Shown here: positions 1 through 64,000 of the stretch, piece after piece | Layout of the letters: each line of letters starts with the position of its first letter | How positions within the stretch are numbered: the first letter of the stretch is position 1 | Assembly (NCBI RefSeq): GCF_030463565.1 | Contig: NC_134644.1 | Coordinates: 103,412,765-103,476,764, forward strand | Direction of reading: 5' to 3' | DNA length: 64,000 nucleotides | Source of the DNA: Pelecanus crispus | Taxonomy: Eukaryota; Chordata; Aves; Pelecaniformes; Pelecanidae | Made by a program: the position numbers and the translations under genes | Notes under the pieces: generated by a model | Database searches by the model: none | Told to the model about the DNA's origin: nothing | The model's input: the letters and a program-made list of their open reading frames with translations, nothing else

Positions 1-3000
1 CAGGAAGGGGTGGGAAATAGGGAAAAAAGAGAAAATCTCTAATATTTTAACTTCAGAGAAGTGTTGCTGAGATACTTTTTGCCTTGAATGAGTTTTATTT
101 TTCTTGACTGTGGAGTCATAAGATTTGGGGTCAATCAAGTTCCTGAAGGAAGAGAATTCCACATTAAGAACACTCATCTTTCTCTTTGCTTGAGAAAGGC
201 TTTTAACGCTTCCATACTGTCGACTATAAAATATGGAGCAAAAGGGTGGGAACATTTAATATACTGGAGCTGAAACTAAAACCTGGACAATGAAGCATGA
301 AATGAAGTATGCTTGGTATCACAGAGAAACAGAATTAACAAATAGGTAAGACAGAGAAAGTATGTAAAAGAACAATCTTTATGAATAAAAGGATACTAGG
401 TTGATTGTATCTTGAAAAGGACAAAATTAAAGATGGAATGCATTTATGAAGAAATAGGTTACAGCATGAGTAATCATCAGAACACTTAAGGATGTATCAT
501 AAAAATCTCTTTTCTTCTCTGAAATATTTCAAAAGTGATACATGACTGGATTGCATGAAGAACACTGAGTGCTTCAGAGGTGTAGGAATTTAAAGTATTA
601 TAAAGCAATTAAAAATTACATTCATTACACTGCTCTGTTTGATAGTCTTATATACTTGCCTCTTTTGAAGGAAGGACACTCTTCTGTTTCCAGTGACAAG
701 CTTTCTTAAGGAGAAACCATAACAACAAGAGAAACATAAAGAGTTTCTATAACCTTGTAATCACACATGTCATACACAATGTACTATTTTCCCTCTTTAT
801 AGCAGAAATGCTCAGAAATAATATATAGTAGATGCTTCAAATTATGTTTTCTGTGACAGAAGTTAATTCTAAAGTAAGTATTCCCTGAAAGAGAAACAGA
901 GAAAACATTTTTACATGTCTATCATTTGTCCTTAGAGGACACAAAACAAATATGTTTTTTAAAGCTTGACACTGGTATTATTCTGTGTGGCCTCCGGCTA
1001 TATGCTTTTTCCGGTTTGTAGAATTGAAGGGATAAGAAAACAGCTTTGCATTAAGAGGAACACATTGTACAGGTTAATCATAACCATGCAGAAATCAAAA
1101 TGCTGCCAACAAAATAATGGCGTACTAGTGCCAAGGGAGTCACCAGGATGACTGTGAGGGAAGCTGTGGGAGAATAACAACTCCTTGGCATGTGGGGAAG
1201 TATTTCAGGCATGTGCTTCTACATTAATTATTGATGTAGCTGAAACAGAAGTTTTTACTACTGTCGACAATAGCAAATACTCGTAAAAATTTAATTGGCT
1301 AAAAGTTAATTTCAGTGTTCCTCAATCACGAAATGCATTAATTGAAAAGAGCCTTTTTTAAGATGTTTAAATTTTAAAAGGAAATAAAGCAGAAAAGCAG
1401 AATCAGGCAGGGGAATTTAACAAATGTAAAAATGTTGACAGAAGTGAGAGTCATTACTTAGTCAATATTGTATCAATTAACCAAATTAACCGTAGTCCCT
1501 GATGAGAACTAAGTAGAATGGCATAATTTTCTAGTTTGTCCGACTCATTTACATTATACATTATGTGTGTACATTAGTGTATACCAATCAGACAAACTAA
1601 AAGGCAGTGCCACGTAAAATGTGGAAGAATTAGATGAAATAGTGTTTGTAAGGATTTTAAATGCTCTAAATCCATTAAATAATAAATAAATCATATGTTG
1701 TACTGGTGACAGTTGCTACTTTTGAAGGAGAGTGGCTAGTCTGCTTCCAGCTACAAGCTTTCCTTAGGCTGCCATGAGAGTATCGGAGAATCACTTGCCT
1801 ATATTCTAAACAATCAACATCCCAAGCCATTGGTAGAAGTACTTATGGATTTTCAGTTTAACTAATGGAAGTATAACTATAAAAAATAAGTGAACATGAA
1901 CAAATTCTTTGTTAAGATGTGTGACATCAGGCTGAGACTGACATAACTGCAACGATAGTCTTTTTAGGTAATACTGACATTGAGTTTTTAATTCAGCATA
2001 GTTGAACAGCATAGTATAGCCATATTTAAATAACTGAAATGGAAAACTACGTATATTATTGTGGGGAAAAGCTTGTAAAAGATTTTCTCTTCACTTACTG
2101 AGTTTATATTTTTAGCCCTGAGTGTGTAACACCTCTATATGTCTGAGAAGCTGTTGAAAAGAATCTGTTCAGAGGGGACAACATAAAAGATAACAGCATG
2201 CAATTTTATCACTGGAGTAACAGGACGGCCTTTAGTTCCCTAGAATATAGGGACTTGTCAGTAACCCAGGAAAAGCTCATATAATTGCTATGCCTGCCAA
2301 GTGTCTGAACACAGCAATAAACTCATAGAAATACCTGAGAAGGCCACCTGCTCTCTAAATTCCTCATACGAGAAACTGTGTGGTGAAGCTTCCTTTGACA
2401 CTGGTATGGAAACCACAGAGGAGTGTAAGAGAAAGCGTTCACAACACTGTGAGATTCACCGTAACTTTCATATTTTCTCTTTCTGGACAGCAATGAGAGT
2501 GAAACACTTCTGTGAGCAGTATTGCTGACATACAGCCACATTTGATGTTGTGTCACCACTGTTTATTAGATATGGTAGCATTCAACAGAAAAATATGTAA
2601 AGTTTATTTTATTTCATTATTTTAATATTAACAGAGTGAGATAGGAGGCGTTTCTTAAAAGCTAACAATCCTATCATTTGCTTACTGAACTTTCTCTGTT
2701 TAAAAGAAAATAAAAAATGTTATTAATAGGTAAGAGCCAGCTCTTAGCTCTGAGCTATAATTATTCATGAAAAAAATTGTTTGGATTAAACTGTACAGGA
2801 AATTGTCCTAAGATCATTTCAGCTATGAGATAGATAGATAAAAGGCACCCCTTTCAAATGCTGTATTGGTTTGTGGCAACTACGGTCACCTAACAGCTGC
2901 CACAAAGCTCCTTCCCATTGCAGCTTACTCAAATTGTTTACCACAATGTACTATACAGTAAATTTGCCCAAAGTATCCCTAGATCACAGACAGGTGCAAG

Positions 3001-4639
3001 TCTCATTGACTTTCATCCTACGGTTTGGAGACTTGCACATATATGATTCATTTGTAAGAGAGTTCAAAAATTCAAACGATGTAACAAACTACAAAAGAAT
3101 ACGAATCAATGAACAATCTTTTGTTTGTATAGTTTTACCAGTACTGATAACACAATATCACTATAACTAGATCTAATCAATAATATTATCCATTGAAAAT
3201 CAACTACGGACAGTGTGAAGTTTGGATTTTTTAGAATCAAATTTTTCTACTGTTCTTATGAAAAGGCTACAACGTATATAGCCAGTGGCAGAAGCGTTAG
3301 GCAGTATGTGTTCCTGTTTAACTGATGCTGGATTACTTATTGAAAGGAAAGTCTTCTGAAGGAGCTTATTTGTACAGAAGCTCAAGATTTGGTCTGAAAA
3401 GGCTGCTTCATGGGTTAATGTATTCACCTATAAATAAAAGCAGTGACAGCTCTCCTGTCAGTACATGCTGATGGACGGTTCCTTTTTCCACCATTACAGC
3501 CTTGTGAATGCGGGAAAATTAATTTAAGTGGTAGTTAATTTCTAATGAATTCCATTCAAGCGGTTAATATGGTCCCTTGATGTTATGGTAACCTTCATGG
3601 ATCATTGCATTATGTAAATAAATTCTACTTTATGCTGGTTTATTAAAAAAAAAAGGAAGATTGGTGAGTCCAGTCAAACCTTCACATATACAAACATGCA
3701 TAAAATTTCTTAAGAAATCACTAAAAATAGACTGTTTAAGAGGAGTATACTTGATATCCTACAAAGCATACCATTCATCTTTATAAGACATCTAATTTTT
3801 ATATAATTTTGGCAGGATCATCTGTTATTTGGAGCCGAGAATAAGACTATTTTTGGAAAGGAAACCCTCTTCACTCAAAATTGTATTAGAAATGCAGCTT
3901 GCATGTCCTTGAGGGACTCTTCAACCCCTTAGATCAGCTGTTTTTGCACAGGCATGGATCACTGGACAGGCTTCACACGTCCCAGCTCCCACCTTATCCC
4001 CTCTTCTGGGGAGAGACCTCTGACAGGGTGTGCTCTGCAGAGAACATATACATGGCATCTTACTCCTCGAAGTCACTCAGCTTCTTCCCACTTACGTCAG
4101 TGGGGTTCAGATCAGGCCTGTGCTATTTTACTGAAATTCCAAAATCTTTAAAAAAAAAAATAGTATGCAATATTTATTTTCAAATATTAATGTATTTCAG
4201 CATCCAAATTCATGTACATGTACCTTTCAAAAGGTAATGAAAGGTTCTTTTTACTGTGTCATACATACTACTTGAAGGATACAAAACCCCTTGTGTAAGC
4301 ACAGGGATTTCTATGGTTGTATGCGCTGGGTGGCTAAGAAACTGCTGAAGTTCTTGACAGCCCTAGTAGTATGCATTGAAACTAAACTTTTCTTGTGCTT
4401 ATGAGGAATTGAATACACATTGGCTAGCATTTTAAAGGCATGTTGTTTTTCCCTTGTGAAAACATGACCCCGTATATATGTCTAAATTTAGGGGGGAAAA
4501 AAAAGAGAGCAAAATAGCCTTTGCTCTTATTTGCTGTTTCGAACAAAAAGAAACCCCAAAACATAAGCTATTGTTCAGTCTTTTGGTAGCCTTACACAAT
4601 CAAACCACTTGATGACAGACAACAATTAGTGTGTGTCTA
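1..4639. other. intergenic, no gene recognised
   Basis: AT-rich DNA. Short open frames of 60-112 codons occur on both strands, but none has recognisable protein similarity, splice structure or composition suggesting coding. The stretch holds a possible hairpin (listed separately) and two diverged copies of a roughly 50-bp unclassified sequence (near 655-705 and 1716-1768). Confidence 0.6.
1527..1601. repeat. imperfect inverted repeat (possible hairpin or MITE remnant)
   Basis: The 12-base arm at 1532-1543 (tagtttgtccga) is matched, with one mismatch, by the inverted arm at 1588-1599 (tcagacaaacta). Adjoining T-run and A-run extend the pairing after a one-base bulge. The loop is about 44 bases and AT-rich. 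It could be a small non-autonomous DNA transposon remnant or chance; no target-site duplication was identified. Confidence 0.3.
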
Positions 4640-6080
4640 GGCGTAAATACATTACAGCAGCTGGTCCAGATAACTTATGACCAGGAGACTATAAAGCTGG
4701 CTCAGGGTATTTTTGGCCTATTGATTTAATATATTTGTTAAAATACTGAAATATCAGCAGTTGAAAGTAAGTACCACAAGCTTGTAAGCTAAATTCTGCA
4801 GTGTAAATGGGTTTTGATATGGAAAAAAAGTAATGACATGAAAATAAAAAGAAAACAGGATTAAGTGAAACACAATGTAGCATGTGTACATCATGTCAAA
4901 TGAAAGTATCTTTGACTTTTGCTAAAAGAGGAAAATAACAGTAGATCTAATCTATCAGGACTTCAGAAAAACATGTGACAGTTCATTTATGCAGTTAATT
5001 AAAACAGAGAAAGGGAGGACTACCTAATGAATTTTAAGGTTGGTAAGGAAGTGACTAAAACTGAGGTGTTAGATGGGTGTGCCAAACCCTAAAACATTTA
5101 TTGGGAAGAGAAGCTAGTATGTGCACCTTCAGACCTAGCACAAAAAGTGTGATGTTCAATCAAATGTGCGGGCAAGGTAACAATATGAAACCAATATGGG
5201 AGAAAATGGGAATATTGTATAGGAAGAATAAAATCACCCATGAACTGAAGGAAAGTAGGCTGCTGGCTACTTGTAGGACAAAAGCCTGTGCATACTGGTA
5301 TCTCAAGTAAAGATGCTGAGGCACCAGTGTAAGCTGGCCCACGAGTTGTTCAAAAGCAATCCTCAAATATCTAGGGTGAGGTGTGTTTCCACGAAACACA
5401 GAGGTAGATATTAATCTGTCATACTGGCAAAACCAGAAATATCTCGGAGGACAGAATTATATAAAATATTTCAGGAAAGATTAACTCAAAAGGTGTATGG
5501 TGTAGCCAATAATGTCTAAGGATGTATGAGAGGAAATGCTTGTAGGCAGAGGCAATATCTTTTATTAGACAATTGAGACAACTGGAAAAAAAGCTGGTAA
5601 GCTTTGGGCATATGTGAGAATGACTTGTATACCCAAAAGCTTTCCTATTTTTTTCTAACTATATCAGTGATCTAATAAAATATATTACCTCTCCTTACAA
5701 ACCTTATCTCACAAATTCAAAAGTTACACAAACGGGCTATTAGGATGATGAGAGGAGCAGAAAGTCTGTTTCATGAGAAAAGACTAAAATGACTTGTTTA
5801 AGCTTAGGAAAACAAAGACTGAGAAAGGACATGATAACTGCGTAGAAATAAACATCAAGTGGGTAAATTCCCCAGGAACAGAAGTGCTTTTTAACATAAA
5901 AGATAATGTTGGCATAAGTATAAACAAGTCCTGAATAAATGTAGAGCTGGAGTTAGAAGAAGATTAGGAAGAGGAGGGAAGTTCTAGACTCTCTTTCAAA
6001 GAGCAGTGTTAGCAAGAGAGACTTAATTTTCAATGCAGAACTTAATGAGTTTATTTAAATAGTTATATTAAGTAGTTGCC
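4640..6080 (+). mobile_element. ancient CR1-like LINE remnant
   Basis: Conceptual translation of the plus strand gives scattered LINE reverse-transcriptase echoes interrupted by stops and frameshifts. Near 4940-4990 a frame reads like the DVxYLDFxKAFD block (here DLIYQDFRKTCD). Near 5740-5830 there is a decayed version of the C-terminal block (RMMRGAESL...FHEKRLK). It is strongly diverged compared with the CR1 copies at 8 and 54 kb, so it is much older. Boundaries are approximate. Confidence 0.5.
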
Positions 6081-7049
6081 AGAATAGCAGGGAATTGGAG
6101 TTTATGTATATATATTGCCTTTACGACTTTTTCCATTGATCACCATTCTCCTGACGAACTGGCGTAGAGCTGATTGTGACCGTACTACTCAGAGACAGCA
6201 TCTTTTAAAGTGCCTGGAGACAACAGAACTACGTAATGCTTTAGGAGACTCCAAATGCCGAACATTTCACAGGCCTTAACACCAATGACCTCCACCTTGG
6301 CCCCTACCACCACAGCTCTCTGACCTGCTGCTCCTGCCATACACAGTCATTTGATTCATGCTTAGCACCTGACTACGCCACTTCTCACTGCGGGATGCTT
6401 TTCGTTTTGCTCTTCACTTTTTCAAGCAGTGTCAAGGGATGCACCCAAAACTGGCTGGAAAGGACCTTCCATCACAGTCTCCTTGTCTTTCCTTGCCTAT
6501 TTTCCCCCTGACCCCTCTTTGAACATCACACATGTTATAAATCTCAAGTTCCTTAAAAAAATACCATTTTCTTACTATGTGCCCAAGACAAAGAGATGAG
6601 TGATTTGCAGCCTTCCGTGTTTGTGCTTTCTTTGGATGATGCTGAGGATGTATGCTGCAGGCAGAAGGCCACAGTATGAACTAATGTTAGACACCAAGGC
6701 CAGCTGGAATACCACCAGAGACCCAGGATAGTCTGGAGGAACCAGCCATACTGTGTATGAGAATAAGCTAGACCAGTCTAGACACTGAACTGTTTCTGGG
6801 TTTTGCCTGAGGAATGAAAGCTTCCTGGAAGCTGTCCATCATGCATGCAGGGCAGATGATCAAGTGAACCTGATGCAGGAGCAAAAAACAGAGCGATTCA
6901 AACTGACTCACGAGATGTCTTATGTTTCAAAACTCTAAGAAAACCCTAATATATGCATATGAATTAACACCTACTTGAGTAACATGTCAAAACGTAACTG
7001 CAAATGGGAACCATCATGAAATTTTAATGCCTTTCACTGTGGTTTCAGA
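6081..7049. other. intergenic, nothing recognised
   Basis: No coding frame, RNA gene or clear repeat was recognised in this stretch. Confidence 0.5.
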
Positions 7050-7700
7050 GGTATTAGGACAAGTGATAGATACCCTGTGTTTTTATTAGTGATTCAGGAA
7101 TGATGTAGATCAAGCACTGACAAAATAGAAATCAGCAAAGTGGTAATAATGATAGGGAAGTCACAGGGCAAATTTTATGCTGCTCAATACACTGAACTTA
7201 CTCAAAACAATTTTGGTTTGTTAGATGTAAATGCAAAGTCATACATCCAGCAAGCACGCATTGCACCTACACCTGCAGAACAGAGGGCTGCGAAGTGTTA
7301 AGCAGTGTAAAGACTTTACTGGTCACAGCAAACTGACAACAAACATGAACTCTTTAAGGAAAGCTGTAGCAATAATGTGATATTCTGATGAAGGAAGCAG
7401 AATATTGGTGAGTGCAAAATTCAGGAGCATTTTAATCTCAGTGTTCAGCATCACTAAGGTTGATTCTGCCTACAGTTCCTGTGTCTGTATTTTTAAAAAG
7501 AAATGGGGGAGGGTACAGAAAACAGAAATATCCAAAGGCTAGAAAAAATATTTTATAGTGAGAAACCTAAGGTGATTAATCTGATTCTCTTATGAAAAGA
7601 CTAAAGGATGACTTGAATTTAGTAACTCTGTACCTTCTGAAGAAAAAAATACAGGACTTTAACAATGAAAGGCACAACAAATAATAAGTGCAAATTAAAG
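7050..7700 (+). mobile_element. ancient CR1-like LINE remnant (reverse-transcriptase C-terminal part)
   Basis: Broken plus-strand frames contain a degraded counterpart of the 'KCKVMHLG' block of CR1 ORF2 (near 7225-7255, reading CKCKVIHPAS) and of the later 'EKRLKxDL' block (near 7590-7620). Multiple stops and frameshifts indicate a long-dead copy. Limits are approximate. Confidence 0.45.
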
Positions 7701-8050
7701 CAAACAAACTCACATTTTTAACAGTGAAGTGACTGTTTTGGAACAGACTCGTAGCTGCATGACTGGCTGCTCACCTATCCACTACGTGGTCTCTGGCTAC
7801 AGCCCTGTTTTAGGCTTCATGCCTTTACCTCTGCTAGGACAGAATTCTTCAGGCTTCATACTGAGTCCCAGGTTACCATTTTGTATTTACTGTATTGCCA
7901 TTCACTTAAATATACCAAGTAAGTTCCCTTTTTCTGACTATGCAACTGGTGATCAGGATGAACGACCAGACAACTTTCTTAAAAACAACTTGTTATTTAT
8001 TAGCAGGATGAGCATTCAAAACACAACTGGAGTACTTGACACACAATCTA
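7701..8050. other. intergenic, nothing firm
   Basis: A 108-codon open frame (7729-8055) lies here, but it lacks recognisable domains and its tail runs into the CR1 at 8051. I do not call it a gene. Confidence 0.4.
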
Positions 8051-9140
8051 CATAGAATCATTTAGGTTGGAAAAGCCTTTAAGATCATCAAGTCCAACCA
8101 TTAACCTAACACTACCAAGTCCACCACTAAACCAATTAAGGGTAGAGTAATAATTAATTTCATGTTTCCTGGCTTGGTGGCTGGATTATTTCCTAATGAA
8201 AGTAAAACTAGGAATCATTAAGGTTGGAAAGGACCTCTAAGACCATCAATCCAACCGTCAACCCAACACCACCATGCCTACTAAACCATGTCCCAAAGTG
8301 CCACATCTACCTGTTTTCTGAACACTTCCAGGGATGGTGACTCCACCACCTCTCTGGGCAGCCTGTTCCAATGCTTGACTACTCTTTCCATGAAGAAATT
8401 TTTCCTAATATGCAATCTAAACCTCCCCGGCACAGCTTGAGCCCATTTCCTCTCATCCTATCACTAACTACTTGGGAGAAGAGACCAACACCCACCTCAC
8501 TCCAACCTCCTTTCAGGGAGTTGTAGAGAGCGATAAGGTCTCCCCTCAGCCTCCTCTTCTCCAGGCTAAACAACCCCAGTTCCCTCAGCCGCTCCTCAGA
8601 AGACTTGTGCTCCAGACCCTTCACCAGCTTCGTTGCCCTTCTCTGAACACGCTCCAGCACCTCAATGTCTTTCTTGTATTGAGGGGCCCAAAACTGGACA
8701 CAGTATTCCAGGTGCGGCCTCACCAGTGCCGAGTACAGGGGCACAATCACCCCCCTGCTCCTGCTGGCCACACTATTCCTGATACAAGCCAGGATGCTGT
8801 TGGCCTTCTTGGCCACCTGGGCACACTGCCGGCTCATGTTCAGCCGGCTGACGACCAACACCCCCAGGTCCTTTTCAGCCAGGCAGCTTTCCAGCCACTC
8901 TTCCCCAAGTCTATAGCGTTGCATGGGGTTGTTGTGACTGAAGTGCAGGACCCAGCACTTCGCCTTTTTGAACTTTATACAGTTGGCCTCGGCCTCGGCC
9001 CATCGGTCCAGCCTGTCCAGGTCCCTCTGCAGGGCCATCCTACCCTCGAGCAGATCGACACTTCTGCCCAATTAGGTGTCATCTGCAAACTTACTGAGGG
9101 CGCGCTCAATCCCCTCATCCAGATAATTGGTAAAGATATC
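8051..9140 (-). mobile_element. CR1 LINE, 5'-truncated, with double 3' end
   Basis: Minus-strand CR1 copy. The 3' end is at the left (from catagaatca at about 8051). The minus-strand frame 8379-9071 encodes the C-terminal part of CR1 ORF2, including [20 protein letters not shown] and the [18 protein letters not shown] and [18 protein letters not shown] blocks. It is interrupted near its upstream end (the FADDT block is followed by a stop), so the element is inactive. Before the body there are two successive CR1-like 3' modules (about 8051-8140 and 8210-8290) separated by an unrelated-looking spacer that contains tttcatgtttcctggcttgg. The same arrangement recurs at 27.3 and 54.2 kb. Confidence 0.9.
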
Positions 9141-12100
9141 ATGCAAAGGTTCTTACCAAAGCCTGAACTTCCTATGAAGGTGACCTATTTTAGATACCTC
9201 AGTCACTGCTTTTTTAAAGAGTAGCTTCCTACGTTGTTTCCTTTGCAGTGATGAGTCCCCTTTTAAACTGCATCGACTCTGAGACTGCTTGTTCCCAGCC
9301 TTTTCCTCATTTAGGCACTGTCCATTACCAATCTTCAATCATGTACAACAGAGAGGCTTATATTATTCCCCACCTGTTCCTTTACTTTCAACCACTAAAT
9401 GGAATCAATGTATTTTGAGATCAAACAACTTCACAAAGCTTTTTTTTTTGTTGTTTTTGCACAATGTGGCACATCAAAACAGGTGGCTTCTTGAAAAATA
9501 CTGTTCTCTTTCAATACAGACAATGGATTTTGAAGTCTGATGCACAAGCTTCTGGGTGAAATGGTGAATTTTCCATTTCTGGAGGCAGGTGGATAACTCC
9601 AGCAAGTGACAGCTTCATCTTGGGTGCCAATATTCTCCCTGTACCCACTTTCATCATTTTTAGATCAGGTTCAATGTCTTCACTGTGATGAAGCTCTTAT
9701 AAAGATTGCTGCCTCCACTACAAGTGGGAGACGGAGCAATAACGAAACTGCTGCGGTTTATCTCCCAAAGGTATAGAAGTAAAACACTACCACTTACCTA
9801 AATAAACTGGGCTGTAAAGTGTGACAGTTCAATAGCAGCTTCGTGGGCAGTTCAGCTATTCCTACAGGAAGAAAAATGCAGTCGTGGAGAGCAGAGGAGA
9901 GCAGACAGATGGGGCATGGCCCCTCACAGGCGTGGTGAGTTAAACTGTCCTGGCTCATCAGAAAGAACCCAGCCCCTTCTTAGCCTCTGGGACTAACATG
10001 TTCAGGCCCCCCCTGATTTAAGCTACTGGTACTGAGCTTGAAATAGCTCAGAGTTAATAATCTAATGAGCTGCAATGGAATGAATGCAAGTATTTAAATG
10101 TATAATCAGCCTTATTAAACTGAATGGCATTACTGTATCCTTAATTTGCATCTTAAAAGTAATTTGATAGTTTTCATCAGCGTATATGAAAGGTATGTCC
10201 ACCCTTGCCAATTCAGAACTTCAGAATACGGTGACACTGCAGATACATGTAAACTAGCTTTGGTAGCAAAACCTCTCTAATATCAGGTGCATAGAGCTCA
10301 CTGAAACCACAGAAAGACCTTGGCGTTACAGAGAAGATATCCTGAACAGTGCCTGCAATAGCATGATGTGTCCACTTGCACCGTTAAACAAATAAGAGAA
10401 AGCAGGCTGCTTCTGACTTTCTTTGTCCTTGTTTAAGAGTACTTACATTTTTGTTTTATTTTCTTCCAAAATAATACTCCCAACTTTTAATTTTCCTTTG
10501 CCTAGTCACAGACTCATGGCTATTACAGAACAGAAGAGTCATCTACTTCACCTTTACAAATAAAGGAAAGTTTCCAATTGCTAATACTTCGCAAAGGCAT
10601 TAGCAATTGCTCTTAAGGTTTGCTCGCTTTTGTGCTTATTTTTATTTTTTTTGCTTATGTACACAGTATGATAAAATAATCAGAAGAGCAACATGGTGTC
10701 TACAGAACCAAAAACCCAGCTATTATTTTAACTGACTTCAGTGGTGTCAGAATCTGGAAAAGTCACCTGTCAGTCAGCTAACCTCAGTGTGTACTGCTTC
10801 GACCTGAGCAGACACAGCTCCCCCAGTAGCACACTTCCCAAAGACTTCTCCCTCACCTGTCATTGTTGGAGAGCTATTGTCCTTAATTCAGCAACCAGTA
10901 TTGTAATTCCCATACACACAACCACAGACAAAGTCTGACAGTCATTAATATATGCGAGCTCTAAGATTTATCCTCCAGTTGACCTAAATACATCCCTACC
11001 TGTTATGTATTGGGAATCTGACAGTCTCATTCCCTACAACAGTTCTGAGGAGTTAAGCAAGTTCAGTCACTCACAACTGCAAGTGATTTTCATAACTGTA
11101 CAATGAAGACAGTCATAGGAGACATCAGTCATCACACTCCTACTCCGCTGTAGGAATTCAAAGGAGAATGAAGAATTTCTGGAAGGGGTAACCTAGACAC
11201 AAAACCAGCAGGAAACCGAAAGCTGAAAATGTAACTGGAGCCTGAGTCTTATTTCAGTTTTCAGTGTATGGATTCTTCTTCCTGTGTTATTGGGTCCTAT
11301 TTCCCCCCTAAACCATTTTACATTCTAGCTGCACTCTCCTTATCATTCCCCTCCCTTTCATCTTCTGCCCACACAACATCTGTGGAGGGGGAAGAAATGA
11401 AAAAGAAAACACATACAATTATGGAACTAATATAGATTAGTATTTTTAGTATTGCAGGACTAAATTCAGTACTCCTGCCTAACAGATGGAGAAATAGAGA
11501 CAAAGGCAGAATTACTTTTTCAAGATTATACAGCAAGTCAATGGCAGAGTACAATCACTATTCAGAGCCTTCTAGCTTCTAATCCTATAATCCTCTTTCC
11601 AAAATCTATTAGTACACCCAAATACGCCATTTCAGTGATGGCCGTGAATGCTCCATTCTTTTGAGCTCTCCACCCCAGGTATCACAAACTGACTGTTCAG
11701 ATGACAACACGCGAATAATTTACAGCCACATTAAACATCTGAATTCAAATTACTTTACATCTCAAGTTTCTAACTAGCAGCACTAAATTCAATGGCTTTA
11801 ATTGCGAAACAATTTTTCCAAATTGTAAGTTGGTGAAATAGGCTGCTGAGTCAGCATTGTATAAAAACTTAAGTCTTAGGCTAAAGGGGGAGATGAAAAC
11901 ATAGTAATTTGTGCCCCCCTCTGCTGTATAGTAATCCTATCCCTAAATTTCACTCCCTGTTGCCGAGTTTAGACCACACTTAACAGACACCAGCCTGGCA
12001 TGAGTAAATCTGTCCCTGAGTTCCGCACGCTACTGCATTCGAAAAGTCTGGCCAGAAATCGACTGCTGCTCCTAGCCCTGGCAACTCATACTCGCAGGTC

Positions 12101-14200
12101 GCTCTCTCCACCATCTGATGTTGCTCTTGGCAAGCAAGCCCTTGTTTGAACACCTCCCCAGCAACCCACCAGCACAATTTGTCTTGTACCAGAGAGCTGC
12201 CCTTTTTCTGACAGAACCAAGGGCCTGAATTGTTTGGGAGGCAGTAAGACCAGCTGCCAATTACCTTTCCTAAAAAAAAGCTGCAGACCCTCGCTTCATC
12301 TGATGGCCAACTCATTCAGTCCACAGCTCAGTCCCTGCGTGTTACTCATGATCCTCCAGGAAAGTGGGTGGGCCTGGAAATCACTGGGTTTTCTGGACAT
12401 ACATACACTGTTTACCTTACAGGTGGACTAATAGCTACACTCACAAGGTATCACAGGGGTTCACAGCATACAGGCCTTTTCTTCTGCTAGAACAAATACA
12501 CAGCACACACCTAGAAATGTGTACCATTAACTCCAATCTGAGAATTAGAGCTTTTAAAATCTCCAGTTGCTTAGACTACTTAACTGGCAAAGTGTGTTAG
12601 AGGTGTAAAACATTTCCAAGAAATTTCTCTGCTTACATTTTGTTTACATGCACAAGCTACTGGTATTTAGAAAGGAAAAGTTGTTATTTGTGAGTGCCTA
12701 AATTTCAACTAAACCTTTTGAAGTACAGCAAGTTTTCCACTACTTCAAGGTTCTTTGGTTTTGAGGAAGCTTTTACATTTTGAATCAATCTGTCTCTCTT
12801 TAGTTAGACGAAGCTAGCCATTTCTCTCCCCCTTCATTGACGTGAACTTGTTTGATGCCCCTTAAGACGGATGTGTACGTTAACTAACCTGCTCCTCTCT
12901 CTCCAAACCCACATTTCCGGTGATGAGATAGACAAGTGAAAAGATAAACTGCCCAACGTATGGGAACCAGTTAATAACTATTGCCTCTGGGTCACTCAGC
13001 CACAGCTTTCCAGGCTTAGCTTCTCATTGTCCACCAAGCACCTAGCAAGAAAAGATGCAATTATAAAAGTTACTGGAATTTTAAAGTTGTAGGATTATAA
13101 CTGGGCAGAAAAGTTCTTCAAGACATCGTACTATCCAATGTTACAGCAACCTCAAACACAGTGCTCAACCAATTTCACCTCTTCTAAATTGGGGACACTC
13201 CCTCACAGTACTCTGGCAAACTTGTAGCAGTAACTTGATGCTTGTCCAAAAGTTTAGTTTGGTACCTCGTGTTGAAAACTTTTGGTTCACAGGAAGATGG
13301 AACACTCCTGCCTCAAACACAGCCATATTCAGAAGCATGAGGAACACCTTTGGGGACTGTAGCAATTTTGGCTGTCTAATTGTAATGCATGGATACCAGG
13401 CCACTGGAGTTTGCATTCAACAGTATGCTTGGCTATGTGACCTTTGAGGCATTACTGTTCCCAGTCATTCTCCCCACACCTCTATTAGGAGACAGTTGTT
13501 TCAAGGGATACCGGAAAAGTTGTATTAAAAAAAAAAAACCAACCCCCCAAAAAAGTGTAATTCTAAAGCCTCACTGATTTATGTGAGTGAGCCTAAAGTT
13601 TTGCAGAAACTTAAGGCAAATTAGCTGGAATCTGAAATTACTGGTTTTATCTTCTTTGCTGTAGATATCTACACAAAACGGTTTACAAACTCCACCCAAA
13701 GGGCAATGATTCCCAGGTATTGCCTTTTTATTTGGGTTAAGGTTTGGAAAACTGTAGAATAGTAGGTACACCAGAAACCTCAGAGAGGACTTCTCTGAAG
13801 GAAGAGAAGGCTAACAACACTTCCAAATACGCTGTGAATAGTCAATATACCATTAAATGACTTTAGACACTAAAACTCAAAAAACTGTTGATTACTTTAC
13901 ACTAATTAATACACCACCATCTCACCTCAAAACCCACAATGATAAGTAACAAAGATTACTTACATTGGCATTACTGAAGCTACATGGGATTATGTCTGCA
14001 CCAACTCAATAGCTAAAAGAAATTTTTACCTCACCTATGAACCAAGACAAAAGCTAGAGCATCATCTTTCAATGCAACATATTTAATATTATTTGCCACT
14101 TAAGAGCCCACCTGAGTTCAGAACTATTGGTTCTATTATCACAGCTTTCCACATCTAGGGTTTTTTTTTTAAGAAATTCATTGTATACTGTAATAATGCA
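9141..14200. other. intergenic, no gene recognised
   Basis: Five kilobases of unique-looking, AT-rich DNA. Short open frames are present on both strands, none with recognisable similarity or codon structure. No exon of a neighbouring gene could be identified. Confidence 0.5.
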
Positions 14201-14212
14201 CAATCAGCAGCG

Positions 14213-14218
14213 TTTATT
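14213..14218 (-). terminator. MRPL36: poly(A) signal of MRPL36
   Basis: The minus strand reads AATAAA here, about 370 bases downstream of the MRPL36 stop codon. It is the nearest canonical signal and fits a short 3' UTR. Confidence 0.55.
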
Positions 14219-14586
14219 TTCATTTTGCTTTAATTAAACACAAAGGCATCTCAGAGTCTGATGATTCAGCTTTGCCCTTACTAGCCTAACAGCGAGGTGA
14301 CCGTAAGTAAGGCTTCATGGCTAAGATGACGAGAGGTCCTGAAAGCTACGGCTTCCCATTTCAGTTCTCAGCACCCACGGTCTGAAGTTACGGCAAGGGC
14401 CGACACGAGCTTAACTCGCCCTACGCTAGCGTTAAGATGAAACGCTGTCACCGACGCCATTTCGCGATCTGCGTCCCCAGCAGCCAGCTCTCAGAGGTCC
14501 CAGCGCAGGGTCGCAGAGCGCAGGCCCCGGGGCCCGGCAGGCCTCGGTCACTCTCTCCCCGCCGGCAGCGGCTCCCGGCCGCGGGG

Positions 14587-14892
14587 CTACGGCTTCCGCT
14601 GCTTGTGCCGGGGGTTGGTCTTGCAGCAGACGTAGAGCCGGCCCCGCCGCCGGACGATGAAGCAGTCCTTGCAGCGCCTCTTCAGCGACGTCTTCGTCTT
14701 CAGCCCCGCAAGGAGCGGCGGCAGCAGCCCGGCCGGCGGCGGGACGGCCAGCAGGCCGCGGGGGGCGGCCGCCCCGCAGCGCAGCGGCAGGGCCCGGCTC
14801 ACCGGGGCCCACCACGGGGCTAGCGACGAGAAGGGCGAGCGGCCCAGCGAGCGCAGCGGCCCGGTGGCGGCCCTGGCCAGGAGGGACAGCAT
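14587..14892 (-). CDS. MRPL36: mitochondrial ribosomal protein L36 (bL36m)
   Basis: A 101-residue protein of the large subunit of the mitochondrial ribosome, about the length of mammalian MRPL36. Residues 1-60 form a variable, Arg/Leu/Pro-rich leader consistent with a mitochondrial targeting peptide. Residues 64-101 are the bL36 domain with the zinc-ribbon ligands C74, C77, C90 and H96 in the family spacing (C-x2-C-x12-C-x5-H), ending in the conserved PRHKQR motif. I chose the ATG at 14892 because it has A at -3 and gives the family length. The open frame continues upstream to 15030, but only through a GTG codon and across a probable 5'-UTR intron whose acceptor (ccccgcag) ends at 14903. The coding region is a single exon. 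It sits head-to-head with NDUFS6, about 300 bp apart, as in other vertebrates. Confidence 0.93.
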
Positions 14893-15187
14893 GCTCCGCG
14901 CCCTGCGGGGACAGCGCACCGGTAAGGACACCCGCCCCGCTCCCCCCCCACGCCCCCCCCAATCCCACTCCTCCTCGCCTTCCCCCCCGCCTCCACACCA
15001 CTGCCCGCCCCAGCCCCTAAGGGAAGGCACCGGGCACTGACCGCTGCTGCCGCCGCCGCCGTCCGCTCACCCCCGCCTCAGGCGGCCCCGCGCAGGCGCG
15101 CGCGCCGCGGCCCGGCGGAAGGGCGCGTGGGCCGGCGAGGGGCGGGGCGAGGGCGGCGCCCAGCGGGGCTCACGGGGGCGGCTCAAG

Positions 15188-22393
<7,206 letters not shown>

Positions 22394-22448
22394 AAGATTA
22401 TATCTGCATGCTTGCAGGTTTCTGTTCAGATGTTAATGCTTAACTATA

Positions 22449-22454
22449 AATAAA
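22449..22454 (+). terminator. NDUFS6: poly(A) signal of NDUFS6
   Basis: AATAAA lies 56 bases after the NDUFS6 stop codon. This would give a very short 3' UTR, in keeping with a small housekeeping mRNA. Confidence 0.8.
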
Positions 22455-22479
22455 CAATATATTTAGAAACCCCAGATTT

Positions 22480-25078
22480 GCGTTTGTGTTTATCTTAACT
22501 GTGGAAAGTCCAATCTGTACTTTTTTAAAACCCAGCTTGTCAAGTATTTGAGAGCTGAATCGTATTACAATATTGGCTTTGTACTTAATCTGGTTTTCAT
22601 GAAACAAATGTCCTGCCTTTTTTGGCAGACTTCTTGCAGGCTTGGAAGTGGTGTTTGGCTGCAGCATAGGTTTGGTTTGTACTGGGTAGACTTGTATTCT
22701 TTTCAATGCTGAACTGGATGTAAATGTTTACTGGGGGACTAATTATCCTATGTGTTTGTCTTTTGGCATTGTTTGACACTCTTAATTTGTTCATGGCCTA
22801 GTATCTATAGCTAGATTCACAAATGGAAGCACAAAGATATTGTGATACTCAGCATTACGATGCTTACTCCTGGAAGCAAGATTGTCATCCATGAGTTAAG
22901 TAGCTATACTTGCTACTTGTTTAAAAGAAACAGCCAGTGCCTTAGAATGGTAATCAGTGTGAGCTGGAGAACTACCTAAGCTGGCACATGTGAAAGGCAA
23001 GGACGTAAGCATTTGTCCTCCAGTTGAGAGGATCAGAGTGTAAATATCTGATTCTGCTTGGTATTCGCACCCTTGAAGCCTCCTTAGGAGCTGGGTCTTG
23101 TCAGACTCAAAGTAGGAATTGCTCCGTTACAGGTAGCAGCATCTGCTCCTTTAATACAGATAATCTAACAATGAGAGTATCCACCTATCTGTAACACCAC
23201 CTAGGCTGTGAGAGGCTGGTTGCAGGGCATCTTCTACCTTCTTGCTTAAATGCACTTATGTAGCATTCCATCATATAAGCATGAGTCTCAAAGAGGGTGA
23301 GTGTCTGGAGAAGGAGGGTCTGAGCTTTGCTCCAGAGAGCATTTTAATCTGTTGTCAGTAAGTAACTTAGCTTTTTAAATGCTGGTGGTGGAACATGGTC
23401 TCAGGTAGTAATTGCTGCTTGGCCAAATTTTAATGGGGTGTGATTCTAAACCTGCCATTTATATGGCTTTAATTGATGTGGTAGTATCAAGTTGAACCAA
23501 ATTATGTGGGCCTACAGCTGCTTAACTTGCTTGTGTCAACTTATAGGTGAAGTTGAACCAACGCAGTCAGGCTTAAAGCAAGGTCTGAACTATTCTGTCT
23601 GTAGAAGTTGTGTATTTAGAGGCTCTGCTGCAATTACTCACATGCATGTACATCCCTCCTCTTTTTTTCATTCATTCCACCTGTGAGAGCTTAACCTCCC
23701 TTTCTGTCTCTTCCCCTTCTTCCTCCTTCCCTGTCTTTCTCCTTCCCATTGCTGCTGGTTTCAGTGATCATCTGACTGGCCTTCAATTCATTCTTTTTAA
23801 TGACCTAGATTTAAGAAGTAATTACTAGAGTTATGCGTTGTAAATTCAGCGTAGGTTACTTTTCTGTAAGTCTAGGGTCTGACTGAGGCTAGATGGCTGT
23901 TAGTATGGTTGTAGTTTTGTAATGATAGTGCAGTGGCCAAGTTCAAGAAGACTTAATGTATGCTGTGTTTCGAGTAGCACCTGAGCATGTACAAAGATGG
24001 CAAAGGATCCTTTCATAAAACCCAGTAACTTGCATTCAGCCTATCTGACCTTATGCAAATGATCTGTCAACTGAGCATAAATGTGATGTTATAAATTGTC
24101 TGCTGGTAAGTCCATCTCATGCTCTAAATATAAAATAATTACTTGAACTTGCGGTGTCCTGTCTTTAAGCATAAATCTGGTTGCTTTTTAGTCTGGCGCT
24201 CTACCAGTTTGTAGAGTGTCTTGGCTGGCACGGTTCTCTTGTGGTGCAATCATCTCTGCGAAGAGACCTGAAACAAGGAATCATTATGTGGTCCTCTTCC
24301 TTGGGCCTTTCATTTTTCTTATGAATAATCTATCTGCTTGGATCACTGCTGCTCATAATAAATTAACAATGTTTAAATTGGCATGGCAGCTGCTGAGGTC
24401 TGGTCTCAACTATGGAATGCTGTTCTTGGATATTCTCCCTAAAGTGCTTGTGATATGTGAAGCTGTTGACACCAGTGAAAAAAAGAAGGTCTCTATTTTG
24501 CTCTGGTGATCTTCATAGGAAGACTTCAGACTTTGCTCCTTGTTGTTTCCTGTGTGATAAGTTTACATACCTAGTTGGGAATGGTTGTTTATATGAAGCC
24601 TTGCGCTTTGAGCCACATCATCCACATACCTGTGGAAAGGCCAGCCTTGATCTGCAGGAAGAAGTAGTGAGGGAAAGCAGAAGCTTTTACTGTGGTGGTC
24701 ACAAGCAGATATGCATGAAAATGGATCTATGAGGACAGACTAAAACATGTCCGTATCAAAGCAAGGGTTAACTGAAACATGTAGGTACCAAATCAGCATT
24801 ACAGTTCTCAGGCAACAAATTCAGACTAGAAAGCAATATGGAATAAAACTTTCTGACTTAAATTCTATCAGTCACTGTTTTGTTCTTTGTAGATAATTCA
24901 TCCCAGGCTGGAACTATAGTTTCTTACTTTGATTACCAGAGTATAAACCATAGTTTACACTCTGTCACTGTGGAAGTATGAAGTATTCTACATTGATGTG
25001 TAGCTTAACAACTGTATCTTGCCTTTACCTACTAAAACCAGATAGGCTTTTTTCCCTTTACTGCCACATGTATTAAGC
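22480..25078. other. intergenic, nothing recognised
   Basis: AT-rich DNA downstream of NDUFS6. Short open frames only; no domain, RNA gene or repeat boundary could be supported. Confidence 0.5.
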
Positions 25079-25644
25079 TGTCCTGGTTTTGGCTGGGATA
25101 GAGTTAATTTTCTTCCTAGTAGCAGGCATAGTGCTGTGTTTTGGATTTAGTAGGAGAATAATGCAGATAACACACTGATGGTTTAGTTGTTGCCAAGTAC
25201 TGCTTATGCTAGTCAAGGACTTTTCAGCTTCCCATGCTCTGCCAGGTACACAAGAAACTGGGAGGGGGCACAGCCAGAAGAGTTGATCCAAACTGACCAA
25301 AGGGCTATTCCATACCATATGATGTCATGCTCAGTATAGAAACTGGGGGGAGTTGGCTGGGGGGCAGCGATCGCTGCTCGGGAACTGTCTGGGTATCGGT
25401 CGTCAGGTGGTGAGCAATTGCATTGTGCATCACTTGGTTTGTGTATTATTATTACTATTATTAATATGTTGTTATTATTACCACTACTCTTTTACTTTAT
25501 TTCAATTATTAAACCGTTCTTATTTCAAGCCAGGAGTGTTTCTCACTCTTACTCCTCCGATTCTCTCCCCCATCCCATCGGGGTAGGGGGAGTGAGTGAG
25601 TGGCTGCGTGGTGCTTAGTTACTTGCTGGGGTTAAACCACAACA
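25079..25644 (+). mobile_element. solo LTR, ERVL-like family (copy 1)
   Basis: Begins TGTCCTGGTTTTGGCTGGG and ends AAACCACAACA. It is homologous over its full length to the LTRs at 31850 and 38927. Flanks are taagc on the left and aaagc on the right, an imperfect 5-bp target-site duplication with one difference. The TATA position is mutated (cagtatagaaactg), and an ATTAAA signal follows a run of ATT repeats. No internal retroviral sequence adjoins it. Confidence 0.88.
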
Positions 25645-27290
25645 AAAGCTTTTATTGGTGAAAATTCCTATGTATTTAAACTTTCAAAACAAATAAGGAC
25701 CATCCATCCTTTTCCCCATATTACTTGGTAGCTCTTTGTCCTCTAATTAAAAAGTAACTAAAATGAATTTACAAGGCAAGTCCTGTTTGTTCACAAAAGC
25801 ACAAAGCACTAGTATGACTATAGCATAATAATGTAATTAATAATAATATTATTAATTAATATTAATATGCAAGTGCACCTTTTTTTAAAACTTCTTTCAG
25901 TTGTATGGCATATGATTTTGCTGTGGAAGTTGCTCTTGCAACAGGCTTCTCCAAATCAGCAAATAGTATCCCTATACTTAGTACTCTCTGACCTGCCAGT
26001 AATACTTGCACTTTTTATTTAATGCTACTGCCAAGTATCAGATAAAATACAACATACTGTAATAGCAATAGAAATGTTTGGTTCTGTAATATCCACAGTG
26101 TTGGCATTCTTTGGTGTGTTCCCTGCTATTGGTCTACGTTGTTTTGAGAGGCAATTTAATCTCTCTGTGGTGGTCTCAGAGTAAGGATGTTGCCTAAATT
26201 TAAAGCCAGGGATCATTGAGGAGCACATCTGACAATTCGGTCTTGCCAATGGAATAGATTGATCAGGGAAAAATTACCCTGTATGCACCTTGTCATGAAG
26301 TTCATGGCACAAATTATCATGCGTCTCCCTCTCCAGAGGTACATCAGGATTTGTGTAACTAGGGAAGAATAGCAGTCTCAGTTTTCATAATCACAGGCAA
26401 TATAGTAGAGCAAAGAAAGTAGAACTAAAAACATGGTATGTACCATTGCTCTGTGTGTCGCTCTGATGTGGACGATCATCCTTTCACATGGTTTTATCAT
26501 TGTCAGGCATTGCCCAGTGTTAGTAGCCTGTGCAACAAGACACGTGTTGAAGACCTCACATGCCCAGGTAGTGACAGCTTTCACTCCAGGCTTTCCAGAT
26601 CCCAAATCATTTTCTACTGACTGATTGCAGGGGGGGGGTTGCAAGTGGAACATGATAATTATCCATTTTACCATTCACAAAGCAGCCTGTGGAACTCAAA
26701 TGTCTTTGAGATACGGTGAATATAACTGACAGTTATTGGAACTTATTTTTCTGCACCTGAAAGTTATGCAGTCATTATTGATTATTCCAGGTTTGCATTG
26801 CCGTCCAATCACTTGATGCTCATTTCACCATCCAAAATCCTCAGCGTTCAGGTGTCAAAAACTGAGCTGACAAAGCAAAAATTGCCATGTGGAAGAACAG
26901 ATTATGGAAGTGCAACAGAGGAACCAGGATTGCAATCTGTGCAATATGGAAATTATGTGGTGGAGCACTAGCAACATTGCCTTAAAGCGCCTCCCTTTTT
27001 TAAAAGGTCCTGTTAGTTTCCCTTAGTGTGATACAAATGCTGTGAGAATATGCACAACTGCACTTAGCCATGTATCTTCTGCTGATACAACATCCTGCTT
27101 TAGGAAGTCCTCCCCATCAGCCTGCTGTGCACACATTTTTGTTGATGTACTGACAACTGTATGCCAGGACAAATGCTATGAACAGCAATTTCTAGTGGAG
27201 ATGTCATTTTAGTAAGCGCTAGAATTCCAGCTAAAAGTTCTTATCTCTAAGCAGCATAAGCAGTGTGAATCCAGTCGTGAAATGAAAATA
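25645..27290. other. intergenic, nothing firm
   Basis: AT-rich DNA with an ATT-rich tract near 25825-25870 and a run of nine G at about 26630. No gene or clear transposon recognised. Confidence 0.5.
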
Positions 27291-27728
27291 CAGAATCATA
27301 GAATTGTTTAGGTTGGAAAAGACCAGTCCAACCATTAACCTAACATTACCAAGTCCACCACTAAACCAATTCAGGGTAGAGTAATAATTAATTTCATGTT
27401 TCCTGGCTTGGTGCCTGGAGTATTTCTTAATGAAAGTAAAACTAGGAATCATTAAGGTTGGAAGGGACCTCTAAGATCATCAATCCAATCATCAACCCAA
27501 CACCACCATACCTACTAAACCATGTCCCGAAGTGCCATGTCTACCCATTTTTTGAACACCTCCAGGGATGGTTACTCCGCCACCTCTCTGGGCAGCCGGT
27601 TCCAACACTTGACTACTCTTTCCATGAAGAAATTTTTCCTAATATCCAATATAAACCTCCCCTGACACAGCTTGAGCCCATTCCTCTTGTCCTTTCGCTT
27701 GTTACTTAGGAGAAGAGACCAACACCCA
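27291..27728 (-). mobile_element. CR1 LINE, short 5'-truncated copy with double 3' end
   Basis: Minus-strand CR1. Two 3' modules (about 27291-27370 and 27448-27530) flank the same spacer seen at 8.1 and 54.3 kb, followed by the last part of the ORF2 region. Homology stops abruptly after aagagaccaacaccc at about 27728. Confidence 0.85.
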
Positions 27729-30500
27729 AAGTAGGCAGGCATTTGTCTGGATTTTCTCTTAATGTTGTGTGGATCAAGAAATCTAGACTGCTTTCACTAC
27801 AGTTATTAATGATTAAAATGAGATTCTTTATTTTGGACTAATTACAAACATAGGAGAACAAACATCTAAGAGGCTTTATGGCATAGCAACCCTGTAAAAT
27901 ATTGCATAAACTCTGTTAGTCTTCACGTATGATTTGTCTTAACAGCAGGTCATTTCTAGTTGTGTTAACTTTGTCTAGATATTGAAATCACTGACTTTTG
28001 TTGGCATGAGTAACTTCCAAAGATTTAAATTTGTTTTCTCTATGGGAGATACAAGGAGGAGGGGGAAATGAGCACAGAAACCTGCTGTAGTATATTTACT
28101 TGGGACAGAATAGTTTTTAAATTTTTATTCCAAAAGATGTGGTTAGAAACACAGACACACACACACAAAAAAAAAATTAAAGATTTTTCTGGCCATATAC
28201 ATTCCTCTACCAAACTTTGATTTGTTGTAAGAAAGAGTCAGTTACAAGAAAACTTGGAGGAGTAAGGTGGTTCTTTGTTTCCAGGAAGGAATTGTTGATG
28301 AAGGAGAAAATAGCCCAAGATGCATCTTCTTCCTCCTCTCTAAATAGCCTGCAATTGGTAGCAGACCTATGATTTAGTACCTAATTAGACTTAAGCAAGT
28401 ATCTTAATCTTTGGACTGTGAAGTGCTCTTTGGAAGCTTTTCCCCTTTACAAAATGTAAAACCTGGTTCTTGGGCATCAGCTGCTGAAAAGAAATCTGAA
28501 ATGTGTTTTAGATACTAAAAAATGGATTTCTAAACAAATTGGTGTAACAGTGACTGTAGCAGAAAACCTCAAATGGTGATACAAAACAAGATTATTAACT
28601 GTAAGCATCTGTTCGTTATCTGTAGGGAAGAAGGTAATGTTGTATTGGAGAATTCTTATGTGACCGATGTGTACAGCAGATTTCACGTTTACAGCCCTAA
28701 ATCTTAAACTAATCAAATTATGTCCTGAACTCTGACTTGAAAGAGTAAGGACTTTAATTTTCTGCCTTTTGGTAAACAACTGTGAGGTTGTTGGGTTTTT
28801 TTGTTTGGTTGGGTTTTTTGGGGTTTTGGGGGGTTTTTCTGAGTGCTTCACATGGGTAGTGAGACTATACAGAAAAATAATGTCTTTGGCAGCATATGAG
28901 TAAATATGGAAAGGATATCAGATAGGTGCTAAGGATACAGCAGTGTGATTGAAGAGTGGGATCTGCCTGACCTAATTGTAACCTGGAGTGCCTGGCTGTA
29001 AAGGGTAAGGGAGGTTGGACACTGAAAATGGAAGATTGTCAGAAGGAAGAAGGTTTTCTTCCATAAACCTATTCCGTGTGGCAAGGCTTCCACTGTTGTC
29101 CCCAACAGCCTAGGTGCCTCTGTGAGGGGGGAGGGCATGGACAGATTTGAAATGAAGCACTGTAAGGGCTGAAGTTGGCAGAGGGATTGTAGCAGTTGCC
29201 CTCTTGATCGGCTCCAGAGCTGTAAATCCCGCCAGCTGTGGCTTCCTGCAGAGCACTCTCAGCAGGGCACACCTAGAGTGAGAACTGGACCTGCTCCAAG
29301 TTCGGTTTGTGCCAACTCTGAAAAACGAGCTGAGTGACATGCAGAGGGGGGATGCAGGGGCTCATGTTTGAATGCACAGCCTCCTAGTCACGCGTAACCA
29401 TGAGGGTCAGGAGCGAGGCTATTGCCTGTCTACACGTGGGAGAAGATTCTTACCTGATATTGTTGATTTATTAATTTATTTATAAACTTGAGTTTAGTTT
29501 GATTCTTGTTCCTTCTGCACAGGTATGTTTCTGGAGGTTTGAAATACTCGGATTCGGTGCCTAGGAATTGGATGTGGTGCAATCTAATATTGTCAGATCT
29601 GGTAACTGAATCTCCTAGATTTCTGGATGGGAGTTCGAGTTGGCTCTGTTTATAATTGAGGAGGATGGATTGCTTGGGTTTTTGGGAAGGAACGGTGAGG
29701 TATTTGAGCTGGCTGTTTTTACTCCTAGCAGCCCTTGGCGGAAGGATTACTGACGTTATCTGTACACATTTATGTTGCAATGTGGTCCACAGTTGCGGTC
29801 TCCAGTTATGAACACCGAATGTCAAGCCACAACACGTGCTTGGGTTTATTTTGCTTGACTTACGCTCCTTGATGACCTTCCTGTAACCAAAGCAAAGGTG
29901 AAGTGTAGGGTCAGGAGAAAGAATGGGACTAAGGTACAGCTGGATCTTGCAGTGATTTGGGGTCAGGGCTTTGGAGTCTGGGAAAGTTTCAAAGTTCTCT
30001 GGCTGAGAAGTAGCTCTGCAGGGCTGGTTCCTGAATCACAGCCACAGCTACTGGTAGCATAGCCAGAAATTATTGTGATTTGTTGGCGTATAATAAAGCT
30101 GTGCCAGTAAAAAAAACACTGTTCAACTTATTTGTAGAAGGCCTGGGACAGGGGCTGGAAAGTGAAATGGCAAATCTTCCTTATCAGTTTATTTGAGCTA
30201 GTAAAGCAAATGCTATTCTGAAGAATTACCGAAGGAGCTTTTTAGACTGACTGGGCAACACCCTGCCCCCACCCTCGCCCCCCCGCAAGCAACTGAAATG
30301 TGGTGGAGATGAATGTAAAGTGTTGCGTGTGAGCTTAGTTTCACATATCAAATTATGAATCTGAGCTATTATCAACCATTATCTGAGCGGAATCAGACAG
30401 GAGTGAGATTCTAGGGTGATCATATTTCCATTTTTTTAAAAAAAATCAGCTCAAAGCTCAGTAACAGTCACAAAATCCAGTCTGTATTAGCAATTATTGT
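27729..30500. other. intergenic, nothing recognised
   Basis: Contains a short AC repeat followed by an A run (about 28152-28178) and a G/T-rich low-complexity tract (about 28790-28840). No coding or RNA feature could be supported. Confidence 0.5.
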
Positions 30501-30960
30501 GAAAGGAATAGTGTGAAACGGAAAACAGTTATGCTGCTGCCTAAACTACTTTTTACCCACACTTTTTATTTTCTGTACAGTTCTGGGCCTCCTATTTAAA
30601 AAAAAAAAAAAGGTATATTAGAATGGGAAAAAGCTTAGAGAAGGGCAAACAAGATAAAGGTTTCTGTAGAAGGAAGGACAGGCTGAGCAGTCTGGGACTT
30701 TCTTAGGGTTATGATAGAGATCTACAAAATCCTGAATGGTAGGGAAAGAGTGGATTGACTGTTTTAAAGGCCAAATCACAGATATTTGTAAAAGCCAGAA
30801 AATAATGCTGAGCTGATTCTTTTGGGAGTATTTAGTCAGGTTAAAAAGAAAAGTTAAAAAAAAGCTGGGTGTGGTATATGGAAATTTTACTTGTTGGCTT
30901 AGAGCCAGGGCTAAAGGTGGCCACATGGATTAAAAACTTATCCCCCATGTTCAGAGGATA
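30500..30960 (+). mobile_element. ancient CR1-like LINE remnant
   Basis: Broken plus-strand frames resemble the CR1 ORF2 C-terminal segment (tvLGLLF near 30580, then a decayed RRANKI and a 'MIEIYKILNG' block near 30710-30740). It is heavily degraded and the limits are approximate. Confidence 0.4.
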
Positions 30961-31339
30961 GCTGGTAGAGCTATAAAATTAAGTAATATGTATATTGTAA
31001 ATGGCTGAAGGAAAATTAAGAAAATGGAAGGGAAACAAGACTGATAGTGAGCGTAACTAAGGCTGATAAGAAGGACTGAATTACTTTAGAATCAGAAAGA
31101 GTCTTAACAGATGTATTGGTCTAATGTGAGAGGGATGTGGTGAAATTAAGCGATGTAAAAAGACAGGAAAATTAAAAGATGTATCTGTTATATTATGTAA
31201 TTGTATAATAGGAAGTCAATGAAATTATTTCCAGTAATAGGTACTCAAGGGGTTGCTCTTTAGTAGCTGCTAAATTTAGACATTTTTAAATTAGCATGCA
31301 CAGATAATTAGTTTCAACAGGACTGTCCAATGAGCTTCC

Positions 31340-31700
31340 TGGATCACTAATGTTGATTTTTGATAAGCTTTGAAATACTGGAGAAAGAGCACAAAAATGG
31401 CTAATGTGCCAACATTCAAAGAGGGTAAAAGGCATGACCTGGATAATTACATGTCTGTCAGCTTGACATCACTTCTGGGCAAAATAATAAGGGACCTAAT
31501 TAATAATGAATTAAAGAAGTGTTGTATAATTAGTGCCAATCAACATGAGTTATAGGAAAACGAGACCATGTCAAGCTGGCATGATATATTTTTGATGAAA
31601 TTAGAAGTAGTGGTTGATAAAGCTAAAAGTGTTAATGTAATATCCTCTGATTTCTGTGAAGATTAGACTTAGTAGTAGTCCATGATACTTTGATTCAGAA
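31340..31700 (+). mobile_element. ancient CR1-like LINE remnant (reverse-transcriptase N-terminal part)
   Basis: The frame 31370-31555 reads WRKSTKMANVPTFKEGKRHD, then a counterpart of the NYRPVSLTSLLGKI block (YMSVSLTSLLGKIIRDLI) and ISANQHEL. After a stop comes a 'VDKAKSVNVISSDF' version of the VDVVYLDF block. This is the RT finger/palm order of CR1-type LINEs. Stops and divergence show it is dead and old. Confidence 0.65.
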
Positions 31701-31849
31701 ATGAAGGTTGTGTAATCAACCAGCAACACTTCACATGTTTTACATGTATTAAAGAGTAGCTAATTCTTACGTGTGAAAATGTCAGTGTAAAATGAGGCTC
31801 ATTGCTGAAAGGCTGCATGACTCTTGATGGCATCCTTTCTCAACCCTAT

Positions 31850-32413
31850 TGTCCTGGTTTCGGCTGGGATAGAGTTAATTTTCTTCCTAGTAGCAGGCAC
31901 AGTGCTGTGTTTTGGATTTAGTAGGAGAAGAATGTTGATAACACGCTGATGTTTTTAGTTGTTGCTAAGTACTGCTTGTGCTAGTCAAGGACTTTTCAGC
32001 TTCCCATGCTCTGCCAGGCACACAAGAAGCTGGGAGGGGGCACAGCCAGAATAGTTGATCCAAACTGACCAAAGGGCTATTCCATACCATATGATGTCAT
32101 GCTCAGTATAGAAACTGGGGGGGGGTTGGCCGGGGAGCAGCGATCGCTGCTCGGGAACTGTCTGGGTATCGGTCAGCGGGTGGTGAGCAATTGCATTGTG
32201 CATCACTTGCTTTCTATATCATTATTTTTATTATTATTATATCGTTATTATTTTACTTTATTTTCTTTCAATTATTAAACTGTTCTTATCTCAACCCAGG
32301 AGTGTTTCTCACTCTTACTCCTCCGATTCTCTCCCCCATCCCATCGGGGTAGGGGGAGTGAGCGAGCAGCTGCGTGGTGCTTAGTTGCTGACTGGGGCTA
32401 AACCGCGACGACA
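31850..32413 (+). mobile_element. solo LTR, ERVL-like family (copy 2)
   Basis: 564-bp LTR with TG...CA termini, flanked by a perfect 5-bp target-site duplication, CCTAT (31845-31849 and 32414-32418). A 5-bp duplication is characteristic of class III (ERVL-type) integration. It carries the near-palindrome gagcagcgatcgctgctc. The TATA position is mutated to tatagaaa. There is no internal sequence, so it is a recombined solo LTR. Confidence 0.93.
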
Positions 32414-32839
32414 CCTATGGAGCTTAGCTTCTTATCAGTGTCCTAAAAAAACATGTAATAGCTACTGATGGTTTGCCGAGGATTGAAAGGTTGAAGCATT
32501 GTAAGTAAGGAAGAGGATTCAGTGGTGATACCGTTTGCTGCCGCTTACCCAGCCAAAGCTGGCACAAAGTTGAATGTGTTTCAGTGCAATGAACTGTACA
32601 GGAAAAACAAAATGCTGTCCATATTTATTGAAAAGAAAGTATTTCTGTGAAGTTATAACTGTAACAGCCTGAGCTGCTATTTACCCTGTGTGAGTAGCAG
32701 CCTTAATGACTTCAGGTAACAGGAAATGTGGACTATTACATTTGACTGGGAGAATGTGTTGATCATCAGATCGCTATGAGTTTCCAGTTCAATTCTGTGT
32801 CTTAACTTTTATGAACTTTGGAGGAATAGAGATGTATTG

Positions 32840-33320
32840 AGTAGGCATATCTTTCTGAGTTTGGCATGAGTGCATTTGTTACTTGAATACTGTGTCCGGT
32901 TTGAGGTCTACAGTTCATTAATTAACGTGGATAAATTAGAGACAGTTCAGAGAAAGCCATGGCACTAATTACAAGAGTAGAAAATGTGTTGTGTAGTGAA
33001 AGATCTAACAAGCTTCACCTTTTGCACTGCCTCATAAAAGAGGTTAAGGAATGACTTGATCAGGGTCTACCAGTACAAATGCAATGAACAAAGCCTTGGT
33101 AAATGGGCTCTTTAGTCTGGCTAAAAAGGATAAGATCTAGTGGTTGAAAGCTGTAGACAAGCAGATTCAGACCAGGGGAAAGGAGGCTTTACAGTGAGTG
33201 TGATTTACGAAGGATTGCAGTAGATTCTGCAGCACTGCTGACTATTTTTAAGGTTGGTATTTTCTAAAATGTCTATTAATTGAAACTAGGCTGGAATCTG
33301 GAAACCATTGTGGACTGTGT
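32840..33320 (+). mobile_element. ancient CR1-like LINE remnant (C-terminal part)
   Basis: The plus strand shows a decayed LEYCVRFEVYSS segment (about 32883-32920) followed by a counterpart of 'DKLETVQRKA', i.e. the CR1 block preceding the ORF2 C-terminus. Stops and frameshifts are frequent. Limits are approximate. Confidence 0.5.
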
Positions 33321-34329
33321 TATAAAGGTAATTAGATCATTGCAGAAAAAGACTAAACCTGAAATCCTGATGGTGATCATGGTGAGGAATTGTCATCATC
33401 TGCTTGGTGCCTAACAAAGCCAGAAAAACTAAAATAAAAGTCAGAGCTTTAGGACACTGGCAATTAGAGGACTTCACAGCTGTTCTTACTTTCTCAGTTA
33501 AGAGAACATATGTGAAATCTGCATTACTTTTTGGGATGAAAATTAAAAAGGATTGTTTCCATTCAAACTTAAGTCCCAGCTTCCAAAGGTTACCATAATT
33601 TTATTTTTGTCAGTATTGCTTTTGTGGTGCTCTTGATACTATACCAGATTCTGGAATGAAGAGGCTTGTACTTTTCTAAGCTTTGCTTACCTTCTTAAAT
33701 GCCACTCTGGATTACAGCGGCTTCTCAGTTTTTCCATGGCTTTGATGAAGTAGCTAGCATTCAGCATCTTCTTATGTGTTGGATGATAGCAACTTCCTCA
33801 AGAACAGCCATGGAATACAGTGTTTACTGTTTTATCATAAAATGTCTGATATTTATGCCAATTAGCATAAATTAGAAGTCATCACACTGACATGTTTTGG
33901 GGGAGCCTAAGACGATATTAGGAGAACCTGTACATATCAGTGAAACATCTATCTTTATTAATGCTAAGAGCAACTGGAAGGATTTTTAAAGTATATTTTA
34001 AAAAACCAAACAAACCAATAATCCTTGATAGCGGCCTACATTAGAGAGATAAAAATACCAGAAATATTCAAAAGAGAGAAAATATTTAATAAATAATATC
34101 CTGTGATTGGAAAACATCTGATACATTTATGTTAAATGTTGGTGAAATATGTTCTATTCCAACAGTCAATGGAAAGGATGTTAGGCATATGCTCCCAGTA
34201 AAGACCTTTAGACTTGCAGGACTGGGTGACATTGAAAACAATTGGCTGATGAGCTTTCACTGTCACTGATATTGACAGATCTAACCTCCTGGAACACAGG
34301 TAAGCCTTCAGAAAACTCAAGAAAGCTAA
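33321..34329. other. intergenic, nothing recognised
   Basis: AT-rich DNA without recognisable coding, RNA or repeat features. Confidence 0.5.
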
Positions 34330-34672
34330 TATGGTAATATTTCTTTCTTATGTCTAGTCTAAATCTATTCTTCTTTAGTTTAAATCCATTATTCCTTGTT
34401 CTGTCACAACAGGCCTTGCTAAAAAGATTCTCCCCATCCTTCCTGTAGGCCCCCTTTAAGTACTGGAAGGCTGCAATAAGGTCTCCCCGCAGCCTTCCCT
34501 TCTCCAGGCTGAACAACCCCATCCCTGGAAACACTCAAGGTCAGGTTGGAGGGGGCTCTGAGCAGCCTGATCTGGTTAAAGCTGTCCCTGCTCACTGCAG
34601 GGGGGTTGGGCTGGATGACCTCTAAAGGTCCCTTCCAACCCAAAGCATTCTATGGTTCTATGATTCTGTGAT
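34330..34672 (+). mobile_element. CR1 LINE with inverted 5' part
   Basis: Two CR1 pieces in opposite orientation meet at about 34520/34521. The right piece (34521-34672, plus) runs from ATCCCTGGAAACACTC through GGCTGGATGACCTCTAAAGG to the CR1 3' end with its attctatggttctatgattc tail. The left piece (34330-34520, minus) encodes the segment that normally lies just upstream ([23 protein letters not shown] ... CDRTRNN). A single insertion with 5' inversion explains this order best; two independent insertions is the alternative. Confidence 0.8.
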
Positions 34673-35251
34673 ATTTAAAGATGCTGTTGAAGGCAGCATC
34701 TTGTTGCTCATTCTTACTGTTTCCTGCTCCATTAGAGGAAAGAGTCATTAGTGTCTGGCATTTTACCTCCATATAGGCTTTTATATAGTGTATCCTATAA
34801 CCTTTGTTTTCTTTTGCTAAGATGCACAGAATGAGTTTTTATTTTTTTTGTGACTCAACACTCAGTGATTTTTCAACACCTTAAAAATATGGTTAGCTAC
34901 AGTGAATATAATAACTTAGCATGAAGTACGTTGCTGCTGCATACAGAAATAAAATAGCAGGGAGGGAATCCCCTTTGTATACAAGGGAACATATTCACCT
35001 TCTTGGATAGCATGGTGGTGGAAGCTTACGCAGACTTGGTTGTCTACTGTGCCCCCTAGATGCTCACTCATTGCAGTTCCTATGCTACAGATTTGTTCTG
35101 TATAACAGTCTTATTCCTGAATGTGTGACCTTGCACTTGATTGTATGAAATTTCATTGAGTTTAGATGTGCTCAGCTGAGTGGTTCAAATCACTTTGCAA
35201 GCAGTTCTAGCCCTGTCTCTTTTTTTTCTCCTCTGCAAATATTTGCATAAT

Positions 35252-35592
35252 CATAGAATTATAGAATCGTTTAGGTTGGAAAAGACCCTTAAGATCATCC
35301 AGTCCAACCATTAACCTACACTACCAAGTCCACACTAAGCCAATCAAGGGTAGACTGGACTAAACCATGTCCCGAAGTGCCACATCTACCCGTTTTTTGA
35401 ACACCTCCAGGGATGGTGACTCCACCACTTCTCTGGGCAGCCTGTTCCAATTCTTGACCACCCTTTCCATAAAGAAATTTTTCCTAATTTCCAACCTAAA
35501 CCTCCCCTGGCGCAGCTTGAGCCCACTTCCTCTCGTCCTATCGCTAACTACTTGGGAGAAGAGATCAACACCCACCTCACTCCAACCTCCAG
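35252..35592 (-). mobile_element. CR1 LINE, short 5'-truncated copy with single 3' end
   Basis: Minus-strand CR1. Only one 3' module is present, joined directly (near 35350) to the ORF2 body, which encodes [20 protein letters not shown] and ends [18 protein letters not shown]. It lacks the second module and spacer of the copies at 8.1, 27.3 and 54.3 kb. Confidence 0.9.
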
Positions 35593-36835
35593 ACATGGGT
35601 TTATATTTCTTTCTAATTCTGGATAACAGTTTTGCTTGGTGTCAGGCCTTGCCTAATGAGAAACACCCTTCTTTGACAAGGATTTCCTCATTTGGAACAA
35701 CTTTTTGAAGTCTGCCACCTAGCTATTTCTGATTTCACCTAATGATAGAAATATAGCAAGAGTGTAAGACTTTTCCGAATGTACTCAAAACATTTACTTG
35801 CCTTACATATTTTACAATATGGATTTTTCCTTGTGTCCTCTGTTCTTTGTTTTGATTAATTTATGTAGAACATATTCTGTATTCCCTATTTTTTACTGGT
35901 TTTGGTTTGGTTTTTTTTTTCTGTGATTGTTTTCTTTGCAATTATTGGGATGTGTGTTTTGGGGAGGGAATACCCAAACCAGGATTTATTTATTTATTTT
36001 TTAATTCATGACAAGTGAAACCCCGCATTTTCCAGCTTGTGACTGAGTTTTTCAGTTCTCAAGTTCTATCTAAATACTTGAAAAATATGTTGTAAATTAT
36101 TTTGGGAAGAAGTCCCGTTCCATTAAGAATTTTTTTCAACCTCTCCCTGGTACTTTAAGAGGGCTTATAAATGTTCTTATGAACTCTGTAACTTACTGTA
36201 TTGCTACTGGAACAGGAAAAAAAAATACTTGGAAATAAAATGTGTGAATCAAGAAACCTGGTCAGCTGTGCTGTACCCATTCAAGTCAAAGAGGAAGAAG
36301 CATGTCAAACCTGCTGTCTTGAAATTGCCTATGCTTCATCCAGGGTCAGAATTATTAATAGCCTGACTTCTGATGACCTATGTGGTCATAATCTATGAAA
36401 TGTTTTCTTCTCATTTCAAAAAGGAAACAAACCTTCATGCTTAATGCTCAAATTAATGTGTTGCTAAAACAGGCCATCTTATTAGCCTGTGACATTTTCT
36501 CGGCAGGTAGCTGATTGGTATTTTAAGGAATTTCCATTTTGTTCTCCTATTTATTCATTTTTTTATACCATCCTCTTTTTTTATTTTTTCACATAACCTG
36601 ATAAAAATCAGTATATTTGGAAGCTGAGAAGAAGCTCATACTGTAAATCTAGTATGATCTGAATACTACTGTTTTCTACACCTCTGTAAAAAGTATTTCA
36701 CAGGCTCCATCTGCTTGCTTACCTCCCTTTGGGCCGTTTCCTACAATTATGTGTATGCGGGTAATACGTAAAGCTTTACCTTCCACCTCTCAAATTTATG
36801 CTGAATAACCCGGGGCTTTGCTGGTGCCTGAGAGC
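35593..36835. other. intergenic, nothing recognised
   Basis: AT-rich DNA with T-rich runs and no supported feature. Confidence 0.5.
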
Positions 36836-37518
36836 TGGCGAGGGGTGCCCCCGCTCTGGGTGAGCGAGCGGCGCGTTGGTTCGGGCCTCACCCCTTCACC
36901 CCCACGGAGGTGAGGCCTGGCCGAAACCAGCCCCCCTGCGCGACCGCCGAGGGCTGCGCTAGGCCGCGCCTTCTCGGGCGCTAAGGAGCCTAGGCCATCT
37001 CTTATCGGGAGCTAGACTAGACAAAACTAAAACCGCTGCACCGGCACGCACACCAAAGGGGAAGGCAGACTACAAGTCGATCACTCTAGACTATGAAAAA
37101 TTCGCAGCCCCCCTGAGCCCGCTGAGCTCTCCTGTAGGGCTGCAGGCCGCACGGCGGTGGTCTCCCCCCTCAGCAGGGACCCCTCTCAAGGTTACTCCTC
37201 GAGGCTGAGACACCCCTGACCCGGCATCTGACATCTAGAACAAGGTAAGCCGTATTTTACGTTAGGCCTAAAAGTATATTGTATGCTAGTGACATTTATA
37301 TGTATCTGGCTGTAGCTTCATTATTTGAAGTGTAGCAAGTAGTAGAGTGACTGCTGTCTAAATGACTAACATTCAATTAGTGCTTAATCACCATTTGATT
37401 GCCATTTGATTTTCATTCAATCATCAATTAATTACCATTTGATTACTGTTTGATCATTAATAAAACCCTTTGAGTTAACCCCATAATGATGACTTCTCTT
37501 AATAATTCACCCGCGACA
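36836..37518 (+). mobile_element. probable solo LTR, class I (ERV1-like)
   Basis: A 683-bp segment from TGGCGAGGGGTGCCC to ACCCGCGACA, flanked by a 4-bp duplication GAGC (36832-36835 and 37519-37522); 4 bp is usual for class I endogenous retroviruses. The first third is GC-rich and the rest AT-rich with repeated 'catttgatt' motifs. AATAAA lies at 37459-37464, about 55 bases before the end, as expected for a plus-oriented LTR. A splice-donor-like AAGGTAAG occurs at about 37242. The LTR assignment rests on termini, duplication and poly(A) position. Confidence 0.6.
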
Positions 37519-38926
37519 GAGCTCCATAAGCAAATTAATGCTAAATGAAGTGGGAACCTATGTCCACAGTCAAGTGAAACTGTGGGAATACATGTTGTGT
37601 AGAAATATTTTAGTCTGAAGCTTTTATGGGTTTTGGTGTTGATAGACTAGTTAAGGTTCTGTACATCAACCTCGGAAGAAATAACCTGTTCTATGAATAA
37701 TATTTGTGGAGATGGGGGAAAAAAAAAAAGAACATGCATTGTAGGAAATGCCTGTTTTATTTCATTTTACTCCCTATTGTCCATAGATTATTCTGCTCGC
37801 CAGACTAGGTCTGGTTTGGTGGACGGTCCAGGGATCATCTAATGTAAGACAAACAATGTAAAGAAGCGTGAACTGGGATCCTAAACCATTTCACATCTAG
37901 TGGAGTGTCATAGTCTCTTAAGCTAGCATCTGCTTTCCTCCTGCATGGTTTCTTTCTGAGTGCATGAATTTCTGCTGAGTTGGTTGGATGATGGCAAAAT
38001 GTTAGCAGAAGGATGGATATGGCTGCTTTCTTACAGGAAGAGTACTTTGTTGTATAGGGTGTGCTTAGTAACACAAGGGCTGACAGTGCAGGCTTTCAAG
38101 TCATGAGGACAGGCATCAGAGCTTTGGTCCCTTGGCAAATATTCTAACAACTTTACTATTATTCCAGTTAGTCTAATGACAACTGAGGTAGTAACACAAG
38201 CGGTGTTTTTTGGACTCTGAAACCAGACATGCACATCCCTTTTTTTTTAAATCCCCCCTCCCCTTTTTTTCTGTCTGTAGCTCTAACAATTTAGCTCACT
38301 GGTTGTTGTCAGGCCAAGTTTACAAGTTGATATGTTCATCTTTTGCATCTTTTGCTATATAGGAAATATTAGCACTATGATTTCTGGTCTTGAAGCTGGG
38401 CATGTGATTTCTGTGTGCTGTAATTCTTTAATTGCCATGTTTCTCTGTATCCTGGCCTAGTTTTCCAGATAAGGTGTTATGTTAAAAAAGTATAGAATAA
38501 TCTTCCTTTCCTCCTTTCCTTTATGACTACTTGATATCATTTAAAAGGCGGAGCTGGAATGTATGCAACAAAACCAAACTGGTCTGTATAAGAGTATAAG
38601 CTTAGATTATTTTTTTTTTTATCCCTACTTTTTACTTTCTGTACTGTCTTCACTGAGTCATATTCATTGCAAGAGGCTTTCACTATATCGATATTTGTAA
38701 AAATATTTTACAAATGTCCATATATATGGATAGCATTCCATGTTGGTAAATCTTAACTTAGTTACAAAGCAAGCATGATGCAGTAGTTTCTTCATTATGA
38801 AAGGTAGGGGGAAACAGCCTTATGTCATTCAAATGTATGTGTGTATTAGGCAGTTGGAAAAAGTTGGGGGGGATGGGACCAAACCCACAATGGCTTAATA
38901 CTTTTTTTTTTTGGTGGCTTGCCAGG
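37519..38926. other. intergenic, nothing recognised
   Basis: AT-rich DNA with homopolymer runs (about 37720, 38240 and 38610). No gene or repeat boundary supported. Confidence 0.5.
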
Positions 38927-39486
38927 TGTCCTGGTTTCGGCTGGGATAGAGTTAATTTTCTTCCTAGTAGCAGGCACAGTGCTGTGTTTTGGATTTAATA
39001 GGAGAAGAATGTTGATAACACGCTGATGTTTTTAGTTGTTGCTGAGTACTGCTTATGCTAGTCAAGGACTTTTCAGCTTCCCATGCTCTGCGAGGTACAC
39101 AAGAAACTGGGAGGGGGCACAGCCAGGACTGCTGACCCAAACTGACCCAAGGACTATTCCATGCCATATGACGTCATGCTCAGTATATAAACTGGGGGGG
39201 GTTGGCCCGGGAGCAGCGATTGCTGCTCGGGAACTGTCTGGGTATCGGTCGGTGGGTGGTGAGCAATTGCAGTGTGCATCACTTGCTTTCTATATCATTA
39301 TTTTTATTATTATTATATCGTTATTATTTTACTTTATTTTCTTTCAATTATTAAACTGTTCTTATCTCAACCCAGGAGTGTTTCTCACTCTTACTCCTCC
39401 GATTCTCTCCCCCATCCCATCGGGGTAGGGGGAGTGAGCGAGCAGCTGCGTGGTGCTTAGTTGCTGGCTGGGGCTAAACCACGACA
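38927..39486 (+). mobile_element. solo LTR, ERVL-like family (copy 3)
   Basis: 560-bp LTR, TGTCCTGGTTTCGGC to AACCACGACA, with a perfect 5-bp target-site duplication CCAGG (38922-38926 and 39487-39491). Unlike copies 1 and 2 it keeps an intact TATATAAA box (about 39184-39191). Internal sequence is absent. Confidence 0.93.
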
Positions 39487-40892
39487 CCAGGGGAGCCAAG
39501 GAAAGTCACATTGTCAGCTCATCACTCTGAACCCCATGGTACTATCTGAAGTGCTTCATGTATCATTCATTACAGCAGGTAGAGGAACAGTGAAATGTGG
39601 TTCACTTTAGCAGTAAACTCCTTTAGGACTGTTTGGTTAAGTGACTTAATGGCTTATTCTTAATGTTCTTTTCTTTTATCTTGAGACCTCATAACTCAAA
39701 ATGACCAAAAATAATTCAAATTCTTCTTGGCAGCAGGTCACCTGTGAAATATTTTCTGTCCAACTTTATTACTTTTGAATACAAAGTGCCAAGAAAAATC
39801 TGTGTGTGTGCATGTCTGGGTGTATGAAAGACTATACAGATTTATACACCTTCTGTGTATATCTATGGCTCCTACATATCTTCTGTATACTTCTGTGGCT
39901 TTTTACAATGGCAACAAAGAAAAAGTATTTTAAGTCATATAATCTGTACCTCATTACAATCTGCTCTATCTTAAAAGCACTTAAGTTTTGACATAAAGCA
40001 CTAAGTGACATAAAAGCAGAAACAAAGGAGAATTAGAGGCAGTGGGACTTCCTGGGATAGGGAAGGTAGTAGTGAAGAAACAGATGAGAGCTCCTGAGTA
40101 TTTGGGGAAAAGAGGGGAATCCAGAGGCAACAAACTTTGGTCTAAATTTTTGTCTAATTTTTTTTCCTAATACAGAAAATATCTTTGCATGTTACATGGA
40201 GGAATTTTTTAAAAACATTGAATGCCAGGTACAAATAGAAAAGATTGGAAACTCTATTTGAAAATAAAATGCCTCAGAACAGCCTAGAAGGATAATTGTA
40301 TTCATTCTCCATACATCTTTTAAATTACATTATCAGAAAAGATAAATGAACAATCAAAATGAAAATTTTATGTAAATAGAATTTGCCCAGAAAAAATCCT
40401 TGCTTAGGTAAATTGCAGTTATGTGCAGATACAGAAAAAGTGGCAAGTTCAAGGGTAGTGGTGTCCTGGGCTGTGGCCAAAGAAATCAGAGTTAATAGTC
40501 CCTCTCTGTAAGACTGGTATAACTATATGTAGACCAAAACAGATTGAATATAAGTCTGACAAAACAAAGTGAATCCAGGCAGAACATAGCAAATATCTGT
40601 TAGGTAACTCTTTTCTAGCTTTTGGGTTTTAATTAGCCAAGCAAAATAAAACCTATTTATTAGCATTTTGTGGTCTACCTATTAAGAGCAGTGAATGGGA
40701 GGGGTGTACCAGGCAGCTGCTAGAGGCAGAGCAGGAGGTACTGCTTTCTCAAATCTGACCCAGAGCCTGACCCTAAGACTGCTGTTCTCCTTTTGTACGG
40801 CTCTCCCTTAAGACACAAACCATCCTCAAACAACACAAAAGGAAGCATCTTACTTACATTTTAAAAAAGCACCAAAACAAAAATGTAGTCGA
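39487..40892. other. intergenic up to the tandem array
   Basis: AT-rich DNA without recognisable features; the composition changes abruptly at about 40893, where the macrosatellite starts. Confidence 0.5.
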
Positions 40893-41849
40893 TAAGAGGA
40901 AGTCAAGTTAGTTAAGCAGGCCTTTCCCCTCGTGAAGCCGTGCTGGCGCTGAGCAGTGCCTGCGTTGTCTCTCACGTGGTTTTCGATAGCTCCCAGAATG
41001 ACCTTCTCCATGGTTTTGCCTGGCACTGAAGTGAGACCGACAGGCGTGTAGTTACCAGGGTCTTCCTTCTTACCCTTCTTGAAAGTTGGGAGCGCGTTTG
41101 CCAGCTTCCAGTCCACCGGGACCTCTCCGGACTCGCAAGGCCGTTGAAAACCAATGGAGAGAGGTCCCGCGAGAAGAGCGGCCAGCTCTTTCAGGACCCT
41201 GGGCCGAATGCCATGGGGCCCCATAGACTTAGGTGCATCCAGCTGGAGCAGCGAGCGTCAGAAAGGTCAGAGTCGGCTGGGAGTTCATCATCCATCTGCC
41301 CAGCGACAGTCTTCCGACACAGGGCTCCGGGCTCCCGGGGCCCATCATCACTGTTAAAGCCAGAGGCAAAGGCAGCGTTACCCGTCTCTGCTCTCTCTAC
41401 GCCCCGACTGGTGAGGTGACCGACCTCAGCAAGCAATGGACCAGTGTTCTCTCTCATGCTCGCGTCGCTGGTAACACATTTGAAAAAGCCCTTTCTGTCG
41501 TCCTTCACGGTACTGGGCAGCTTGAACTCTAATGGAGCCTTGGCTGCACGACTTTTCTCCCTGCCGTGGCGAACTGCGTCCGTGTAGTCCTGCCGTGTCG
41601 CCTGTCCTTGCTTCCAATGTCCGTAGGCTTTCCTTTTGGGCCTAAGTTCTAGGAGAAGATCCCTGCGCAGCCAGGCCGGCCTTCTGCCCCGCTTGCTTGA
41701 CTTCCCGCACCAAATTTGGAATTGCCTGCTCCTGCGCTCTTAAGAGACGGCCCTTCAAAAGTGACCAGCATTCATGGACGCCAGCGCCTGCAAAAGCAGA
41801 TTCCCAGGGGACGAACTCACAAACTAGTTCCTGCAGCAGCCAGGCCACA
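40893..41849 (-). mobile_element. CR1 ORF2 fragment in unit 1 (cut by the array edge)
   Basis: The minus strand encodes ECWSLLKGRLLRAQEQAIPN (end of the endonuclease-to-RT linker), KDDRKGFFKCVTSDASMREN, GPHGIRPRVLKELAALLAGP, FKKGKKEDPGNYTPVGLTSV and RQHGFTRGKACLTNLTSSY, in CR1 order, with stops and frameshifts between them. The array boundary cuts it just after LTNLTSSY. It has neither 5' nor 3' CR1 ends. Confidence 0.88.
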
Positions 41850-42236
41850 GCCTGCTCTTGCCGTGTCCAGGGTCCAGGTTTTGCTGGCAGTTTTCCCCCT
41901 GTCGCCAGCGACTTGAAACTCTGCTCAACAACTGAAGCCTACCGTTGAGGTCTCGTAAGAGTTTAACGTCTTTGGAAACAAGAAATTCGTAGGCTTCAAT
42001 GGCTTTTCTGGTGATAGTTGTGCTCCATTTAAAAATCTATTGTCCAATTGGTGATGTTACAGCCCAAAAAAACCCAGAACGTAAGGCGCCGCCAGAGCAC
42101 AGAGGTGGGCATGGGCAGGGAAAGTTTCCAGAGCGAGCCTCCTGCTCCAAGGCAGGGAGCAGGAGGGGCCGCAGGAGTGCAGGTGGCAAAGTGCCAAACA
42201 GGAGAGGACGAAAGCATTTTTATTCTTTTGTTGTTG

Positions 42237-42242
42237 TTTATT
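42237..42242 (-). terminator. AATAAA overlapping the stop codon, unit 1
   Basis: The TAA stop (42240-42238) lies inside AATAAA. A second AATAAA is at 42219-42224, 18 bases downstream. The same pair is found in all four units. Confidence 0.55.
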
Positions 42243-43185
42243 GCCCGCTCCTGAAGGTGCGGGGGCTGAGCCGCGGGTAGGGGTGCGGCCGGGCGCTCCT
42301 GCGACGCCGTTGGTGCCGTCTCACACAAAGGAGCCCGGGTGGCTGGGGTGCCGGCAGGTGATGATCCCTGTGGCAGGTGGACCCAGTGCCATCGACGATT
42401 CTTCTCGATGGTGGATCCACCTCCATGGGCTCCACGTCGTCCTGCGGCGGGCTGTGCCTCACGCACAGGAGCCCGGCTGGCTGGGGTGCCGGCAGGTGAT
42501 GATCCCTGTGGCAGGTGGACCCAGTGCCATCGACGATTCTTCTCGACGGTGGATCCACCTCCATGGGCTCCACGTCGTCCTGCGGCGGGCTGTCACGGCT
42601 GCGCCTCGCAGCGTGCCTCAGCAGGTAGACACGCCAGGGCCCTGTGCTGTTGCCCTGTGTGCCCACAGCTGCGCGCTGGACGGCGTCGTTGGCGTGAGCG
42701 TGGGCCATTGCTCTCAGGGCGCGAGGGGTGATGTAGCTCCTCCTCCTCCTCGTCCTCCGCTGATTGCCCATCCTCAGGCTCCTGGGAGGAGCCTTCCTCC
42801 TGGGCGGTCGCGGGAAGCGTGCCTGTGCCGTCCCACGCGAAGGTGGGCAGGCAGCCGCCTCGCTGCTCTGGGCGCTCCCTGGCAGGCAGGCACGCCTGGG
42901 CTCCACGGCGTTCCCTGGTGGGCCTAGAGCCAGGCTCTGCAGGGCGCCGATCAGAGGAGCGAGGTCGATGGCGCTCACGGCACGGGGGGTGATGTTGTTG
43001 TTGTTGTTGTTGTTCCTCCTCCTCCTCCTCCTCCTCCCTCCCCTGCGCTGCCTCTGCTTCCTCCTCCTGCGAGGTGCCTTCGTCCTCCACGGTGGCGGGG
43101 AGCAGCTCGGTGGCGTCCCGCGCCAAGGTGGGCAGTCGTCCGCCTTGCCGCTCCAGCTCCTCTTCCTTCCAAGCATGCTTGGCAT
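42238..43185 (-). CDS. putative intronless array gene, copy 1 (315 aa, function unknown)
   Basis: Not recognised as a known family. From ATG (a second in-frame ATG with A at -3 follows at codon 4) the predicted protein is Arg/Pro-rich. In order: residues about 1-60 are basic and end in an Arg run and an Asn run; about 64-105 is a segment starting ITPRAVSAIDLAPLIGALQS; about 106-150 is basic; about 150-190 is a diverged copy starting ITPRALRAMAHAHANDAVQ; about 195-287 are two near-identical 46-residue repeats with DDVEPMEVDPPSRR; the C-terminus is Arg-rich. Promoter and poly(A) signals bracket it. Doubt remains: GC-rich DNA rarely has stops, and other frames are open too, including an acidic frame from about 43126 to 42593 with no ATG. 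This copy differs from the others by one extra codon in a GAG run and several substitutions. Confidence 0.4.
   Translation of the reverse strand: MPSMLGRKRSWSGKADDCPPWRGTPPSCSPPPWRTKAPRRRRKQRQRRGGRRRRRRRNNNNNNNITPRAVSAIDLAPLIGALQSLALGPPGNAVEPRRACLPGSAQSSEAAACPPSRGTAQARFPRPPRRKAPPRSLRMGNQRRTRRRRSYITPRALRAMAHAHANDAVQRAAVGTQGNSTGPWRVYLLRHAARRSRDSPPQDDVEPMEVDPPSRRIVDGTGSTCHRDHHLPAPQPAGLLCVRHSPPQDDVEPMEVDPPSRRIVDGTGSTCHRDHHLPAPQPPGLLCVRRHQRRRRSARPHPYPRLSPRTFRSGQ
42331..42597 (-). repeat. 138-bp tandem duplication in the 3' part of the reading frame, unit 1
   Basis: Two near-identical 138-bp (46-codon) repeats begin at 42331 and 42469 on the plus strand. Each encodes SPPQDDVEPMEVDPPSRRIV and DGTGSTCHRDHHLPAPQP on the minus strand. 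Equivalent pairs occur in units 2-4 (about 45633-45899, 48932-49198 and 52231-52497). Confidence 0.9.
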
Positions 43186-43236
43186 GCGAGGGCCCGGAAG
43201 CTGGGCGAAGTGTGGGCCAGCTGCAGGGGCGCCTGC

Positions 43237-43305
43237 TTTTATAGGCCCCGGGCAGTGAGGTAGCTAGTGACGTGAGGAGGCCGTTGTTACGTCATTGTGA
43301 CGTCG
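43237..43305 (-). promoter_or_regulatory. CRE-TATA promoter of array gene, unit 1
   Basis: The minus strand has TATAAAA at 43243-43237, 52 bases before the ATG. Three CRE/ATF-like sites (core ACGTCA or ACGTGA) lie at 43268-43305, some 25-60 bases upstream of the TATA box. Spacing fits a focused RNA polymerase II promoter with a short leader. Confidence 0.6.
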
Positions 43306-43890
43306 TTTGTGCCTGCCGCTGATGCACGCGTGCGGCCAAAGCTGGGCGGGTTTGGGCGTGGGGGGCCTGTGGCCTGAAAGCTGCCGAAATGTGGGAGAAG
43401 GAGGAGGGCCGTGGGGGCTGAGGGCCCCTTTCGTGGGGCTTGCTCCCGCCTGCCCTGTTGCTTGCTCGTGAGAAAGGCTGCCCCTGGGGCAGAGGGACCG
43501 CCCTCCAGCTCCTCCAGCTCCTCCTGAGCCCTGGGCTCCAGCCCCCTCCTCATCCTGTGCCCGGGGTCCCCTCGACGAGACGGTGGCAAGCGTGTTGCAG
43601 GGGGGTCGGGGCTCCTCAGTGACCCCCCACCGACCCGGCGCCCTGCAAGGTGCACAGTCCTCCGCGCTCGACAGTGGCTGAGAGGGGGCAAAGCACCCAG
43701 ACATGCCGCCGGCGGGAGAGGGACGCCCAGCCGGCCTGCGCAAGGCCTGCCAGCACGCCATAAAGGAGTCGTCGATTGCCAAGCGTGGCGTGAGGCCTTC
43801 TTTCCTGCGGCCCGGCCCTGGCCCTGGAGCGTGGAGAGGTGCCACCTCTTGTGCACGGAGCCCCGAGGGAGAGGGGAGGGGAGGGCCTGT

Positions 43891-45151
43891 CCCTTCGGCT
43901 CCTGCCTCCAGACCATTTATAAAAGCATGAAAGAGCACTGGCCCTAGAAATGAGCCCCGGGGAACTCCACTGGTGACTGGCCGCCAGGCTGATGTAACCC
44001 CCTTTACCCTAAGCCCTGTGAGCCCCACCCGCCAGCCAATTGTTCAGCTAACGTGCTATGGACTTGTCTAGCTGTAGGCTGGACATTTTGTCCAGAAGGA
44101 CGCTGTGGGAGACAGTAGCAACAGCTTTGCTAAACTCCAAAGAAATGCCGCGTCTGCTGGCTTCCCTTGGTCAAGTAGGTGGGTGACCTTGCCGTAAGAG
44201 GAAGTCAAGTTAGTTAAGCAGGCCTTTCCCCTCGTGAAGCCGTGCTGGCGCTGAGCAGTGCCTGCGTTGTCTCTCACGTGGTTTTCGATAGCTCCCAGAA
44301 TGACCTTCTCCATGGTTTTGCCTGGCACTGAAGTGAGACCGACAGGCGTGTAGTTACCAGGGTCTTCCTTCTTACCCTTCTTGAAAGTTGGGAGCGCGTT
44401 TGCCAGCTTCCAGTCCACCGGGACCTCTCCGGACTCGCAAGGCCGTTGAAAACCAATGGAGAGAGGTCCCGCGAGAAGAGCGGCCAGCTCTTTCAGGACC
44501 CTGGGCCGAATGCCATGGGGCCCCATAGACTTAGGTGCATCCAGCTGGAGCAGCGAGCGTCAGAAAGGTCAGAGTCGGCTGGGAGTTCATCATCCATCTG
44601 CCCAGCGACAGTCTTCCGACACAGGGCTCCGGGCTCCCGGGGCCCATCATCACTGTTAAAGCCAGAGGCAAAGGCAGCGTTACCCGTCTCTGCTCTCTCT
44701 ACGCCCCGACTGGTGAGGTGACCGACCTCAGCAAGCAATGGACCAGTGTTCTCTCTCATGCTCGCGTCGCTGGTAACACATTTGAAAAAGCCCTTTCTGT
44801 CGTCCTTCACGGTACTGGGCAGCTTGAACTCTAATGGAGCCTTGGCTGCACGACTTTTCTCCCTGCCGTGGCGAACTGCGTCCGTGTAGTCCTGCCGTGT
44901 CGCCTGTCCTTGCTTCCAATGTCCGTAGGCTTTCCTTTTGGGCCTAAGTTCTAGGAGAAGATCCCTGCGCAGCCAGGCCGGCCTTCTGCCCCGCTTGCTT
45001 GACTTCCCGCACCAAATTTGGAATTGCCTGCTCCTGCGCTCTTAAGAGACGGCCCTTCAAAAGTGACCAGCATTCATGGACGCCAGCGCCTGCAAAAGCA
45101 GATTCCCAGGGGACGAACTCACAAACTAGTTCCTGCAGCAGCCAGGCCAAA
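43891..45151 (-). mobile_element. CR1 ORF2 internal fragment spanning the unit 1/2 junction
   Basis: Same CR1 fragment as at 40893 but complete within the array. After ACLTNLTSSYGKVTHLLDQG it continues through a LDKMSSLQLDKSIAR / [10 protein letters not shown] block and [20 protein letters not shown] to [10 protein letters not shown], then leaves CR1 homology. There is no CR1 3' end. Frameshifted and inactive. Confidence 0.88.
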
Positions 45152-45538
45152 GCCTGCTCTTGCCGTGTCCAGGGTCCAGGTTTTGCTGGCAGTTTTCCCC
45201 CTGTCGCCAGCGACTTGAAACTCTGCTCAACAACTGAAGCCTACCGTTGAGGTCTCGTAAGAGTTTAACGTCTTTGGAAACAAGAAATTCGTAGGCTTCA
45301 ATGGCTTTTCTGGTGATAGTTGTGCTCCATTTAAAAATCTGTTGTCCAATTGGTGATGTTACAGCCCAAAAAAACCCAGAACGTAAGGCGCCGCCAGAGC
45401 ACAGAGGTGGGCATGGGCAGGGAAAGTTTCCAGAGCGAGCCTCCTGCTCCAAGGCAGGGAGCAGGAGGGGCCGCAGGAGTGCAGGTGGCAAAGTGCCAAA
45501 CAGGAGAGGACGAAAGCATTTTTATTCTTTTGTTGTTG

Positions 45539-45544
45539 TTTATT
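45539..45544 (-). terminator. AATAAA overlapping the stop codon, unit 2
   Basis: Same arrangement as unit 1; a second AATAAA lies at 45521-45526. Confidence 0.55.
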
Positions 45545-46484
45545 GCCCGCTCCTGAAGGTGCGGGGGCTGAGCCGCGGGTAGGGGTGCGGCCGGGCGCTC
45601 CTGCGACGCCGTTGGTGCCGTCTCACACAAAGGAGCCCGGGTGGCTGGGGTGCCGGCAGGTGATGATCCCTGTGGCAGGTGGACCCAGTGCCATCGACGA
45701 TTCTTCTCGACGGTGGATCCACCTCCATGGGCTCCACGTCGTCCTGCGGCGGGCTGTGCCTCACGCACAGGAGCCCGGCTGGCTGGGGTGCCGGCAGGTG
45801 ATGATCCCTGTGGCAGGTGGACCCAGTGCCATCGACGATTCTTCTCGACGGTGGATCCACCTCCATGGGCTCCACGTCGTCCTGCGGCGGGCTGTCACGG
45901 CTGCGCCTCGCAGCGTGCCTCAGCAGGTAGACACGCCAGGGCCCTGTGCTGTTGCCCTGTGTGCCCACAGCTGCGCGCTGGACGGCGTCGTTGGCGTGAG
46001 CGTGGGCCATTGCTCTCAGGGCGCGAGGGGTGATGTAGCTGCTCCTCCTCCTCGTCCTCCGCTGATTGCCCATCCTCAGGCTCCTGGGAGGAGCCTTCCT
46101 CCTGGGCGGTCGCGGGAAGCGTGCCTGTGCCGTCCCACGCGAAGGTGGGCAGGCAGCCGCCTCGCTGCTCTGGGCGCTCCCTGGCAGGCAGGCACGCCTG
46201 GGCTCCACGGCGTTCCCTGGTGGGCCTAGAGCCAGGCTCTGCAGGGCGCCGATCAGAGGAGCGAGGTCGATGGCGCTCACGGCACGGGGGGTGATGTTGT
46301 TGTTGTTGTTGTTGTTCCTCCTCCTCCTCCTCCTCCCTCCCCTGCGCTGCCTCTGCTTCCTCCTCCTGGGAGGTGCCTTCGTCCTCCACGGTGGCGGGGA
46401 GCAGCTCGGTGGCGTCCCGCGCCAAGGTGGGCAGTCGTCCGCCTTGCCGCTCCAGCTCCTCTTCCTTCCAAGCATGCTTGGCAT
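45540..46484 (-). CDS. putative intronless array gene, copy 2 (314 aa, function unknown)
   Basis: Same architecture as copy 1, open throughout, one codon shorter in the Arg run (GAG-run frame) and with KAPPRRRKQ for KAPRRRRKQ and RRRSSYITPRA for RRRRSYITPRA. Essentially identical to copy 3. Function cannot be assigned. Confidence 0.4.
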   Translation of the reverse strand: MPSMLGRKRSWSGKADDCPPWRGTPPSCSPPPWRTKAPPRRRKQRQRRGGRRRRRRNNNNNNNITPRAVSAIDLAPLIGALQSLALGPPGNAVEPRRACLPGSAQSSEAAACPPSRGTAQARFPRPPRRKAPPRSLRMGNQRRTRRRSSYITPRALRAMAHAHANDAVQRAAVGTQGNSTGPWRVYLLRHAARRSRDSPPQDDVEPMEVDPPSRRIVDGTGSTCHRDHHLPAPQPAGLLCVRHSPPQDDVEPMEVDPPSRRIVDGTGSTCHRDHHLPAPQPPGLLCVRRHQRRRRSARPHPYPRLSPRTFRSGQ

Positions 46485-46535
46485 GCGAGGGCCCGGAAGC
46501 TGGGCGAAGTGTGGGCCAGCTGCAGGGGCGCCTGC

Positions 46536-46604
46536 TTTTATAGGCCCCGGGCAGTGAGGTAGCTAGTGACGTGAGGAGGCCGTTGTTACGTCATTGTGAC
46601 GTCG
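46536..46604 (-). promoter_or_regulatory. CRE-TATA promoter of array gene, unit 2
   Basis: TATAAAA on the minus strand at 46542-46536. CRE-like sites at 46567-46574 (TGACGTGA on plus), 46586-46593 (TTACGTCA on plus) and 46597-46604 (TGACGTCG on plus). Confidence 0.6.
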
Positions 46605-47189
46605 TTTGTGCCTGCCGCTGATGCACGCGTGCGGCCAAAGCTGGGCGGGTTTGGGCGTGGGGGGCCTGTGGCCTGAAAGCTGCCGAAATGTGGGAGAAGG
46701 AGGAGGGCCGTGGGGGCTGAGGGCCCCTTTCGTGGGGCTTGCTCCCGCCTGCCCTGTTGCTTGCTCGTGAGAAAGGCTGCCCCTGGGGCAGAGGGACCGC
46801 CCTCCAGCTCCTCCAGCTCCTCCTGAGCCCTGGGCTCCAGCCCCCTCCTCATCCTGTGCCCGGGGTCCCCTCGACGAGACGGTGGCAAGCGTGTTGCAGG
46901 GGGGTCGGGGCTCCTCAGTGACCCCCCACCGACCCGGCGCCCTGCAAGGTGCACAGTCCTCCGCGCTCGACAGTGGCTGAGAGGGGGCAAAGCACCCAGA
47001 CATGCCGCCGGCGGGAGAGGGACGCCCAGCCGGCCTGCGCAAGGCCTGCCAGCACGCCATAAAGGAGTCGTCGATTGCCAAGCGTGGCGTGAGGCCTTCT
47101 TTCCTGCGGCCCGGCCCTGGCCCTGGAGCGTGGAGAGGTGCCACCTCTTGTGCACGGAGCCCCGAGGGAGAGGGGAGGGGAGGGCCTGT

Positions 47190-48450
47190 CCCTTCGGCTC
47201 CTGCCTCCAGACCATTTATAAAAGCATGAAAGAGCACTGGCCCTAGAAATGAGCCCCGGGGAACTCCACTGGTGACTGGCCGCCAGGCTGATGTAACCCC
47301 CTTTACCCTAAGCCCTGTGAGCCCCACCCGCCAGCCAATTGTTCAGCTAACGTGCTATGGACTTGTCTAGCTGTAGGCTGGACATTTTGTCCAGAAGGAC
47401 GCTGTGGGAGACAGTAGCAACAGCTTTGCTAAACTCCAAAGAAATGCCGCGTCTGCTGGCTTCCCTTGGTCAAGTAGGTGGGTGACCTTGCCGTAAGAGG
47501 AAGTCAAGTTAGTTAAGCAGGCCTTTCCCCTCGTGAAGCCGTGCTGGCGCTGAGCAGTGCCTGCGTTGTCTCTCACGTGGTTTTCGATAGCTCCCAGAAT
47601 GACCTTCTCCATGGTTTTGCCTGGCACTGAAGTGAGACCGACAGGCGTGTAGTTACCAGGGTCTTCCTTCTTACCCTTCTTGAAAGTTGGGAGCGCGTTT
47701 GCCAGCTTCCAGTCCACCGGGACCTCTCCGGACTCGCAAGGCCGTTGAAAACCAATGGAGAGAGGTCCCGCGAGAAGAGCGGCCAGCTCTTTCAGGACCC
47801 TGGGCCGAATGCCATGGGGCCCCATAGACTTAGGTGCATCCAGCTGGAGCAGCGAGCGTCAGAAAGGTCAGAGTCGGCTGGGAGTTCATCATCCATCTGC
47901 CCAGCGACAGTCTTCCGACACAGGGCTCCGGGCTCCCGGGGCCCATCATCACTGTTAAAGCCAGAGGCAAAGGCAGCGTTACCCGTCTCTGCTCTCTCTA
48001 CGCCCCGACTGGTGAGGTGACCGACCTCAGCAAGCAATGGACCAGTGTTCTCTCTCATGCTCGCGTCGCTGGTAACACATTTGAAAAAGCCCTTTCTGTC
48101 GTCCTTCACGGTACTGGGCAGCTTGAACTCTAATGGAGCCTTGGCTGCACGACTTTTCTCCCTGCCGTGGCGAACTGCGTCCGTGTAGTCCTGCCGTGTC
48201 GCCTGTCCTTGCTTCCAATGTCCGTAGGCTTTCCTTTTGGGCCTAAGTTCTAGGAGAAGATCCCTGCGCAGCCAGGCCGGCCTTCTGCCCCGCTTGCTTG
48301 ACTTCCCGCACCAAATTTGGAATTGCCTGCTCCTGCGCTCTTAAGAGACGGCCCTTCAAAAGTGACCAGCATTCATGGACGCCAGCGCCTGCAAAAGCAG
48401 ATTCCCAGGGGACGAACTCACAAACTAGTTCCTGCAGCAGCCAGGCCAAA
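47190..48450 (-). mobile_element. CR1 ORF2 internal fragment spanning the unit 2/3 junction
   Basis: Identical in extent to the 43891-45151 copy. Identical breakpoints in each unit show that CR1 was part of the unit before amplification and did not insert separately. Confidence 0.88.
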
Positions 48451-48837
48451 GCCTGCTCTTGCCGTGTCCAGGGTCCAGGTTTTGCTGGCAGTTTTCCCCC
48501 TGTCGCCAGCGACTTGAAACTCTGCTCAACAACTGAAGCCTACCGTTGAGGTCTCGTAAGAGTTTAACGTCTTTGGAAACAAGAAATTCGTAGGCTTCAA
48601 TGGCTTTTCTGGTGATAGTTGTGCTCCATTTAAAAATCTGTTGTCCAATTGGTGATGTTACAGCCCAAAAAAACCCAGAACGTAAGGCGCCGCCAGAGCA
48701 CAGAGGTGGGCATGGGCAGGGAAAGTTTCCAGAGCGAGCCTCCTGCTCCAAGGCAGGGAGCAGGAGGGGCCGCAGGAGTGCAGGTGGCAAAGTGCCAAAC
48801 AGGAGAGGACGAAAGCATTTTTATTCTTTTGTTGTTG

Positions 48838-48843
48838 TTTATT
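48838..48843 (-). terminator. AATAAA overlapping the stop codon, unit 3
   Basis: Same arrangement as units 1 and 2. Confidence 0.55.
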
Positions 48844-49783
48844 GCCCGCTCCTGAAGGTGCGGGGGCTGAGCCGCGGGTAGGGGTGCGGCCGGGCGCTCC
48901 TGCGACGCCGTTGGTGCCGTCTCACACAAAGGAGCCCGGGTGGCTGGGGTGCCGGCAGGTGATGATCCCTGTGGCAGGTGGACCCAGTGCCATCGACGAT
49001 TCTTCTCGACGGTGGATCCACCTCCATGGGCTCCACGTCGTCCTGCGGCGGGCTGTGCCTCACGCACAGGAGCCCGGCTGGCTGGGGTGCCGGCAGGTGA
49101 TGATCCCTGTGGCAGGTGGACCCAGTGCCATCGACGATTCTTCTCGACGGTGGATCCACCTCCATGGGCTCCACGTCGTCCTGCGGCGGGCTGTCACGGC
49201 TGCGCCTCGCAGCGTGCCTCAGCAGGTAGACACGCCAGGGCCCTGTGCTGTTGCCCTGTGTGCCCACAGCTGCGCGCTGGACGGCGTCGTTGGCGTGAGC
49301 GTGGGCCATTGCTCTCAGGGCGCGAGGGGTGATGTAGCTGCTCCTCCTCCTCGTCCTCCGCTGATTGCCCATCCTCAGGCTCCTGGGAGGAGCCTTCCTC
49401 CTGGGCGGTCGCGGGAAGCGTGCCTGTGCCGTCCCACGCGAAGGTGGGCAGGCAGCCGCCTCGCTGCTCTGGGCGCTCCCTGGCAGGCAGGCACGCCTGG
49501 GCTCCACGGCGTTCCCTGGTGGGCCTAGAGCCAGGCTCTGCAGGGCGCCGATCAGAGGAGCGAGGTCGATGGCGCTCACGGCACGGGGGGTGATGTTGTT
49601 GTTGTTGTTGTTGTTCCTCCTCCTCCTCCTCCTCCCTCCCCTGCGCTGCCTCTGCTTCCTCCTCCTGGGAGGTGCCTTCGTCCTCCACGGTGGCGGGGAG
49701 CAGCTCGGTGGCGTCCCGCGCCAAGGTGGGCAGTCGTCCGCCTTGCCGCTCCAGCTCCTCTTCCTTCCAAGCATGCTTGGCAT
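48839..49783 (-). CDS. putative intronless array gene, copy 3 (314 aa, function unknown)
   Basis: Open throughout and, by reading, the same protein as copy 2. Same promoter, duplicated ITPRA segments, 46-residue repeats and stop/poly(A) overlap. Confidence 0.4.
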   Translation of the reverse strand: MPSMLGRKRSWSGKADDCPPWRGTPPSCSPPPWRTKAPPRRRKQRQRRGGRRRRRRNNNNNNNITPRAVSAIDLAPLIGALQSLALGPPGNAVEPRRACLPGSAQSSEAAACPPSRGTAQARFPRPPRRKAPPRSLRMGNQRRTRRRSSYITPRALRAMAHAHANDAVQRAAVGTQGNSTGPWRVYLLRHAARRSRDSPPQDDVEPMEVDPPSRRIVDGTGSTCHRDHHLPAPQPAGLLCVRHSPPQDDVEPMEVDPPSRRIVDGTGSTCHRDHHLPAPQPPGLLCVRRHQRRRRSARPHPYPRLSPRTFRSGQ

Positions 49784-49834
49784 GCGAGGGCCCGGAAGCT
49801 GGGCGAAGTGTGGGCCAGCTGCAGGGGCGCCTGC

Positions 49835-49903
49835 TTTTATAGGCCCCGGGCAGTGAGGTAGCTAGTGACGTGAGGAGGCCGTTGTTACGTCATTGTGACG
49901 TCG
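49835..49903 (-). promoter_or_regulatory. CRE-TATA promoter of array gene, unit 3
   Basis: TATAAAA at 49841-49835 (minus) with the three CRE-like sites at 49866-49903, unchanged from unit 2. Confidence 0.6.
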
Positions 49904-50488
49904 TTTGTGCCTGCCGCTGATGCACGCGTGCGGCCAAAGCTGGGCGGGTTTGGGCGTGGGGGGCCTGTGGCCTGAAAGCTGCCGAAATGTGGGAGAAGGA
50001 GGAGGGCCGTGGGGGCTGAGGGCCCCTTTCGTGGGGCTTGCTCCCGCCTGCCCTGTTGCTTGCTCGTGAGAAAGGCTGCCCCTGGGGCAGAGGGACCGCC
50101 CTCCAGCTCCTCCAGCTCCTCCTGAGCCCTGGGCTCCAGCCCCCTCCTCATCCTGTGCCCGGGGTCCCCTCGACGAGACGGTGGCAAGCGTGTTGCAGGG
50201 GGGTCGGGGCTCCTCAGTGACCCCCCACCGACCCGGCGCCCTGCAAGGTGCACAGTCCTCCGCGCTCGACAGTGGCTGAGAGGGGGCAAAGCACCCAGAC
50301 ATGCCGCCGGCGGGAGAGGGACGCCCAGCCGGCCTGCGCAAGGCCTGCCAGCACGCCATAAAGGAGTCGTCGATTGCCAAGCGTGGCGTGAGGCCTTCTT
50401 TCCTGCGGCCCGGCCCTGGCCCTGGAGCGTGGAGAGGTGCCACCTCTTGTGCACGGAGCCCCGAGGGAGAGGGGAGGGGAGGGCCTGT

Positions 50489-51749
50489 CCCTTCGGCTCC
50501 TGCCTCCAGACCATTTATAAAAGCATGAAAGAGCACTGGCCCTAGAAATGAGCCCCGGGGAACTCCACTGGTGACTGGCCGCCAGGCTGATGTAACCCCC
50601 TTTACCCTAAGCCCTGTGAGCCCCACCCGCCAGCCAATTGTTCAGCTAACGTGCTATGGACTTGTCTAGCTGTAGGCTGGACATTTTGTCCAGAAGGACG
50701 CTGTGGGAGACAGTAGCAACAGCTTTGCTAAACTCCAAAGAAATGCCGCGTCTGCTGGCTTCCCTTGGTCAAGTAGGTGGGTGACCTTGCCGTAAGAGGA
50801 AGTCAAGTTAGTTAAGCAGGCCTTTCCCCTCGTGAAGCCGTGCTGGCGCTGAGCAGTGCCTGCGTTGTCTCTCACGTGGTTTTCGATAGCTCCCAGAATG
50901 ACCTTCTCCATGGTTTTGCCTGGCACTGAAGTGAGACCGACAGGCGTGTAGTTACCAGGGTCTTCCTTCTTACCCTTCTTGAAAGTTGGGAGCGCGTTTG
51001 CCAGCTTCCAGTCCACCGGGACCTCTCCGGACTCGCAAGGCCGTTGAAAACCAATGGAGAGAGGTCCCGCGAGAAGAGCGGCCAGCTCTTTCAGGACCCT
51101 GGGCCGAATGCCATGGGGCCCCATAGACTTAGGTGCATCCAGCTGGAGCAGCGAGCGTCAGAAAGGTCAGAGTCGGCTGGGAGTTCATCATCCATCTGCC
51201 CAGCGACAGTCTTCCGACACAGGGCTCCGGGCTCCCGGGGCCCATCATCACTGTTAAAGCCAGAGGCAAAGGCAGCGTTACCCGTCTCTGCTCTCTCTAC
51301 GCCCCGACTGGTGAGGTGACCGACCTCAGCAAGCAATGGACCAGTGTTCTCTCTCATGCTCGCGTCGCTGGTAACACATTTGAAAAAGCCCTTTCTGTCG
51401 TCCTTCACGGTACTGGGCAGCTTGAACTCTAATGGAGCCTTGGCTGCACGACTTTTCTCCCTGCCGTGGCGAACTGCGTCCGTGTAGTCCTGCCGTGTCG
51501 CCTGTCCTTGCTTCCAATGTCCGTAGGCTTTCCTTTTGGGCCTAAGTTCTAGGAGAAGATCCCTGCGCAGCCAGGCCGGCCTTCTGCCCCGCTTGCTTGA
51601 CTTCCCGCACCAAATTTGGAATTGCCTGCTCCTGCGCTCTTAAGAGACGGCCCTTCAAAAGTGACCAGCATTCATGGACGCCAGCGCCTGCAAAAGCAGA
51701 TTCCCAGGGGACGAACTCACAAACTAGTTCCTGCAGCAGCCAGGCCAAA
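50489..51749 (-). mobile_element. CR1 ORF2 internal fragment spanning the unit 3/4 junction
   Basis: Fourth occurrence of the same CR1 fragment, with the same ends and disruptions as the others. Confidence 0.88.
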
Positions 51750-52136
51750 GCCTGCTCTTGCCGTGTCCAGGGTCCAGGTTTTGCTGGCAGTTTTCCCCCT
51801 GTCGCCAGCGACTTGAAACTCTGCTCAACAACTGAAGCCTACCGTTGAGGTCTCGTAAGAGTTTAACGTCTTTGGAAACAAGAAATTCGTAGGCTTCAAT
51901 GGCTTTTCTGGTGATAGTTGTGCTCCATTTAAAAATCTATTGTCCAATTGGTGATGTTACAGCCCAAAAAAACCCAGAACGTAAGGCGCCGCCAGAGCAC
52001 AGAGGTGGGCATGGGCAGGGAAAGTTTCCAGAGCGAGCCTCCTGCTCCAAGGCAGGGAGCAGGAGGGGCCGCAGGAGTGCAGGTGGCAAAGTGCCAAACA
52101 GGAGAGGACGAAAGCATTTTTATTCTTTTGTTGTTG

Positions 52137-52142
52137 TTTATT
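52137..52142 (-). terminator. AATAAA overlapping the stop codon, unit 4
   Basis: Same arrangement as in the other units. Confidence 0.55.
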
Positions 52143-53082
52143 GCCCGCTCCTGAAGGTGCGGGGGCTGAGCCGCGGGTAGGGGTGCGGCCGGGCGCTCCT
52201 GCGACGCCGTTGGTGCCGTCTCACACAAAGGAGCCCGGGTGGCTGGGGTGCCGGCAGGTGATGATCCCTGTGGCAGGTGGACCCAGTGCCATCGACGATT
52301 CTTCTCGACGGTGGATCCACCTCCATGGGCTCCACGTCGTCCTGCGGCGGGCTGTGCCTCACGCACAGGAGCCCGGCTGGCTGGGGTGCCGGCAGGTGAT
52401 GATCCCTGTGGCAGGTGGACCCAGTGCCATCGACGATTCTTCTCGACGGTGGATCCACCTCCATGGGCTCCACGTCGTCCTGCGGCGGGCTGTCACGGCT
52501 GCGCCTCGCAGCGTGCCTCAGCAGGTAGACACGCCAGGGCCCTGTGCTGTTGCCCTGTGTGCCCACAGCTGCGCGCTGGACGGCGTCGTTGGCGTGAGCG
52601 TGGGCCATTGCTCTCAGGGCGCGAGGGGTGATGTAGCTGCTCCTCCTCCTCGTCCTCCGCTGATTGCCCATCCTCAGGCTCCTGGGAGGAGCCTTCCTCC
52701 TGGGCGGTCGCGGGAAGCGTGCCTGTGCCGTCCCACGCGAAGGTGGGCAGGCAGCCGCCTCGCTGCTCTGGGCGCTCCCTGGCAGGCAGGCACGCCTGGG
52801 CTCCACGGCGTTCCCTGGTGGGCCTAGAGCCAGGCTCTGCAGGGCGCCGATCAGAGGAGCGAGGTCGATGGCGCTCACGGCACGGGGGGTGATGTTGTTG
52901 TTGTTGTTGTTGTTGTTCCTCCTCCTCCTCCTCCCTCCCCTGCGCTGCCTCTGCTTCCTCCTCCTGGGAGGTGCCTTCGTCCTCCACGGTGGCGGGGAGC
53001 AGCTCGGTGGCGTCCCGCGCCAAGGTGGGCAGTCGTCCGCCTTGCCGCTCCAGCTCCTCTTCCTTCCAAGCATGCTTGGCAT
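52138..53082 (-). CDS. putative intronless array gene, copy 4 (314 aa, function unknown)
   Basis: Open throughout. It keeps 314 codons although the trinucleotide runs differ: one codon fewer in the GAG run and one more in the adjoining CAA run than copies 2 and 3 (read as one Arg fewer and one Asn more in this frame). It is the first unit in the transcriptional direction, and its promoter is intact although the array ends about 270 bp upstream of the gene. Confidence 0.4.
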   Translation of the reverse strand: MPSMLGRKRSWSGKADDCPPWRGTPPSCSPPPWRTKAPPRRRKQRQRRGGRRRRRNNNNNNNNITPRAVSAIDLAPLIGALQSLALGPPGNAVEPRRACLPGSAQSSEAAACPPSRGTAQARFPRPPRRKAPPRSLRMGNQRRTRRRSSYITPRALRAMAHAHANDAVQRAAVGTQGNSTGPWRVYLLRHAARRSRDSPPQDDVEPMEVDPPSRRIVDGTGSTCHRDHHLPAPQPAGLLCVRHSPPQDDVEPMEVDPPSRRIVDGTGSTCHRDHHLPAPQPPGLLCVRRHQRRRRSARPHPYPRLSPRTFRSGQ

Positions 53083-53133
53083 GCGAGGGCCCGGAAGCTG
53101 GGCGAAGTGTGGGCCAGCTGCAGGGGCGCCTGC

Positions 53134-53202
53134 TTTTATAGGCCCCGGGCAGTGAGGTAGCTAGTGACGTGAGGAGGCCGTTGTTACGTCATTGTGACGT
53201 CG
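53134..53202 (-). promoter_or_regulatory. CRE-TATA promoter of array gene, unit 4
   Basis: TATAAAA at 53140-53134 (minus) and CRE-like sites at 53165-53202. Array homology ends at about 53352, so upstream context beyond about 150 bp is unique DNA and not spacer/CR1. Confidence 0.6.
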
Positions 53203-53352
53203 TTTGTGCCTGCCGCTGATGCACGCGTGCGGCCAAAGCTGGGCGGGTTTGGGCGTGGGGGGCCTGTGGCCTGAAAGCTGCCGAAATGTGGGAGAAGGAG
53301 GAGGGCCATGGGGGCTGAGGGCCCCTTTCGTGGGGCTCGCTCCCGCCTGCCC

Positions 53353-54228
53353 TATTACTTGTCCTTGTTATAGCCTGAGAAATGTTATAATCATTGAATT
53401 TGTAAAATGATTTATATAATACACTATTTTTTTTCTGTAGCATCATTTGGTTTTTCGTTATGTGACACTTTTGCTCACATTTTCATTTAAGATGATTTTT
53501 ATATGAAACATGCAAATGTTATGGATGAAACACATGTGATCAAAATGTATAAAAATAAATTAAGACCTCTTAAAAACAGAGAAATATATGTGTCTGTATA
53601 TATATGTGACTTTATATATGCCATTCAGCTGCTTTTCTTTTGCTGCAAGATGCTTTGCTAAGTGTATTCTTTGTGAGTACTGAGGAAAATAAAATCAGTA
53701 TTCCATACATAAGAGTACTAGCAGGTATAATAGAATATTTTGATCATTTTTATTTGAAGCGATGTCATTCATACAAGCAGAGTGTATGAAGATCATGATT
53801 TCTATGCCAGACTCTCTTTTTCTGGGTTTGGGGTTTTTTACTTGCTTTTGTTTTGTTGTGGCTTTTTTTAAGACATGTGTGTTGCAAACTGAGTTTTCAA
53901 CAGAAGTTTCAGAGACCATAGAGCAAATTGTGAAATTAGGTGTGACAGCCTGCTTCAACAAGGGTTCACCCTGAGGCTTAAAGAAACCCAATTAAGAAAT
54001 TGCTGAACTAATTATGCTAGTATTTACTATATCATCTATGCTAGCCTTGGTGGCAGAGAGATGGAAGGTAAGTAATGCAGTACATACATTTTTGAAGTAG
54101 CTCTAGAGACATTGAAGTGATTCCATCACTACAGACCTATGGAGTAATGAACTTGTGTGGTTCTTTTGTATACTGGTAACTGTCCAGGAGACAAGGGAAA
54201 AGTTGTGTTAATAACAGGTCAGTTTTTC
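53353..54228. other. intergenic, nothing recognised
   Basis: The sequence becomes AT-rich immediately after the array. Includes a short AT-rich dinucleotide-like stretch at about 53585-53620. Confidence 0.5.
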
Positions 54229-55620
54229 ATAGAATCATAGAATCATTTAGGTTGGAAAAGGCCTTTAAGATCATCCAGTCCAACCATTAATCTAACACTA
54301 CCAAGTCCACCACTAAACCAATTAAGGGTAGAGTAGCAATTTCATGTTTTCTGGCTTGGTGGCTGGATTATTTCCTAATGAAAGTAAAACTAGGAATCGT
54401 TAAGGTTGGAAAGCATCTCTAAGATCATCAATCCAACCATCAACCCAATACCACCATGCCCACTAAACCATGTCCCCAAGTGCCACATCTACCCATTTTT
54501 TGAACACTTCCAGGGATGGTGACTCCACCACCTCTCTGGGCAGCCTGTTCCAATGCTTGACTATCCTTTCCGTGAAGAAATTTTTTCCTAATATGCAATC
54601 TAAACCTCCCCTGACACAGCTTGAGGCCATTTCCTCTCGTCCTGTCGCTAACTACGTGGGAGAAGAGACCAACACCCACCTCACTACAACCTCCTTTCAG
54701 GCAGTTGTAGAGAGCGATAAGGTCTCCCCTCAGCCTCCTCTCCTCCAGGCTAAACAACCCCAGTTCCCTCAGCCGCTCCTTATAAGACTTGTGCTCCAGA
54801 CACTTCACCAGCTTCATTGCCCTTCTCTGAACACGCTCCAGCACCTCAATGTCCTTCTTGTACTGAGGGGCCCAAAACTGGACACAGTATTCCAGGTGCA
54901 GCCTCACCAGTGCCGAGTACAAGGGGATGATCACTTCCCTGCTCCTGCTGGCCACACTATTCCTGATACAAGCCAGGATGCCATTGGCCGCCTTGGCCAC
55001 CTGGGCACACTGCTGGCCCACGTTCAGCCAGCTGACGACCAACACCCCCAGGTCCTTTTCAGCCAGGCAGCTTTCCAGCCACTCTTCCCCAAGCCTGTAG
55101 CATTGCATGGGGTTGTTGTGACCCAAGTGCAGGACCCTACACTTGGCATTGTTGAACCTCATCCAGTTGGCCTCGGCCCATCGGTCCAGCCTGTCCAGGT
55201 CCCTCTGCAGGGCCATCCTACCCTCGAGCAGACTGACACTCCCACACAGTTTAGTGTCATCTGCAAATTTACTGAAGGCACTCAATCCCTTCATCCAGAT
55301 TGTTGATAAAGTTATTAAACAGAACTGGCCCCAAAACTGAGCCCTGGGTAACACCGCTTGTGACTGGTTGCCAGCTGGATTTAACTCCATTCACCACAGC
55401 TCTCTGGGCTTGCCACCCAGCCAGTTTTTTACCAAGCGAAGAGTACGCCCATCCAAGCCATGAGGCACCAGCTTCCTTAGGAGAATGCTGTGGGAGATGG
55501 TGTCAAATGTTTTACTGAAATCCAGGTAGATGACGTCCATAGCCTTTCCTTCATCCACCAAGCGGGCCACCAGGACATAGAAGGAGATCAGGTTGGTCAA
55601 GCAGGACCTGTCTTTCATGA
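54229..55620 (-). mobile_element. CR1 LINE, 5'-truncated 1.4-kb copy with double 3' end
   Basis: The longest CR1 here. The minus-strand frames at 55391-55618 and 54440-55390 encode the reverse transcriptase from RSCLTNLISFY and [20 protein letters not shown] through a [10 protein letters not shown] segment, with the FADD catalytic motif, to [20 protein letters not shown] and [20 protein letters not shown]. The two are separated by a stop/frameshift. The 3' end is at the left, with two 3' modules around the spacer shared with the copies at 8.1 and 27.3 kb. It lacks the endonuclease and 5' end, so it is not autonomous. Confidence 0.93.
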
Positions 55621-55679
55621 ACTTGTGACAGGATACATCAGGAATCTGTAATAGCAGTCAGCATATGCATGCATCATCT

Positions 55680-56470
55680 GGAAAAGAAGATAAAAACTAT
55701 GGTGAAAAAATTATGATACAAAATTATTGAGAGCAGTAACAAGAGTCATAGAAGAATTTCAAGATATAGATTAACTGAATTGTAAAATGGTTTCAGAATT
55801 CAATATTGGTAAATGTAACATAATGCAGACAAGGAAGAATCTATGCAAGGAAGAACACTGAAGTTGTGGATAATTCTGTTAAAAATTTGATTATGTGCTT
55901 AGTGATGCTAAGTAGGTAAATCTAAAAATGATTAATGAAGGAATAGGAAAGAAAAGTGAAAAATCATAATGATTCCATATAATATATAATACACTTGTCT
56001 CTGGAGTACTGCCAGCAATTATTGTTACTCTGCATTCCCCTCTGAAAAGTTGTAATAAAACTAGAGAAAGTAGAGAGTAAGACATAAAAATGTAGGAAGT
56101 GCCTTGATGGCGCAGACCAAAGACCTAGTAACCTGTCTCTGACAGCTGGGAATGGTGGATGGCCAAGAAAGGTGCTAGGCTATATGTAGTGATGCTTCAC
56201 TCACATAGCTCAGGGATTTCCTGGTGTTACATCTTTGTAATTAGTAGCACTAGACAGACTTTTTTCTCACTTTGTTCAATCCATTTTTGAATCTATGTAA
56301 ACTTATAGCATCTGCAGAACCCTGTATCAAGGCTTCTCACAGCAGCCCTGGTCAGAGGTACAGAAGTTCTGCATGAAGGAAAACTAAACAGACTGTGACT
56401 CTTTGGCTTGGAAGAAAGATGACTGAGAGAGAACATGATACAGGACTACAGAAGAGGACAATCAACTGGT
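55680..56470 (+). mobile_element. ancient CR1-like LINE remnant
   Basis: Broken plus-strand frames include NWKMVSEFNIGKCNIMQTRK-like sequence near 55770-55835 (counterpart of the KCxVMHLG block) and a decayed RLxLFGLEER block near 56385-56420. Old and diverged; limits approximate. Confidence 0.5.
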
Positions 56471-57246
56471 TGTTATGGAAGATAACTGAAAAAAGAAAGG
56501 ATGGGAACAAGACTAAAAAGTCCAAAGCAAATAAGAGACGGATACCAGTGAAGTCCTCCTGGCAGTTTCTGGGACTCTGTAATCATCCAAGGAAGAAGCA
56601 ACAGGTGCTGTTCAGTGGTGCTTTGCCAGGAAACATGAGCCAATACCTACACTGACTTATTAGATTGTATCATGAAAGAAAGGGGTGCAAGTCCTTTATG
56701 AGTCTAGCCTTCCCCCTAGACCAAAACCAGTTCCTCCAAATGTGCCCTAGGATTTAGAAGAAAAATCACTGAATTTTTCAGTGCAATAATGCAGCTGATA
56801 GAGGGAGTCCTGGTATTGTCAGTGAAGACTCAGACCCTCTGACGCCATGTTCCAACCAGTATATTGTCTGTAACTTGTAATGGCAGGAGAGCAGGTAGCA
56901 GAGAATGAGGGTGGTACAGCCCAATAGGAGGGTTGAGCTGGGAGATGAGTATCTTGGGGCAAACGGGTAGCAGGATTTAAAGATTTCCCATATGCTGAAA
57001 GGGACAAAGATGACCCAACAACCGGATTCCCCTTCTCCCTCCTGTCCAGCAGGGTTTCTTCAGTGACAGGGAGAAAACTGTATTTCTGTCTCTTGGGGAG
57101 TGTTGCCACAGCCAAGGGTCCTATCTCTAATTCCCATATGTACATTTTCAAATGGGATGAACTGGCAACCAGGAGACCCCAGATAACCAGGAGACCCCAG
57201 ATGCAGGGTCAGGATAGGTAGAGACCCTGGCATTTCTAGATGGTAT
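56471..57246. other. intergenic, nothing firm
   Basis: A 110-codon minus-strand frame (56819-57151) lacks recognisable domains. A short direct repeat (accaggagaccccagat, twice) is present at about 57168-57201. No gene is called. Confidence 0.45.
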
Positions 57247-57847
57247 TGTTGTCTCACAAAGGGAGTTCGTTACCCAGTGTGCAACAATCCAATTCACACA
57301 CTGAGTCGAGATATCAATTTTATTTCATTTCTGCTCAGAGATGAGTGCTAGGCGGTAATTCCACAAAGCTAGCACACCGAATGAGACTTTTTGTGCCTTA
57401 TTTATACACAAAACTTACAGAGTTAGTAATTATCCTTTTTATGATGATTGGTTAGTAATTACCATCCTATCTGTTATTGGTCAACCATATTCTAATTAGC
57501 CTCGCTTGCTATGTAAATTAGCACGCATGCTCCTTACGGGTATGGGGGGGGAAGTCCTTTTGGTCCTAAACTGAGTCAGTGGTTGCGATCTCCCCCTGCC
57601 GGAATTACCTTTCCCGCAGTTACTGTTTTTCAGCAATCATCCAGTTTTTCAGGCACCTTCTGGGGTAAGATGTTCCCTTTTATCAGTTTCTCAGTACTTC
57701 TTCAAGGTCTAGTTGCTCCAGGATGTCTTTGTTTAAAGGATACTGAATGTTTGTTCTTCTGATTAGGGATGATTAAGTGTTCTTTACTCATCAGCTTACA
57801 AAAACATCTTGGCCTGATGTTAGCTAAGTTTCAGTTAGGCTTCAACA
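57247..57847 (-). mobile_element. solo LTR, class I (ERV1-like), minus orientation
   Basis: 601-bp element with inverted termini TGTTG...CAACA, flanked by a perfect 4-bp target-site duplication GTAT (57243-57246 and 57848-57851). On the minus strand a TATAAATA box (57406-57399) is followed by AATAAA (57324-57319) and about 70 bases to the end, which is the promoter/poly(A) order of an LTR. The 4-bp duplication is typical of class I elements. No internal retroviral sequence adjoins it. Confidence 0.85.
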
Positions 57848-57851
57848 GTAT

Positions 57852-60800
57852 GCCAAGAGATGTGGCTGCAGATATGGACTCTGCCAGGCAGCAACATGAC
57901 ACACCTTATGCACACCCTAGGGACTGGTGCCCCTGTGTTTACAGGGGCACTAAGAAGACATAGGTACATGGCCAACAGCAGGGCTGGGTGAGCCTGAAGT
58001 CATGTGCTGGGTCTTTTTGCCAAAGCTTGTGTCCTTGTTTTCCTCATCAGCCCATTCTGCTGGATGAGGGGACCGGAGGAAACACAGTGGTGGAGTCAAC
58101 AGCAGATCTTGGCACGTCCAATTTTTTTCTCTGAACTGTCTGTGGTAGTGGTGGTGATCCTGATAGCTGCAATGTGGAGAATGCAGCCAAAGTGCTTCTG
58201 TTTGCAGGAGAGGTCATAATGACATTTGGTAGGATCTACTATGTGTTGCAAGAGAGAAAGCAAAAGAAAACTGCTAAAGTGAGGAGAAAAGCCAAATGGG
58301 ATAAAGGTGTGGAGTGTAAGGCATTCATGCTAGAGAAGGAAGATAGATACAGTAGAAACAGAGGAAGAGGTAGGGAAAATGAAGAAGAAATGTCAAAGTT
58401 ATCAATGTCTATAGAAAGCCAGAGGCTTGGGCTCCCAGTGAGAGGTAGAGGGGCAGCAGTAGGGGCATTCTCACGTCCTTTTAAGAGTTGCTTGGGGCAA
58501 ACATAGTACTGGTTTATGTACAGGTTGGGAAAGGCTTTGCCTGTGTGGCCAAGTGATAGAATGGCTGTAGCTTTATATAAAGGACAAATAAAATGTTTGT
58601 CATTCAACTTTCCTGCTTCAGAAAATGCTTAAAAAGAACAGAAATATGATTTTGTCCATGCAATATAAAATGCAGTCTTCAGGTAGGAAGCTGAAGTAAT
58701 GAAGTTTGCCTTAATGTACTGTTTTGATTTGGTATATCTGGTGGGGTTTAGTAATTTTTTGCATGGGAAATGGCTTAAATTTAGAAAATAGTATATTACC
58801 CCTTTAAAAAAAGAAAAGTCTAACAAGCTATTTTTGCATGCCAGTAAGGACCAAAGTGCAACTGCATTAGACAGATGTTGGTGTGTAGTTTATCTGGTCA
58901 TCGGTGATGTTCACAAACCACTGAGTGCAGTCTCAGTATTGGTGTAGAAGCATGAGGGGTTCAACTCAAAGAAGCATCAGAAAAAAATTCAGAGAAGGGA
59001 TTAAGAAAATGAACACAACAGAGGTGAAATAGCAATGTTGCATGATACACGGAAAGCTAGCTGCAGATTTTCTTTGTTAATGTTACAAAAAATGAGCAAA
59101 TGTGAGACATTTAAAAATATTTTCATACACAATGTATAGTGAACTTGTGAAAGTGCTCAGTCTGTGTTACAGAATTGAAGGTAAAAGATATTTTTTATAG
59201 AAGCTACTCTTCATTCAGAAATTGTTTTATCTGAAAAATGTAAATGCTTATATTTACTCTTGGTAAATATACATTCCAGAACTTTTTTTCCTTGTCTTGC
59301 ATTTGTGTTGCCTTTTCACTTCTTCCCTAGAACTGGTAGTTCCCTGAGTCCCTGCTAGATGGCATGGCAAGCCACCACAATAATAATAATGTGATAAGGC
59401 AGATGTACTAGTATGTTCTGCACAGTAGCCAAGTCAACTGCTCGGCCAACATTATTCCCTTCCCTTTTTCTTCATATTTTTCATCATGTTTTCTTACTTA
59501 TACATGGAAGATCACAGCTAGGCTTTTGGGTTCTTAATTATTAAAGCAATGATAAGCAGAGGTAAAGTTCGTCTTTCTCCTGGGTGGATGAAAGGAGATG
59601 AAATCAATAGTGCTTGTAGCTGTATTTCAGAAAGGACACTTGAGTCCTAATAGATGTTCTCACTGCTTTTCCCATCTTTTCTGCTGTAGAAACGCTATGA
59701 TCCAAGCTCTAGCAGTGTGCCATTCCCTCCCTCATACCCAACTGCAGGTGAAACTTTCTCCTTGGTCCCATAAGACCTTGTGAATCAATATACACTGTCC
59801 TGCTGCACATCTCTCTCTGACTTCACAAAGACCATGCTGGGATGAGGGCATGATGTTTAAATGCTGGCACTAACAAAGGAAAAATTCAGTTTTGCCTTCA
59901 GTGTTTTTCTCCTTCTGAGTGTGTTAAAGCCTGATTCAGAAAGGCTGATTCTCCTGTCATTTCTGTTAGGGTGAAAATAAGAGTAATTCCAAATAACTCC
60001 CTGGGGTGACACTGTTGTAACTGCTGTTAGCAAAAGCACAACTGGAGTGCAAAATGTTTACATGGGACCATTTTCAAAATTACAGTTCTGAATGGATTTT
60101 ATAAAGCAATGTTTTAATTACTGCTGCCTTACATAGTAATTACTTTTAAAACAAACATGATAGATGCAACAGGGAAGGACCAAAGATAGATGATATGGGC
60201 ATGGATTGGCTGTGGGCATGTTATCTGTAATAGAATTCAGTCAATATTTGCAGATGCAGATTTACAGAAAGGGATAAGGGCACAATAGTCCCCATCTCCA
60301 ACTCCTTGCAGCAGCAGTGGGATCTTGGGTATCCACAGCACAGCATTGCAGTTTCTCCTTGGTATCTTGGTCACAGGAGGCAGAAGCAGATCACTGAAGG
60401 GGATCTGTGACACCATGCAGCAGCTGGCGAGTGGGAGTCTTGCCCTGGTTAGTGGATGGTGGGGTGAGAAGGATCTTGCCCCTGATGAGGTGTGCAAGGG
60501 GTAGAGCTCATCTTCTGCCCCTTGCCTCTCCCAGTCACGTGGGGACTGCCTTGGCCCCTGCTGCAGCTTGACTTGGCAAAGCACTTAGACACTAAAGAGA
60601 GAGGCTACAATATTAAAGAGGTTAATGTGTAAAGGTGTAATGTTAAAAAAAAATTCATGCTCTCTTTTGACCAGAGTGTAATAGAAAAAGCTTTTCTACA
60701 CTGTAGAGTTAGTAATTCTGCACACACAGAGGGTGCACAGAACTAGTGAGTCTATTATAAATAGTGCTAAGTGTATCAGTTGTAATCTCATTTGTTTTCC

Positions 60801-63800
60801 TAAAGAAAAGGTAAGCATTAACAGACTCTCAACTTGTGATAAACAAATTCTCTTGCGCTGCATTTCAGGAAGCATCTAGCTATGGAAAACTCAGGGGAAG
60901 CACCTACTTAGTGTAGTAAAAACAGCCTATTTAAAGCCTGCACAAGTAATTTCATCAGTGTTAGTGCTGGAAGTATTACAGAGATGTGAGTAATGGATAT
61001 GAAAATATGGTATTGCATTGTAGAAAATGCCTTGGAGAGGCAATATGTGATTATAGAGTCTGAAGGATCTTTTGTGTGAGTCTTAATGTGAAATCTTTAT
61101 GTTGTTTGACTCAGTGGCAAGGGCTGTGTAATGACACCTGAAGGGAGAGGAGCACAGAGCCAGAATATTGATTATTGATACTGTCTTTCATTAGAAAACT
61201 ATTTGAAGCAACATATACCTCCGCAGGTAATCCTGTAGATAACAAGGTGTAGATGTGCAAAGAGACTTAAGCGTCTGTGCATTCTTTTTGGTGCATAACC
61301 CCAGTCTTAAGGAACTAGTAAGATTGTTAAAGCCCTAGTTCAGTGGCTGATGGGGATGCACAAACACATACCCACAGCCAGCCTGGTCAGGATCCTTATT
61401 CACAATGACTTCAGTCGAATTCCTACCAGATTCAGTCTCCATCAGCTTAGCCAAAGGAAGAGTCTTCAAGGGCCACCTTGCAGTGACTATGGCTATTCTC
61501 CATGCACCTCTTCTCAGATTCATTACTGCATGTAATTCAGAGGAAAGACTTGAACCCAGCTCTTCATCTGTGCCAGAAAGAGTGCTGCAACCTCTTGGCT
61601 GTCAGATATTCAGAGGGGAGGGGAAGAGGGAGGGGAGCTGTCTCCGGTTAAAATTCTCCCAGTATATACAAATAATGACAATTCATTACAGCAGAGACAG
61701 AGATTGATGAAATAGGCATGTAATTAGGGCTATCACCTGGGAAGTGGGAGAGTCAGGTTCTGGTCCATGCTCCAATGAATATTTAATTATTAACATGAGA
61801 TGGAACAGCTCTGTCAAGCCTGGGAAGGCTGCACCTGCAATTCTTCAATGGTTTTCTGCTGCAGGCAGTCTCCTGGCTGGTAGGAGAACTGAGTCGAGCT
61901 CCTTATTTCCAAATTAATAGGTATCTCAGAGCAGATCTTTCACCTCCTAAATGAGAGCACTCACCACTGAACAATGTTATAAGACAGCAAAGATTTTAGT
62001 AGCTTTTATTTATTTTGTGAAAGGTCATGTGTCTTAGGCATTTAAAAAAGAGATCGAAAATTGTTAGCAAACCCTAACACCTCCAGGAGGAGTTCCCTTG
62101 TGTTCTGCCATGGTGGCCAGCAGTGAGGTGTGAGGACCCAGCTAATGCATCCCATAATTTCTGTGAACTCCTGAAGAGGGAGAGAGGAAACAGACAGAAA
62201 GTCTTTTCAATACTTTCGCAGAGAAGTGACTGGGGAATCAAAATCTTGGGGTGCAAGGTTCAGTTTCAATGAAATCTCTGGAGAAATTCCATTTTCCAGT
62301 AGGAATGGAGTGAAGGGTCGAGCTACAGCCCTGGGCACTCCAAGGAGGTCTAGCTAATGAATACTCAAGGAGGAGAGGAAGACTCAGTTGCCTAAACAGG
62401 AGTGTCAGGTATCACTTTTGGTATTGGCTCTAACATTGTAAGCCTGCCTGGCCTCCACTTGCTGTTTTGCAAGGGAGTGGATCTCCCTGAAGCCCTACCT
62501 CAGACCTGCCAGCCCGATGAAGATGTTGTGGCTGTTCCAGGGCATCTCAGATAGCGTGAGGTGACAAAGTTTAGGCAACTGAATTCCATCCATCCTGTCC
62601 GTCTTGTACATATGATACCTCTAGCCTGTGAAAGCACTGCAATTCCTCTTGTCATTCTGTTTCACCAGCAAGACCAGTGTCTACTAATGTGACAATCTAT
62701 CTCAATCTACGCAGTGGTTAAAATCATTCTGTTGTTGCAGAGGAAGGAGCAAAAAATAAATCAATTTGAAAACCCTTGTCATCGCATAGCTGGTCCAGTA
62801 ACACTTTTTCACTGATAGAAAGCATCATGCTTTCCTTTTTATTGCTCATAAAGAAACTTCACAGTCTACAGTACAACTTTTAAGACGTGGCTTTTAAAGA
62901 CTGACTGCATTTTAACAGGTGTGTATTGGAAATACATAATTTTCTTTGCTATTAACATTTTCATTACTGGTTTTATCAATATTTTTGTAATTAGTTTTAG
63001 AAGGTTATGATGTAGTAAAAAAGAAAAAAAATATAGCAAATTCAGTTCTAAGAGATAAAAAAAGATGGAAATGTATAAATACCTTCCCATTGGAAAATAA
63101 GAAGACAAGAACAAGACAAGGAAGATGACAACGGGGAAAGATACAGATCGGGGACCTTCTGCAAGATGTTGTGTAAATACAATGTGTGCCAAGAGCAAGC
63201 AGTTTCAGTTCTCAAAGACACACAGCTTTGCATCTTGTATCTTTCTGATTTCTAATTCATCTTCATTGTCTTATATTTGAAATGCTCTTTGCCCTTAATA
63301 TAAGCAGATTTGGTGACATTTGGTATTTCACTGGATTTCACAGTCTAGGATTCATGACCTTGAGTGACATACATCTGGCTATGAATTACATTTTATTAGA
63401 AAAATATCCATTGTAATACAAGCACTTCCTCCCTCCTGCTTGCTTTAGTAATACTTACTGAGAACCAGAAAAAAAAATCACAGGTCACACTGATACAAAA
63501 AGGCAAGACTGACTGAACCTTTTTGTGAATAATGTTCTACAAAGAGCTCTATTTTATGGACAGTTTCTATTCAGTGTGAACATGGATTCAACATTGATTT
63601 TTTAAGAAGTTGTGTGGAACTGCTTGTTACCAGTCATACCTCTTGGAAATGCCACCCAAGCCTTTGGACTTGCGTGCCAGATCTCTTTTGACTGTGTCTG
63701 TTGGCTGATGAGCTAGTTCCAGTCTGAGGCTGTTGCTGAGCACAAGCGTTGCTCATCCTCCTCAGGATCATTTTCAACCCTTGTGTGTTAATTTGTGTTC

Positions 63801-64000
63801 CAAAATGTTATGTAGTGCCATAGCACATGGCCAGAAGAAGGCCAAGTCTGGATACCAGCTGGCAATGAGCTTACATTCGAGTGCTGTCCTGCAATCAGTA
63901 TAGCTCTGACAGCTCAAGCCTTGCCTGCCCTCATGCTCTTGCCATTACACTACTGTTTTGGAAACTGGCTTTCTCTTCCAAACAGCCATGTGTGCACCAG
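57852..64000. other. intergenic, no gene recognised
   Basis: Six kilobases of mainly AT-rich DNA. Frames of 110-122 codons (58174-58506 plus, 58239-58607 minus, 60237-60584 minus, 62866-63198 minus) lack recognisable domains and overlap each other or are low-complexity. No RNA gene, exon or transposon boundary could be supported. Confidence 0.45.

Follow-up and report, generated by a model that had tools for sequence, protein, structure and literature searches.

Does a tandem array in which every unit carries an intact, intronless open reading frame contain a living gene, or the remains of one? The question is raised by a 64,000-nucleotide stretch of the Pelecanus crispus genome (the window), whose 20-mer self-matches lie mostly at offsets of 3299 and 3302. 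These matches and the alignment of the units define the following array, with sharp edges at 40893 and 53352:

40893-53352, minus strand: tandem array, 3.8 head-to-tail units of 3299-3302 bp

The copy number of 3.8 is that of this assembly. GC content is 61.8% in the array versus 39.4% in the flank measured on the left and 41.6% in that on the right, so that offsets, edges and composition all bear out the GC-rich 3.3-kb tandem units in AT-rich surroundings reported in the preliminary description. The term "nearly identical" was also apt, as pairs of units differ at 0-8 positions over 2560-3299 columns, and such kilobase-sized head-to-tail units have the layout of a macrosatellite. All units together show 9 substitution columns and one 3-base indel; units B and C do not differ at all, and almost all differences between units sit in the outer ones. 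No target-site duplication was seen at the array edges. The adjacent genes have Pfam matches to Ribosomal_L36 and zf-CHCC and are presumably MRPL36 and NDUFS6. Together with the CR1-like repeats, these neighbours are in keeping with a bird genome. A search of titles and abstract beginnings in the open-licence literature did not find the repeat.

Each unit is composed of a gene-like module and a dead LINE fragment of ∼1.3 kb, which we take to be CR1. A search of the window's own genome recovered, as lower bounds for that one genome, the four copies of the array plus two relics that have diverged, C6 and C2; these are what the proposed multicopy character amounts to here. C6, which is 5'-truncated and has a broken frame, shares both the module and the CR1-like part with the array at ∼80-86% identity, and the composite is therefore older than the array. 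Matches to C6 and to other CR1-like copies set the limits of the first fragment listed:

43907-45223 (approximate), minus strand: CR1-like LINE fragment between modules A and B, from the reverse-transcriptase region and with broken frames
47206-48522 (approximate), minus strand: the same fragment in the next unit
50505-51821 (approximate), minus strand: the same fragment in the next unit, placed from the period
40893-41921 (approximate), minus strand: the fragment truncated at the left array edge

The fragment matches other CR1-like copies and qualifies as a CR1-like reverse-transcriptase region, with an RVT_1 match (E 6.6e-4) below the cut-off of that family. Intact endonuclease and reverse transcriptase are absent from it; its region ends before the catalytic motif, and ∼1 kb present in C6 is absent in the array.

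All four modules carry a minus-strand, intronless frame that starts with ATG and ends with TAA, in agreement with the earlier claim of four open frames of 314-315 codons (ORF list, unit comparison). Two 138-bp tandem copies lie within each frame:

42238-43185, minus strand: 315-codon frame, unit A
45540-46484, minus strand: 314-codon frame, unit B
48839-49783, minus strand: 314-codon frame, unit C (unit same as B)
52138-53082, minus strand: 314-codon frame, unit D
45622-45895, minus strand: two 138-bp copies, unit B (equivalents 42320-42593, 48921-49194 and 52220-52493)

Because the units differ at so few columns, the four intact frames amount to one observation, not four. A GC-rich, T-poor unit favours open frames on both strands; further long frames occur in the unit on the same (176 aa) and the opposite strand (228 aa). 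For sequence so poor in T, a frame of this length is no more than moderately unusual. The length was reached from an ATG start and from stop to stop, respectively, by 0/2000 and 28/2000 shuffles of the frame alone, 48/2000 and 106/2000 shuffles of the 2,051-nt module, and 20/2000 and 94/2000 shuffles of the whole unit. Removing one 138-bp copy gave 108/4000, and removing the first duplicate block as well gave 826/4000. A peak of GC at third codon positions is confined to the frame (chi-square P 2e-4 when runs and one repeat copy are left out; P 0.003-0.005 for single blocks).

Each frame is bracketed, as had been claimed, by a TATA/CRE-like stretch and AATAAA: 4/4 units carry TATAAAAG along with three CRE-like sites and a pair of AATAAA signals (unit comparison; shuffles for the promoter-like stretch):

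43236-43304, minus strand: promoter-like stretch, unit A (three CRE-like sites 43267-43304; TATAAAAG 43236-43243)
46535-46603, minus strand: promoter-like stretch, unit B
49834-49902, minus strand: promoter-like stretch, unit C
53133-53201, minus strand: promoter-like stretch, unit D
45518-45545, minus strand: two AATAAA signals, unit B (equivalents 42216-42243, 48817-48844 and 52116-52143)

Such a promoter arrangement far exceeds what chance yields: TATAAA with at least three CRE half-sites in the 90 bases upstream occurred in 0/1000 shuffled units. The first AATAAA overlaps the stop codon of the frame, and the 34-nt stretch with both signals is unchanged in C6. The second relic, C2, lies ∼4 Mb off and keeps TATAAAA, the ATG and a nearly open frame 0, in which 154 codons hold a single stop (P 0.008, or 0.023 when all three frames are counted), and for this reason the frame is probably ancestral. 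The CpG-containing CRE-like sites are not found in C2. The CR1-like copy adjoining C2 is a different-looking sequence (∼65-68% matches) and its adjacency may be coincidence.

Relative to C6, GC bias is as strong in the dead CR1 part as in the frame. In the module, G/C in the array faces A/T in C6 at 89 sites and the reverse holds at 6; in the CR1-like part the figures are 93 and 12. These counts are not polarised, and AT-ward decay of C6 contributes to them; without CpG-context transitions they become 49 versus 3 and 56 versus 10. Polarised by C2, the 30 changes on the array branch include 20 from AT to GC and 3 from GC to AT, and the 15 on the C6 branch include 4 and 10, respectively. Eleven of the 20 are CpG-context transitions, a pattern that CpG sites decaying in parallel in the two relics would also produce, and the remainder (9 versus 3) is too small to decide. 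CpG observed/expected is 0.65 in the array; the flanks have 0.27 and 0.15, and two other CR1-like copies 0.35 and 0.24. The bias fits a history in the array of GC-biased conversion and retained CpG.

The predicted frame-0 product (314 aa) is Arg/Pro-rich and basic, with a pI of 11.8 and a charge of +40. The asserted absence of a homeodomain or other known domain was upheld by a Pfam scan of this product, with no match at the curated cut-off and one sub-threshold family (Sigma70_ECF), and structure prediction gave a disordered model (mean pLDDT 46.7, every residue below 70). A peptide beginning ITPRA, which by eye resembles a histone stretch, matched no histone up to E 10 among solved structures or E 1 in Pfam. 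CTCF-type sites were likewise rejected (one 2-mismatch site per unit; 10 in the window versus 7.2 expected, reached by 16/100 shuffles). No relatives were confirmed in two scans of viral contigs and one of prokaryote genome contigs.

Synonymous excess was judged frame by frame against a mutation-type-matched null and was significant in no frame. For frame 0 there were 25 synonymous changes of 83 between the array and C6 (24.6 expected), 13/30 on the array branch (9.55 expected, P 0.11), and 3/32 in the first 46 codons versus C2, fewer than the 7.76 expected. Frame 2 had 6/30 on the array branch (7.8 expected), and P 0.10 and 0.34 in two pre-run comparisons. Simple dN/dS estimates conflict between frames, and some are below 1. 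Those for frame 0 are 2.34 (0.84-20) for the first 46 codons and 0.35 (0.12-0.71) for the later part versus C2, and 1.27 (0.78-2.32) between internal duplicate blocks; the array versus C6 gives 0.89 (0.55-1.46) and the two blocks of C2 give 0.37 (0.17-0.82). Frame 2 gives 0.35 (0.16-0.83) versus C2 and 0.62 (0.35-1.07) between blocks. Early dN/dS readings favouring first frame 2 and then frame 0 were set back by the matched null. Present-day coding is not supported by these sequence comparisons.

The human D4Z4 macrosatellite has a 3.3-kb GC-rich unit with the intronless DUX4 gene. The likeness drawn to it holds for layout, with a GC-rich 3.3-kb unit and an intronless frame in every copy, but not for the homeodomain, the Pfam scan having returned neither this nor any other domain at the curated cut-off; moreover, the array here has only 3.8 units, is a CR1-like composite and has no known function. 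Bird protamine-type genes are intronless, with a compact CRE/TATA promoter and an Arg-rich basic product, all of which the module resembles, whereas its frame is 314 codons long and its product is Pro-rich and no protamine.

On balance, we consider it somewhat more likely than not that the array is a small, recently homogenised amplification of a dead LINE and an old gene-like module, with a frame that is a relic or weakly constrained. A dead CR1-like fragment would have been joined to an old, intronless, promoter-bearing module that, judging from C2, formerly had an open frame from an ATG behind a TATA box. Unequal exchange and gene conversion may hold the units near-identical, as unit identity and the concentration of differences in the outer units suggest, and GC-biased conversion with CpG retention would make the unit rich in GC and poor in T over its full length, the dead LINE as well. 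Most likely the frame is no more than a relic, its best prospect being a product under weak constraint, and the promoter may still drive transcripts. The third-position GC peak, the near-open frame 0 of C2, some dN/dS values below 1 and the promoter arrangement were counted against "relic". Of the undescribed multicopy protein family proposed earlier, the intact intronless frames and, through C2, an ancestral frame stand; a functional family is not supported, given the lack of synonymous excess under the matched null, the disordered model and the truncated, frame-broken C6.

The array could instead be a living, fast-evolving tandem protein gene, its 314-aa basic product made from the CRE/TATA promoter, possibly in male germ cells by analogy with CREM-driven spermatid genes. 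We regard this as possible but doubtful: the four intact frames, the promoter-like stretch, the third-position GC peak, the strongly basic product, the ATG, TATA and near-open frame 0 of C2, the unchanged poly(A)-signal stretch of C6 and the two low dN/dS values (0.35 and 0.37) speak for it, and are opposed by frame 0 lacking a significant synonymous excess, by the synonymous deficit and dN/dS of 2.34 in the first 46 codons, by values of 1.27 and 0.89 elsewhere, by the lack of domain and fold, and by the absence from C2 of the CpG-containing CRE-like sites. That the acidic frame 2 is or was coding over the initial part of each block, so that the product would overlap or be shifted, seems very improbable. 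Codon usage (human table) favours it in the first 46 codons (0/500 shuffles) and again over the corresponding part of the second block, as do its dN/dS values, but it begins with TTG rather than ATG, has stops inside the array frame, and gains nothing from the matched null or the array branch. Also improbable, though less so, is a noncoding tandem transcription unit of oocytes in which RNA and not protein matters, like chicken LL2R (lumpy loops, lampbrush chromosome 2), reported as a tandem repeat of the chromosome 2 long arm whose RNA forms splicing-factor-rich loops (PMC7151628, PMC3648425). Both are avian tandem repeats, possibly on the same chromosome, but they are likened by description rather than by sequence or period, and assignment of the array contig to chromosome 2 is inferred. 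The predicted transcript folds better than 20/20 shuffles (z -5.09), a score inflated by the repeated 138-bp hairpin. No Rfam match to a structured RNA family reached the gathering score. The chicken Z-macrosatellite, likewise a large avian tandem repeat and reported to be transcribed in oocytes (PMC7397634), forms terminal clusters, whereas the array here comprises few units and sits in the interior of a 176-Mb contig.

Under our preferred reading of an amplified dead LINE and old module, the locus carries a caution: intact frames in a tandem array look gene-like, yet once homogenised they count as a single observation, and GC-biased change opens frames. With one genome holding the array, a dead LINE part that serves as internal control, and two relics dated by divergence, biased gene conversion can here be separated from selection. 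We think it unlikely that this is an undescribed, fast-evolving, intronless bird germline gene whose frame is kept open by GC-biased conversion between units and not by selection; if it were, the array would show in a living case how macrosatellite genes of the DUX4 sort could arise, and translation of the frame, if it proved to occur, would make this a new germline gene borne by a repeat.

The GC-rich 3.3-kb tandem array claimed in the preliminary description is present at 40893-53352 of the window, spanning 12,460 bases (~3.8 units with periods of 3299 and 3302) at 61.8% GC, compared with 39.4% and 41.6% in the measured flanks. Its four minus-strand frames were likewise located, at 42238-43185, 45540-46484, 48839-49783, and 52138-53082. 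Across the four units (A to D), substitutions occupy 9 columns and there is a single 3-base indel; because the units are nearly identical, the four intact frames count as a single observation. Units B and C are identical across 3299 columns and an outer unit (A or D) is involved in all nine substitution columns; we infer that the ends are less homogenised than the middle, the pattern expected of unequal exchange or conversion. No additional unit was found within 10 kb past each window end, where the only match was a weak one of 57 bases.

Upstream of the array, at 14.6-20.5 kb, lie two frames with Pfam matches:

14590-15066, minus strand, Ribosomal_L36 frame (E 4.1e-17)
15041-20493, plus strand, zf-CHCC frame (E 8.9e-10)

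We take these to be MRPL36 and NDUFS6, respectively, and read them as a pair with a common CpG island, head-to-head being the usual order of these genes. A 17-bp GC-rich minisatellite (15338-15488; 8.9 copies, 99% match) adjoins the presumed NDUFS6 first exon. Left of the array, a 0.57-kb repeat occurs three times (25076-25644, 31850-32423, and 38924-39496; 89-95% alike) at ~7-kb spacing. Two CR1-like copies (8051-9139 and 54236-55315), lying 46 kb apart, share 91% identity and have a CpG content far below that of the CR1-like part of the array.

Each unit is organised as follows, read along the minus strand:

CR1-like LINE fragment, minus strand, first in the unit, ~1.3 kb, with broken frames and ending short of the catalytic motif
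GC-rich sequence, minus strand, ~600 bases, after the CR1-like fragment and ahead of the CRE-like sites
Three CRE-like sites, minus strand, upstream of TATAAAAG
TATAAAAG, minus strand, 58 bases upstream of the ATG
Two AATAAA signals, minus strand, the first overlapping the stop and the second 18 bases further

The RVT_1 match of the LINE fragment (E 6.6e-4) is under the family cut-off, and its CR1 and catalytic-motif labels are our presumption. The TATA/CRE and AATAAA signals reported around each frame are present, and none of 1000 shuffled units matched the TATA/CRE arrangement. Within the frame lie a diverged internal duplication of ~290 bases, identical at 197 of 273 aligned positions, and two tandem copies of a 138-bp sequence. 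The fold of the predicted transcript (45517-46512) beats 20/20 shuffles (z -5.09), a score owed largely to a hairpin in each 138-bp copy.

A protein query against the assembly (1.314 Gb, 310 contigs, with the window on a 176-Mb contig) yielded 36 scored candidates and, as a lower bound, at least eight matches: one for each of the four array units, a further one on C2 (99.44 Mb), and three pieces that fall together on C6 (38.69 Mb). Because the C6 relic starts within the frame, it has no promoter; it has a deletion of 1 base, holds a single 138-bp copy, and extends through the poly(A) signals, where 34 bases with both AATAAA are unchanged. At C6, ~1 kb with endonuclease-like frames precedes the CR1-like part and is absent from the array; we take the array unit to have arisen by deletion, although part of this kilobase may be an insertion in C6. 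Alignment of the C2 relic, at ~68%, covers the upstream stretch, promoter, and first two thirds of the frame; TATAAAA and the ATG are retained, but the CpG-containing CRE-like sites are not. Its frame 0, the counterpart of the array frame, has one stop in 154 codons against 6.4 expected (P 0.008; 0.023 as best of three frames). At L010 4700-5015, behind a TATA box, frame 0 of this relic is open for 100 codons and overlaps a 102-codon open frame 2 with a TTG start.

Present-day coding of the frame is possible. The promoter, the nearly open C2 frame, a third-position GC peak found only in the frame (P 0.003-0.005 on single blocks, the halves of the internal duplication), and some dN/dS values below 1 count in its favour. 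The latter also count against it because they conflict over which frame is coding: relative to the C2 relic, dN/dS is 0.35 in the early part of frame 2 (interval 0.16-0.83) and 0.35 in the later part of frame 0 (0.12-0.71). Frame 0 values elsewhere are near or above 1 (1.27 between blocks, 0.89 vs C6, and 1.40 vs C2 in block 1). Against a matched null that redistributes changes at random while keeping their type, no frame showed a significant synonymous excess in six comparisons or in two subsets of one of them; the lowest P values belonged to frame 2 (0.068 and 0.099), followed by frame 0 (0.11 and 0.12). Over the first 46 codons, codon usage scored with a human table favours frame 2 (0/500 shuffles); elsewhere no preference is significant. 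The AlphaFold model is disordered (mean pLDDT 46.7), which, with a single-sequence input, argues weakly against coding. The proposed gene-like module stands as an intact frame with promoter-like signals; a functional protein is not supported under the matched null.

Unpolarised strong/weak differences from C6 show G or C in the array at 89/95 module sites and 93/105 sites of the CR1-like part (49/52 and 56/66 with CpG-context transitions excluded). This bias is equal in the dead LINE part and the frame, and is therefore not codon selection. When the C2 relic is used for polarisation, 30 changes fall on the array branch (20 AT-to-GC, 3 GC-to-AT) and 15 on the C6 branch (4 AT-to-GC, 10 GC-to-AT). 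CpG-context transitions make up eleven of the 20 and would be mimicked if both relics had lost CpG in parallel; the remaining nine against three are only suggestive of GC-ward change. Our preferred explanation is that GC-biased gene conversion, together with CpG retention, would have made the array GC-rich and also removed stops. Among the 30 array-branch changes, two ancestral stops were lost in frame 1, two in frame 2, and none in frame 0, which was therefore already open.

LL2R, according to published accounts a tandem repeat on chicken chromosome 2 transcribed in oocytes (PMC7151628, PMC3648425), is a candidate parallel. The comparison drawn with D4Z4 holds for layout; however, a Pfam scan showed no homeodomain in the array product and the copy number is small. 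We conclude that the feature is real but modest: a short, macrosatellite-like run of units that bear a relic resembling a gene.
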